Shown here: positions 1 to 64,000 of the stretch, piece after piece
Numbering within the stretch: the first letter of the stretch is position 1
How the letters are laid out: the number at the start of each line of letters is the position of its first letter
From: Tetrapyrgos nigripes
Lineage: Eukaryota > Basidiomycota > Agaricomycetes > Agaricales > Campanellaceae
Direction: 5' to 3'
Assembly: GCA_013368315.1 (NCBI GenBank)
Contig: JAACJM010000222.1
Location: 1 to 64,000 of the forward strand
DNA: 64,000 nucleotides
Position numbers and translations under genes: made by a program
The notes under the pieces: generated by a model
Seen by the model: the letters and a program-made list of their open reading frames with translations, nothing else
The model's database searches: none
What the model was told of the DNA's origin: nothing

Positions 1-72
1 GGGGTGGAATACGTGTGGTCGGTTGGCACAACGGAGATTCGGATCTGCAGATGCGGACCGTCGCTCAGTCAT
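1..72 (-). CDS. gag N-terminus of copy A (partial)
   Basis: An ATG at 72 (minus) opens a frame that runs off the window edge. It starts MTERRSASADP and contains a CANRPHVFHP segment, matching CADRPHVFHP in copy C and CANCPHAYWP in copy B. The start is chosen because the same ATG is present at the same place in all three family-1 copies (72, 18075 and 39061). The function of this N-terminal segment is not known. It precedes a Pro/Ser-rich linker and the structural gag domain in the other copies. Confidence 0.6.
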   Translation of the reverse strand, partial: MTERRSASADPNLRCANRPHVFHP

Positions 73-81
73 ACACTGGTT

Positions 82-504
82 TTATGAGAGATAGTTGGGC
101 CCTAGGATATAGGAAGATGCTAGGCCGTATTCGGGGGAGGGTGCTAATGGAGAGTAGTTGACGTGTTCTTTGAGGAATAGAGGTCCTTGAATCTGAACCA
201 CAGTTTCTCCTGTGTTGAAGTCTTCTTTCACCGTTATGTGTGAGAACGTTGAGAGGACTACGTCACCTGAGATAAGTTTCCACACCCAACGTCTTGTGCA
301 GACGAAGTGTCGGTCAAGGCTCCAAGGATCCGTTCGTAGTTGTCTTCCGTGAGAGACCGCGTATTCGGAGTACAGGAGGTAGCGAGGAAGGGGAAATGGA
401 ATCCGTTCGTAGTCTCGAGGGGTTTCAGGAGGTTCGATACGAACTCGGGGACGTGGGGTAGACAGAGTGAAACGTGGGGTCGGCAGAGTGAAAAAGGATT
501 TCAA
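82..504 (-). CDS. Conserved leader ORF (ORF0) upstream of gag, family 1, copy A
   Basis: An open frame of 140 codons ends only 9 nt before the gag ATG. Its counterpart in copy C (39489-39076, 137 codons) is also uninterrupted, and copy B keeps a broken version (about 17671-18027). The conserved core reads HFVCTR.WVWKL, then GD(V)(I/V)LSTFS, then KEDF.TGETVVQI.GPLF, followed by a Ser/Pro/Tyr-rich C-terminus. I recognise no domain, signal peptide or membrane segment. It could be a separate accessory protein or a short N-terminal product made before gag. Conservation of an open frame in two diverged copies is the main evidence that it is coding. Confidence 0.6.
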   Translation of the reverse strand: MKSFFTLPTPRFTLSTPRPRVRIEPPETPRDYERIPFPLPRYLLYSEYAVSHGRQLRTDPWSLDRHFVCTRRWVWKLISGDVVLSTFSHITVKEDFNTGETVVQIQGPLFLKEHVNYSPLAPSPEYGLASSYILGPNYLS

Positions 505-787
505 TTACAGAACCGGTCGACCACCTTACTCGGGTTTAACGAGTCTGGTATTACGTCTCGGGACTGTGTAGACGGGGGATGACCTCGTGTAACTGCTCCT
601 TGAGTAGTTCACGCCTGCCAACCTGTGAGGCTCCTCACACAGGGTAGAGTTGATGGGCTTTGGGCACCGTAGGGGAAGGATAGGATAGTAAGAAAGTCCA
701 ATGCGATGTTAAAGGGGTAAAGGAGTTGAGAATAGAGATGGACAAGATAGAAGGGAAAAGACTCAAGTAGTGAGGTGGGTGTATGGG

Positions 788-797
788 AGTTCGTTCA
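788..797 (-). promoter_or_regulatory. Primer-binding site of copy A, complementary to its own LTR
   Basis: Two bases inside the LTR edge lies TGAACGAACT in element orientation. It pairs perfectly with AGTTCGTTCA inside the LTR. It does not begin with TGG, as a tRNA 3'-end PBS would. This is the arrangement known for Tf1/sushi self-primed elements. Confidence 0.65.
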
Positions 798-799
798 AG

Positions 800-1316
800 T
801 GTCAAGGTTGTCGGTACACTCGATAACCACCCAAGTCACACAATACGAGAAAGCCGGTTAGCAAGATGATAGATTGATCAAGAGAGATAGAGAGTTAGAG
901 AGATGAAAAGAAAGTAAGCTGACTAGGCTCTACACTGCGTAGTAAGAGTACGGAGCGGAGACGAAGTGAACGAACTAAGGAATAGGTTACAAGGATCACA
1001 GGTATATAAGTAAAATATGAACAGATGGGAAAGAGTAGGTAATAATAGGCGATCTCATGTGGAAATGTCTAGGGCGAGAGAGTAATGAGCTAGATATGGA
1101 TAGATGAAGGTACTAGATCATAACGGATGATTGACAGTGAGAATGTCCATGGAGATAGGAATCAGAGGAGATAAGAGTGTGAGTCATAGATCTATGGAGA
1201 TGGTAACTATAGACGATGATGAGAAATGGTTAGTATTTATGGGGTTAAAGTGGGAAATAGGTAGTAAAAGGGAAAGAATAGAAAGGAAATGAATAGGCGG
1301 GAGACGATTCATGACA
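800..1316 (-). repeat. 5' LTR of family-1 copy A (517 bp)
   Basis: Begins and ends with the family termini (element orientation TGTCATGAATCG..CCTTGACA). On the plus strand it opens tgtcaagg at 800 and ends catgaca at 1316. It is homologous to the LTRs at 32221-32723 and 39734-40235. The 10-mer tgaacgaact at 967-976 is the complement of the PBS at 788-797 (see the self-priming finding). Confidence 0.9.
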
Positions 1317-2373
1317 CTTCATTTGGATACAGTCACTTACAAAACAGTTCACTTACCAGATTTCTGACTTCATTTTACTACTCAGACGAGAGATATCTCA
1401 TCTGGACTGCGATTGATGATGCGTTCAGCATGTATTTACAATTCCTGACTCCTACTAACACTCAACAATTACCTACGGACTGCATACGGACTCAGAGGCT
1501 TGATGGACTGTAGTAAACTACTATATAGTACTTAGCTAATTGTGTGGCTGACTATAAAAGTGCACTTCAATTACCTTATCATACAACAACCGCTTGTAAC
1601 TGCCTTCATACAGATACAGTGCAACAGCAATATGAGTATTGTTCCTGTGGAAAGTAGTTGTCTACAGTTCATCTTCAGTGGGAGGCATCATACCCCTTGA
1701 GCCACTTAGCTTTGTCTTCTCAGTGCTCAGTCTCTTCATACCAAACAATCCACTTGTTATATTGTGTGGTACCTTGTGGAGGTGTGTTCGTATAGTCACT
1801 TGTTGTATTGTGCAGTACCTTGCAGAGGTGTACTAAGTCTTTATCAATTCCAAGCCAGTTTTGTTTTCACCTTGGTCCTGTGCTTAGTTTGTCTTCAGAG
1901 GTAGCTGCACCTATTCAAGTAGTGTATTACCCAGTTTCATTTCGTGTATTTGTTGGCATATCACCACAGGGCACCCATATATCCTCTCTCCATCATCTAT
2001 AATCTTCCTACCTGCATTTTACCTACTTCCTACCACCTTCCAATCCTCCATGTCACCTTCCTTTTACATCCTTTTACCCTTTGTCTCCCATCTGAACTAG
2101 TCTTCACTCAGTCGAAGTGCTACTCCATCTCGTCTTGACTTCGATTATACTTCTTTTGCTTCTTCTTTGAAGATTTGGTTCATCTAGATCTACTGTGAGA
2201 GCTTTAGCATCTCCCTACCCCCAAACCATACACCTCGTCTTGAGTGGAAGGTAGTTGTTGGTTGAGTCATTCGTCTTCGACCCCATGCTCGGTGTCTTGC
2301 TGTAACATGGACAGGGGTGTGTCCAATGTTGGAGCATGGTTGATGCCATCACTATCATAAGGGGAGAGCTCTT
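1317..2373. other. Unassigned AT-rich sequence
   Basis: Lies between the LTR of copy A and the left end of the DNA transposon. Only short open frames of 60-75 codons occur on the plus strand. None shows a recognisable domain, and their composition (Leu/Ser/Pro/Phe) is that of random AT-rich sequence. I see no gene, RNA or element boundary in it. Confidence 0.5.
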
Positions 2374-2379
2374 CCCACA

Positions 2380-2409
2380 ATACTGTACCATTTTGATCAG
2401 TTGGAATGG
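2380..2409 (+). repeat. Left terminal inverted repeat of the DDE/Ulp1 transposon
   Basis: Reads atactgtaccatttt then gatcagttggaatgg. Its inverted partner is 16771-16800 with three mismatches. The 6 bp outside (2374-2379, cccaca) recur outside the other end. Confidence 0.85.
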
Positions 2410-2532
2410 TCACAGGTCACAGGGCCTATTTTTCTTCTAAATTTGTGCATTTGTCACAGGTCACTTTCATCCAAATTTGTGCATTGGTCACAGGTCACAG
2501 GGCTTATTTTCTACCCAAAAAATGATTGGTCA
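2405..2532 (+). repeat. Subterminal GGTCACAGGTCACA repeats, left end
   Basis: The motif ggtcacaggtcac occurs around 2408 and 2489, with the variant tgtcacaggtcac around 2453 and a half-copy ggtcaca around 2529. The same motif occurs at the other end near 16706 and 16754. Short direct repeats next to inverted ends are typical transposase-binding sites in DNA transposons. That role is inferred. Confidence 0.6.
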
Positions 2533-3409
2533 CAATGAGAAAAAAAGGTTTTTATGTATCTATTAGCTGCCCTATAGCCTCAGAAAGCATTATTACACTC
2601 GGATATGCACTGAGAGAGTGAAGAATGACGAAGCAGGTCTAAGTGGTCAGCTTCAAGTCTGACGACAGCCCAGTCCAAGTGAGTGATCAAATGATCAATT
2701 GTTTTGCTTCTGTTTACCACCACGTTTGTGCTGTTTGACAGGTATCTTTTCATTGTTGTCATTGTCGAAATTGTGTCACAGCTTCTTCCCAGCTTCCTCC
2801 ACCAGCAAACCCATTGTTGCTGCCCTTTCCTCATTCCCAGCATCACCAGCTGTCTCAACTCCAGCAACTTTGTTTGGGGCAATATCATCAACAGTCTCAG
2901 CATCAGCCTTAGACCCCAAACCTCCTTCATTGCCCACAGTGAAGTATTGGCTGCTTCCTGTGCCCTCTGACATGAGGTGTACAACCTCAGCTATAGGTAC
3001 TTCACTTCTATCTTCATACTTGTCTTCTTGCTCATCTTCAACAAGTATTTCTCCATCTGGTGGTAAAGACTCCGATGTGGCATTTATCAGCATCTGGAAG
3101 AATGAGGGATCGTCTTTTTCAAGGGTGCGTAGTTTCTCCTGAATGGCATAGCTTGTCAAGCATTCCCAAGAGAGATCCCACTCATGAACCTTGCAGTTTT
3201 TAAATGCGTATCATCATAGTCAATGAGGGAAATGGCCAAGGTACGTGGATATGCATACCTTCAGGACAAGCTCCTTCTTATTCAGAGCTTTGTGTGTTCA
3301 CTGGCCAACAGACACTTCGATTTCAATGCATGGCAATATGCTTATCCATGATGACTTTCTGTCCCTTCTTCAGCTGATCCATAACCTCTTGGACAACATC
3401 TTTGTGATA

Positions 3410-5004
3410 CGATAATAGGTGTCCTTCTGTGTAAGTGTAGAACAAACACAAACTTAAAGACTTTTATACAAATAGTAAAGTCAGAATACTCAACAGTTTC
3501 AATTCACAATTTGTAGGCCCAAATGCCTTATAACCAGTTTCACAAGTCCGAGGACACACACAAAAAGGTAACACAAAAACCAACAAATTTGATTCAACAC
3601 TATTGATCCACACACTATGTTTATACTCGATGCGAGTGAAGTAAATTTGGTAGAAGCGTAGTCCGTGTTTTGCAGTCTCTACAGCTAGCACTAGTGAGAT
3701 GGCTGATACTCTACAGTACATGGCTTGAGTAACTATGAGAAATACCTAGTCCTTTTATACTACTTGCAGCTACTACTATACAGTTCTACATTTCTTTTTA
3801 ATGTCCGCTAAAAGGTACCTAAGAAAAACAGAAATATTAGTCTAATTGCCAGTCCATGCTTGTCTGTACTACTAGATTAAGTAGGTACTTTCTAATTAGG
3901 GTATCTAGGAAATGTAGAATATTATCTAAAACTAATAGGGCTTTCTATGTTCCCTTCGCTTCATCCTCTTGACTAAGAGTACCTTCCTGGAACTGGCAGC
4001 CATAGTCATTCTGACTCACATAGCTCCACCATCCATGCTGGGCTCCACTTGTATGACTCACATTCCTTTACTGCCAGTCAGTCATTATAGGTTTGCATAG
4101 TCCTTGCTTATTCCTCCTCTTATGTTTTTCTGGCACTACTATAGACTTGGTGTTTATAGACCTTGTTTCTAGTATACCGCCAGTTAGTTCTTATAGATAA
4201 GTCCTGCTCTCTATAAAGTCCTACATATCTTTTGTAGTCACGCTTGTACCAACGAGAACACCTCAGTCATCAGGGACACATCTTGCCAATCTTACTGCTG
4301 CATTCAGAAATATCTTTACCCTTTTGGGGCTCTCTCATTATGACTCATTCCTTAGTTCGCATACTGGCGGTAATGAACTATGGGCTTTATTCCTTCACTG
4401 CTAGTTCATCCCTTTAGTACATTGTGAAAGCTGAGCTTTCTAGGAACTCATACATATATAATTTGTCCTACTTTTCTATCCTTACTGCCTTTCAAAAGAC
4501 TGTTCCTTCTATTTTGCTTACAAGCAAGGTATAACTTGTTATACTGCTAGTTCAGACATAGTCAGTTACTAGGGCTTTCCTCTGATTTCTCCAATTATGG
4601 TGCCATTTCTAAACCAGTGATCGTTTAGTGCTAGAGTCTGGGTCGTATAGCCTACATGTTCCTTGCCCGTGAATAGGGGCCTCACTTTCCCTTGAATCAC
4701 ACTGGCAGTACTAAGCGTGTTATAGTAGGAATGGTTACAAAGCCTTCATAGAACTTTGTATAGTATATGGGGTGGATCTGCTACTATAACTGAAGCACTG
4801 TACACATCAACCATAGTACTTAGAATAAGCATATCCTATTCATAATTACTTAGTTTTATTGGACTGGCACATACACTTATTCCACTAGCACTTTAACTAG
4901 CAGTTCGGGACTCACTCTAGTCCTTTATATACCAATTGAAGTGCTGAATCAGCTTTCTAACCACCAATTAGTGTTTCTATACGTGAATTTTGTATGGTGT
5001 ATCA
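3410..5004 (+). mobile_element. LTR-like element, diverged copy of the one at 43120-44799
   Basis: This stretch interrupts the transposase frame and aligns, inverted, with 43120-44799 over its length. Matching landmarks are gataataggtg near 3411, the ttttatacta block near 3755, a tagcagttcgggactca block near 4895 and the end ttttgtatggtgtatca at 5004. Inside are several copies of an ACTGCTAGTTC/ACTGGCAGT-like motif in both orientations (for example near 4067, 4365, 4396, 4551, 4707 and 4893). It contains no long open frame. The TG..CA-type ends (here degraded to CG at the left) suggest a solo LTR, but the superfamily is undecided. Confidence 0.6.
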
Positions 5005-5284
5005 ATGACTTCTTTGCAGAATGCTTCAATGGCCTCTGCATTCCAACATCGCATGGCTGTGCAACTCCAGTACATCCACCAGGAACATAATCCAGCAGTA
5101 TGGTAGAGTGTTCTCTTCTCATCCATTCACAAAAATCTGATGAAGGATGGACAGACCAAACATCAATCAGCCGGCATGTCTTTTGTGAAGACAGGCGACC
5201 AGCCACTTTTTTTGCACTCTCGAAATAAGGTGCAAGAATTCTGTTCACAAATGATTTCATGCATTCCAAATTTGACCAGTACGT

Positions 5285-5525
5285 TAATGAATATGCTTAT
5301 GACCACAAGTTAAACAGAAGTGGCTCTATGGGGATTCGAACCCCAGACCTCCACATATGGCCTGTGTTGCTCTAACCACTGAGCTATAGTGTCATGTATT
5401 GAGACAGAGCTTGACTCCACTTGAGCACCATTGTTTCCCAAGCCACCAAGGCTAATCTCAATGGCCTACACTGCACCAATCACTTGGAATCCAAATAACA
5501 CAAATAACACAATAAGATTCCAACA
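5285..5525 (-). mobile_element. 241-bp insertion with a tRNA-like core
   Basis: Splits the transposase codons between ESGTTT and YWSNLEC. The 4-mer acgt stands on both sides (5281-5284 and 5526-5529), and removing the insert with one acgt restores the reading frame. On the minus strand it begins TGTTGGAATC and ends CATATTCATTA. These resemble the copia LTR termini in this window (27329: TGTTGGAATT; end CATATTCATTTATTGTCA). It carries a tRNA-like sequence with both pol III internal promoter boxes. It could be a SINE or a miniature LTR element carrying a tRNA. Confidence 0.6.
5322..5393 (-). tRNA. tRNA-like sequence (probable tRNA-derived SINE head or pseudo-tRNA)
   Basis: The minus strand reads with an A box (TAGCTCAGTGG, D-arm GCTC..GAGC) and a B box (GGTTCGAATCC, in a perfect 5-bp T stem TGGGG/CCCCA). 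The acceptor stem pairs at only 5 of 7 positions. The anticodon stem has one mismatch and the loop lacks the invariant U33, so no anticodon can be trusted. It is therefore more likely a mobile tRNA-derived sequence than a working tRNA gene. It lies wholly inside the 241-bp insertion. Confidence 0.5.
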
Positions 5526-6739
5526 ACGTGGTTGTTCCAGACTCCTCAAAGATGAAGCCTGTGGCCATTGCTTCATCATATCCTGGTGCATCTGTTGATA
5601 GGCATGAATGATCTGTCTGCCCTCTGTATATGGCCTGAAATGGCAACAGGGTCCCATTGGTAGCCATGGACACCATGAGCATGAAGGCCTGCTTCTCATC
5701 ATTCCCTTGCAGATCCACCTGCCATGTGCCTGTCTCTACCCAAGTCATCTTGTCCCTGGCACAAACTGGTACTGAGACTGATCGAAATTGACAAAAAACA
5801 CTGGCTGCATGTCCTCATGTTTGACCATGTATGCCTTTCACAGGACACCTTGTTCATATTGATCTTTCCAATCAGTGGAAAGTTTGTGCACTGCCTGCAT
5901 TCCTTTCTGAGGGCTCCAATTGAATGCATCATGCAGCCATGTGCGTACAAAGGAATCAGAGGCATAAAATTTGGAGCCATCTTTGAATTTCGGGTTTCTT
6001 CTCCATAATAGTGCAGTTATGACTGACAAAGTAGTGCCAGATGACCGTAAATCTTGAAGACGTGTTTTGATGACCTTGACAACCTCTGGATATGCAGACT
6101 AATCAATGGTGAGTATAAGCTCTTTGTGGCTTTGACAATTCCACCTACCAATTTACTGTGCCCAGTATCATTACCTTGCTCCACTCTCTGGAGCACCTCA
6201 GCTTTCCATTGAGGTTTTCTCCACTGTAATCAATCCACTGCCAGACAACATTGACATGGAGTGATTTGTACTCCTCTCAGTGCTTGAGACTGCTTTACTG
6301 GCATCTCTAATACCAGACCAAAGGAGTAGAGCCTGCCAGCTGATATTGGTAGTGACCTTTGTCTTGTTTTTCTTCTTCCGACCCCTGCGGCTTACGATTC
6401 TTGTCCTTGTATTCCTGTACTAGGACTTGCTTTGGACTGCTCAGCTCAGTGGTGGTCTTCTGTTTCTTTTTGGGATGGTCCTCAAGTATAGCTGTTGTCA
6501 TCTGTTAAAAACACTAGTGTAAGTCAATGCTTTTGTTTCACAATTATTTACCCTCTTCTTCTTAATTTTTGTCCCATTAGGACTCTGAATACCCTCTTCA
6601 ATCTCCTTAAATTTCTTTGCAGCCCATGACTTCTGTTCCCTAAGTGTCACACTGAGTGTGGTACCAGCCTTCTTCATGGCACTTGCTTTTTCAGCTTTGT
6701 GAGTAACAGTGTCCTGGGTCTGTCAATGTATTCCCATTC

Positions 6740-7354
6740 CTATTGTTTCTGCTCTTGGAGTTTCTGTTCACTGGCTTTGCCAAAATAAGCTAGGATTCCC
6801 TTTGGTCTTGAAGACTGGCCAGCCTTCTCAAATGCTTGTAGTCCAGAGCAGATGACAGAAGTTCCTTTCTTCTTTCCATGAGCAGTAGTGGTAGGGGTGT
6901 TGCCATCACTGTTCCCTTCACTACTCTCATTGTCTTCTCTTTCACCCATCCCACTTTCTTTGTCATCCCTATCCTCCCCAGAATATTCATTGTTGTCAAC
7001 ATCTTCTATATCGTCCTCCTGCTCTGTGTCATCACCCATTTCACTGCTATCATATACTTCCTCTGCTGCAGTTGATGCATATTTGGCATCAGTGTTATCA
7101 TTGTCAGCTGTTGGTGGGTCTTCTATATTGATGTCAGACTCATTCATGCCATCATTAATGCTTTGATAAAAAGTGAACTGGATATCTTTGCTGGTTGTTT
7201 GAAACAACTAAAGGTAAGTAATTTGGCCTTATTGAGAATGAGGAGATGCTTACCATGTTGTTGTGAATCTAAATAATGTGCAGAAAAATAGCAAGCTGTT
7301 CCATGACCAACTTTCTGCTATCAATGAGCAGTCTAGGCTTCCCTAAGAGGTAGG
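6740..7354 (-). pseudogene. C-terminal half of the transposon-borne Ulp1-domain protein
   Basis: Directly continues the Ulp1 frame interrupted by the chromovirus. With the chromovirus and one cttcc removed, the codons run from CGLLSWNALE into AYLLGKPRLLIDSRKLV. There is then one in-frame TAG near 7282, where CAG would restore the frame. A likely intron follows (about 7250-7208, GTAAGC..CTTTAG). After that comes a very acidic 155-residue segment (EDDIEDVDNNE-like runs) ending in a basic KKKGT stretch and RPKGILAYFGKA. The acidic tail has no known fold that I can name. It lies between the protease and transposase parts and may be the end of gene 1 or a linker. Confidence 0.55.
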
Positions 7355-7359
7355 CTTCC

Positions 7360-7991
7360 TGTAATATCTATGCTTCCATACATCTTTCCAATCGTATCCG
7401 ATTCTTTTCTGAACTTCTTTTCCTTTTATTTCGAACTTCATTCCCTTTCATCCCGAACACTTTCCGATCATTCATTTCCGATTTCATATCCGAGCTCCAC
7501 TATTAATCTCCACACACAGATCCCATCCGGGAACTCGTGATTCATTTTGGATAACTACCGGATAGCTCGTATCTAATCTCCAAAGCTACTCCACTTCATC
7601 TCCAATCCGTTCCACTTTGTTTCCACTTTGTTTCCACTTTGTTCCGCAGTACTCCATCCATCTCCAATAGCACCATGTGCTTTTCCTTTATTTCCGAATC
7701 ATTCCTATCTTACTCCTATTCATTCCAATAGTTTCCAAAGTAGTACTTAAGCTAGCAACTTTGTAGTAGATAGCTTAAGTCTAAAATTGAATTAGCTGGT
7801 CTCCTAACTTCATCCGACTTCAGACAACAAAGTACCATCCTAACAGATTCCATTCCATGTCTTCCTTAGACTTCGATCTCAGAGACTACCGGTTCCGCCT
7901 GGTTCCGTCTTCATCCTTTCCTAAAACCCCAATAAGACTTCCGCTCGGGTCCGACGTGTTTCCTAATGCTAGGATCCGCCCGGACTTAACA
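7360..7991 (+). repeat. 5' LTR of the family-2 chromovirus (632 bp)
   Basis: Closely matches 14859-15479. The main difference is an extra ttccactttg unit near 7620. Pyrimidine-rich, with many TTTCC/TTCCG words. Further diverged copies of this LTR form the solo LTR at 42500-44870. Confidence 0.93.
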
Positions 7992-7993
7992 GT

Positions 7994-8023
7994 ATTGTAG
8001 ACTTTCCTCTTGTTGTCTACAAT
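7994..8023 (+). promoter_or_regulatory. 9-bp perfect hairpin between the LTR and the gag start
   Basis: attgtagac (7994-8002) pairs with gtctacaat (8015-8023) across a 12-base loop. The 3' arm overlaps the gag ATG (8022). It occupies the place where a primer-binding site is expected, but I find no TGG-type tRNA match. It may be part of a priming or packaging structure. Confidence 0.4.
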
Positions 8024-9559
8024 GTCCCTACGTTCTCAACCACGAACTCCTTCCCCGACACCGAACCTTACGGTTCCGGTGACTCCATTCAAAAACGCTT
8101 ATTATTCCAACCTCTTCCGTAACGTTCAAATTCGCCAACACAGACGCTCCGGCAGCATTTTCGCACACCCGAGCCCAACCAAACCCCGCACGAGTCCGTT
8201 TAAGGAATTCCTCGATAGCTGGGATGGCCCGGAGCCAGGAGACTCCGCAACCCTTACACAAACCCAAAGCCGTTCATACGTCCAACAGCAAACTCAAGGA
8301 TCCTCTTGAGCAGGACCCTCACGTACACCTGCCAATCCCGATGACAGCCGTGGTCCCCCACCGGGCCAGCATTACGGTCAGGGAGATGATGGGGACGACA
8401 ATGAACAACATCAGGGTGGTGGAGGAGGCGGATCTGACGACGGTGGCGGAGGACCACCGGATGATGGACCTCCGGGAGATGATGGTTCCGATGGTTCCGA
8501 CAACAACAACGATGACGATGACGAAAGGAGGCAGTTCATTACCGCTCTCCAAAGTTTCAATGAGATCATCGGAAAAGTTACACCTGGTCACAGTGAAAAG
8601 ACGGAAGTGAAGAAACCTGACGTTTTCGATGGGTCGGATCTGAAGAAGCTCCGTCCGTTCCTGATCCAGATCCAGATTAATCTCCAGAACCGTCCCAAGG
8701 CATATGCGACTGATGCCTCAAAAATCAGTTTCACTCTTTCCTATCTCTCCGGCACCGCACTCGAATTCTTTGAACCGGAAATCCTCAACCCAGATCCCAA
8801 GGAACCCGCTCCGTGGACCCTTAACTTTGGTATTTTCGTCAAGGAGCTGAAGGACAACTTCGGGGTTTTTGACGAGGTCGGGGATGCTGAGGACCGATTG
8901 GAGGCCCTATTCATGAAGGATTCCGATCGGGCCACGAAATACTGCGTCAAGTTCCAACAACTTGCTTCGCAGGTCGCTTGGGATGAGAATTCCTTGCGAC
9001 ACTTTTTCCGAAAGGGGTTGGCTCCGCAAATCAAGGATGCCCTTGCCCTAGTCTATGAGGAAATGAACCTTCCCCGTCTCAAATCCCAGGTTCTCCGAAT
9101 CGATTCCCGTTACTGGCGTCGCCAAACTGAAAAGAAACGGGAAGAAGGGAGCGGGGAAAAGGGAATTCTGGGGGGAAAGGCTCGGGAGGTAATAGTTCCG
9201 GATCCGGATCCAGAAAGCCCTCAAACTCCGGTAAAGGTGGGAAATCTGGAAATTCCTCCAATTCCTCCAATTCCAACTATAATCCCAACTCTAATTCATC
9301 CTCGTCGTCTTCGTTCCCTTCCGGTCAGAAGAAACCCTGGGCCAACAAGCTCGGGAAAGACGGAAAGTTATCCCAGGACGAAAGGGACCGCCGCAAGAAG
9401 AACAATCTCTGTATGTTCTGTGGCGGGAAGCATTCGACGGATGACTGTAACAAGCGGAAGGCAGCGAATGAAGCTCGCGGCCGAGCTGCAAACACGGAAA
9501 ACACCTCGTCCGGTAGTACTTCCGTGACTGGCACTGCTTCCACGCAGTCCCTAAAATAG
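8022..9559 (+). pseudogene. gag of the family-2 chromovirus (one UGA, one frameshift)
   Basis: The ATG at 8022 follows the leader hairpin. The N-terminal part (to 8306) is Ser/Pro/Arg-rich. A UGA at 8307-8309 then interrupts a frame that is otherwise continuous through a Gly/Asp-rich linker (8310-8540) into the retrotransposon gag domain (about 8600-9110; PDVFDGSDLKKLRPFL, LSGTALEFFEP, LRHFFRKGL). A frameshift lies near 9130-9200. Past it, a Ser/Asn/Lys-rich tail and a CCHC zinc knuckle (CMFCGGKHSTDDC near 9410-9448) follow in another frame, ending at TAG 9557-9559. Pol overlaps this stop in the -1 frame. Confidence 0.8.
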
Positions 9560-12500
9560 TCAGCGACTCTGATGCCTCAGCACGAGATCGGAGTTGCGTT
9601 GACTGGGATCGTGCCAATCAGGAGGTTACTCTCAACACCGCCGCTCTTTCCATTAAATCCTTAGTCATTCCACTTTCTATTCCCTCATATACTAAACCTG
9701 AACTTTCCATTTCTTTTCCCTCGCTTTTGGATTCTGGTTCTTCAGATTGTTTTATCGACTCTACTTACGTTTCCGAACATTTCCTACCTACCCTTTCCAT
9801 TCCTCCCGTTCGTCTACGCTTACTTGATGGTTCCGTACCCTGCACCCTGAATAAAGTATGCCGTCTTTCCGTTTACTTTCCGAAGGGGGAACGAATTCCT
9901 CTTGACTACTATGTCACTAATCTCGACTCAACTTGTAAGGGAGTCCTCGGATACAGTTTCCTTTCCCGCTACAACCCGTCGGTTGACTGGGTAAAAGGAA
10001 ACATCGATTTCCGTGACCCCGAACTGGTTGCTGTCACCCCATGCTCTGAACCCTGTGTGTCGCCCTCTGAGGCTGACCCGGATTCTCCGGTTTCCACACC
10101 GCTTCCGGCTGTAACGCCACCCATTCGTTCTAAAACATCATGGCCGTACGAACCCATCTATTCCTATCCTTCCGTCTCGCAAATGGCATCTTCCGTTGAC
10201 GACACCCGCATTAGCATCATCAGAGCAGCAGCTTTCCTTCGCTGTTGCAAACAGGATCAGCTTGAACCAATGGCGCTCCAGTTAACTTTGGATGCTGAGG
10301 TTCATGCGAAAGCCTCAAATTCAGAAACCCCACCTTCTCCAAAGGCTCCCGAATACTTAGCTGACTATTCCGATGTGTTTGACGAAAGACTTTCGGATAA
10401 ACTGGCTCTGCATCGCCCCTACGACCTCAAGATTGATCTTGTTGAGGGTGCAGCTCTGCCGATTGCTCGGATTTATCCAGTATCCGACAGGGAATTAGGA
10501 GAATTACGGAAATTTATCGACAAACATCTGACTATAGGTTTTATCAAACCTTCATCCTCCTCTTTGTGAAGAAGAAAAACAGAGAGCTTCGGCTTTGCGT
10601 TGACTTCCGTGGCCTCAATGCCATCATGAAGAAGGATAGGTATCCGCTTCCGCTTATTTCTGAGCTTTTAGACACTCCCCGGCGCGCGAAAGTCTATACC
10701 AAGTTGGATCTCCGTCACGCTTACCACTTGGTCCGCATCACTGAAGGGGATGAATGGAAAACCGCTTTCCGGACCCGCTACGGATCCTTCGAATGGAAAG
10801 TGATGCCTTTTGGTCTTAGTAATGCTCCCGCCGCCTTTCAGCGATTTATCAACAACATCCTCAAGGATCTCCTCGACGTTACTGTCATCGTCTACCTCGA
10901 TGACGTCCTGATCTATTCCGACAATGAGGAGGACCATCAGAAGCATGTTCGCGAAGTATTCCATCAGCTCCAAGAGCACGGACTCTTTGTCAATCCCGAA
11001 AAATGCTTCTTTTCCGTTGATACCATGGAGTATCTAGGCTACATTCTCTCCCCTGAAGGGTTAACAATGGATCCTTCTAAAATCCGAACTATCCTGGAAT
11101 GGCCCGTCCCTCGGAAGGTCCGGGATATACAATCTTTCCTAGGCTTCTGTAATTTTTACAGACGCTTCATCTTCAATTATTCGGATAGCGTCGTACCCCT
11201 AACCCGTCTCACCCGAAAAGCTATCCAGTGGAAATGGACGCAGGCATGCCAGGAATCTTTCGATTACCTTAAGCACGCTTTTACTTCCGCTCCGATCCTT
11301 GGTCATTGGGTTCCGAACCAAAAGATCATTGTCAAAACCGACGCTTCCGACTATGCTATCGCCGCAATCCTCTCTCTCCAGTACGATTCCAGAGAAATTC
11401 ACCCCATCGCATTCCATTCACGCACCTTACAATCCGCCGAACTCAATTACGACGTTCACGATAAGGAATTGCTTGCCATTTTTGAAGCATTCCGAATCTG
11501 GCGACACTACTTGGAAGGCTCCGGATCCCCTATCGATGTTGTTACCGATCACAAGAATTTGGAATATTTTTCAACCACTAAAATTCTAACACAACGACAA
11601 GTCCGATGGTCCGAGTATCTTTCCGCTTTCAATCTTATTATCCGATTCCGACCGGGTAAATTAGGTGCAAAACCCGACTCACTCACTAGACGATGGGACG
11701 TCTACCCAAAAGAGGGGGATAGCAACTACGCCAAGGTTAATCCGCAGAATTTCCGCCCAGTCTTCACCCAAGAACAACTTTCCGAATCGCTCCGAGCCTC
11801 TTTCCTCGAAGGACCCGCACTCCGTGCATCCGTTATCATGGATATTGAGAAACTCCATTCCACAATCCGAGAATCCTATGCTTCCGATCCGGAATCACAA
11901 GCCGGTCTCAAACTAGCTAAGGATTCCTTATCATCCCGATGGAAACTCGATGAATCCGGGTTACTACGCTTGGACGATAGGATTTTCATTCCTGGTGCTT
12001 CTGACCTTAGACTTCAAGTTTTGCGTCAACACCACGACCATTCCCTAGCAGGACACTTCGGACAAAACCGGACGCTTGACCTTATCTGACGCCACTATAC
12101 CTGGCCAAAGGTCCGAGAATTCGTTCGGGATTATGTCGCTTCCTGTACGGTTTGTGGTCGCAACAAGCCTCGTCGACATCGTCCTTATGGTCTCCTAAAG
12201 CCACTTCCCGTACCGGTCCGTCCGTGGGATTCGATTTCCATGGATTTTATCGAACAACTACTGGATTCCAACGGATACACAGCAATCCTGGTAATTGTGG
12301 ACTGCGCATCCAAACAAAGAATCTTCATTCTGACTCATGATACCATTACATAGGAACAGCTCGCGGAATTATTCGTTCTTCATGTTTTTTCTAAGCATGG
12401 TGTTCCCAACCATGTCACTTCCGACCGCGGTTCCAAATTCGTTTCCCATTTTTTCCGATCCTTAGGAAAAGCTTTGAATATGGAACTTCACTTCACTTCG

Positions 12501-13322
12501 GGTTATCACCCGGAAGCCGACGGACAAACCGAACGCACCAATCAAACACTCGAGCAGTACATCCGGATCTATTGTTCTTACCAACAGGATAATTGGTCTT
12601 CCCTACTTCCCATTGCTGAGTTCGCTTACAACAACGCTCCGAACGCTTCCACCGGAATCACACCCTTCTTCGCAAATAAAGGGTTTCACCCAAACTTAAC
12701 GGTTCATCCCGACTACAATCTCGCTTCCGAGCGCACCCGACATTTCGTTGTCAATCTCGAGGAACTTCATAGTTTCCTTTGGGATGAGATTCGAGAAGCT
12801 CAGAAACGTTACAAGGTACAGGCCGACAAACGCCGTCTAGATTTACCAGAAATCCCTATTGGTTTCGAAGTTTTTGTGTCCGCAAAACACATAAAAACTA
12901 CAAGACCCACTCCGAAGTTCTCCAAGAAATTCCTTGGCCCATTCAAAGTTCTCTCTCGCCCCAGCTCTCTTTCCTATGCCATAAAGCTCCCTGACTATCT
13001 CCGTGGGATCCACCCCGTTTTCCATGTGTCTCAACTCGAACCTGCTGTTCCCAACACGATTCCAAATCGTATCCCAGATCCGCCCACTCTGGTCGAGATT
13101 GAAGGTGAACTTGAATATGAAATCACCAAAATCTTAGACTCAAAAATCGATTGGCACCGTCGGAAATGTCCTCTACTATATTTGGTACAGTGGTCTGGTT
13201 ACGAAGGCACCGACGAAGAATTTTCCTGGCTTCCCACGGATGAGCTGACAGCTGAAGAAGCTATAGACGAGTACCATCAGAAAAATCCGAACAAACCCGG
13301 TCCTCTTCCAATTTCATCTTAA
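9556..13322 (+). pseudogene. pol of the family-2 chromovirus: PR-RT-RNaseH-IN-chromodomain, defective
   Basis: Starts in the -1 frame at the gag stop (AAATAG, 9554-9559). Aspartic protease has LLDSGSSDCF (Asp at 9730). RT spans about 10380-11180 with catalytic YLDDVLIYS near 10890. RNase H (KTDASDYAIAAIL, VTDHKNLEYF) lies at 11330-11560. Integrase has SLAGHFG, CTVCGRNK, DFIEQL, TSDRGSKF and HPEADGQTERTNQ between 12030 and 12550. The C-terminal chromodomain (YEITKILDSK..YLVQWSGYEGTDEEFSWLP) covers about 13108-13290. Damage: a short deletion with frameshift at about 10560 removes the conserved PAGAP-type region of RT, TGA stands at 12087-12089 and TAG at 12352-12354. Confidence 0.88.
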
Positions 13323-13548
13323 TCCTTATCTTTCCGACGTTTTCCATCCCTTCCAGCGCTCTTCACTAATTTCGATTTATTCTATTTTTTCTCATTTTTT
13401 TCCTTTTACTCCGATCGCATCTTAACTTCACTCGAAATTTGTTCCAAGAAAGTTTTTTGCCCATCCAGGTCCAGTCGAGTATCCATTACAAAAAATCTAT
13501 ATACAAATGTTCATGTCCATCGCGTCCAGCGTGCAACCGTCCCTTTCC

Positions 13549-14567
13549 TCAATCTTCCTCTACCACTGCTTTTGATCTCGGTTTCTTCCCCTTTCCCTTC
13601 TTCTTTGGCTTCCTGAGCGAATCCGGCATGTCCAGCAACCTTGCCTCCATTCCCGTCCACTCCTCATCCTCCATTTTGGGAAGCGGGATATCCGACAATT
13701 CCGCGATCGCTTCTAGAACATTCCCCATATGGATGAGGCGACGGAGTTGGGCCAACTGTATGGCGCAAAGGGTTGAGACGTCGGGAAGGACGGCCTTCCG
13801 ACCGGTGAAACTACAACCCACACGTGATGCCGTGCAGGACTCGCAAGCACGTTTTCCGTCACCTTGGGATGTGCACTCCAAACCAAGCCGGTTACACCAG
13901 GAACACCGCTATACAAAATCAAGGTCAAAATCCGAAGGTAAAGAAAAATGGAAAAACAAACGTACCTCGGCATATGCCTCTCCATTCTCCACCTCAACCT
14001 CTTCCTCGCTCTCCGAATCTTCATCCCCAGATCCCTCGTCCCTACGTCTCCAAGCCGCACGAGGACTACTCGGTCCGGGATTCGCTTTTCTTTTTCCTCT
14101 CGCCTTCTCCGACGGGCCCGCATCAGAATGCTCCATTTCCACCTCTGGACCCCGTTCCGTCTGTTCCTTCTCCTTCCTTGCCCATTCCTCCAGCCGTTTC
14201 CTCTCCTCAGCCTCCAATTCCTCCTTCTTCGCCTTTTCCGTGTCTTTCCGCTGCTCCAACCACAACTCCATCAACTCTTCCGCAGCCTCGTATTCCTCCA
14301 TCAGAGCTTCATGTGCTTGTCGAGCTAAAGCCCATTCCGTTAGCATCCGTGGAAAACCCAATTCAAAACAGGTCACGCACCATTTTTATTTTCCTGACGG
14401 ATCCAATGCTTTTCCGTCACCCTCATACTATCATCGATCACTTGTTCCACCAAAGGTTCGGGTTGCACAGGAGCCGGAGGTTTCGCGTTGGACGTTGTCC
14501 ATTTGGTCATATACTCCATCAAGAGCATGGAGACGTCAAGGGGAACGTAGGAGGTGGTAGAAGACAT
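13549..14567 (-). CDS. Antisense three-exon gene with Zn(II)2Cys6 cluster inside the chromovirus 3' region
   Basis: Exons on the minus strand are 14567-14381, 14324-13966 and 13908-13549. The introns of 56 and 57 nt are GTGCGT..TTTAG (branch GCTAAC) and GTACGT..TATAG. The exons join in frame (187+359+360 nt) to an uninterrupted 301-residue protein. Residues about 65-120 are Glu/Lys/Arg-rich and likely coiled coil, and about 125-180 are acidic and Ser-rich. Residues 184-214 have the spacing C-x2-C-x6-C-x9-C-x2-C-x6-C of fungal Gal4-type binuclear zinc clusters. The tail is basic (KPKKKGKGKKPRSK), fitting a nuclear protein. The start follows a TATA box by about 46 bp. It is intact while gag-pol of the same copy is broken. 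DNA binding and function are inferred; I do not recognise the gene. Confidence 0.72.
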
Positions 14568-14571
14568 TGAT

Positions 14572-14858
14572 AACAGTGAAGTTGGTTTTGCTCTGCTTCC
14601 GAGGACTTCTCCTTTTTATATGTTTTCAAATTTCGCGCACGGACCATCCTTATTGTTTCCTGTTCATTTCGTTACCAATTACTTAATTTAGAAACCATTC
14701 ACAATCCCGATCGTTTCCATTTGTTTCCGATTCCATTGTTCATTTTCCGGGGTCCACCCCTTTTCTATTTTTTCTTCTATTGTCTTTTCAACTTCATTCC
14801 GATGGATTACTATTCGTTTCCATGCCTCTCAAGGGCTCGAGGCCTAAGAGGGGGATAC
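14572..14858 (+). other. Non-coding 3' region of the family-2 chromovirus
   Basis: Pyrimidine-rich sequence between the antisense gene start and the 3' LTR. It holds the antisense TATA box and, at about 14844-14857, the polypurine tract used for plus-strand priming. Confidence 0.55.
14613..14622 (-). promoter_or_regulatory. TATA box of the antisense gene
   Basis: The minus strand reads catataaaaagg about 46-55 bp upstream of the antisense ATG (14567). This is a canonical distance for a short 5' UTR. It lies within the internal 3' region, not in the LTR, so it would drive transcription independently of the LTR. Confidence 0.55.
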
Positions 14859-15479
14859 TGTAATATCTATGCTTCCATACATCTTTCCGATCGTATCCGA
14901 TTCTTTTCCGAACTTCTTTTCCTTTTATTTCGAACTTCATTCCCTTTCATCCCGAACACTTTCCGATCATTCATTTCCGATTTCATATCCGAGCTCCACT
15001 ATTAATCTCCACACACGGATCCCATCCAGGAACTCGTGATTCATTTCGGATAACTACCGGATAGCTCGTATCTAATCTCCAAAGCTACTCCACTTCATCT
15101 CCAATCCATTCCACTTTGTTTCCACTTTGTTCCGCAGTACTCCATCCATCTCCAATAGCACCATGTGCTTTTCCTTTATTTCCGAATCATTCCTATCTTA
15201 CTCCTATTCATTCAGATAGTTTCCGAAGTAGTACTTAAGCTAGCAACTTTGTAGTAGATAGCTTAAGTCTAAAATCGAACTAGCTGGTCTCCTAACTTCA
15301 TCCGACTTCAGACAACAAAGTACCATCCTAACGGATTCCATTCCGTGTCTTCCTTAGACTTCGATCTCAGAGACTACCGGTTCCGCCCGGTTCCGTCTTC
15401 ATCCTTTCCTAAAACCCCAATAAGACTTCCGCTCGGGTCCGACGTGTTTCCTAACGCTAGGATCTGCCCGGACTTAACA
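14859..15479 (+). repeat. 3' LTR of the family-2 chromovirus (621 bp)
   Basis: Starts TGTAATATCTATGC directly after the polypurine tract and ends CTTAACA. The next 5 bp (15480-15484, cttcc) repeat the 5 bp before the 5' LTR. Confidence 0.93.
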
Positions 15480-15484
15480 CTTCC

Positions 15485-16496
15485 AATGCATTCCATGACA
15501 GTAGACCACACAAGTGACTATCCTTCACAGGCTGTTCTGTGATTGGTAGATTCTTGATGGTAAAGCTGTAGCCTGTGTGGAAGTTGGCCCACCACTGTAG
15601 TGCTGCCTGGAGCTCCAGGTCCATGTCCCACCAGCTCCCCATCAAATCTCCATATTGTATGGTCCAGTCCTCCATGTCAACAACAATACTAACCCAGTGA
15701 GTGTCTGTCAAATTTGCAAGTGTTGCAAACTGTTTACACTTGCCAACTTTCCTAATCCAACAGAAACTTTGAGAGCATGTGTATGTGTTGACTTTGTTGG
15801 TTGCTTTTTTGTGTGCATGGTAAGCTTGAATAAGCTTCTTTGCAAAGAGCAGTAAGTCATTTGCTAACTCTTTATCAAGTTCCAATTGCAGCAATGGATA
15901 AAAATATCTTCATTCTTGTTGGATAGCCAGTGTGGTCCCAGGAGCTTGGATAGCTCAGACATGTCCATGTGTTGTGGAAAGCCATTGATGGGTCCTGACC
16001 AGGAAAGCTCTTTCAGAGCTTTTGCAACATCTTCTACAACTTCTCAGCTCCAATCATCCATATCCTTTGACTGCCTTGTGAGTGCCACTACATCATCCAT
16101 TGCCCTCTTCCACAACCTTTGCTTATCCTTCACTTTCATAGCCTCAAACCAGTGGTAACGCTTGTCCAATGTGAGAGGGTCATGTGGGCAATGAATGGAT
16201 TTTACATTGATGGACAGGTCTGACAGTGATGCATACAAGTGCTTGACAATGGTTTCAGGAGGGATGGGTGTGTAGAGGAGGGTATGGATAGTGGTGCCAT
16301 CTGTTGTTGGGCTTTCATTGCAGAAAAATTGATCAGCAAGGAGAACTTCAGTGTTGACTGAGTGAAAGGGAACGGGAGTGGGAAATCTGAGGAAGTTCGA
16401 GACTGGGAGGTCTTTTTTTGGTAGTATACAATCTTGTAATGCTGAAGGTATAGCAATGTTAATAGTAGACTCGTAAATCTCTATAGGTTTGGACAT
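15485..16496 (-). pseudogene. Ulp1-family cysteine protease (C48-type) of the DNA transposon, N-terminal and catalytic part
   Basis: Two minus-strand frames (16496-16044 and 15894-15485) encode an N-terminal region and a Ulp1 C-terminal catalytic domain. Visible catalytic landmarks are His in DTHWVSIVVD, Asp in QYGDLMG and Cys in DSHLCGLLSWNAL, in the order H-D-C expected for SUMO/Ulp1 proteases. The two frames are separated by about 150 bp with stops (an intron or damage; an intron is possible). The domain is cut after WNALE by the family-2 chromovirus and resumes at 7354. Ulp1 domains are known passengers of some plant MULE and fungal transposons. The substrate here is unknown. Confidence 0.7.
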
Positions 16497-16500
16497 GGCA

Positions 16501-16770
16501 AAGACAAAGTTGATGTCGGGATTACTGTGACAGGATATGTCAGAATTACAGAACTGTGGACCTTACACAAAACCAAGTTTTTATCTCTACAATCTGACGA
16601 GTTCTGCTTTCCTGAAGAAGAATAATCTACCTAGTGTTGTGCACTGACCAGAGTAGATACCTGTCCTTTCCAATAAGCGAAAAAAAAAATTTCCTACTTC
16701 AACATTGGTCACAGGTCACATCCCATATTTTCCTTGTCCCAAATGGAAAAAAATGTCACAGGTCACAACC
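16501..16770. other. Subterminal non-coding region of the DDE/Ulp1 transposon
   Basis: Contains ggtcacaggtcac near 16706 and gtcacaggtcac near 16754, mirroring the left subterminal repeats. It probably includes the promoter of the Ulp1 gene, which starts near 16496. I see no clear TATA box. Confidence 0.45.
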
Positions 16771-16800
16771 CCTTTCCAACTGATTGAAATGGTACAGTAT
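16771..16800 (-). repeat. Right terminal inverted repeat of the DDE/Ulp1 transposon
   Basis: The reverse complement reads atactgtaccatttc then aatcagttggaaagg, 27/30 identical to 2380-2409. The flanking 6 bp (16801-16806, cccaca) are identical to those outside the left end. Confidence 0.85.
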
Positions 16801-16901
16801 CCCACAAACAGAAAATGTAGACTAGTAGTTGTAACAGTCCTTAATTTTCACCTTAGTCATACAAGTAGATCTTTTTCTATTCTGAGAGATAGATGAGATA
16901 C

Positions 16902-17402
16902 TGTCATGAACTGCTACAGTTCTTTGTCCTCCTTCCTCTTCTACTACATTACTGAACCTGTTTTCTGATCATTCGTCTATCACATTTCCTCGATAAACCT
17001 TTTTAACCTTATATTACTGACTTTGAACCTTATAAAACCTGTCAAACTCTATAATAACTGTCATCAATCTTCCTATCTTTCTTATCTACCATCTGTTCTT
17101 CCTGTCTTTGATTCGATCTCCTTATCTTTCTTAACCATATGGCATCATTCTATTTTTACTTACTTTTCCCATCCCTTCATATTTCTCATGTATACCTGAG
17201 ATCTTTTGTAACTGATTCCCCAGTTCGTTCACTTTATCTCTGCTCTGTTTATCTCTGCTCTGTACTACTACTACGCAGTGTAGAGCCCAGTCAGCTTACT
17301 CTTCTCCTCTACTCATATCTCTCTTGTTCAATCCATCATCTTCTATCTGCTCTCTGATTGTGTGACTTGGGTGGTTATTTGAGTGTATCAGCAACCTTGA
17401 CA
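16902..17402 (+). repeat. 5' LTR of copy B (501 bp)
   Basis: TGTCATGAACTGC..ACCTTGACA. Contains tatacc at 17191 and, 31 bp further on, AGTTCGTTCA (17222-17231). That 10-mer is the complement of the PBS and the predicted RNA 5' end. Confidence 0.92.
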
Positions 17403-17404
17403 CT

Positions 17405-17414
17405 TGAACGAACT
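17405..17414 (+). promoter_or_regulatory. Self-complementary primer-binding site of copy B
   Basis: TGAACGAACT two bases after the LTR, perfectly complementary to AGTTCGTTCA at 17222-17231 of the upstream LTR. The corresponding 10-mer of the 3' LTR (23940-23949) has one mismatch. Confidence 0.65.
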
Positions 17415-17670
17415 CCCATACACCCACCTCACTATCTTGAGTCTTTTCCTCATCTATCCTGTCTATCTCTACTCTCAAAATGTCTTTCCCCTCTTCCATC
17501 CTCATTCCATCTATACTGCAAGTGTCGTTCTTCTCTCCTGCAATTCGAATACGTTTCAATTGCTGAACAGATACTACTTTGAGTAGACTGCTATCCCACT
17601 GTGTACTTCGAGTAACAGTGTAGCAACAATCATCCTCCCTTCCATATATTCCTTTCACTCTGTCTACCCC

Positions 17671-18027
17671 ATTTTCTCAGATTCACTTTGAACCGCTGGA
17701 GAGTCCACCTGATTACAAACAACCTCCTCTCCCTCTACCACTCAATCTATTACACACCAAGTATTGGTGTAGCCATGCAGAAAGCATTCAAGCAGATCCT
17801 TGGAGTTACGATCGAAACTTCATCTGTACACATTGTTGGGTTTGGAAACTGGAACCAGGTGACATGATCCTTTCTGTCTATTTGTACATACGAGTCACCC
17901 TTGACCTCAATACCAAGGAGACTGTTATTAAGATTACTGGACCCCTGTTCTTCAAAGAATACAACACACCTACAGAACTTACAGACTACGGTACACTGTC
18001 CTCCTTTATCTTCGAATCCTCATGGTG
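17671..18027 (+). pseudogene. ORF0 relic of copy B
   Basis: Frameshifted counterpart of the conserved leader ORF. One frame still reads FICTHCWVWKLEPGDMILS, then LDLNTKETVIKITGPLFFKE and ends at a TGA near 18027, 48 nt before the gag ATG. The core residues CT.CWVWKL and GPLF match copies A and C, supporting that this was once coding. Confidence 0.55.
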
Positions 18028-18074
18028 ATTTAAAGGGCAGAGAAGAAGGCCCTAAGAGATTGTAGAAACAGTAT

Positions 18075-19654
18075 ATGGCAAGTCGATGAACAGAATCTGC
18101 AGATTCATCTCTTCCCTGTGCAAACTGTCCACATGCTTACTGGCCCAAATCTAAACAAGACGCTTATTTCACTGACGACGAAGACAATCTGTGGAAATTC
18201 TGCAACGATCTACTGTGTCTAAATAGATACAACAAACAAAAACTTCCTTCCAACGTTCCCTTTAATCTGCCACTCGAAGTTATAACCAATAATCAGGAAC
18301 TAGAAATTCGAAAAGCACATCCCACTATCGACTCCAAATCTGAACAAGACCAGGGAACATCTACCCCAACAAACACTTGACCAAATCCAGAACCCTCTCC
18401 TCTCGAACCACCTGATTTGTCTTCCACATCAGATCTGTTACCAAATCCATCATCTAATAATCCATCAACCCCTCCCCATGACCCTTCTCCCGAACCATCA
18501 GATCCAAATGATCCTTCTTCTCCCATCAATCCATCTACTGAAGGACCATCTGTAGCCCCTTGTTGACCAGCCCCTACACCATCTCCTGAACCATCAGATC
18601 CCGATGACCCAGCAATGTCAGATGTAGCACCTAACGACTCTAATAGTACTTGTGAACGAGGAAGGAAACCTGAAGCTTTCAACAGAGAACGTGATGAAGC
18701 AAAGCAGTGGTTAGCCTCATTCAACAACTACTTACGACAGAACAAGGCCAGATATTCTACTGAGGACTCCAAAATGTCCCTATTCCTCTCGTTCTTCACA
18801 GGAGAAAAAGGGGGGGATTGGGCAACCCAACAAATTACAGAATGAGAAGAAGATGAGGAGGATGTGAAAGTTAAACAAGATGAGAGGCGATGGACAATGC
18901 TAAAGGAGATCTGAGATAGGTTTAAAAGAGACTTCAAAGCACTTGCCTCCGACGAGGTCGCAAGAACGAAAATCAAGAATGCTAGGATGAAGGGAATGGA
19001 CATCAGTAGTTATAATAGTATCTTCGACACGTATGGGGAAGAATCAAACTTTGGGGAAACAGCCCTTTTGGATTATTACAAAGGAGGTCTCCCAGAGAAA
19101 CTTCGGAAGACAGTAGGAAGGATTTCGACAAGTATAGGGAGAGAATGATGGATCTTCATTTGGAATGGGTAAACAAGAGAGAAGGATGATCAAGACCATT
19201 TGCTACACCAAGAACGAATTCAGGTCCTTCTCAAGAAAGAACAATAGCAAGCGTGAATGTGCTTATGGGACCAGGTGCTAACTCATCCTTCACTCCATTA
19301 CCTAAACTGACACCTGATGAAAGAGATCGACTTCAAAAGCTAGGGGCATGTTTCACATGTAGACAACCTGGACATATGAGCAATGAGTATCCGACATTCC
19401 CAAACAATACCCCAAGATCTTCAACAACCCAGAAAACGTCTCGAAACTTCCCTTCTTGTGCTGTTAGGATAGTTGAAATTTCAACTTCATTGTCATCATC
19501 TAGTTCACCATCAGTAACAGTAGCTCAAACATCATCATTGTCTTCCTCTCATAACATTTCTGATATGGTAAATAAGGTCAAGGGATTGGAAGGAGAAGAG
19601 AAGGAACAAGCAGCTGAATATTTGAAGGACATTATGTCAAAGTTGGATTTTTGA
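18075..19654 (+). pseudogene. gag of copy B
   Basis: The ATG at 18075 corresponds to the gag starts of copies A and C. A TGA at 18087 replaces an Arg codon. Further on are CANCPHAYWP and TDDEDNLWKF..LCLNRYN, then a Pro/Ser-rich linker (about 18350-18600). The gag domain follows (KPEAFNRERDEAKQWLASF, LFLSFFTGEKGGDWA; 18640-19120), with TGA at 18843, 18912 and 19187. A CCHC knuckle (CFTCRQPGHMSNE, with the last Cys changed to Tyr in this copy) lies near 19350-19390, and the stop is at 19652-19654. A small deletion near 19115 shifts the frame. Pol begins in the -1 frame at TTTTTGA. Confidence 0.75.
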
Positions 19655-22600
19655 AAAACTCCTCTGCTACGTCGTCAGTAGGAGTTGTACAGTATACTGG
19701 ACAATTTTTGAACAATCGATATAGTGTGTTATACCCTTCTAGTGAGCGTACCTTTCCTTCAGAGTTAAAAGTGTTGGCAATCACTCGTAACCGACAGGTA
19801 CCCTCAATAACACTCAAAACTGAATTAATTGGCAAAATTACCAGCAGAAAAATCGACGCAGACACCCTAATAGACAGTGGTGCAGAAGGCATAATTATCA
19901 ACGGCCATTTCACATGAGAAAACCAACTAACCCTCCTTCCTATTAAAAGTCCATTCCCAGTACAAAATGTTGATGGTTCTGAAAACACCATGGGATGGGT
20001 ACAGCACTACACCATTCAAAAACTTTGTATCTACTCCCAGGACAACAAATCATATCATGAAGAAATAGCCAAATTCTATGTGATGGACATTGGAGATCAC
20101 AACATAATCCTTGGTACTGACTGGTTGGAAGAACACAATCCAGAAATAGATTGGTCGTTTACTAGAGTTAACATGTCTAGATGTCCCAAAACCTGCACCC
20201 TGGAACGACCCCCTGTTTTGAATTTACACACCAAACCCAAATCTCCCAAACCAACTGTTGACGATCCACGAACCAACCACAAGGATTATCAAGTAGCATG
20301 GTCAGAACCAATCGGACGATTTAAACCAATCATACAGCCAAAGGTTGTGGGTCAACGACACTGAATTCCCATACGATTGTTTCATCACTCTTCGGAATCT
20401 ACAGCTATCTTTACTGAAGAAGACTTTGGCCGGGATGAAGTTCCGAATCAATGGGAAAGAGAAGTGTTAGAAAAGTTGTTTGGAAAAGAAGAACAGGGCT
20501 CGACATCAGATTTAGAATTACCTATACGTGCTGGATTTACCAAAGCCCAAGAACTCGCAGAAGCAGCCCAAAAAATGAAAGAAGACACGTCGCTTACAGA
20601 TAAGATTCTGTCTCAATATCATCAATTTCTACCAGTTTTTGACAAACAAACTTCAGAACGGCTACCGAAACATGGCGAATGGGATCATGCTACTGAATTA
20701 AAACTGGACTTTGAACCTCACCCCTGCAAAACATATCCCCTATCACTGAACGAACAAAAGGAACTTGATGACTTTATTAAAGAAAATTTGGAAAAGGAAT
20801 ATATAAGACCGTTGAAGTCTCCCATGGCAAGTCCTTTCTTCTTTGTCGAGAAGAAAGACAGAAAAATACGCCCTGTACAGGACTATCGTGCATTAAATAA
20901 AGGAACCATAAAGAACGAATACCCTTTACCACTCATATCGGAACTCGTAGACAAACTCAAGGGGGCTCAAGTCTTTTCAAAGATTGACCTTAGATGGGGA
21001 TATAATAATGTATGAATAAAAGAAGGGGACAAGTGGAAAGCAGCATTTAAAACCAATAGAGGGCTTTTCAAACCAACAGTGATGTTCTTTGGTCTTATGA
21101 ACTCTCCTGCCACCTTCCAAGCAATGATGAATACTGTTTTCAAGGACCTTATCAATTCTGGGAAAGTTGTTATCTATATGGACAACATCTTGATATTTAT
21201 GGAGTCTTTGGAAGAACATCGGCACATGGTCAAGCAAGTACTTGCACGACTTCAGGAAAATGACCTATATGCCAAACCAGAGAAATGCACCTTCGAAACT
21301 GATTCAGTGGAATTCTTAGGCCTCATTGTTTCCCACAATACATTGGCTATGGATCCTGTCAAAGTCAAAGGCATCACCAAATGGCCAACCCCACGAAATG
21401 TCAAGGATGTTCAATCGTTCCTGGGGTTCGTGAACTTCTACTGTCATCTCATACGTGACTTTTCTAAGGTTGCTCGACCACTCTTCAACCTGACAAAGAA
21501 GGATGAACCATGGAAATGGTCAGATGAAACAGAAAGAGCCTTTCAGGCACTCAAAGATGTGTTCATGTCTTCACCAGTTCTCTTAATGCCTGATCATTCT
21601 AAACCATACTGAGTAGAAGTCGATGCTTCTGATTACACCACAGGAGGTATTTTACAACAAAAGGGACCTGATGACAAATGGCATCCAGTCGCCTATTTAT
21701 CGAAATCTTTATCTGAAACTGAACGTAACTACGACATTCATGATAAAGAATTGTTGGCAATTATACATGGATTAGAAGCTTGGCAACACTACCTCAAAGG
21801 GGGACCACATACTATCAAAATCCTCACTGATCACAAGAACTTGAAATACTTCACTACCGCTCAGAAACTTAGCTGGTGACAAGCAAGGATGGCCTTGTTT
21901 CTGACCAGATTTGACTTCATGTTAACCCATAAACCTGGAAGCCTCAATTGGAGTGATCCCCTTTTCCAAAGACCAGATCATAAAAAGGGGGTCGAAAACG
22001 ACAACAAAGACAGAGTATTACTCGATCCTAAGTTCTTCAGGATTCAAGCGACAAGACCAGGAGATGCTGAATTGAGAAGACGTATTAAAGATTGCCCAAA
22101 GAAAGACATTGAAGTTGTGAGTGCCCTGCAGGTCATCTTAAACAGCAGTCCATGCTCACTAGTCAAAAATTTACAGGAATAGAACTATGAAGACGGAATC
22201 ATCTTGTTCAGAGGAAAGATTTACATTCCAAACAAAGAGACATAGTCAAAATGCATCACAACAGCCTCACTGCAGGACATTCAGGCCAGTTTAAAACATA
22301 TGAACTGGTTAGCAGAGAGTTCTGGTGGCCCAGTATGTCAGTGTTTGTCCATGATTATGTTGAAGGATGCCAATTGACCAAGGCACAAAACCATCTGGCA
22401 CATGTACCATTAATCCCAAACAAAACACCAGAAAGACCTTTTGGCACAATTACAACCGACCTCATCACAGACCTTCCAGAATGTGAAGGTTTCAGTGCAA
22501 TTCATGTAATGGTAGACAGATCAACTAAAACTGTAGTAATCTCACCATGCCAGAAGGATATTGACAGTGACAGGACAATTGATGTGCTATTCAACAACAC

Positions 22601-23619
22601 TTGGCAATGTTATGGTCTTTGGGATAAGATGATATCAGACAGAGGACCTCAATTTGCGAGTCAGGCTATGAAAGGGATATATGCTAAGTTAGGTATTACC
22701 TCAGCACTTAGTACAGCTTATCACCCACAAACAGATGGAGAGACCGAAAGGTTTAACCAAGAGCTTGAACAGTATCTGTGAACCTTTTGCAACTATTGAC
22801 AAGATGATTGGGTCAAATACCTGCCTTACATGGAGTTCTGCCATAACACTCAAGTCCACTCTGCTACTGGAAAATCACCCTTCGAATTGCTCCATGGATA
22901 CCTTCCTCAACTCTTTCCTTCAATCAACCCTACCTCACACATCCCAAAAGTTGAAGAACGCCTTCAGAACTTAGAAGCACTACGGGAAGAATTGAAAGCA
23001 ACTCTGATGACTGCTGCAGAGTTGATGAAGAGACAAAATATGGATCATGTAAAAGAAGGGATGAAATTCAAAGTTGGGGACAAGGTACTACTGGATGGAA
23101 AGAACTTGAAGACCATGAGGCCAAAAGCTAAGTTGACAAATTGCTGTCATGGCCCATTCGAGATCACTGATGTAATCAGCAAAGTTAACTACCATCTCAA
23201 ACTGCCAAACACCTGGCAGATCCATCCACTCTTTCATGCTTTGCTTCTATCACCATACAAAGAAACTGAAGCCCATGGAGCAAACTACCCAGGCGAACCA
23301 GCTGAATTGCTTCCAGAAGACAACAAATATGATGTCAAAGCAATCTTGGATTCAAAACCAATGAGAAATCGATGGGGAGTGCAGTATCTAGTCAAATGGT
23401 TAGACTATTCCAACTCAGAGAATTCATGGGAACCAGCATCAGGGTTGATGAAACTAAAGGAGATGATCGAAACCTTCCATTGAGATCACCCAGATGTATA
23501 TCGTCCGCCAAACTTGGTATGAGCAGGATCTACAGTACGTTTGATGGGAATTAGCATGGAGGATATTTGGAAAAGTACATGTGTGCTCCAGGTGAAAGCA
23601 CAGCTTAAAGAGAGGGTAA
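19651..23619 (+). pseudogene. pol of copy B: PR-RT-RNaseH-IN-chromodomain, many stops
   Basis: Protease has LIDSGAEGIII near 19870. RT (20700-21600) has YMDNILIF instead of YMDD at about 21176-21199. A TGA at 21610 separates RT from RNase H (VDASDYTTGG, DKELLAII, LTDHKNLKYF). Integrase has HHNSLTAGH and lacks one Cys pair of its HHCC finger, with a deletion near 22367. It retains ITTDLITDLP, ISDRGPQF and HPQTDGETERFNQ. TGA replaces Arg codons at 22779 and 22797. The C-terminal chromodomain (YDVKAILDSK..YLVKWLDYSNSENSWEPASG) ends near 23450. The frame runs on without a stop into the 3' LTR, about 11 bp after KAQL. Confidence 0.85.
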
Positions 23620-24102
23620 TGTCACAAACTGCTACAGTTCTTTGTCCTCCTTCCTCTTCTACTACATTATTGAACCTGTTTTCTGATCATTCGTCTATCA
23701 CATTTCCTTGATAAACCTTTTTAACCTTATATTACTGACTTTGAACCTTATAAAACCTGTCAAACTCTATAATAACTGTCATCAATCTTCCTATCTTTCT
23801 TATCTACCATCTGTTCTTCCTGTCTTTGATTCGATCTCCTTATCTTTCTTAACCATATGGCATCATTCTATTTTTACTTACTTTTCCCATCCCTTCGTAT
23901 TTCTCATATATACCTGAGATCTTTTGTAACTGATTCCCCAGTTCATTCACTTTGTCTCTGCTCCATACTACTACACAGTGTAGAGCCTAGTCAGCTTACT
24001 CTTCTCCTCTACTCATATCTCTCTTTTTCAATCCATCGTCTTCTATCTGCTCTCTGATTGTGTGACTTGGGTGGTTATTTGAGTGTATCAGCAACCTTGA
24101 CA
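23620..24102 (+). repeat. 3' LTR of copy B (483 bp)
   Basis: TGTCACAAACTGC..ACCTTGACA, homologous to 16902-17402 with a short deletion in a ctctgctctg repeat. Followed by gatac, the TSD. Confidence 0.92.
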
Positions 24103-24764
24103 GATACAGCATGCAGTACAATGGTGAAGGCAAAAAGTAAGGATAAAAATGATTATCTAAGTATCAGTAAAGGAAATTTAAGGGCAGGAAAATATAAGAT
24201 ATACCTAAACAGGGCAGGCCCATTACAATAGTAGTTGGTTGTGTTGGCATTTATCACTTTGTAAAAGAATAGCGTAAATCTTAAGTAGTTCAATGTACTC
24301 AGATTTAAACCTTATGAGAAATACAATGTCATTCACGTTAAAACCTATAGCACTCTAAGCAGCTATTAAGTACTTAACAGATTGAGAAAGCTGGTAAGTG
24401 TGAAACGTTATGAAGCTACTCAAGATCTCTTACTTCAGGCAGAATGTAAGTTAAACAATGGTAGTAAATTCAAGTGCTTTAGTAGAGAAACTTGTAGATC
24501 TTGTGCAAAAGTATAAGAACATTCTATATTACAAAGAGAGTCAGTATGACTCAAATTAAAAGAAGACTACTGACTCAAACTGAAAGAAGATATACACATT
24601 TCAATCATTATGAGGCCTCTTACAGCTGTTTGCATAATTCATGACACCTGTCCGATCTGTGTGCCCATTGAGTAGATAGAAGAAAAAAAAACCTAAAAAA
24701 TAAACTTTGCCCATTTTTTGTGGGTGATGTGTCATCCCAAAGCTTCTCTTCACTGTCCACCACC
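24103..24764. other. Unassigned AT-rich sequence
   Basis: No open frame or repeat that I recognise between copy B and the IS630-like transposase. Its last 100 bp may be the 5' flank of that transposon. Confidence 0.4.
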
Positions 24765-25340
24765 ATGGTTGCTCATGAAAGGATCTCTGATGACCTCAAG
24801 CTTGCTGCTATCTGTCTTTATGAGAATGGTCTTCTTGATCTGGATGATGTTCTAGCCTGTGTTGGCTTTTCTAGAAGAACTTTCTTCTGTGCACTTTGTT
24901 TATGGCAACATGAAGGCATTGTCTCAAAGCACAAATCATATCATGTAGGCCATCCATGCACTCTCAACATGGAGGACCATCAATATCTTCTCATGCTTGT
25001 CAACCACAATCCAGAGTGGTTTCTAGATGAACTACATGACTTGATGGATGAAAACCAGCACATTGCCGTCCACTTCACCACTATCCATAGAAAACTCAAA
25101 CACGCTGGCATATCTGTCAAGGACCTGCAGATCATTGCACAAGAGTGGAATCCAGACTGTCAAGCAGACTACTGTAGCACAGTTGCCAGATTCCAACCCA
25201 AACAACTTATTTTCCTTGGTGAGATGTCCAAAGACAAGCAAACCATGCAACGACGAAAGGGACAAGCTAGGAAAGGTGTTAGGGCTTGTTGGCAAGGGGT
25301 TCGATCAGGCCTGTATTTTGAAAGTATGTCACGGATCTGA
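24765..25340 (+). pseudogene. IS630/Tc1-like transposase, N-terminal half only
   Basis: Open frame of 192 codons. The ATG at 24765 in a good context (caccATGg) is preferred over upstream GTG codons. It has an N-terminal helix-turn-helix region (DLKLAAICLYENGLLDLDDVLACVGFS-like), then a second binding region with GHPCTLNMEDHQYL and NHNPEWFLDELHDLM. The start of the catalytic domain follows, where FLGEMSKDKQTMQRR replaces the usual FLDEVSKD type motif. So the first catalytic Asp appears changed to Gly. The frame ends at 25338-25340 before the second and third acidic residues. This resembles a transposase family common in agaricomycetes. The copy is a truncated relic. Confidence 0.6.
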
Positions 25341-27328
25341 AAAAGTCATGTAAAAGTTGCAAAAAGCCAGTTTGCCATTTTACTGATGAAGGCAATATAC
25401 TGTGGCCTTGTATTATATATTTAATACAGCTAATGCTGCACCCCTACTATGGGCCTCATAACTTGCCATGCAAAGAAGTGGCATCTTTCCCCAGTCAAAG
25501 TAAGTATGAGCTCAAAGATAAGATAAGAGAAATACTCGATTATTGTATCTTGTTACATCACACACATTCATTTAAACGTTACTTTGTCACTTCAGGGTAC
25601 ATTGGTATGGACATATGTATGCTATATTACTATAGTATGTGTACTTATAGCAGTAAACACAGAATCTCAGATCTGGGGTTTAGTGTGCCATTGATTGGAA
25701 TCAGAAGAAGGACGGGAGTAGCATCTAGCAATTGTCTGGAGGTATGTTTATTTGGAGTTGGATCTCTGACATCAGGAAAATCATCCCCAGATAATTGTGT
25801 GCTAATATTCTGATAATTCTGATAACCCATGTAATCCCAAGAATTTGAGATAATTCCATGGCATTCTGGAGACTTCTGATATTTTACAAGACATGGTGAG
25901 TGACTGGAAGAATTCTGAAGAAATTACCTGCAAGATAGAGCAATGAATGTTCACAAATCTGTCTTACTATTCTTAATTTGTTTTCCTCTTTAGTAGAAGG
26001 TAATGTAGGAACTGTACACATTCAAAATGAGTACATGCAGGGACATCTCTGGAGGACCACTACTAGCAGCAGAATTATTGATAGGTTACCAATAATTACA
26101 ACGAAATATAATAGCAAATAAGTAACAAAGTAGATAAGTCTTGAGCTCAGGTTGCACTGTCTGAGTATAAGATAGTCCAGGATCTGACAGGCAACTTATG
26201 GAAGCAAGAACCGATGAGGTAGTTTGCTAGTAGGGTCTGCAAAACTTAGCAATTTTCACAACTTGGGGACTCAGGTGCAGACTGGGCTGCTTTAGCTGGG
26301 TGATGCAGTCATGAGACTTGGAATTCATGCAGAGTTTCAATTGTTTGTTGATTAACGGCTGCAAACAACTTCAGTTAGCATTCATTTCTTTCCTTCCCCC
26401 TGCATCAAGGTCCTTCAGCTCTTCCTCTCTTCCCCACTCTCTCATCAGCTGGTGTGCAAACCTTTCAGCCTTCCTCAATATGTAGCTGACATTTCTGACT
26501 TACTAGGGCATATATTTAAGTGTTGCCAGTTGTACATTCATGTCCAAGGTGCATCATTCTATTTGTGTATATCATATACTGTTTTATCTTACCTCACCTT
26601 TATTGTTCAGGTATCTACCTTTGACATTCACGGATGATTTGAGTATCCTTGTTACTTCCTGACAAACAGAATGATTGACTGATAACTGTACATTCATAGT
26701 GTAACATGTTTGACATCATCCTTGACCCATGTCTGAAGTTCCCTTTGTTCTGTGTTCCTACTTAGTTTGATATGTAGGCTATCCTCATGTATTTTGTGTA
26801 CATAGTCCTCTAGATACAATATACATCTACTTGATCCCTTTTTTCTCTGAACAACTAAGAGGCATTGGAATGAAGGCCAAAATAATGCTGTGATAATGGT
26901 GAACTATTCCATTCTAACTTGCGATAATTTACCTGTAACTTTACTAATTCACAAAGGGGACTGCAGAATTCTGATAATTATTGACATCCTCATATTATTC
27001 GAAATTATCAAGGATTATCACAACATTATCCACTGACTGTTTTCCTGATGGACTGGCACTTTTCGCCAACTCTGGCAGAAACAAAACCAAAGTCACCAGG
27101 GGTATGTCAATGACCTCAGGGTCCAGATATCATGCATCTGAGATGAAGACCAGTATCAGCATTTTGTCACTACTAGCATGTCGCCAAAGATACTTACTGT
27201 CAGAACCCAGGATTTTATCCACCATAGTAGTACCATCTCCAAGCCAATAAAACCTATTCTTCACACCTTCATCCAAGATTCATAGTCAAAGTCTTCATTA
27301 ACCCAAAGCCAGCCAAGATGAGGTCTTT
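25341..27328. other. Unassigned AT-rich region
   Basis: Contains several ataattctgataa-like words (near 25813 and 26966) that might mark ends of a decayed element. The surrounding sequences do not form convincing inverted repeats. Short open frames (25433-25813 and 26981-27250) have no recognisable domains. Nothing can be called with confidence. Confidence 0.4.
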
Positions 27329-27663
27329 GTTGGAATTTTATATTGATCTATACTTACAATGAACACTTATATCTTTCTCTCCACTTTGCTAGTATACATG
27401 ATCCACTTGTATCCACATATGCACCACTTACTTTCCACTATGCTCCATACTTACATTGTTTCTTACATCATTAACTCCAGACTGATATCAGACATTACAT
27501 CGTAGTATCTGCTTTACACCACTGTACTATATTTATGGACTCATGCAGCCACAGTAGCTAACAGTATAAATATTTAGTAGTTCACTGTCTATACCTTCAG
27601 AGCCCACAATAGTATTTGTCACCTTGCTTGTTAAACAAGTGTCCTCATATTCATTTATTGTCA
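27329..27663 (+). repeat. 5' LTR of the copia relic (335 bp)
   Basis: Starts TGTTGGAATT and ends TTATTGTCA. Directly followed by taggttatggaccctg, which resembles the PBS region of copia elements, and 58 bp later by the gag ATG. No second copy is present in the window, so the boundaries rest on the TG..CA ends and the position. Confidence 0.6.
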
Positions 27664-27721
27664 TAGGTTATGGACCCTGCCCTAGCCTAAACATATCTCA
27701 TCGTCTAGCTCTTGACATTGT

Positions 27722-30261
27722 ATGACTAGTAGCTCGCAACGCTATAGTTCAAGGCATGGATCGCCAGTACCTAGAGTGGACAAACCCAGAACCAGATCTC
27801 AGTCAGGATCAAGAAATCAGTCTAGAAGAGGCAGTCCCAGATGACAGCAGTATATCCCACCAGCACCAGATCTCTATTGCGCATATCAGGCACATGTCTA
27901 CAATTACAACAACTTCATTGATCATTTTTGGGACATAGAAACTAAAGAATTCTTCTGGTGCGACAACACAGCACATCTCTGCCCAAATCACTATAACAAT
28001 ATCCCATTACCACCAAACACAAACACAAATCCTTGGGGCAAGAACCACTTATCAACAGTCATCAAGAATGCACAGGTACAGGTAATTGGCAGGTACCCAT
28101 CCAGGTACCCATATCTGTATCCAGTGGGTACAGGTACCTGACACAGCCACACCCACTGGATACAGATACTCCTGAATATGGGTTTAAGTTTTGAGAAGAA
28201 TTAATACCTGCAGATACTTCAAAAAACTCGAATTTTTCTATCTAAACTTCTAATTAATATTAATATAGTGTACCTATCATAAATACATACTATTGATTGT
28301 GCTTTGTCTTTGAGACCAGAAACATGTGAGAGTAAGTCCCACATCCAAATACAGATGCTGCCACATGAGGTTCCCATGGCCAAACTGTGGCTGAAATTGC
28401 AGAAAGTCGAAAATTCATCTAAAAAGCAGCAAAACACTTGCTCAAAAAATATTTTAGAAAGTAATCATCATATGCTAATCCATATATAGCTTCTACAAGT
28501 ACAGAGCACTAATTTTGCGAAATACCTGCAGAAAGCCCATGGATATCATGTATCTGCAGGTACCTGTGGGTTGGATACTCCAGATATGGGTTACCCAAGG
28601 TCAATTACCTGCCAGATACAGGTTTGACTTTTGGAAAGGTCCAGATACAGGTTACCCACAGGTATACCCATGCTGAGCCCTACACAGCACCACTGCCACT
28701 GAATCCACTCATATTTCCACCTCCAGGACAGCCACAGGAAGCTGCACCACAGCCCTCCACATCACCAGAACCACAGCCGTCAGCATCATCAGTACCAGAG
28801 GCCCCAGAACAGCCACCAAAAGGAGACCCATAGCCACCTCTATCAAATCCTCCATCACATCATTCACCAGATCCCAACCCAAATCCAGATCCACCTAACC
28901 CACTGTCTCCACTATCCAATCCTGATCTCAATCCATCCAAACCAGATGATACAATTGATTCAGATTTGGATGACGATATGTCTAAAGCAACTAAAGCATC
29001 GATAAAGTTACAAAACTCGAGAAGGATGAATCTAATTGGAGTACATGGGTAAAAAGAGTACAGAGAGCAGCAGGATCTATCACATATGATAAGTATCTGA
29101 CTACAGCACCCACATCAGCAGCAGACAAACAACAGCAGGATAAAGACCTGTTGAACAGCATTATTGGCACTTTACCAGATACTATTTTTAGGTGTTACAA
29201 GAACAAAGCGACATCAAAAGAATTGTGGGATGCATTGAAACAGGATTATGACACCAAAGATCCCCTCACCAAAGCCAGCTTGGAAAAGTGACTCTTTTCC
29301 CTTACATGTACCAATCCTGCTAAGGTTGGTAAACACCTCGACAATCTCATTGCAATCATGGACAAACTTGCTGAATGTGGAGTTACTATTCCCAATTCCC
29401 AATTCAAATTGGCCATCATCTCTTCTACTCCCAATATGTATCAAGCCACCATCAAAGCCCTCATCACTGTTTATAGAGAAGAACCAAACAAGTGGACACC
29501 AGAAATGTTGAAGCTCAGGGCAAGAACTTCACTTCTAGCTCCAACAAATCCCAAGAATCTGTGAACTACTCCAACAATAACTTCTGAGGCAGAGAGCATG
29601 GCAGAGGAAGAGGAAGAGGAGGAAGAGGTAGAGGAGGATCATCATTCAGAGGTCAAGGAAATTTCAGAGGAAGAGGCCGAGGTGGAGCAACAATCAAACA
29701 AGGGAAGAACTGAGCTGTTATAATTGCAGAGGACTTGGTCATTTCTCCAAAGATTGTCCATCTAAGCACATGTGGTGCATTAATGTTGCCAGAGAACATC
29801 AAGATGATAGGAATTACAGAGAAGACAGAAGAAATGGAGAGAATGGACAACAAAGGAATGGAAAAGGAAAGGATACAGCAAGCAGTACCAGAGAAAGAAA
29901 CGAAGAAGATAGTGATGAAGGAAGTTGGATGGCCATTAAAATTCTGGAGATCAAAGATTTTATTGATCACCCCACCATTAATTGCTCTGACATAGCCAAA
30001 GAAGCAGCTTTCAAAGCATTGGAAGATACTCCACCAGTTCTATTTGACTCTGGATGCTCATCCCATATGTCCCCACTCCAAGATCAATTACAAAACTACC
30101 AAACTATTCCCACTCGTCGAATCCAAGCTGCTAACTCTGATACATTTATATCCCAAGGGAAAGGCACCCTATACATTGAGACAGTTGATACAAAGGAGAA
30201 ACCCCACTTCTTACCACTATGTGACACTCTCTACTGCCCAGACATGCCCAGTACACTAGTA
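27722..30261 (+). pseudogene. copia gag and protease region
   Basis: The ATG at 27722 starts a Ser/Arg-rich segment with a TGA near 27839. It continues through HFWDIETKEFFWCDNTAHLCP to about 28067, where a GGTACC-rich insertion interrupts. After 28688 comes a Pro-rich linker, then the copia-type gag domain (about 28980-29560; NSIIGTLPDTIF, LWDALKQDYDTKDP, MDKLAECGV). An RGG-rich stretch and a CCHC knuckle CYNCRGLGHFSKDC near 29715-29760 follow. The protease has LFDSGCSSHMSP near 30040, and the frame stops at the Tc1 insertion. Frameshifts lie near 29030 and 29570, and a TGA at 29290. Confidence 0.75.
28075..28680. mobile_element. GGTACC/CAGGTA-rich insertion within copia gag (about 606 bp)
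   Basis: Interrupts gag between the HLCPNHYNN segment and the Pro-rich linker. Both ends are rich in ggtacc(c/t), ggtaaccc and caggta words. The centre (28190-28500) is AT-rich. Flanks tgcacag (28068-28074) and tacacag (28681-28687) may be a decayed 7-8 bp TSD, as in hAT elements. The ends do not form a clean inverted repeat, so the class is open. Confidence 0.45.
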
Positions 30262-30471
30262 CAGTGGGTCAAAAAATTGTCCACATGTTTCGCATTTTTG
30301 GAAAGATTGCCAATTTAAGCAATACTGAGTAGAGATATTAAAATGTGGTCAGTGATGGGCAGAAAGCCCTTGATAAACGCTACAATATTCTGTCTGTTTT
30401 GTCTTATTTGGCTTAAAACTCATGGAGATATGACTGATTTAAAATGGTATGTCATTTGGACAATTTTTTGA
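30262..30471 (+). repeat. Left 210-bp TIR of the Tc1 element
   Basis: Pairs with the reverse complement of 31679-31888, differing by a few substitutions. Ends inward at ggacaattttttga, itself a repeat of the outer tcaaaaaattgtcc motif in inverse orientation. Each TIR thus carries two transposase-site-like words, one at each end. Confidence 0.9.
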
Positions 30472-30501
30472 CATGCAAGTGAAAATACAGAAAGTGCTAG
30501 C

Positions 30502-31518
30502 TCAGTACTTGGTATGCCCTCCTTTGGCCTTCAACACAGCCTCAATCCTTCTAGGCATGCTCCTGATCAATTTCTGACAATCTTCTTCTGTGATTTCATC
30601 CCACTTTTCAGCTGCTCTGTCCCATATTTCCCAAACTCCAGAGGGTGCTGTGTCATATCCATTGAGCTTGTGTTTGAGGGTTGTCCAGAGGTGTTCAATG
30701 GGGTTCAGGTCAGGAGATTGAGCAGGCCAGCTCATGCAATGGATGTTGTTGTCTTCAAACCACTTGGTGGCCAGTTTTGACTTGTGTTTAGGATCATTGT
30801 CTTGCTGAAAAATGGCCACCTCTGGATCAACACCCAAAATATCCATGCTCTCCAGAAGGTTGTTCTCCAAAATGTCCACATACTGCTCTGCATTCATCCT
30901 GCCCTCCACCTCTGCCATGTTTCCAACTCCTTCCCACCCCATACATCCCCACACCATGATATTTCCTCCTCCAAATTTGACTGTTTCCACCACATTTCTC
31001 TCTCCCAAGGATTCACCCTTCCTCCCCCACACATACTGCTGTCCATCTGACCCATATCGATTGATTTTAGTCTCATCTGACCAAATAACCCTTTTCCAGT
31101 CATCCACAGTCCAGTTTCTGTACTTCTGTGCAAAGTTTAAACGAGCCTTCCTGTGAGCTGCAGTGAGTTTGGGCTTCTTCTTCGTTTTAGATGTGTCCAC
31201 ATCATGCCTGAGAAGGGAATTTCGAATGGTTTGGGTGGAGACAGGTTGGTCAAGGAGGGGATTGATGTTTCTGGCCACTTCTGTAGCATTTTCAGCTTTG
31301 CCAGTGTTGATTTGTTGGATAGCAGCACGTTCATCAGTGGTAGACAGCTTTCTAGGACGCCCTGCTTGATGGTTCTCCTTGTCAGGATACATCTCTTTGG
31401 CCAGAGAAGCAATCTTTGACTTGGATACCCCAGTTTTAGCAGAGATTTCCCTGGATGAAGCAGAAGTTTGGAGGAGAGAGAGGATATTGTCTTTCTGGGT
31501 GGATGTGATGGGTCTCAT
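30502..31518 (-). CDS. Tc1/mariner transposase (DD34E)
   Basis: Cuts and pastes the element via its TIRs. The frame opens at 31608, but the Met at 31518 (MRPITSTQKDN) is preferred. It starts just below a TATA box (31553-31560), leaving about 35 bp, and begins the conserved HTH region. From that start the protein has 338 residues, the usual Tc1 length. The N-terminal paired-type HTHs (NILSLLQTSASSREISAKTGVS, then STQTIRNSLL) are joined by a GRPRKLS hook. The catalytic triad is Asp in VIWSDETKINRYG, Asp in IFQQDNDPKH and Glu in SPDLNPIEHLW, the last two separated by 34 residues. No damage is visible, so it may be active. Confidence 0.92.
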   Translation of the reverse strand: MRPITSTQKDNILSLLQTSASSREISAKTGVSKSKIASLAKEMYPDKENHQAGRPRKLSTTDERAAIQQINTGKAENATEVARNINPLLDQPVSTQTIRNSLLRHDVDTSKTKKKPKLTAAHRKARLNFAQKYRNWTVDDWKRVIWSDETKINRYGSDGQQYVWGRKGESLGERNVVETVKFGGGNIMVWGCMGWEGVGNMAEVEGRMNAEQYVDILENNLLESMDILGVDPEVAIFQQDNDPKHKSKLATKWFEDNNIHCMSWPAQSPDLNPIEHLWTTLKHKLNGYDTAPSGVWEIWDRAAEKWDEITEEDCQKLIRSMPRRIEAVLKAKGGHTKY

Positions 31519-31552
31519 GATTTGATGAGGGCTATAGAACAACTGGATGCCC

Positions 31553-31560
31553 TTATATAT
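31553..31560 (-). promoter_or_regulatory. TATA box of the Tc1 transposase gene
   Basis: The minus strand reads ccatatataagg about 35 bp upstream of the preferred start at 31518. This spacing supports the shorter start over the upstream Met at 31608, which would lie above the TATA box. Confidence 0.5.
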
Positions 31561-31678
31561 GGTCCAGCTGGCAGCTATGATATCATTATGATGTAGCCAT
31601 TGCATCATTGTACAACTCCACTTATGATGTCATCTATGAGACATCACATAGTTACAATACTGATTTTGAAGTGGCAAC

Positions 31679-31888
31679 TCAAAAAATTGTCCAAATGACA
31701 TACCATTTTAAATCAATCATATCTCCATGAGTTTTGAGCCAAATAGGACAAATAAAACAGATTATTGTAGCTCTTATCAAGGGCGTTCTGCCCATCACTG
31801 ACCACATTTCAATATCTCTACTCAGTATTGCTTAAATTGGCAATCTTTCCAAAAATGCGAAACATGTGGACAATTTTTTGACCCACTG
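31679..31888 (-). repeat. Right 210-bp TIR of the Tc1 element
   Basis: Reverse complement of 30262-30471 with few differences. The outer end is CCCACTG followed by TA. Confidence 0.9.
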
Positions 31889-32220
31889 TATCAGTGGGTA
31901 AATTGGACAACACAGGATACGTCATTCATATTGAAGGAGGAATCATGATTATCTCAGCATTTGTACCCTATCCTTATATGAAGCCCATTGCACTACCAGG
32001 CACCAGAGTTATCAATATATCAAGATATTATTTGCAAACAATGCAGTTAAAGGAGTATGACTTGATCCAAAAAGAATGGAACAGATTAAATGCATTGTAT
32101 GCATGCATGCTAAAGGAGCTCATCTGGCTATTCCAAAATTACATTTTACTCCACATGCTGAGAACTTTGGAGACAGGATGCACATGGACATTTGGGGACC
32201 AGCATCAGTCAAACTATCAA
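31889..32220 (+). pseudogene. copia GAG-pre-integrase and start of integrase
   Basis: Resumes the copia frame after the Tc1 element (SVGKLDNTGYVIHIEGG). It passes, after a frameshift, through IKCIVCMHAKGAHLAIPK to the first integrase catalytic Asp in MHMDIWGPAS near 32190. It stops at 32220, where the family-1 copy C is inserted. Codons continue at 40236. Confidence 0.7.
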
Positions 32221-32723
32221 TGTCAAGGTCGTCGATACACTTAATAACCACCCAAGTCACACAATACAAGAAAGCCAGTTACAAGAGGATAGATTGATAG
32301 AGAGAGAGAGAGAAAGAAGTAGTAAGCTGACTAGGCTCCACACTGCGTAGTAATAGTATGGAGCGGAGACGAAGTGAACGAACTAAGGAATAGGTTACAA
32401 AGATCACAGGTATATAAGTAAAATATGAACAGATGGGAAAGAGTAAGTAATAATAGACAGTATCATGTGGAAACGTCAAGAGTGAGAGAGTAATGAGTTA
32501 GATATGGATAGATGAAGGTACTGGATCATAAGGAATGATTGACAGTGAGAATATCCATGGAGATAGGAAACGGAGGAAATAAGAGTATGAGTCATAGATC
32601 TATGGAGATGGTAACTGTAGACAGTGATGGGAAATGGTTGATGTTTATGGGGTTAAAGTGGGAAGTAGGTAGTAAAGGGAAAAGAATAGAAAGGAAATGA
32701 ATAGGCGGGGGCGATTCATGACA
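32221..32723 (-). repeat. 3' LTR of copy C (503 bp)
   Basis: In element orientation TGTCATGAATCGCC..CCTTGACA. Preceded by the polypurine tract (aaagagggggtaa, 32724-32736). TATATAA at 32411-32417 lies 27 bp upstream of the predicted RNA start (32384). Confidence 0.93.
32411..32417 (-). promoter_or_regulatory. TATA box in the family-1 LTR
   Basis: TATATA 27 bp upstream of AGTTCGTTCA in element orientation. The same pair occurs in the other LTR of this copy (39924-39930 and 39888-39897) and, as tatacc at 31 bp, in copy B (17191 and 17222). Confidence 0.6.
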
Positions 32724-32744
32724 TTACCCCCTCTTTAAGACGAG

Positions 32745-33541
32745 CTTTCACCGGAGCTCGGCAAGCTGTTTGCCCAGTGTTTCGCCCATTGTTTGCGAAG
32801 TCATCTGTCCACGTCTCCCTGACTCGGCCAGTAGTTCATTAAGTTGTCCCATCCAGTTGTGTAGTTTGTAGTACTCCACCTAGGATCGTTCCAGTCTGTT
32901 AAGTCCCCCCACTCTGTCGTGTTGGTTGCAGTACCCCAGCCTGCTCCATCCCATCCATCGTTGTTATCATGTTGTAGGGTGATATGTGCGCCCCATACGC
33001 TGCCGTCTCCCCATCCCAGGTTCCCTCTGTGTTCTGCTCGTAGGGATGTCCACTGAACTACACATCTAGCTCAATGTCCTCTGCCCAGTCTACATCGCCC
33101 TGGTCCATCCTCTCCTCCCCACATGCAGCGTTGGCATCCGTTGTGAGGTCCTTGGTGCTGTCTCGAGAGTCGACATTGACGTCCCGAGCGTTTTCCATAG
33201 GTGCAACGTCCTCCGTTGGTTGGGTGTGCGTTATGAGCGATAGTGTCAGTGGAAGAAGTGGTCGACATGATGACGAGAGTGTGGGTGATTGTTGTTGGAA
33301 TGGTAGCGATGGATGGTGTTCTGTAGCTTCTCCGTTGTGGAGAGGGATCTTTTATAGTTGTTGGTTTGTATGGTGTAGAGGTTGAACGAACGGTCAGGTT
33401 ATCATTTGGAGACGGGTTTGACAGTAGATGCCGTTAACGAGGGAATGCGATCAACGAATGATGACAAAACTCTGAGTTCGATTGCCGAGTGGGGTGGGAA
33501 GGAGGGCATAGAATACCAGCGGTTCGTAACAGTGTTTCTCC
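32745..33541 (-). other. Extra segment between pol and the 3' LTR of copy C
   Basis: In copy B pol ends 11 bp from the 3' LTR. Here about 0.8 kb intervenes. It is bounded by two versions of the same pol-end motif: gcttcaagcgaaagcacaac near 33545-33565 and ctccggtgaaagctcg near 32741-32757. The second corresponds to the pol-end sequence of copy B (about 23586-23612). Shortly after pol the minus strand reads TGTTACGAACCGC, an LTR-like start. Near 33350-33357 it has actataaaagatc, a TATA box, followed by a short ORF at 33268. This looks like an LTR/leader fragment of another element captured by recombination. Confidence 0.5.
33071..33268 (-). CDS. Small Cys-rich ORF in the extra segment of copy C
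   Basis: 65 codons, starting about 85 bp below a TATA box (ctataaaag). It has RCTYGKRSGRQCRL and GPHNGCQRCMWGG, giving five closely spaced Cys with His. In an overlapping frame an acidic ORF (MENARDVNVDSRDS..) runs to 33060. Either could be the first codons of another retroelement's gag. I do not recognise a domain, and coding status is uncertain. Confidence 0.3.
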   Translation of the reverse strand: MSTTSSTDTIAHNAHPTNGGRCTYGKRSGRQCRLSRQHQGPHNGCQRCMWGGEDGPGRCRLGRGH

Positions 33542-36500
33542 TCAGAGTTGTGCTTTCGCTTGAAGCACACGAGTACTTCGCCATATATCTTCTATGGTGA
33601 TTCCTAGTGAACGTACCGTTGTTCCAGGGCGTATCAGGTTTTTTGGTCGATACGCATTTGGATGCTGTTGGTGGAAGGTTTCGATCATTTCCTTCACCTT
33701 CGTCAATCCTGATGCCGGTTCCCATGAATTCTCTGAGTCAGCATAGTCTAACCATTTGACAAGGTATTGTACTCCCCGGCGGTTTCTCATTGGTTTTGAG
33801 TCTAGAATTGCTTCCACATCGTATTCATTGTCTTCGGGAAGTAATTCTGCTGGTTCCCCTGGGTAATTCACTCCGTGAGCTTCGGTTTCTTTGTAAGGCG
33901 ATAGGAGTGAAGCGTGGAACACTGGATGAATGCGCCAAGTATTCGGTAATTTGAGTCGGTAATTGACTTCACTAATAACGTCAATGATTTTGAACGGTCC
34001 GTGACGACGATTTGCCAACTTAGCTTTCGGCCTCGTTGTCTTCAGATTTTTCCCGTCTAGCAACACTTTGTCCCCAACTTTAAACTTCATCCCTTCGTTC
34101 GTATAGTCCTTGTTTTGTTCTTTCATCAGTTCTGCCACTGTCACCAGACTTGCTTTTAGTTCCTCTCGGAGAGTATCTAAGTTCTGGAGGCGTTCTTCGA
34201 CCTTTGGTACGTGTGAAGTCGGATTGATGGAAGGGAAGAGTCGGGGTAGATATCCATGGAGCAGTTCGAACGGCGATTTCCCAGTTGCCGAATGGACTCG
34301 GGTATTGTGGCAGAATTCGGTGTAAGGTAGGTATTTAACCCAATCGTCTTGGCGATAGTTACAGAAGGTTCGAAGATACTGTTCGAGTTCTTGATTGAAC
34401 CTCTCTGTCTCACCATCTGTTTGTGGATGATAAGCTGTACTGAGTGCCGAGGTGATACCTAACTTAGCATATATTCCTTTCATCACTTGGCTTGCGAATT
34501 GAGGTCCGCAGTCAGATATCATCTTGTCCCACAACCCGTATCGTCACCAGGTGTTGTTGAATAATAGGTCAATTGTTCCGTTGCTATCGATATCCTTTCT
34601 GCATGGAGAAATGACAACTGTTTTTGTTGAACGATCAACTGTGACGTGAATTGCATTAAAGCCGTCACATTCTGGCAGATCCGTGATGAAGTCGGTTGTA
34701 ATTGTGCCAAAGGGCCGTTCTGGTACCTCGTTCAGAATCAGTGGTACATGCATCGGGTGGTTATTTGCCTTGGTCAACTGACAGGTAGCACATCCTTCGA
34801 CGTAGTTACAAACAAATACTGACATACCAGGCCACCAGAATTCTCTACTGACGAGTTCGTACATTTTGAATCGTCCCGGATGTCCTGCAGTAAGGCTGTC
34901 GTGATGCATTTTAACAATGTCTCGTCTGAGTTGTTGGTCGTTTGGGACGTAGATCTTCCCTCGAAACAGGACGATTCTGTCTTCGTAATTCCATTCCTGT
35001 AGATTTTTTGCCAACGCGCGTGGTCCGTTGTTAAAGATGGTTTGTAACGCACTTACAACTTCAGCATCCTTTTTCGGACATTCCTTAATCCGCCTTTTCA
35101 ATTCTGTATCCCCCATTGCAGTTACCGTTCCTGGCCTCGTCGCTCGAATCCTGAAGAACCTGGGGTCAAGCAAGACCCTATCTTTGTTGTCATTCTCGAC
35201 CCCCTCTTTATGGTCTGATCTCCGAGAGAGTGGGTCACTTCGGTTCAGGTTCCCGGGTTTGTGAGTGAGCGTAAAATCGAATCTGGTCAGAAACAGGGCC
35301 ATTCTTGCTTGTCGTCAGCTAAGTTTCTGAGCGGTGGTGAAGTATCTAAGGTTGTCGTGATCGGTTAAGATTTCGATGGTATGTGGTCCGCCCTCCAGGT
35401 AATGTCGCCAGGCTTCAAGTCCGCGTATGATCGCTAACAATTCTTTATTGTGAATGTCGTAATTCCGTTCGGTTTCGGATAAAGCTTTTGACAGGTAGGC
35501 TACCAGATGCCATTTATCATCTGGTCCTTGTTGTTGCAGGATACCTCCTGTAGCGTAGTCTGACGCATCAACTTCTACTCAGTATGGTTTAGAATGATCA
35601 GGCATGAGGAGGACTGGTGAAGTCGTAAACGTATCTTTGAGTGCTTGGAAAGCCTTTTGAGCTTCCTCGGACCATTCCCATGGGTGCTCCTTTTTTGTGA
35701 GATTGAACAGTGGTCGTGCGATTTTTGAGAAATCACGTATGAAACGATGGTAAAAGTTTCCGAAGCCAAGGAATGATTGTACGTCTTTGATGTTGCGTGG
35801 GGTTGGCCATTTGGTCACGCCTTCCACCTTGACTGGGTCCATGGCCAGCGTATTGTGTGAAACGATAAGGCCGAGGAATTCCACTGAATCGGTTTCGAAA
35901 GTGCATTTCTCCGGTTTAGCGTACAGATCGTTATCCTGGAGTCGTGCGAGTACTTGTTTTACCATGTATCGGTGTTCTTCTAGTGATTCCGTGAATATGA
36001 GAATATTGTCCATATAAATCACGACTTTTCCAGAGTCGATTAGGTCCTTGAATAGAGTGTTCATCATTGCTTGGAACGTGGCTGGAGAATTCATAAGCCT
36101 GAAGAACATCACTGTTGGTTCAAAGAGACCGCGATTGGTTTTAAACGCTGCTTTCCATTCATCTCCCTTTTTGATGCGTATGTTGTTATATCCCCATCTG
36201 AGGTCGATTTTGGAAAACATCCGTGCTCCCTTTAGTTTGTCTACGAGTTCCGATATGAGCGGTAGGGGGTATTCGTTTTTGATGGTCCCTCTGTTTAAGG
36301 CGCGATAGTCCTGTACTGGTCATAGCTTTCTGTCTTTCTTTTTTACAAAGAAGAAAGGACTTGCCATAGGAGACTTCGACGGTCTTATATATCCCTTCTC
36401 TAAGTTTTCCTTGATGAATTCGTCGAGTTCCTTTTGTTCATTTGGGGATAAAGGGTACGTTTTGCAGGGGCGTGGTTCAAAGTCCGGTTTTAGTTCGATA

Positions 36501-37549
36501 GCATGATCCCATTCGCCACGTTTCGGTAATCGTTCTGAGGTTTGTTTGTCAAAGACTCGTAAGAACTGATGATATTGTGAAGGAATCTTATCTTTAAGAG
36601 GTATATTGATCTGAGTGTTCTGGGCTGCCTCTGCAAGTTCTTGTGCCTTTGTGAACCCTGCACGGATATTTAGGTTTGGTGTTCCTGATTTTTCCTCGTC
36701 TACTCTTTCCTCGTTCCCCAACAGTTCTTCCATTGCGTCTTGTTCCCATTGTTCTGGGATAGTATCTCTCCCACAATCGTCTTCCGTAAAGATCGCCGTT
36801 AACTCCGAACTTCGATGGAAGGATCGAATAGGAATCTGACGACGTCGCCCTGCGATTTTTGACTGGGCAACTGGTTTGAATTGTCCAATTGGTTCCAACC
36901 ATTTGACTTGGTAATCTTTGTGATGGGTTCTTGGATCAACGACTGCGGATTTCAAAGGTTTCGTTTTAGTTTTCAAATGGAGAATAGGGGGATTCACTAT
37001 GGTACACGTTTCTGGGCATCTGGTCATGCCTATTCGCGCGTCCAACCAGTCTATATCAGGGTTGTGTTCCTCCAACCAGTCGGTACCGAGGATTATATCG
37101 TGATCCCCGATGTCCGTCACGTAGAACTCGGCCTTTTCCTCGTGGTACGCCCTGTTGTCCCGAGAGTAGATACGGAGATTTTGGATGGTGTATTCTCGTA
37201 CCCATCCCATAGTGTTTTCGGAGCCGTCAATGTTTTGTACTGGGAACAGTTTTTCGATAGGAAGAAGGGTGAGTTGATTTTCTTGTGCGAACCGGCTATT
37301 AATGATTATGCCTTCTGCACCGCTGTCTATTAGGGCGTTTGCGTCGATTTTTCTGCCAGTAACCTTGCTGATTAATTCAGTTTTGAGTGTGATTGATGGT
37401 ATCTGTCGGTTACGAGTGATTGCCGACATTCTTAATTCTGAAGGAAAGACTCGCTCACTAGAGGGGTATAACACACTATATCGATTGTTCTTTAACTGTC
37501 CGGTGTACTGTTCTACTCCTACTGACGACGTAGCAGAGGAGTGATTCAA
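33542..37549 (-). pseudogene. pol of copy C: PR-RT-RNaseH-IN-chromodomain, five stops
   Basis: Starts in the -1 frame at the gag stop (37549). Protease has LIDSGAEGIIINSRF near 37320. RT (about 36510-35600) is cut by TGA at 36322-36320 ([11 protein letters not shown]) and has YMDNILIF near 36012. RNase H follows TGA 35581-35579, a stop shared with copy B, and LS*RQARM carries TGG to TGA at 35317-35315. Integrase has a complete HHCC finger (HHDSLTAGH, CATCQLTK) and TTDFITDLP. It also has ISDCGPQF, where R is changed to C, and HPQTDGETERFNQ, with TGA at 34546-34544. GPF and a chromodomain (YDVEAILDSKPMRNR..YLVKWLDYADSENSWEPASG) complete it, ending at 33542. Confidence 0.88.
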
Positions 37550-39061
37550 AAATCCAATTTAGACATAATGTCTTTTAAATAGACGGTCGCTTGTTCCTTT
37601 TCTTCTCCTTCCAATCCTTTAACTCTGTTAACCATGTCGGAAATATCCTTGATTGTGTCTTGAGATGAAGACATCTGAGCTACCGTTACTGGTGGTGAAG
37701 ATGCGGTTTCGGCTGTTCGAACAGCACGAGAGGAAAAGGTTCGGGAAGTGTTTTGAGATGACGTCCTCGGGAATGTCGGACATTCATTGCTCATGTGTCC
37801 AGTTTGTCTACATGCGAAGCATGCTCCTAATTTTCGGAGTCAGTCCCTTTCATCGGGTGTCAGTTTGGGTAATGGAGTGAAAGACGAGTTAGCCCCTGGT
37901 CCCATATTCATAAGTGCATTGACGCTTGCTACCGTTCTTCCCTGAGACAGACCTGGACTACTCTTCGACGTTGAAGTAGTTTTCCAGCGTCCTTGTCTTT
38001 CCCGTTCCTTCAACCATTCTAAATGAAGCTCCACAGCTCTTTCCTTGTACTCCTCGAAGTCATCCCATTTTGGATACGTTCTTCCAACTGCTTCTCGGAG
38101 TTTGGGTGGTAACCCATCCTGATAAAACTCCAACAACGCTGTTTCTCCGAAGTCGGACTCTTCTCCGTATGTATCGAAGATGCTGTTGTAGCTGCTAATA
38201 TCCGTCCCTTTCATTCTAGCAAACTTGATCTTCGTCCTCGCCACATCTTCCGAGGCAAGAGCTTTGAAATCCCTTTTGAATCTATCACGTATCTGTTTCA
38301 AAGTTATCCATCTCCATTTCTCCGGTGTACTCGCCAAGTCCTCATCTTCCTCATCTGCATCTCGTTCTATTAATCTCTGCGTTGCCCAATCTCCTCCTTT
38401 TTCTCCCATGAAGAATGACAGGAATAACGAGACCTGACTTTCCTCGGTAGGATACTTGCTTTTATTCATGCGCAGAGTTGTTAAATAGGGCCAACCATCG
38501 TTTCGCCTCGCTACGTTCTCCATTGAAGGCGTCTGGTTTCCTCCCTCGTTCAGAAGTTCCGTTCGACCCGATAGGAGGTGTATCAGCCATGACTGAGTCG
38601 TTTGGATCTGATGGATTTGGAGAAGGAGGTGTAGGAGGTTGACGAGGGGCTACAGATGGTCCTTCGGCAGATGGAATGGTGGGCGAAGAAGGAGGGGGAG
38701 TGGTGTTGTCTGGTTCTGATGGGTTATTGGGAGGGGTTTCTGGTACTGGGTTAGATTCGGAGGGTTGGTTGGTAGGTGTAGAGGTTCCTTGGCCTGATTC
38801 GGTTTTAGGTTTTCGATGTGCTTTTTGAATTGCAAGTTCTTGGAGCTGGGTTATAACGTGTAACCAACTCGGGAGTTCTTCGGTAGTAAGTCGTTGAGTG
38901 TTATATCTGTTCAGGCACAGTTATGTGGTGCACGGAACCCAAGGATTGTCACCGTTCTCAGGGATATAGGAGGCGTCTCAGAATGATGCAGGATGGAATA
39001 CGTGTGGTCGGTCGGCACAGTGAAGGTTCGGGTCTGCAGATGCAGATCGTCGACCGGTCAT
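37546..39061 (-). pseudogene. gag of copy C
   Basis: The ATG at 39061 lies 14 nt after ORF0. The N-terminal CADRPHVFHP segment is followed by TGA (in ASF*DAS) and TAA near 38924, then LCLNRYNTQRL and a long Pro/Thr/Ser-rich linker. The gag domain (PDAFNGERSEAKRW) follows. A 1-nt deletion near 38480 shifts into the frame that continues LFLSFFMGEKGGDWATQ..FETALLEFYQDGLPPKLREAVG. TGA at 37842-37840 replaces Arg before the zinc knuckle (CFACRQTGHMSNEC, CCHC complete), and the natural stop is TGA 37548-37546. The protein would form the particle; the knuckle binds RNA. Confidence 0.78.
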
Positions 39062-39075
39062 ACACTAATTCTTCT

Positions 39076-39489
39076 TTAAGAAAGGTAATTGGGTCCTAGG
39101 ATAAAGGAGGACGGTAGACCGTAGTCGGGGGAAGGTGATGATGGAGAGTAGTCGATGTTTTCTCTGAAGAATAGAGGTCCCCTAATCTGAACCACAGTTT
39201 CTCCTGTATCGAAGTCCTCTTTCACTGTTATGTATGAAAATGTTGAGAGGATTACGTCACCTATGGTAAGTTTCCACACCCAACATCTTGTGCAGACGAA
39301 ATGTCGGTCGAAGCTCCAAGGGTTCGCTCGTATGTTTCTTCTGTGGGAGACCCAGTATTCGGTGTGCAAGATGTAGGAAGGGAGGGGAAATGGAACCCGT
39401 TCGTATTCACGAGGGGTTACAGCGGGTTTGAAACGAATTCGGGGACGTGGGGTAGACAGAGTGAAAAGGTTTTTTTTTTTGGATTTCAA
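39076..39489 (-). CDS. ORF0 of copy C, conserved leader protein
   Basis: 137 codons, uninterrupted, ending 14 nt upstream of the gag ATG. It shares HFVCTR.WVWKL, GDV.LSTFS.ITVKEDF.TGETVVQI.GPLF and the C-terminal LGPNYLS with copy A. The N-terminus has a Lys-rich start and Pro/Arg repeats (STPRPRIR). It has no recognisable motif. Its short distance to gag would suit reinitiation or leaky scanning. It stays open although gag and pol in this copy are damaged. Confidence 0.6.
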   Translation of the reverse strand: MKSKKKNLFTLSTPRPRIRFKPAVTPREYERVPFPLPSYILHTEYWVSHRRNIRANPWSFDRHFVCTRCWVWKLTIGDVILSTFSYITVKEDFDTGETVVQIRGPLFFRENIDYSPSSPSPDYGLPSSFILGPNYLS

Positions 39490-39721
39490 TTACAGAACCA
39501 GTCGACCACCTTACTCGGGTTAGCGAGTCTGGTATTACGTCTCGAGACTGTGTAGACGGGGGATGACCTCGTGTAACTGCTCCTTGAGCGGTTCACGCCT
39601 GCCAACCTGTGAGGCTCCTCACACAGGGTAGAGTTGCTGGGCTTCTGCAGCACCGTAGGGGAAGGATAGGATAATAGGAAGGTTCAATACGATGGGAGGA
39701 TTTGTGAGGTGGGTGTATGGG

Positions 39722-39731
39722 AGTTCGTTCA
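39722..39731 (-). promoter_or_regulatory. Self-complementary primer-binding site of copy C
   Basis: TGAACGAACT in element orientation, 2 nt inside the 5' LTR. It is perfectly complementary to AGTTCGTTCA at 39897-39888 of the same LTR. Confidence 0.65.
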
Positions 39732-39733
39732 AG

Positions 39734-40235
39734 TGTCAAGGTCGTCGATACACTGAATAACCACCCAAGTCACACAATACGAGAAAGCCAGTTACAAGAG
39801 GATAGATTGATAGAGAGAGAGAGAGAAAGAAGTAGTAAGCTGACTAGGCTCTACACTGCGTAGTAATAGTACGGAGCGGAGACGAAGTGAACGAACTAAG
39901 GAATAGGTTACAAAGATCACAGGTATATAAGTAAAATATGAACAGATGGGAAAGAGTAAGTAATAATAGACAGTATCATGTGGAAACGTCAAGAGTGAGA
40001 GAGTAATGAGTTAGATATGATAGATGAAGGTACTGGATCATAAGGAATGATTGACAGTGAGAATATCCGTGGAGATAGGAAACGGAGGAAATAAGAGTAT
40101 GAGTCATAGATCTATGGAGATGGTAACTGTAGACGGTGATGGGAAATGGTTGATGTTTATGGGGTTAAAGTGGGAAGTAGGTAGTAAAGGGAAAAGAATA
40201 GAAAGGAAATGAATAGGCGGGGGCGATTCATGACA
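39734..40235 (-). repeat. 5' LTR of copy C (502 bp)
   Basis: Nearly identical to 32221-32723. Followed by atcaa (TSD) and the resumed copia integrase. Confidence 0.93.
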
Positions 40236-40800
40236 ATCAATCATCAGGAGTATTCACTCATGCTCATTGACGATGCCACATGTTGTCTAGAAACCCCTCT
40301 ACTGCACTCCAAAGATGAATCATTTACCAAATACATCATCTTCCAGACCACCCTCAGACCCAATACAACATTATCATCAAAATTCTTCAGTCAGATCAAG
40401 GAGGAGAATTTCTAGGAGAATTTATGAAGTATTTGGAAGGAAAGGGAAAGTTCATGACACCCCAGAACAGAACAGTATTGCAGAATGAAGACATCACACA
40501 CTTCTCAACACCATCAGAGCTATGCTCATCTCATCAGGCTTACTGAAATGGCAATATGCAACATACATCTGGAATTGTACCCTGCACAAAGCTATCAACA
40601 TGAAGACTCCTTATGAGAAACAATTCAGAACTATCCCAGATATCTCTGATCTTCACCCATTCAGCTCTATCATTTATATCAAACGCACTCTGAAACTGAA
40701 TAAATTGGATGATCAAGCAGTTGAAGGACATTGGTTAGGACTGGAAGAAATACATCACTGTTGAACAAAACATCCAATTCACTAATGAACTGATCCAACT
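40236..40800 (+). pseudogene. copia integrase, continued
   Basis: Continues directly from 32220 (aaactatcaa then tcatcagg, one atcaa removed) as HQEYSLMLIDDATC. It then has LRSDQGGEF near 40390 with the second catalytic Asp and TPEQNSIAE near 40462 with the Glu. A TGA at about 40486 follows AE where Arg is expected, then RHHTLLNTIRAMLISSGL. Two frameshifts separate these motifs. Confidence 0.7.
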
Positions 40801-41038
40801 CAGTGAGGAGGAGGATAATGACTTCATCAATTTGGAACAGAAGGTCCCTGAGTCAGATACAGTTGATCCCATCATTGAAATTACTGAACCCATCACACCC
40901 AAGATTATCATTCCACCTGAAATCGTCACAGGTAGAAGACCTATCACCAGATCTATGACAAAGAAGACAGGAGGAGTAGAATCTGCCAACTTGCTTACTG
41001 CTAGTCTTGCTTAGATTACATCTGAACTTGAGGCTTAC

Positions 41039-41186
41039 TGTCATGAAGTGCATGTGCTTATATATGCCAAATGTCATGATTAGGCCAGTACCACTAACCA
41101 CTATGCCAAAAGGGTGATATGTCCAGCTTGGCTGGACTATTGGACTGGTGTATATAAGCACATACCATGGCATGCACTTCATGACA
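41039..41186. mobile_element. 148-bp MITE
   Basis: Starts TGTCATGAAGTGCATG and ends with its exact inverse (CATGCACTTCATGACA), a 16-bp perfect TIR. Similarity extends inward (tgcttatata on both sides). It is flanked by the 5-bp duplication cttac (41034-41038 and 41187-41191). It sits between the copia linker and the RT start. TG..CA ends and a 5-bp TSD are also compatible with a very small LTR-type sequence, but the full inverted symmetry favours a MITE. Confidence 0.8.
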
Positions 41187-41191
41187 CTTAC

Positions 41192-42160
41192 AACAACAAC
41201 CAGATTGGCCCAAATGGAAAGAAGCTATAGAAGAGGAAATGAGAAGGCATAAAGAACAAGGAACATTCATTCCAGTTTATGCACCATCAAATGCCAATAT
41301 TCTCACTGGAAAATGGGTTTATAGGATGAAGAAGGACAAACATGGAAAGGTCAAAGAACATTGAGCACAACTTGTTGTGCATGGATACAATCAAATCCCC
41401 AAAGTTGACTATTTCCCAGATGAGACATTTGCATCAGTTGCCAAAATGACATCAGGACGCATCATTCTATCCATTGCAGCATATCATAACATGAAGATTC
41501 ACCAAATGGACATCAAATAAGCATACCTTTATGGCAAAACTGATCCCAATGAACATATATTCATGAAACCACCTCCCAGCATTGAGATGGCCAGTGTCAA
41601 ACCTGGTCAAGTACTCTGTCTTTGATTAGCCCTCTACAGACTCAAAAAAGCTGGATGCCATTGGTATCTACAATTCTGCAAAATCATGAAGGAAATTGGA
41701 CTTACACGTTCAAACTTCAATCATGCTGTCTTTTATTAACTTAATCCATTCATCATTCTATTCATTCATGTCGACGACATGACATTGATTACTGAGAAGT
41801 TGAAGAAGAAGTTACTGGATGTTAGGAATCGAGATATGCAGAAACAGATGTCACAACAATCCTATATCAACTCCATCATTGCATGTTACAGATTCACTGA
41901 CACCAAACCTGTCTCTATACCATTCGATCCACATACTTGTTTATCAACATTGCAAAGTCCTACTACTGCTGAAGAAATTGCCCAGATATGTGACAAACCA
42001 TATCAAGAAGCTTTAGGCACTCTACAATATCTATGTCATGCTACACACCCAGATCTCGCTTATCCAGTTTCACAACTTGCCCAATTCACTCATAATCCAG
42101 GCATCACACACTGGAATGCTTTATGACATGTATTCGCTTATCTCAAATTGACAAAGGATC
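41192..42160 (+). pseudogene. copia reverse transcriptase (RVT_2), truncated
   Basis: Recognisable motifs are WPKWKEAIEEEM, TGKWVYRMKKDKHGK, ETFASVAKM, MKIHQMDIK, IFMKPP, LYRLKKAG and the catalytic FIHVDDMTLI near 41765-41790. The C-terminal connection PYQEALGTLQYLCHATHPDLAYPVSQLAQ near 41998-42090 follows. Stops are TGA at about 41363 (EH*AQLV), TAA at about 41518, TGA at about 41623, TAA near 41738 and TGA at 42124. The RNase H domain is absent, and homology fades near 42160. Confidence 0.78.
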
Positions 42161-42494
42161 ATTGGTTGACGTCACACTTGGAGTTTGGGTCCCTCAAAAG
42201 TTTTGAATCCTGGTTGAAAGTTCAGTGAGTGGAATCAAAGTTTGGAAAATGCACCCTGTCACATGTCATGCTCCAAGAGTTCAGAGAAGGCTGAAAATTG
42301 CCTCAAGAGTTCAGAAAGTGTGAAAAAGGCTCAAGAGTTCAGGAAATAATTTTGTCCAGAATTCCTGGGCATACATGTGGGTGGTGCAGTGGCAGTATTA
42401 CCAATTTCTTTCTGGGACATCCACTCATAGTATTTTCAATCTTTTTACAGAATCATAACTGGTTTAACAAAAGGAGTCAATTCCGCATTTTTCT
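42161..42494. other. Unassigned sequence with a triple CTCAAGAGTTCAG repeat
   Basis: ct(c)caagagttcag occurs at about 42271, 42302 and 42330, a tandem spacing of 29-30 bp. The rest (42345-42494) continues across the solo LTR to 44871. No coding potential is seen. Confidence 0.5.
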
Positions 42495-42499
42495 GAGAT

Positions 42500-44870
42500 T
42501 GTTAAGTCCAGACAGATCCTAGTGCTAGGAAACACTATGGACCCAGGCAGAGGTCTTTAGGAAAGAGTGGAATGATGATGAATCCAGACGGAACCAGACA
42601 GGAAGGGAATAGACAGGAAGAGAGAGGTTCCAGTCAGAACGACCAGGAAGTCAAGACGGAAAGTCAATGGCACTATTAGTACCACCTCGCTAGTTGTCTA
42701 ATCAGAATCAATCAGAAAAGATAGGAGACCAGCTAAATCAATTTTAGACTTAAGCTATCTACTACAAAGTTGCTAGCTTAAGTACTACATCAGAAGTGTA
42801 CAGAATGAGATAGGGAACTATCGGAAATGAATATGGAAACTACTGGAAAAGGTAAAGACAAAGGGAAATGCTCAATTTGTTATCATTACATGGAAACCCT
42901 TTGGAAAGAAAAGGAAGGGGAGCACATGGTGCTATGAGATATGAAACAGAAATGTGAGAAGTATGAATGCAAGCTGTCCAGCTAGTATCCGATATGACTC
43001 AGATAGGATCCGATGGGAAATGTGAACTAAACAGATTTGTGGCAACTCAGAACTGAATCAGAAATGAAAATAAATCGGAAATGAATCAGGAATGAAATGG
43101 AATGAAAGGGAAGAGTCGGTGATACACCATACAAAATCACTGTATACATACTTAGATTTTGGTCCATAATATCAGTTTTGGTGTTCTTTTAAGGAAATAA
43201 GAGGACTAGGGTGAGCCCTGAACTGCTAGTTAAGACCTAGCAGGACTATAAAACAACAGTACAATAATATTAAGTGCTTATGGATGGAGAAACAACTCAT
43301 TCTAAGTACTATGATAAATATGTATGAGTTGGAGTTATGATAGCAGACCCACTGAATAATAAAGATAGCCTACAAGGGCTTTCAAATCCTATTATAACTA
43401 CTAGTACTGCTAGTGTGATCCAAAGGGACAGTGAAGTGTGAGATAGCCCCTATTTGTGGGCATAGGAACACATAAGCAGCACAATCCTTGGCTGAAAGGT
43501 TGATTGGGGAAGACAGCGCTAAGATCAGACATGCAGACAAGCACGCTAGGTCTAGATCTATGTATTGGCAAATCCCATAGTACTAAGACAGCTTCGAGGG
43601 AGTCTTAAGTATCTGTAAAAGGTACATGTGGATAAAAGTAGGACAAAGTATATATGTACAGGATCCCAGAGAGTTCAGCTATCCATTGGTACAGAGGGGA
43701 TAGTGAACAGACATCTCTACACAGAGATATAAGGGACAGAAGTGCTAAGCCGCAGTACATCCCAAACAGGTAACGGTATTTCTGGATAAGGATAAATCTG
43801 TCAGTAAGCATCTAGCTAGGTGTTGAAAGCATTGAAGGATGAATAAGTATGCGAACAGGACTGCAGAAGAGCTGGACTCATATGTAAGACTAAGTAGTAG
43901 ACTGTTGGCAATGCATAGAGCACGTATAAAGCAAGATCAGAGAAAAGGGAAAGGAAAACAGAACAGAACAAAGAAACTACGAGAAAACCCTACACCCCTA
44001 GCGTAAGGACACATATGAGGGACCTAGCAGTCATAAGTGGAGTGTTCTGAGTCATAGATGTGATACTCGCTAACCAGGACGGTACACAAAAACACCAGAT
44101 GGCTTACAAAGAGGACTGAAGAAAGTTCCTACGAATATTTAGATAATATTGGACAGTTTCTGTATACCCTCATAAGCAAGTCTTTACTTACGAGGAAATA
44201 GGTAGAACTCGCTAACAGATTTTTTGACTTGTTTTGTATTTTCTCTACATACCTTTTAGTGGACATCAAAAAGAAATAAGTAACTGTATAGTTGTAGCTG
44301 TGAGTAGTATAAAAGGACCAGATATTACGAGTAGCTATCCAAGCCACGTACTGTAGAGTATTGGATCTCACTAGCAATAGTAGAGGACATGAAACACAGA
44401 CTAAAGCTTCTAAACAAACTTAACTGCACTCTCTATGAGTATAAACATTGTGTTGGATATAATAGAGTTTAAAACTGAACATTTTGTGGTTGTAACTGTG
44501 ATCTTTGTGTTGACCTTTGGTCTATTAAGTGTCAAGAGTGTTTGATTTTAAGGCAACTGTGGCCTACAAGTATTTAATTTGGGACTTGTTGATCCCCTTG
44601 GTGTTAAACTTGTGTTTATTGTGTCGCACGCTAAGCACTAACCTCATTGAAAAACCTTGATCAAAAGTACTTATAGTACAAGTAAACTGGGAGTTTGAGT
44701 ACTCTGACTACTTGGAACACTCGTCTCATTTACATTTGTATAAGGTTTTGTGTTTGGGTGTAGTTCCTAGCACTTAATTACAAAAACCACCTATTATCAG
44801 AATGAAAGGGAAGAGTTGGAAAGTATTCAGAAACAGTCAGAAGGAGTTATGGAAAGGCATAGGCTTTACA
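42500..44870 (-). mobile_element. Solo LTR of family 2, split by a nested element
   Basis: Starts TGTTAAGTCC and ends GGCTTTACA, the reverse complement of the family-2 LTR (7360-7991), with many substitutions. The flanking 5 bp gagat are duplicated (42495-42499 and 44871-44875). No internal sequence remains, so LTR-LTR recombination is inferred. Its right part is displaced by the element at 43120-44799. Confidence 0.85.
43120..44799 (-). mobile_element. 1680-bp TG..CA element flanked by a 20-bp direct repeat
   Basis: Inserted in the solo LTR. It begins TGATACACCATAC and ends CACCTATTATCA, so its ends are short inverts TGATA/TATCA. A 20-bp word (gaatgaaaggg aagagtcgg, 19/20 identical) stands immediately before (43100-43119) and after (44800-44819). 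A diverged inverted copy lies at 3410-5004. There is no long open frame. Ends of this type suggest a solo LTR, but LTR elements leave 4-6 bp duplications. A 20-bp TSD is unusual and the class is open. Confidence 0.65.
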
Positions 44871-44875
44871 GAGAT

Positions 44876-46127
44876 TTTAGAAACTTTTTTTCATGTTTGG
44901 CCAAATTTTAGGGGTTCACACTACCTAAAATGGTATGTAGCTCGGGAATGGCTTGATAGATTTACTTCAGAATATTACTGGAACATCCTTTCTATGAGAT
45001 CTTTTGATTCCACATACTCCAGGGACCAAGGAAAAGGGTCAGGAAAAGTAGTTGACTTTGACTGTCCGAAGCTAGGCTCAGTTCCATCTGTTCTTTTCAA
45101 ACTCCAGCTAAAGTTCAACAGAACAGCTGGTATCTTTCATTCAGTTAGGACCCCTGCCATGAGAAAAAGAACTTAGCCAAATTTCATCTTGACCATAACC
45201 CTTGCTGTCAAGGGATCTCACTGTCCCCTCAACTTACTGCAGCTGGTGTATTTCTAGTAAGTACTATAGATGCTAGATACATTAATACACACTATTATAC
45301 CCAGGAGACTACTCAAAATTCAGTTCAACTGTACTGTATGTAAAGAGATTAGGGTTAGGGCTAGCCTCTATTAAGCCTCTGCAGAGAGGGAGTGGAATGG
45401 TGCAGGGAAAGTGGCTTATATTGTGCCATCGTAGTTGATTATTGCTAGAAAGTGTCCTGTTATGCTAAAATAGTATCCTTGATGCCTACAGAACATCCCA
45501 TCTTGAAGCAGTAGCCTTGGACAACATCTAAATTTGGCTAAGTCCTTTCTCTCACAGGCAGGGGTCCTAACCGACAATGAAAGATACCAGTCAGTTGGGA
45601 ATCTTGGCCCCATTCAAAGTCTGCCAGGCCACATGAGATTACCCAACTGGCTGGAAATGAGTCTAGTCTGAAGCTGTAGAAATTCTAAGCGGCACACTAT
45701 AGTGTGCCATCCCCAACTCCTCATTTCACAGAGACTTAGACTACAAACCCAAAGTTGCTACTTAGCGACATATTAACCATTGACTGCGGCATAAGACACT
45801 ACATGTACTATAAAAGGTTTATAATTGTCAACGCAACACTGGACAACAGTTTCAACCAGGCAACAAAAAACTGAGTTAAGACAACAGACAAAAAATTAGA
45901 CTTGCCTCAAAAGTCAATAGTCTCAATATGGTACTCCATATTATCATACTTTACCCACATGCTGACTGGTATAGACTCAATAAGCTGAGGCAAATATTCC
46001 ACTGATTCAAATGATTTGCAAATGAAGTCAGATGCTTCAGCGCTTCAGCACTCATGAGCCAATGATAACCATCAAGTGCAGGACGAATGGCAACATACAA
46101 TATCTTTTCTCCAAGCAGATCACCAAG
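44876..46127. other. Unassigned region with an inverted repeat and a perfect palindrome
   Basis: About 60 bp at 45130-45190 (ctggtatctttcatt..ccaaattt) recurs inverted at about 45532-45592 with roughly 85% identity. That leaves a 340-bp spacer, as in a fold-back element or MITE pair. A perfect 18-bp palindrome ggcacactatagtgtgcc lies at 45691-45708. A similar block with ccccaactcc recurs at about 46546-46576. No gene is recognised. Confidence 0.45.
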
Positions 46128-46439
46128 TCATTGGTCTATGAACAGGCACATTGCATGATATACATGTGCAGCTGGACTTGGCAACAGGGAGCTTTCGGTA
46201 ACAGCAATGTTTTCAGTTATGAAGTTTGCAATGAATTGAATGCAGAATTTTTTGGCTTGCTTTGCAGGTGCAGAGAAGTCAAGATGACGGTGTATATTGT
46301 ACAGGTCAATTACATTCAAATGTTGTAGTACTTGATGTAGGTTTTCAGCAGTAAGAGCTAGGAATAAAGGCCTTGCAGCAGCAGCTTGGCGAAGACAGCA
46401 AGGGAGAGACATGGCGGTACGAACAAGACTGACTGTCAC
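46128..46439 (-). CDS. Hypothetical small protein, possibly mitochondrial-targeted
   Basis: 103 codons on the minus strand. A second Met gives MSLPCCLRQAAAARPLFLALTAENL, an Arg/Ala/Leu-rich start resembling a mitochondrial presequence, followed by a helical region with no known domain. A related string (HRAAAATPLFLALTVGTLQ) occurs at about 48449-48515 on the same strand. The two may therefore be fragments of a duplicated gene or repeat. Whether it is expressed is unclear. Confidence 0.3.
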   Translation of the reverse strand: MTVSLVRTAMSLPCCLRQAAAARPLFLALTAENLHQVLQHLNVIDLYNIHRHLDFSAPAKQAKKFCIQFIANFITENIAVTESSLLPSPAAHVYHAMCLFIDQ

Positions 46440-47470
46440 AGAACTTGATGGAATGCAACAGAAGAAAATGATGTCATACAGAGATTCCCTTACAGATTCA
46501 AACTCCCCTCAGCTGATCTGGCAGCTCCAACGATTTGACATTAGCGGCGCACAGTGGTGTGCCACCCCCAACTCCATCAAATTCTTCTAGTATTCAAAGT
46601 CAGTAAGAAATGTTTTCTATACTGGATACTTAGCCTGGAATCCAACCGCTCAGCTCAATCAGCCCCCAGGCTAGTGAATACTGATAATCTGCCACAACTC
46701 CTCACACATATTTTGAACTTCAGTCATTGAGCCAAGTATACAGCAGGTATAAGTACTCTCCTAGTAATGTCACCTATGTAGTTAATCAGCTGGGCAGCAG
46801 CTTTCTCACTGTCAGATTCAGAATGTATGAAAGGATTGTTTAAGTTGAGATGATACTACTACATGGGATGTCATTGAAAATACTTTACAATTACAGTATA
46901 TGAGACAAAGCGTTTTTTACTGTCAATTTAGCATTATTGAAAGATGTTTAACACATTAATGTTGAGTTTTGTGGCCGCTCTCCTGTGACTCAACGTCTCC
47001 ATCTAGTGTCCACTGTTGCTCTCCAACCCTTGCTCCCTTCCTGCTTTAATAAAAGATTAAAAGATGGAGCCAGTAATATTATAAACACAATGAATGGGCA
47101 AGTTGATGTACAGACAACAATGCATGGTAAAAAGGGATGACAGAACAGGGTGGCAGAGCCTCAAAATTCAAAAGTAGCATGGCAACTCAGATACTAGCAG
47201 TTGATTTGTCGGGACAGCACCAATCTGTATTGGATCTGTATGATTGATCATTGGACAAAAGGGACATGCAAACAAGGGTGAGTTAACAGAAGAAGAGGAG
47301 AAGTAAACACCATACAGACCTCAAAAACTCCAAACCAAACAATAGGTTTCTGTGCTGGAAATTAGTTGAGAATAGGTCATTTCAACTTCCAGTAAGCCTA
47401 AACACTCACCATGATTCAGGATCCCTTTGTTGTTACTGCTGGATGTGTTTCTGTCCTTCCCCTTTGATCA
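46440..47470. other. Unassigned intergenic sequence
   Basis: No open frame above 60 codons and no recognisable element. It contains the second copy of the gtgtgcca(c/t)ccccaactcc block near 46555. Confidence 0.4.
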
Positions 47471-47678
47471 TGTAGAGAAAGGGTACTCGTTAGTACTACG
47501 ATAGGTACCCAGAGTCACACAGAATAAGTGAGACGACTGTATTAATACAGTACCTGTAGAGAAAGGGTACTCGTTAGTACTACAATAGGTACTGTATGTA
47601 AGTAGTCAGTAAATATAGTAAGTATAGAGATGATTTGAATACATACCCCAGAGTCACACAGAATAAGTGAGACGACTG
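47471..47678 (+). repeat. Interleaved direct repeats (order A-B-A-B)
   Basis: Unit A (tgtagagaaagggtactcg.. about 38 bp) is at 47471-47508 and 47555-47592. Unit B (ccagagtcacacagaataag.. 31 bp) is at 47509-47539 and 47648-47678. The units are near-perfect copies, but the second A and B are separated by an extra 55 bp. This points to a recent segmental duplication with an insertion or deletion. Confidence 0.75.
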
Positions 47679-49217
47679 GGGTCTAAACTACGGAAAGGCA
47701 AGGTATATGTGACGCAGGTGTTGAACCCGGGTTAGGTGCCTTGGAGTATGAGGATGAAAGGATTAGCAGTAAAGATAGACGGATAAAATGGAAAAAGGAA
47801 ATAGCCCCTATCTAGGGACTCTTATTCTCGACAGATCAAAAGGCAGTCAGGTGCCTATACTGCGCCAATTGGACACCTTTCTCATAAAAGCTAAAATGGG
47901 AGAACAATGAACTGAAGTATGAGTCAGTTACAATGATACGCTGGCCACAAAACATGCTAACTCACCTGAGTCTCTCCAAGTATATTCCATGCACATGCTA
48001 GGCAGCTGCATGAACCGCGTAGCCAGCAAGAGCGACTCAGACAGACGGAAAACGGTTTGTCGAGCTTCCAAGGGACCTTCATATTGATTTGATGTTAATG
48101 TTTGCCTGCAAAAGAGACAACACAAGCGCCAGTCAGTGCAAAGGCATGCCGAAGGAAAGCATAGCACTCATTATCTTTCCTGTCCTCCAACCTTTGTCTT
48201 GAAGCTTCTGCGTTATATACTATCACAACCAAGATTGAAGGAGTGTGCATGTCGGGATCAGGTTACAAGTTTCTAGTAAGAGCTGGGCTAGCAAGAGGAG
48301 AAAACCCGTTAACGCGCTGGCACCCAGTGGCGGGGTGAAGACAAAAGATGGGAAAAACCACTGTGTTGGGAATCATGACGTCGTTGGTTCAGACTGATTA
48401 TATCTATTATCCTACTAAGGTCTCAAAAAAGGTCATCTCCCCAGACTCTGGAGAGGTTTGCAATGTTCCAACGGTTAGAGCAAGGAATAGAGGGGTTGCA
48501 GCTGCAGCTCGATGAGTCCCGAATAGAGCGTAGAGTCTTGGTGGCAACGGTGAAGAAGCCGATGGAACGCGATGGAAACAAATGACCTCATGCGGAAATC
48601 TCCATTTCAAAATTTAAACCCCCCTTGCCAGGACCGGCTGATCGATCGGTGGGACACGTCCCTCTCCTCCCTTCGGTCGGAGTCGGGGATCGCGGTCTTG
48701 ACGCAGTCATGATGAAAGTCAATCGACACAATGTTCGGCATCACGGTCACCACTGTGCGACAATGACATGAGACTCGTAGCTACACGCCACCCGCAGCAC
48801 CTTGGCGTTTCAGTCATTGGTGGTGTTACACTGCTCCACCAAGGACATTTCACCTCGCGCTTGCGAGACACTGTACAGTGAAATCCTTTGAAATTAATGA
48901 GGAGAGAAAGACGACGAATATTTAAACGAGTAAATAAACGTACTAGAAGATGAATTATCTTCAGGCTTTCGTGCCAAGCATCTTCGGAATTTGATTCTCA
49001 CTCCTGATGTACCAATACATTCCTAGCCGAATCACGGGAGACGTAGAACGGAGCTAAAGCCTAGTATGGACACTGTCTTCGGGTGAGAGCGCCATAGGGT
49101 GAGGGGAGCAGTCTAACCCGAAACGTACCGCTCAACGGCGACTTAATATTCGCGTCGATAGATAGAAAACTCTTAGTCGCTCTCAGCCAACTTGTTCGAG
49201 TCCCCTCCATACCCAAC
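47679..49217. other. Intergenic region with possible gene fragments
   Basis: Minus-strand frames at 48167-47928 (LEARQTVFRLSESLLLATRF) and 48610-48407 (APLP..LFLALTVGTL) might be exons of one gene. I find no consistent splice pattern linking them and no recognised domain. The last 500 bp should contain the promoter of the DUF6534-like gene; no clear TATA box is seen. Confidence 0.35.
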
Positions 49218-49983
49218 ATGGCAGAAAATCCCCCCATCAGCATCAGCCTCCTTCTCGGACCTGTCGTGGTCGCTACTTTGGTCAACGCTCTTCTCGCTGG
49301 AATCTGTATGGTCCAGTTCTTCGAGTACTATGATTCCAGAATGAAATTTAAAGATGGACCTATCATTACGTGCGTTACTCCAAGTTTGCTGTGCGATTCA
49401 ATTAAATGACTCAAAACCTACCGTCGTGCAGCGGGCTCGTCATATGGGTCGTATTTGTCGACACGTTCTCTTCTTGTACCTCTTCATACTTGCTGTGGCA
49501 CTACGCCGTAGATAGTTTCGAGAACAAAATTGGTCTCTTTTCGACTCCTTGGCAGTACAACATGATACCTTTTTTCACCACGCTGTGAGTATTCCACACA
49601 CTGGCAATTTTTTTCATGTGGAAAAGCAAACTCAATAATATACCACTGGCACTGTACGTACGCGTTCTGCCACTACTAGCATTTCCGTCCCAGTACATTT
49701 CTTCCTCGCTTGGCGTATTCGTATTTTCTCCAAATCATTCGTCCTCTTCGTCGTCATCTGCACTCTTTCCCTGGCTCAAGCGGGATCAGCTTTTGCATCG
49801 AGTATCGGCGCGTTGCTCGAACCGAGCGTAGAAGCCAATGCTAGACGGATCCCTGTCGCAGACAGCTGGCTGGCTGTCGCCGTAGCTTGCGATGCGTCTA
49901 TCACGGCGGCGCTCTCACATTATCTGTTGAAGAGGAGGACCGGGATGAGAGGCGAGTATTTGTCCAGTGTTGAGATCCTCTAG
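49218..49983 (+). CDS. DUF6534-like multi-pass membrane protein, C-terminally short
   Basis: Exons 49218-49369, 49432-49584 and 49680-49983, with introns of 62 and 95 nt (GTGCGT..GCAG and GTGAGT..CTAG), join in frame to 202 residues. Hydrophobic segments are SLLLGPVVVATLVNALLAGI, LVIWVVFVDTFSS, a PVHFFLAWRIRIF block followed by SFVLFVVICTLSLAQAG, and AVAVACDASITAALSHYLL. This order, with the early LLGP, the AWRIR motif and the D-SITA segment, is that of the agaricomycete DUF6534 family, whose function is unknown. Family members usually continue with one or two more helices. Here a stop at 49981 follows KRRTGMRGEYLSS, so the 3' end may be truncated or a further intron missed. Confidence 0.65.
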
Positions 49984-51529
49984 CTGAAGACTGACAGCCT
50001 TACCTGTTGGCGCCGTGAACCTGAAAATGAAATAATCATCAATTGCAAGTAGCCAGCGACACTGTCATTTCTAAAGTCATTCGCACGTCAGTAGAGACTG
50101 CATTGCCTGTGACCGTCTTTTGCATTTGTGATTTGGTTTTTGTGGTCAGTGTCATCACGGTTTGATTTCACGAAACCAAGGCTTGAGCGCTCGAGGCTCA
50201 CCAAAGTCGTTGTAGACTGCCAGTCCCAGGACAAACCTGCACGTGATGGTTGGATTGCCCATGGCCCGGTTGTACACGTAGGTCTTCAGTCTATCGCAAT
50301 AATGATTCTTTCTGGCGACAAACTCCAGATCTTCATTCCGACAGAAATACTCTCATGACGGTAATCGTCAATACATCTGTGTTACGGTGCTTTAAAGCCT
50401 TCTGACCAGTGTTGTACTACGCACAGACTCTCAACACTCGTTCCGTCCTTCGTCGACAAATGAGGCCTAGGACTCTACCGACCCTTGGACATCTGTTTGA
50501 GTCAGGGCAGAATAACTTCAGTTCGGTAAGTCACAGTCGCATAGCTCAATAATTCGTTGACCGACTTACTACTTACTTGATTGTACGACCTCTTCTCATC
50601 ATGATCACTGGCACTCCCGACGGTACAACCTTGTCCGGATCACCCCACTTTCGGGATCACCAACACGAACACCGTGACGATTTGAAATTGCTGGATTGAC
50701 ACTGGCAGGGCGATCTCCACCCAGTCCAATCCGTGGCACCCTCCCAACTCTATCCAAGTTGACGTGATCTCGACCACTAGTGACTACTACGATGTATGTT
50801 TTGAGTGTCGGAGGAAAAAGGGTCAAAAGATCGCGGAGTGATTTAACAGTTCGTGAGTGGAGGCTCAGAGTACCACAGTATCATAAGAATACGATGTATT
50901 ATTGTAGGGGTGCTTCCGTACACAAATTTACTGTATCTAAATACCTAGAGTCGAGTCGAATCCAAGTTCAAGGAGTCAGTCCGTGTGTAAGACGCCAAAA
51001 AAAAATCACAAAGAACATAAGGACAGATGGAACTTAAGGGACTCAAGTCCACTCTCCAGCCTCAACTTGAAGTCGGGGGTTCGAGAAAAGGAGACTCAAA
51101 GGGCAACGCACTGTTTAAGTGTAGGTGACTGGTCGAGTCGGACATGGGAGTCTTTTCCGACTCGTGCAACTTGCCAGCGATGAGCGTTAATTTGGGTACT
51201 GGTTTTCTGTACACGCTCACAGTCACTGACAAACTAACCCGTAGCAGAGTTAGAAAAGAAGGTAACGAATGAACTAAAGGAAGACGAATCTCAGGCCTCA
51301 GGAATCAGCCGTGATGGGGAAATGCCTTTACGTACTAAGTGTGGGACTCGGAGCGAAAAACGGTAGATCGTTACGAATACGCTGTTAAAGCCGATGAGAA
51401 ACTCTCATTCATCGAGACGAGCAAGCCCGTCCCTCTTGAGAGAGGAGACCGTTCATTAAGGTGAGTTGCCTCGCCTCTCGCGGTTCCCAGTTCTTCTTGC
51501 AAGATCCTGCTCAATACCCACTAGAACCC
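49984..51529. other. Unassigned intergenic sequence
   Basis: No gene recognised. The minus-strand frame 50826-50605 (GRDHVNLDRVGRVPRIGLGGDRP) has the look of a repeat-derived string but no domain. The stretch 50990-51480 holds several gactcgagtcc/gagtcgg-like words also seen near 57850. Confidence 0.4.
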
Positions 51530-52230
51530 CTGCCATTGTAGTCCAATCTTTAGGCAGATCTTTTTCGCCGTGAATTGCCGTGAATTAAGTCTTTCCAGGT
51601 ATTCTCAACAACCTTTTTTGGTATGGCTTTGCGCCCAAATTTCTTATTAGTCATGACGAACGGCGGCGCATCAAGTTTGAATCGTTCGTTGATCATCTTC
51701 TACCACCTATTGGTGATCTCTTCTTCAGTGAATGGCGTGTTATTTTCTTTTTCTATAACTCTTTCACAGCGCAGGACCCATATAAGGTAAGCAGATTCCG
51801 CTATGAGGCTTCTCCAGAGCCTTTCTCCTTGTATGCGTCTTTCCAGACTCATTGTTTTTCACCTTAGCTGTTGCAGCTCCTATGATGATTCCAATACCGG
51901 GGCGGTACCATTCCTTTTCTGAATTTTTCTCCCGGAGTTTCTGAGCTAGTTCCCATATCCGTGCTTGGCCCGGGGAGTCACAAGCAGTCAGGATGTGTTC
52001 CATATCTTCCAGTTGGTGATCATTTTCGCAATATGCTCTCTCTGGATTGTTAAAATGCTCCCAGTACGAACCTGTCATGTACGCATTGTGTGTAAGCATC
52101 CAAAGGAAATTTCTCGTTTTTCTTGAGTGATCTTTGTGTCTGATTGCTTTCTAGATTCCTTTTTCATTTGGAGTTATACCGAAAGCCTCTTCCACTTGAG
52201 CTTGTGTTTTCTCAAGGTTTATGGCCGTCC
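51530..52230 (-). pseudogene. LINE-type retrotransposon relic, C-terminal region
   Basis: The minus strand encodes, in two or three frames, NLEKTQAQVEEAFGI, then RNFLWMLTHNAYMTGSYWEHF. A Cys/His segment (YCENDHQLEDMEHILTACDSPGQARIWELA) follows, then LRCERVIEKENNTPFTEEEITNRW and KFGRKAIPKKVVENTW. This order (H-x-x-Y..C..H-IL-x-C) is the C-terminal, post-RNase H region of Tad1-like non-LTR retrotransposons in basidiomycetes. RT and endonuclease parts are absent. Frameshifts and stops are present, so it is a 5'-truncated dead copy. Confidence 0.55.
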
Positions 52231-53674
52231 GTCGTCTAGGTACTTTTTTTCTTTGTTCCTTTTCTTAATTTTTTTTCACGTATGGCTCTATACGCTAACA
52301 CTTGTGTCATTTCACTCAGTTTTGCACCCGTCATCTCAAGACCTCCGGAGTACGGTATGATCATAGCATCAGCTACTTCCTCTCGGCACTTGTGTAAGCG
52401 GACACAAGTGCCTGTAAGTGATCGGACAAAATGCTGATGTTATACATGTAGCTTTTGCGGTGCGGCGTAATTCATTCATTCATTCATTCATCCTGTAAGT
52501 TCGAATCACGAAGATCACTGCCATAATGGTGGTCGGAATTAGTTGATTATTAATGTGAATACGTACACTCAGTCACCCAATACGTCTCAGAAATCAAAAA
52601 TGGGGTAAAGTAATCTACCAAATTTGCGGGATTTGGGGAATTTCTCAGAATAACCACAATTTGCCGCTTATTTCTGGAAATTTCCTGATGGGGATTTTCC
52701 TGATGACCTAACCCCAAGAAAGTGGTCATGTGCTCCTCTTTTAGAAGAGCTTGAGATCCGGTGCATCAGAATTTCGGAAGTAGCAGAAGTATCAGCGATG
52801 TGATGCCACTACAACCTGACGAGATATATGATCGCTCCAAGTTGCCCGGGAACTGAGGCAGCATCACTGTTCCCTGATCATGAAATCGTCACAATTTATC
52901 TCACACAGGCTATGTCACGGAGATCGTGGAGTTTGATTTGAGGTATAAATACGAACTTCTCACCGCCTATAAGTTGAGCTTGTGTTTTGGACTATGGATG
53001 GATAATCTTGTCCAGGCTGGTCCCACTGCTCCATGAGTGTCATCAACTCTGTCTCTTCATTAACTCCCTTCTTTCTGAACCTACAAACTGTCAAAGTGCG
53101 TTTGGAACTTGCCCACCAACTGGCCTTCAGTCTGACATTTTTGAACCATTTACTCAGTATGTCAAAGGTCTGATATTTCGGAAATTTAATCCTGCCAGGA
53201 TATCACTAACAATTGACACATAGTGGCTTGCTTTGCCCTTCTGGTGAGCTCAGGCTTGTACTCATCAACTCTGTCTCTGACAATTATTGGCTAGATTTAT
53301 GACACTATCATCGCATTGGACCAAGAGGTATGATCAGGATGCATGAACCTGCATTTGAAGGACTGACTGTTTGCAAATTTCCACTTAAAAGTATCAGCAC
53401 ATCTGGAAGAAGCACTGGAATCTTGTCAAAATCCTTTATCTGTACAGCAGATATTGCACTTTTATCGACACCGGTATAGCGATATATGGTAAAATTTCTT
53501 AAGGCTCAGTGCGATGCTAGGCCTTACTTGAATTTCAACTTTCCGTAACAAACAGAAATAGTTGATTTTGGTCTTGTGCACAGGACTAAATGTCATCAAA
53601 TCATGACATTCAATTCAGGTAAGATGATTGCCAATTACTGGAAGTCGGGAATAATCAATGTTGTGTCATTCTAG
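52231..53674. other. Unassigned sequence upstream of the DUF6533-like gene
   Basis: May hide the first exons (two N-terminal helices) of the gene that follows, for example around 53440-53640. I could not find an intact start or consistent splice sites. An open frame at 52987-53223 has no recognisable domain. Confidence 0.35.
52470..52491 (+). repeat. (ATTC)n microsatellite
   Basis: Five to six tandem units of attc. It lies upstream of a noncoding stretch. Confidence 0.8.
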
Positions 53675-54803
53675 TTTTTGGAGGTTTTGGGATTGCAGTA
53701 ACTGAAGGTCAAAATTGGACTTCCTTTTGCCTGGACCTGATGTCTGAAGCAGCAGTACAAACAGTGCTTCTAATCATTCGTACTTATGCAATCTACAGTT
53801 CTTCCAAAAAGATCCTAATTTTCTTCATTGCCTTCTGGCTTGTAATTTTTTCTCCTGATTTGTGGTATTGGTGGCTCACTGAAATTTTCAAATAGATTGC
53901 AGGAGCAATTAGCTGCTGGGCTGTGGTTGAAGGGTCTGCTAGGGTGGCCAATTTTCGTGAGTCTGCAATTTTTCATGAAATATCATGAATTCAATTGAAC
54001 AATTTCGACAGATATACCAGATCTCCCAGATTTTTTGCCCGATAATATAAATATTTACTTGGAATGCTACTTTGCAAACGAGGATATATATATTCTTGTA
54101 TGCTATATGACGTTTCTCGTCGGCGAAACAGGTTATTTTCAATCCTGAGCAAATGATATCTCGATATTACTGACTTTTTTGGACTTTTCCAGTCACTCTG
54201 CTTCTCACCGTGTTCAAGGCATTTTTAATGTGGCATTCCGGTAAGTCCCTGACTACTTGATGTGATCATCCGGACTGAACAATATCAGCACGAAATTTGA
54301 GCCCGACACACTCTGCGCTGATCACTTCTTTGTACCGAGACGGTGAGGTGTCCTGACACTATGTGTAATTTTACTCATTCCAGGTGACAGGAATACCTTT
54401 CTACTTTGCCATTCTGCGTAAGTATAGTATAACATCTGGGAAAAAGATCTCGGTCTTCATTTTTATAACTAGCCTTCTCAGCTCTCAGTGCACTTGCTCT
54501 CTTCTATCTCCCAGTAAGTTATTTCTCAGTCTGTAGGATATAACTGATTCTTATCTGAACTGCAGCCGCCGTGGCAGAGCCATTTATTCGATACGTATGT
54601 GGCACATTTCCAATGCTTATAAGTAGAAAACAAACTAACAGAATGCTAGACCGCTGCGGGTCATGGACACGATTTTGACGTGTCGCCTCATCCTCCGGAT
54701 CCGCCAGAATGCAGAGCATAAGGAAGAAGGAAGCTTGGAAAATACTTCTGTGCCGGAATTTCGCAATCCGAGCACTAGAGACCATACTACACAAGTCTAC
54801 TAG
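53675..54803 (+). pseudogene. DUF6533-like membrane protein, fragmentary gene
   Basis: Recognisable exons include 53675 to about 53855 (GQNWTSFCLDLMSEAAVQTVLLIIRTYAIYSSSKKILIFF). A possible exon from 53898 reads AGAISCWAVVEG. Hydrophobic pieces lie near 54190-54240 (VTLLLTVFKAFLMW), with SLYRDG near 54330 and TGIPFYFAIL near 54393. A final exon (PLRVMDTILTCRLILRIRQNAEH..) ends at TAG 54801-54803. The RTYA(I/L)Y motif, SLYRDG and the late S/CRL-L-IR segment are landmarks of the agaricomycete DUF6533 family (function unknown, seven-helix-like). The N-terminus and several junctions are not convincing, so the gene may be decayed. Confidence 0.5.
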
Positions 54804-55380
54804 ATCAAATGTACTTTCAGCTTGATGGAAAAGTTGGGAAAAGTGGTAGATAGGTAGTACTTACTATCGCTTCTATATACGTCTTTATTGAAGTCGTACA
54901 AATCCAAGCCATGTATACTCACAGCTAAGTACGCGTAGAAATGTGCTGAAAGCCTGAACTCAAATAAAATAACACATGTACCCATTGCCATTGTGTACAC
55001 AATCATTCATTCATGATCGAATGAGTCCTCCCTCAATCTTATAATTATCTTTCAAAAGAAATTCTCCACCAAATCCTTCCCAGCCACCTCTGCGGTGACA
55101 GGAAAAGTATTAGCAATGAAAGACCCTAAATCAGCTCTGTTCCCAGTTCGACTCAAATAAATCCTAGGTGCCTGGACTTTTGACACTTTAGGCGTTGAGT
55201 CCAGCTGAGAATCATAAGAATCAGGGAAATTTGCAAGCTGTAACTACACATCAGTCTCTTTCGAACATGCGATATCTAATATAGCATTTATTTCAGCCAC
55301 ATATACACCATAATCCCGAAAAAAGCAGTGATAAGTAGTGTTAGCAATGTCAACGGCGGCTCGCGATTGAACTCAGCCCA
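54804..55380. other. Intergenic sequence between convergent genes
   Basis: Contains the 3' flanks of the DUF6533-like gene (plus) and the DPBB gene (minus). A plus-strand tail near 55080-55260 is AT-rich with no recognised features. Confidence 0.4.
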
Positions 55381-56009
55381 TTAGTTAGGTGGAACAAAGC
55401 CAAAAGGCTCAAAGTTCCACTTGATAGGGAATCTTCCTACATCCAAGAATCAAATTCCTCGAAAAGACTGCGAGAGAGGTCTAGAACAAATTTCAAGCAT
55501 TCAGCAGATAAAAATTCAGTAGAATATCATCCCACTCACCAAGACCATCGCCACACCCTGGGCAACTATCGAGAGTCTGTCCGTAATGAATGTTCCCGTT
55601 TCTCTGGTCAGTGATCTTGACCCACTGTATACGTCCGTCGACGACACAATGAACGTTAGAAATCTCACCCGACGGAAGGTATGAACGCAAAGTTCAAAGA
55701 TACCTGGAAGTAGTTACCGCCTTTGTTTTGATCATAGAGGGCCTTGGGGATCGCAATGATCTCGTCGCTGGGGACGCTGACTACACCGCAGTTTCCGAGG
55801 CCGACGTCGAACCAGGTGGCCTTTTGATGTTCAAGAACGAATTAATTCGAGTGAGTGACCAAGAATGTGGGTAATGGGACGATTCACATCGCCAAAGTGA
55901 TCAATCCTCTTCTCGAGGGTCGTGGTTTCACTAGTAGGAGCAGGAGAAGCCAGGGCGAGGGCAGAACCGACACGAGAAGCACGGAGCTGGAGAAAAGAAG
56001 AGCGGCCAT
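55381..56009 (-). pseudogene. RlpA-like double-psi beta-barrel (expansin/barwin-like) secreted protein with frameshifts
   Basis: The start at 56009 gives MAALLFSSSVLL, a signal-peptide-like sequence. A frameshift is needed to reach ALALASPAPTSETTTLEKR, ending in a KR Kex2 site. Intron about 55893-55826 leads into ATWFDVGLGNCGVVSVPSDEII and ALYDQNKGGNYFQ. An intron ending in tatacag precedes WVKITDQRNGNI..TLDSCPGCGDG. A last intron (GTGAGT..TTCTAG) precedes DLSRSLFEEFDS, where a second frameshift separates DVGRFPIKWNFEPFGF at the end. GxCG, the CPGC(G) motif and DLS..F are the DPBB family landmarks. The family includes small secreted proteins that bind cell-wall polysaccharides or plant targets. 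Two frameshifts suggest a recent pseudogene, unless sequence errors are present. Confidence 0.6.
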
Positions 56010-58418
56010 TGCTAGGGAAAGTTGAGACGATGCTGCTAATATAGAAGAGGAGATTACGAGGCCCTTTTAAGGGACTCGTTCTTACAAACCGGCCATTTGC
56101 TGTGTGGCTATGCTGAAATGGTCCATCGGTTCGGTTATCTTTTTCACTCCGATCCGCTTTTCGGCAATTCCCGTACTGTACTGTCGCAGTACTTTTGCCG
56201 TTTGGCCGGAATTCAAACTCAGAGCTCAGCGGCAACACAGTTGACAGTCGTTGCTTCAAAAGGCCTCGTATCCATGCCACGCGTCAGCGATGGCCCACAT
56301 TTCCTCGTTCTTTGTGAAGAAAAACAGACCAATCACTCGTCTTTTTATACCCATGAACCATTGGTAAGTATTAGTATCTCGTCGAAAAGATAGTACTGGT
56401 ATGAAAGGGGTGTGGGCCAGCGCTGAGGCGTGGCGAGTACGAGGCCACAGGGTTCACCACAGACTAGTAATTGATTTTTTTCTCATGTACAAACATATAG
56501 AAAAACTGGCTTTGCAAGTCAAAAGAGCCACTCACCGAAACTGCTCCCCCTATCAAAGGTACACCTTCCCTTCATCCAGGTCTCTTCTCTCCAACTTCTC
56601 ACTCGTCAGATGTTCTCCTCCAGACTCTCCATTCTCTGTCCCATCCCCATTGACTCATAACACTGTAGTAGAGCTCCCTGCTGAGCTCACGCTAAGCACC
56701 ATTGGAATCCCGTTCCAGGAGAGTTAACCGCCATGGAATCACCCGAACTCGCAGAAGTCGCAGAAAGACTGATGTTTGAAGCTTATGGTAATGTGAATGC
56801 TGCAAGGAGCAGACAAGACGCGTTCAATGGAGAACCCGCATCGGAAGATCCAGGGCCAGCACTGGAGACGATGTTTTGAGTCGCGGAGGACAAGTAGAGA
56901 AGAGAGGCTGGTGACAATGAAAAGCGGAGTTGAATTGAAGTGGGCAGGAACACAGTGTTGACCTGACTGAGAAAGACAAGGAGAATGATTATTGTAACAA
57001 TGTGGTATGTAGATGAATTGGCGAGTGTGGCCGCAAAAACAAACGTATACGTATATTTGCAATACCAGTATGAGCGGTTAGGGGCAAGGGAAAAACCGGA
57101 GACAAAGGACCGGGAAAAAACGGGAACAATTTGTATAGCCACAAGCGGAAAATGGCCATGGGTGTAAAGAACTTAGCCTCATTCTTCGGCCTCGTATCGT
57201 AACTGAGTGGCTTACATACTCAGAACCTTCTCCATTGTGGCACAACATAAAAGATGTCCGATGCGGCTTTCATTTTCGGTTGCAAGCAATAGCATGCCAA
57301 AATATTTTCTGCTGACTATCTGCACCTAAACCCAGTCCCTGATACTCTTGAATGCAAGGTCGGTTTTCTTTTGTGTTTCCGAGTACCGTCGAATATCAAT
57401 TACTAATAGTAACTTAGCTACGACAACACTCTGCGTACTAGTACCGTGGGTGCGTACCTGACATTCAAACGCTAGTCTCTCGGAGCCAGACCCCTACTTG
57501 AGTAGGGGGCCGGACGCAAGTCTGAAGAATCCGGAAATGCGACTAGCACTCAAGTTCAACCTCCAACCTCTGATGTTGCCTCTTGCCTCAGGTCGCCGGG
57601 AAGAATGAAAACGTCCGAGTGTGAATTGATTCGCAGTAAATACTAATAAACGTTCGAGGACGTGCACGTGGTTGGGACACTGTGAAGATGGACGACTCAA
57701 AGTCAATACGCTGCCTGATTTAACATACTTATAGGCACAGGGCCAGAGTCGACCAACCATCTAAGTAAGGAGGCCTCAAGCAGAGCCAGATATAATGCGC
57801 AATGATCAATCTGAGGAAATAACACGCTGTCTCCGACAAGTGTGGGATGCTCGACTCGGACACGTCTCTTCGAGGCGCTTACACTAAGCTCACGCCATGG
57901 CAGACGGAAGGAGAGCGAACGTTATCGGAATTTGAGAACATTGATGTATCGATGTCTCGAGTATGCACCATTGGTCTAGCCCTGGCTAATAATGTACTTC
58001 TGGAACCTACAGTTATAACCTACGAACAGTGAAGGCCAGTCGACTATCGATTCCGACAAGATACAGAAAGGAGCAAATGAAGATTCTGAGGGTGGATAAT
58101 AATGACTCTCTAGCTTCGTCCTAATCCCTCTGTGCTCAACCGTTATTAGGCAGACAGCACGTAGTGCGAAGCATGATTCAGAGGGTGAGGCCAACAGGCT
58201 TAAGAAAGCTACCCAACGATAAAGCGATAATTATACAGACAATCCAGCTATTTTAACCAATACGTAACGCCGGTAGTATCCAATTCCCTTGTTATAACAA
58301 GATCCCAGATTTTAGCAAGAAAATTAGGGGCAGAAGACGACTACATCATGCATAGAAAGGAACGAGGGGAAGAGATTGTCAGCATTCTGGCAAGATTACT
58401 AAGGAATCCAGATTGAGA
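56010..58418. other. Intergenic region, nothing recognised
   Basis: The first 300 bp form the upstream region of the DPBB gene. Frames of about 90-120 codons at 56739-57142 and 57494-57760 overlap each other on one strand, or mirror other frames. They lack splice support and recognisable domains. I see no mobile element. Confidence 0.4.
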
Positions 58419-59497
58419 CTAGTATTCACCATTGAAAGCAATATTTCCAGCACCACAAGCACGAACGGGAGAGTCGTTTCCACAGCCGGAGAGGTCCTTT
58501 GTAAGGATTTCAGAAAATGTATCAAAGAGGGGCAGAAGGGTACTTACGCCGACGGGGTATGCGTTGGAGCACTGTTCATCCGATTCGAAAAAAGAGTCAG
58601 CGAAAGTACATCATAGATTAGTAGAAAAAGTACGCACCCCACAGTTAGCATTAGTACAAGTGACTGTAGCGCATCCAGCAGCTCCGATTTGGATAGACTG
58701 AGTGAACCCTTGGATGTTGGAGATGTCGTAGCTTTGTGGGGTGAAGAAGTCGCCGGAATCTATGATGTTGCGATGAGCACACATGTAAAAGGATCAAGAG
58801 TGATCGAGGTCGACAATAAAGGATGGGGGGGATGGAGGAAAGGAATGAAGGAAGAGAGGAAGAGAGGAAGAAGGAACGAAAGAAAGGGTGGAAGAGAGGA
58901 AGAGAAAGGAAGAAAGAAAAAAAAGAAAGAAACACATACCCAAGTTAAATTCACCGAGAGTGCACCCTTCACCTTTAGCACCACAGGCTCCGTTTTGGTT
59001 GAAGACGCGGCCGACCCACTGGCAGTGTAGCATGAACCAGGTTTATTGAGCATAGACAAGTATAATATGAGTATAACGGATTTGTCAAATGAAGCTCATC
59101 AAAGAAACGTACGCTATTCGGAACATTAACAGTCCTAGAAGCACCAGGAGCAAGTGAGCCTGGCTGGGCACCGGTGAAGCTGGAGGCGTCGCTGCAACCT
59201 AAAATGAATAGAGAGTAGGAGAAATGCATCCCAGTCAGTCCAGACCAGACGAAGTGACAAAGTTACTGAGTACTCACGAGGACTGTAGCCACAACGAGTA
59301 TCAGCGATGATGGGGTTGACAGCATTGCCACATCTGTTGGTGAAGGTGAACTGGACAAAAGGAAAGGCATCAGTTAAGTTGAAAACCCATAGGACCAGAT
59401 TGGAAGATGACAGACTGAGACGTATACGTACAGCGTGGTCAGCGTAAGCAGAAGTAGCGAATGCAAGAGCGGCGGCAGCGACGGTGAGGAATTTCAT
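58419..59497 (-). CDS. Small thaumatin-like protein (secreted), complete seven-exon gene
   Basis: Exons on the minus strand: 59497-59432, 59350-59278, 59198-59113, 59018-58940, 58759-58638, 58571-58548 and 58496-58419. All introns are GT..AG and all phases agree, giving 528 nt and 175 residues. The N-terminus MKFLTVAAAALAFATSAYA is a signal peptide. The mature part has FTFTNRCGNAVNPIIADTRCGY, PGSLAPGASRTVNVPNSW, GRVFNQNGACGAKGEGCTLGEF, then the short C-terminal lobe FFTPQSYDISNIQGF and GCGNDSPVRACG. Its eleven Cys and length fit the small thaumatin-like class. Such proteins act outside the cell, with reported glucan-binding or glucanase roles in fungi; the role here is unknown. The gene is intact. 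Confidence 0.87.
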
Positions 59498-60087
59498 TGT
59501 GAAATTAAGAGAAGGGTGTAGTTGGTGACGAGAGTAAGGCTGGGATTAAACTCTGTACGAACGGTAGAGAGGATGGGTGAAAAGTGAGCTTAGTCCCACC
59601 TTAAATACCTCGTGGAATCCGAAGATCTCAACAAAGTTAAAGTTAACATTAATGTTGCGAGTAGCGACGGCGGCGGAAAACTGGTATCGAATTATCATGT
59701 TACATCGTAATCGTCAATCAATAAAATCAAAACCGGGCGGACTGCCAGGGACCATCAGCATACATAGACTGCACAGTCCGTAGATCGTTACCGAGGTTTT
59801 CGACTTGATAGAGGTTGGATGCCGGGATGCAGGTATGTAGTGCTTGATGAATTCAAGGTAATTGGAGCTGGGACAGGGCAGCCTCAGCGCTCACAACCTC
59901 AATATTAGAGCGGCTATTGAAAGATTCTGAGATGTGAACTGAGAAAGCGTACAATGTTGCGTTACTGACCGAAGAAATATTCAAGCGACTTGCCAGCGAC
60001 TCGTACTGCAGCCGGTGTCAGCAGCTCTGACAAACCGTCAGCTTTCAGTTAGACGAACGAGGAAGACAGAAGATACAATCGGTACAG
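59498..60087. other. Upstream region of the thaumatin-like gene
   Basis: On the minus strand tatttaagg (about 59599-59607) lies roughly 105 bp above the ATG and is a candidate TATA box. The remaining sequence holds no gene that I can support. Confidence 0.45.
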
Positions 60088-60115
60088 CCCCCCCCCCCCC
60101 CCCCCCCCCCCCCCC
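60088..60115 (+). repeat. Homopolymer of 28 C
   Basis: Unbroken run of cytosine, the longest homopolymer in the window. The reported length may not be accurate, because such tracts are error-prone. Confidence 0.85.
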
Positions 60116-61450
60116 AACAGCCTCACTACTACTTATGGTTGACTTATGGGATGCAGAGGAATTCTTGCATGTGAGTCGGATCATTAACGGTGCAGCAAGA
60201 GGGCTCGGTATGTCTAGAATGTCGAGTAAGCATCTAACTTTGCGTTTTACGGGTTCCCAACACAATACGTAGTCCCTAAGCACAGAGAGCTTCAAATGAA
60301 GAATGATGCACACACGATCAAAATCAATGTTTGTGTTTGAGACCATACGGTCTCGTACGGTTCTACAGGCAGCATGATTTTCCGTAGGGATGCGCATGCG
60401 CCCATACTGCATCCACATGGCGACGCCTACATTGTCATGAATAGCATAAATATATGAGAACGCGCGTTAGTCGATGACCAGAGTAATCAGTTTGAAACAT
60501 TCGTATGGCCTGCGTGCTCGATAGGACCTGAAGGAAAAAGGAATCAGCTGAAAATAGTATCAAAATGCCCATCTAGACTTTGACTGGTTGGGCCAGCGTA
60601 GTTCCAGAGCTTGAGAGACAGAAGATACTAGAGCTCTGAAGGCTCTGTATTGTTGTGGGCTCCTGAAGGACACCGACGTAGTGATAAAAGGGAGTCTGAG
60701 TGTGACAGACAATCAGGGAATTAGTAAGCTGTCTTCCACTCTTCCACCCAACTTCTAACGAGGGTACCGAGCCAAGAGTCTGCCTAGGGAAGACTACCCA
60801 ACTTCACCTCACCGGAATGGAATACTCAAGCACACTCTGCAACCTGGCATTGAGTGTTTATTGTTTTCGCCTCAATGCATAGCTCTGGCTCTGGACCACT
60901 GGTCGCCTTTCTCAACAGTCTGGACTCTAATTGGAACGGAAACAAATCTGGAACCTATATCGCCTGTTTTCGGGGCATGTTGGACTAAAATGTCGTGCGC
61001 TGGCTGGGATAGGTCTCCGACGGTGAATACAGGTGTGTACTGCCGGTCACGGTTGATTAACGTTGATTCCACGCTGCTCACTCCAGTGCAACTTCAACGT
61101 TAGCCGGACTCGCCGTGAGCTGAACTCTTCATCGGGCAGTACCTCGTACCATGCGCAGGGTTTGAGAACGAGCGCATTTTGACAGTGATCAGATCCTTGT
61201 CCGGACCCAGAGGATGGTTAGGTTGCGTGAACAGGGCTGGGAAGGCTACAATATGGAGGATGGTCGGTTTTAGCTGGATGTGAGGCATAAGCTCTGTCAT
61301 GAGAGCGCTCGAGGAATTATTGTCTTAGATGGACCGGGAAACTACCTGAAGGTGAGTATCATCTTTCCTCTTTGTGTCGTGCTGGAAGCTCATTCTATAT
61401 ATCTCAGCTTCGCCCGCTCAAGGTCAAATTTCCGTCCAGTCATATAGGCT
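60116..61450. other. Unassigned intergenic sequence
   Basis: No long open frame, splice pattern or repeat that I recognise. Base composition is close to that of the neighbouring host-gene region. Confidence 0.4.
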
Positions 61451-63000
61451 AGAGTGCTTCGCAAGCCCAGGCTCAGGCTGCTCAGCGGTCATTTGAACCC
61501 TTCGAGTACAGTGGGGGGTGCGTTGCCTCAGTTTTCTTGCAGCCGGGGCTTTTCGTTGACAATCCATGCTCTCATGCTCTTTAGCCTTACTAGAGCCTTC
61601 CACTCGTTCTACAAACGCTTACGCTTGCCAATAGCACCCAACTCATATATGATATGCAGAATGAACTCGTCTTTCCTTTCCCCAGTTTTCTTACCCAAAA
61701 CATATCATCTTCTCGATCGGGGCACCTTTGTCCTTTTGCACGCTCAGATGTGGCTGTGCCTTTTTCAAGGAAACCAACTTTATCCTCCAATTCACCCAAC
61801 TCTCCTGCTGTCCTCGTATAACTTCACCAGGACTCGAAGGCCACTATTCTCTCTCTTCAACCAACGTCTCATGCCTATTGCCCTCCATTCGCGCCTCTAC
61901 GCGGTTTTGGCCTGTCCGTCTGTTCATGTGGCTGTGCTGCATTCGGACACCGAATGATTGTCTTGCATCTCCCTTTGCTCATACTCTGAGGGCCATCACA
62001 AGATGCATGGCTTAGCAGCAATTACTGTGTCCGAACCACAGTACAAAATGAGCCAATATTGGACAGTTGGTCACGATTATGTACCGTCGAGGCCAATCAC
62101 TACGAAGCCTGTCTCTCTATTCATGTTTCCGCAAGCAGATTTTATATGCAGATCAGTATATGGCTCTTTACCCAAGTCATCCGCGCTTCTAGTACTACTG
62201 TCTTCCACATACTCGGACTATCCTCGTTGACAGTTCGTTCTTTGGGTTAGGTCGCTTGTCCGACTCGTCGTCCAATACACATCTGCTGGTTTTCAATGAT
62301 ACTCGAACTCTCTACAACGTACAGAGTCTAAAACTTCCTCCAGCTTTTATCTCATGCACATCGGCTCCCTCCTCTATGCACCTTTGTGCTCTTGGTCTGA
62401 TCATGTGGTTGTACATGTTTTTGAGAAACCAATCTCGCCTTCCAATTCTTCCGTTTCTTCGTCAATTCCCGTAGAAATTCACTAGCAGACGACCGTAACT
62501 CTCCTACACCTTCTCCGGAGATCTTATGTCTTGTATTCTGTTACTACACACACTGCACATTTTCGACCGTTTGGCCAGACAATGTGGCTGTGCAAACGCA
62601 GTCGAAGACGAGATTGTCATACATTTCTGTTCCCTCATGCGGTGTGGCCTTGTAGCGCTATTCGAAGATACCTGTGTGGCTTTGGATATAGCTGATGCGC
62701 AGAGCAGGATATGCTTACTTATATCGTGTCTAGACTAACAAGGATGTCTTTCTTCGTGCGCTTTTACCGGCTGGGCCTTGCTCAAAATATCATTAACCTT
62801 ATACGCGTAACCCCGAGTTCTTCATGCTCTTGCATGTCGCTGGCTTCGTATTTTGGTTCTTGGCTCTTGTTACGTGGCTGTGCAGTCAAATTCTTACTAC
62901 CTTGAGTTCTTCGCTGTCCTAGGTTGTCTTTTTGCTGCATATCATGGCGAACATTCTTACGTATACGTCGTGCTCCCAAAACCAGAGTTCTAGGTTGTTT
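61450..63000 (+). repeat. Degenerate repeat array with a (A/C)NGTGGCTGTGC core
   Basis: The core gtggctgtgc (or gtggttgtac) recurs near 61751, 61929, 62405, 62583 and 62873. The longer context is shared in two classes. gcacctttgt..aaaccaa..ccaattc occurs around 61720-61800 and 62380-62450, and tttggccngn..gtggctgtgc occurs around 61905-61945 and 62565-62600. A period of about 650 bp with a 180-bp sub-period fits. Open frames here (61454-61957 and others) follow the repeat and are probably not genes. Confidence 0.5.
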
Positions 63001-64000
63001 TCATAGACCCCGAGGACGTTATGTTGGTCTTTCTACTTCTCTCTTCTCTCTGGGATACTCGGTATGCCCACATGTTCGTCTTTAGTGCGACGTTATTTAC
63101 GTTTTTTACCTCTGAAGTCAATCTTAAGTCAAGCTTTCCTCTTATCTCTTGCGCGCCCGTGCTCTACATACGTGTCGCAGATAGCATTTACTTCTTCATA
63201 TAACGTGCTGGCTGAAATCTTTCATCAATCTTTCTGTTCGTCCATTGGGGATCTTTTTGTGCATCCTCTGTGCAGAATTACGGTGCCTCTTCTCGTTAGC
63301 CGGGCTCAGAGCAAATCGCTCTTGCCAGTGAAGGGTCGACCTACTTGTCACGATCGAGATATAGAGTCATATGCACGCTCAAGGCGGTGGATTGGATGTT
63401 GTACTTACACTCTTTGCAGTACATTGCTTTCTGTCCATCTGTTTCTCGGATTCTTTTGACTGGTTTTTATTTTCTTTCGACCTCCATCTGCATCTTTTCA
63501 ATGACCTCCATCTTCATCCCAATGATTGTCTTTAGTCTCGGGACTCTCGGTTTACCGCCTTGACACTCGCATTTTCATGTCATTCCGCGTCAGCCTACAT
63601 CACCACCGTCCTGAGCTGACCGACAGGTTTTGGAAGCCGCTAGAAGGAGCATGGTAACTTTTTTGATGCTTCATGGCTTGCGATGGAGCGTAAGTGACTC
63701 AAAATACTATGATATAAGTCCTCCTTCCTTTGGGCAGTTGTTTCGTCTGGATTTGGCGGTTCTCATCGTCTGCTCTCCTTACTGGCGGAGAACGCATGGA
63801 GTAATACTTCTCAAATGCTTGGTTCTCATTCCCGCAATGGATACTATCGGCCAGATCCTTGATATGTGGTTTTGGATCTATCTTGCGTCGCTGACTCGCT
63901 GTCGCTTTACTGAATTAGGGTTAGGGTTTGTCCCAAACCGTCAGATCCACTCTTTCCGCCATAAGTATTCCAATACTATCTTTCTACCTTAATGCTTTTC
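63001..64000. other. Unassigned right end of the window
   Basis: Short frames only. A double TTAGGG (near 63917) occurs, as also near 45351. Two units are not enough to call a telomeric array. Confidence 0.4.

Follow-up and report, generated by a model that had tools for sequence, protein, structure and literature searches.

An intron-bearing antisense gene for a Zn2Cys6-like protein in one chromovirus lineage of Tetrapyrgos nigripes, a candidate regulator of its own element

A chromovirus lineage in the genome of Tetrapyrgos nigripes carries, on the strand opposite to gag-pol, an intron-bearing gene for a zinc-cluster-like protein. We consider it likely that this is a functional accessory gene of the lineage, which would be transcribed and spliced and whose product would bind zinc and DNA and, at a target in the element, regulate the element's transcription. 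The copy described here lies in a window of 64,000 nucleotides (contig JAACJM010000222.1), and the genome that was searched is the one with the window (98.5 Mb, 587 contigs). The element that carries the gene lies on the plus strand, with its domains in the order gag, RT, RNase H, integrase, chromodomain, and consists of the following parts:

7355..7359 and 15480-15484, target-site duplication CTTCC, at the outer flank of each LTR
7360..7991, plus strand, 5' LTR of the chromovirus, from blastn of the two LTR regions, starting with TG and ending with CA
8607..9527, plus strand, gag piece with Ty3_capsid and Retrotrans_gag, from the ORF list and a domain search
9727..10569, plus strand, protease-region piece (Asp_protease_2 at E 0.17 only)
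10566..12089, plus strand, RT, RNase H and start of integrase (RVT_1 5.9e-41, RT_RNaseH 6.8e-33, Integrase_H2C2 1.3e-6)
12474..13322, plus strand, later part of integrase with SH3-like domain and chromodomain (SH3_Tf2-1 4e-16, Chromo 2.2e-7)
14859..15479, plus strand, 3' LTR of the chromovirus, from the same blastn, TG to CA

LTRs with a target-site duplication, the order RT, RNase H, integrase and a chromodomain at the integrase end identify it as a chromovirus (Ty3/Gypsy). The two LTRs differ by 15 mismatches and 2 gap openings over 633 alignment columns (blastn). Gag-pol is open as four pieces only (8607-13322), which agrees with the initial annotation that gag, RT and integrase are broken in this copy. 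A minus-strand ORF at 15457-15894 (HWVSIVVD..DSHLCGLLSW), which overlaps the end of the 3' LTR, resembles a Ulp1-type protease in our reading; the element could have landed in a gene of this kind.

Other elements were also observed in the window. A second LTR element at 16899-24102 has LTRs at 16899-17402 and 23617-24102, which are 97-98% alike over the matched parts; its RT is 43% and its integrase 32% identical to those of the first, and neither an antisense relative nor a CGGAA array (see below) was found in it. A third, at 32299-40235 on the minus strand, has an RT 39% and an integrase 36% identical to those of the first and is likewise without antisense gene or CGGAA array. Besides, an LTR-like stretch at 891-1315 resembles the LTR of the third element, and direct repeats at 81-660 and 39075-39644, 39 kb apart, are 83-95% alike.

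The antisense gene runs on the minus strand from 14567 to 13549, between the end of pol (13322) and the 3' LTR, which is the placement of an antisense additional ORF (aORF-3R) of LTR retrotransposons (between pol and 3' LTR, opposite strand). Its structure in the window copy is as follows:

14381..14567, minus strand, exon 1, with the ATG at 14567
14325..14380, minus strand, intron 1, 56 nt, GTGCGT..TTTAG, with CTAAC ahead of the acceptor
13966..14324, minus strand, exon 2, Glu/Lys-rich and coiled-coil-like, then an acidic stretch
13909..13965, minus strand, intron 2, 57 nt, GTACGT..TATAG, phase 0
13549..13908, minus strand, exon 3, with the six-cysteine cluster, a long helix, a lysine-rich tail and the stop

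As the initial annotation had proposed, the three exons join in frame through two canonical introns, giving 906 nt (301 codons and the stop), and the cysteines have the spacing C-x2-C-x6-C-x9-C-x2-C-x6-C, at residues 184-214.

To describe the spread of the gene, we searched the genome by DNA and by protein. Among 42 listed DNA matches, some of which are halves of one copy, 30 loci were examined, the window copy included. The protein search gave at least 173 matches (131 candidates scored), some of them, among the matches listed, at 37-46% identity. Six distant loci (L061-L066) were fetched, and each of the six has a homologue with 34-40% protein identity (tblastn), placed opposite an integrase with 68-88% identity to that of the window. 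For the integrase, 138 of 1248 candidates were scored and gave 140 matches, from which 14 rows were dropped as second fragments; 72 of the places typed are related (73-100% identity) and 54 are distant (33-46%). Among the matches listed, the gene lies within 3.5 kb of 61 of the 72 related places, that is, in most copies, as is required of an aORF-3R, and in all 61 pairs it is downstream of the integrase on the opposite strand. The other 11 related places have no gene among the matches listed, 9 of 70 typed gene places have no integrase among them, and for the 54 distant places the listed matches include no gene within 6 kb. As far as the listed matches go, the gene therefore belongs to one chromovirus lineage, in which it has kept its place while the protein diverged to 34-46% identity. 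Three protein searches and a viral-contig scan yielded no relatives beyond this genome; we take these sources to be mostly prokaryotic or viral, so this absence says little about fungi.

To characterise the product, we compared it with zinc-cluster proteins. The Zn(II)2Cys6 pattern is C-x2-C-x6-C-x(5-12)-C-x2-C-x(6-8)-C, and it was matched in all 13 aligned exon-3 sequences from three families (chosen as open), in which the six cysteines are invariant. A search with the Zn_clus profile, which the initial annotation had suggested as a check, gave a weak match to 9 of these 13 sequences (best E 0.026), but the Pfam profile search of the whole 301-aa protein gave no Zn_clus (PF00172) match; since the curated PF00172 score is not reached, we name the domain Zn2Cys6-like and do not file it in the family. 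The AlphaFold model (mean pLDDT 68.7, pTM 0.34) is helical behind the cluster, and 19 of its 20 Foldseek matches in the PDB are Zn2Cys6 domains, at E 0.2 or worse. We regard a zinc-cluster fold as probable. In DNA-binding clusters, basic residues usually stand between the second and third cysteine, and here these are largely missing; on balance we lean towards a protein that binds DNA. A single sequence match to a solved structure (E 5.1) and an EAD11 match (E 0.011-0.056) were taken as chance. LysM3_LYK4_5 matched 3 of the 13 exon-3 sequences (best E 1.2e-4) and LysM matched 2 (6.4e-4), and this reading was set aside because the structure predicted for the window copy consists of helix after the cluster. 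Our guess is that the LysM3_LYK4_5 match corresponds to the stretch GDTMDAIAKHFKIDVKEV of the L063 clade (L063:1692-2072 and relatives).

The region upstream of the gene contains two further candidate features:

14612..14647, minus strand, putative antisense promoter, the box TATAAAAA (14620-14613) and a block beginning ATGGTCCGTGC
14568..15479, minus strand, one-strand array of CGGAA / TCGGA, candidate binding sites, in the upstream region and the 3' LTR

The TATA-like box reported upstream of the gene is indeed present, 46 nt above the ATG. In six sequences from three families, the block ATGGTCYGTGC.. and a TATA-like box recur at a like position upstream of the ATG; for example, L061, L063, L064, L068 and L070 have a similar block with a TATAAA or TACAAA box there. 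Read on the gene's strand, the 841 bases above the ATG (14568-15408) contain 14 CGGAA, where shuffles give 2.0, and the opposite strand has none; for the 3' LTR up to its end at 15479, the two strands have 11 and 0. In all 30 copies, the 800 nt above the gene contain 6-13 CGGAA, every one of them on the strand of the gene. Among the more distant relatives, the motif is enriched in L061, L062, L063 and L064 (5-8 vs 0.6-1.0 in shuffles), weakly so in L068 (4 vs 1.3, reached by 7 of 200 shuffles), and L069 is without the array (1 vs 0.7). In L061, L063 and L064, TGGAA (13-14) and CAGAA (7-8) are abundant, which is what CpG decay of CGGAA would give.

The rarity of the array elsewhere was checked on two other elements and two flanks in the window. 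The LTRs of two other, gene-less chromovirus-like elements contain no CGGAA and the elements show no internal excess; shuffles of these LTRs expect only 0-0.5 sites, so the zeros indicate the lack of an array without indicating depletion. A comparison among copies gave no support to conservation of the CGGAA sites: their non-CpG columns vary at 0.036, against 0.053 elsewhere (p 0.15). The CpGs inside the sites are more variable among copies than other CpGs (0.274 vs 0.208, about 840 nt, 30 copies). Since the sites do not have significantly lower variability and their CpGs vary more, the array is a lead and supplies a candidate site only. As an observation aside, the higher CpG variability would fit a mutation process in TCG context. 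Five short, low-scoring tandem rows were found in 14500-15450, and a tandem origin would account for the array partially at most. Judged by synonymous shuffles, TTCCG, the reverse complement of CGGAA, is overrepresented in the protease piece and in the RT piece (a level reached by 0 of 300 shuffles); the excess is unclear in gag (22 of 300), and the integrase shows none (227 of 300).

Based on these features, the gene might work as follows. Minus-strand transcription would start from a promoter that lies between the 3' LTR and the gene, and the host would splice the pre-mRNA, whose two short introns can each be lost. The product would act in the nucleus and bind DNA; it would have a zinc cluster of six cysteines like that of Gal4, an acidic and coiled-coil-like middle and a lysine-rich tail. 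It would most likely bind CGG-type sites, first of all those of the one-strand (T)CGGAA array found upstream of the gene and in the LTR of the same element. In this way it would control the transcription of its own element by activation, self-limitation or relief from silencing. As the target, the own LTR is tentative, at less than even odds.

The protein could also be real and selected and yet non-regulatory. It might help to choose integration sites, take part in nuclear import or export, or assist the assembly of particles, and its cluster would then serve protein or RNA contacts. Such a role would suit a cluster that lies far from the N-terminus, a lysine-rich tail and the absence of the basic loop that DNA-binding clusters usually have, and the integrase of the element already has a chromodomain. 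Against it, the Foldseek matches of the predicted model are almost all DNA-binding clusters, and the one-strand CGG array occurs in three families (not in L069) and is absent from the LTRs of the two gene-less elements. We regard a non-regulatory protein as unlikely, while giving it real weight, and prefer a regulator of the element's transcription.

The introns themselves differ among relatives. In the L062 family (four copies, L068, L069 and L070 among them), intron 1 is exactly absent, whereas intron 2 interrupts the same codon position and has its AG in 3 of 4. In the L063 clade, intron 1 is present in 8 of 10 loci (its site is deleted in L061 and not covered in L065), and intron 2 is exactly absent in 9 of 10, including L063, L072, L073 and L077; in the tenth, L074, a deletion spans the site of intron 2. 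L076, a relative of the L063 clade, has both introns, each with AA replacing the acceptor AG. For instance, the junction of intron 1 reads KENDA/AMDEY in L063 (with the intron at the slash) and GENDAAQKMK in L068 (without it), and that of intron 2 reads GEAFEE/LCNHC in L076 (with intron) and GDAFEDLCDQC in L063 (without). The exon-3 tree requires one change for intron 1 and two for intron 2, with the intron-2-bearing L076 nested in the intron-2-less clade, and in the whole-gene tree (unrooted) L076 pairs with L074.

The initial annotation had argued that introns on the minus strand persist through the sense-strand genomic RNA, and the facts fit this: they would survive retrotransposition because the genomic RNA is the sense strand, which leaves minus-strand introns in place. 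Relatives that lack one or the other intron exactly add evidence for splicing, and, judged from the sequences, the gene is very probably spliced. The absences point to antisense RNA that was spliced and then reverse-transcribed, which would be the simplest account; template switching during plus-strand synthesis, for example, may have been the route. If gain or chance deletion had produced the differences instead, the nested position of L076 and its two changes of intron 2 would find a place, and no outgroup roots the three families, so that gain may account for one of the two introns. Both sites, however, are exact to the base and the codon and common to deep lineages, and only one of the two branches can contain the root, which calls for one exact loss at the least, or else for two gains in parallel at an identical base. 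L074, which pairs with L076, is uninformative because its deletion covers the site. Gain or chance deletion is unlikely in our judgement, and reverse transcription of spliced antisense RNA remains the preferred account.

Comparative evidence for the gene also comes from the 30 copies examined. Intron 1 keeps both GT and AG in 30 of 30, and intron 2 keeps GT in 29 and AG in 30. In 14 of 30, the start codon, the reading frame through the three exons and one stop only are intact, so that other copies do carry the ORF whose absence had been named as a ground for doubt. A dN/dS near 1, the other such ground, was not found either: summed over pairs, the spliced frame has a dN/dS of 0.259 in the 14 intact copies and 0.272 in all 30 (0.26-0.27), with pN 0.049-0.051 against pS 0.166-0.179 and the third codon positions most variable. 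Four control frames of the joined exons, the two other antisense and two of the three sense frames, lie at 0.897-1.340, and column shuffles of the 14 intact copies (n=60) have a mean of 0.615 and a minimum of 0.433. By rising synonymous distance over 435 pairs, dN/dS drops from 0.441 (4 pairs) through 0.351 (64), 0.289 (207) and 0.248 (128) to 0.211 (32), as expected if selection acts on the multiplying lineage while dead single copies drift. In comparison, the integrase piece of the window family has a dN/dS of 0.178 (23 rows; six rows with fewer than 780 aligned bases and one without match were left out), and exon 3 has 0.147 in five open copies of the L063 clade and 0.410 in two copies of the L062 family. 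Of the gap runs relative to the window copy, 43 of 47 in exon 2 are a multiple of three, but the introns have 1 such run among 61, exon 3 only 1 among 6 and exon 1 none (0 of 1); since the copies share descent, these counts are not independent events. From these sequence comparisons the antisense gene is almost certainly real and selected.

The antisense transcript could alternatively act as RNA, e.g. as double-stranded RNA with gag-pol, the protein being irrelevant; such roles of antisense transcripts are discussed for retroelements in passages of PMC7264820, but the selection falls on amino acids, as the pN and pS values show, and we consider an RNA role very improbable. Constraint on a sense-strand ORF (373 codons from a TTG at 13439 in the window copy), of which the antisense frame would be a shadow, draws on longest stop-free sense runs of 207-343 codons in the 30 copies and on the third sense frame of the joined exons at dN/dS 0.307-0.319. 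That frame, however, has its wobble positions in common with the antisense codons, and this only inside the joined exons; the 60 of 61 intron gap runs that are not multiples of three would shift it midway, the splice dinucleotides are kept and the distant families align in the antisense exons. A real sense gene was therefore rejected on indel phases and splice-site retention, and this reading, largely refuted, is the most improbable of all.

Antisense ORFs had been noted as known in plant gypsy elements, which is right as far as it goes, but they are not confined to plants, since a Boty-like element of Botrytis has brtn, according to the papers that cite it. The ORFs of plant Gypsy elements (gene23 of Grande, RIRE2, TRP28 of Retand) are similar to the present gene in place, orientation, presence in most copies and a suspected DNA-binding or nuclear regulatory role, as far as passages of PMC7264820 and PMC11963269 describe them. 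According to the same passages, Grande gene23 has its own promoter, and what antisense genes do for LTR retrotransposons is described as unknown. TRP28 is predicted to bind DNA in a passage of PMC11963269, and a passage of PMC7264820 describes no clear similarity of the plant antisense ORFs to other proteins as of 2020. They differ in that their protein is another one and that the main texts of the two papers (PMC7264820, PMC11963269) mention neither 'intron' nor 'zinc' words; Retand, moreover, belongs to a non-chromovirus lineage. The brtn of the Boty-like elements of Botrytis cinerea (Virology 2011, 417:248, as cited in other papers) resembles the present gene in that it is fungal and an extra antisense gene beside a chromodomain gag-pol, CHROMO being listed among the Boty gag-pol domains in a passage of PMC4227169.

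In titles and abstract beginnings of the open literature, we noticed no antisense gene of a fungal LTR element that is spliced or codes for a zinc cluster. Only reference lists and passages brought brtn to light, so others may hide likewise and prior notice is possible. As far as our searches reach, the zinc-cluster-like product, the introns on the antisense strand and the exact absence of introns in relatives appear new against the known antisense ORFs. The exact intron absences would be a natural record of antisense transcripts of a retrotransposon being spliced and entering reverse transcription. Besides, the gene offers a recognisable domain of DNA-binding type, selection that could be measured, a number of families to compare and a definite candidate site, which makes the question of function testable with one protein and one DNA array.

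With Zn(II)2Cys6 regulators (Gal4-type, PF00172), the product shares the six-cysteine spacing and, in the predicted model, two short helices, and the model has fold matches to the domains of Gal4, Hap1, Leu3, Put3 and Pho7; unlike them, it is retrotransposon-borne, has its cluster in the C-terminal 40% and scores weakly in Pfam. HBZ is the antisense gene of the HTLV-type retroviruses. The resemblance to these retroviruses lies in a minus-strand accessory gene, there with its promoter within the 3' LTR (PMC10186651, and passages of PMC7264820). As described in part of PMC5735166, VANC21 of VANDAL21 binds a short motif that is arrayed densely and in one orientation, mainly in its own non-coding DNA. 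The Arabidopsis VANC system is analogous in that here, too, a one-strand CGGAA array accompanies an element-encoded gene, and different in that it belongs to a plant element with an unrelated protein, while our motif is a candidate only, its excess reaches parts of pol and its sites lack conservation among copies. A bolder proposal, which we find rather doubtful, is that the host-spliced zinc-cluster protein recognises the one-strand (T)CGGAA array of its own LTR and serves the element alone as regulator or anti-silencer, which would make it the counterpart of VANC in a chromovirus. In this proposal, spliced antisense mRNA is also reverse-transcribed at times, and this erased introns exactly in two lineages. 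In conclusion, a gene for a zinc-cluster-like, probably DNA-binding protein that evolution has kept intact suggests that this element makes its own regulator.
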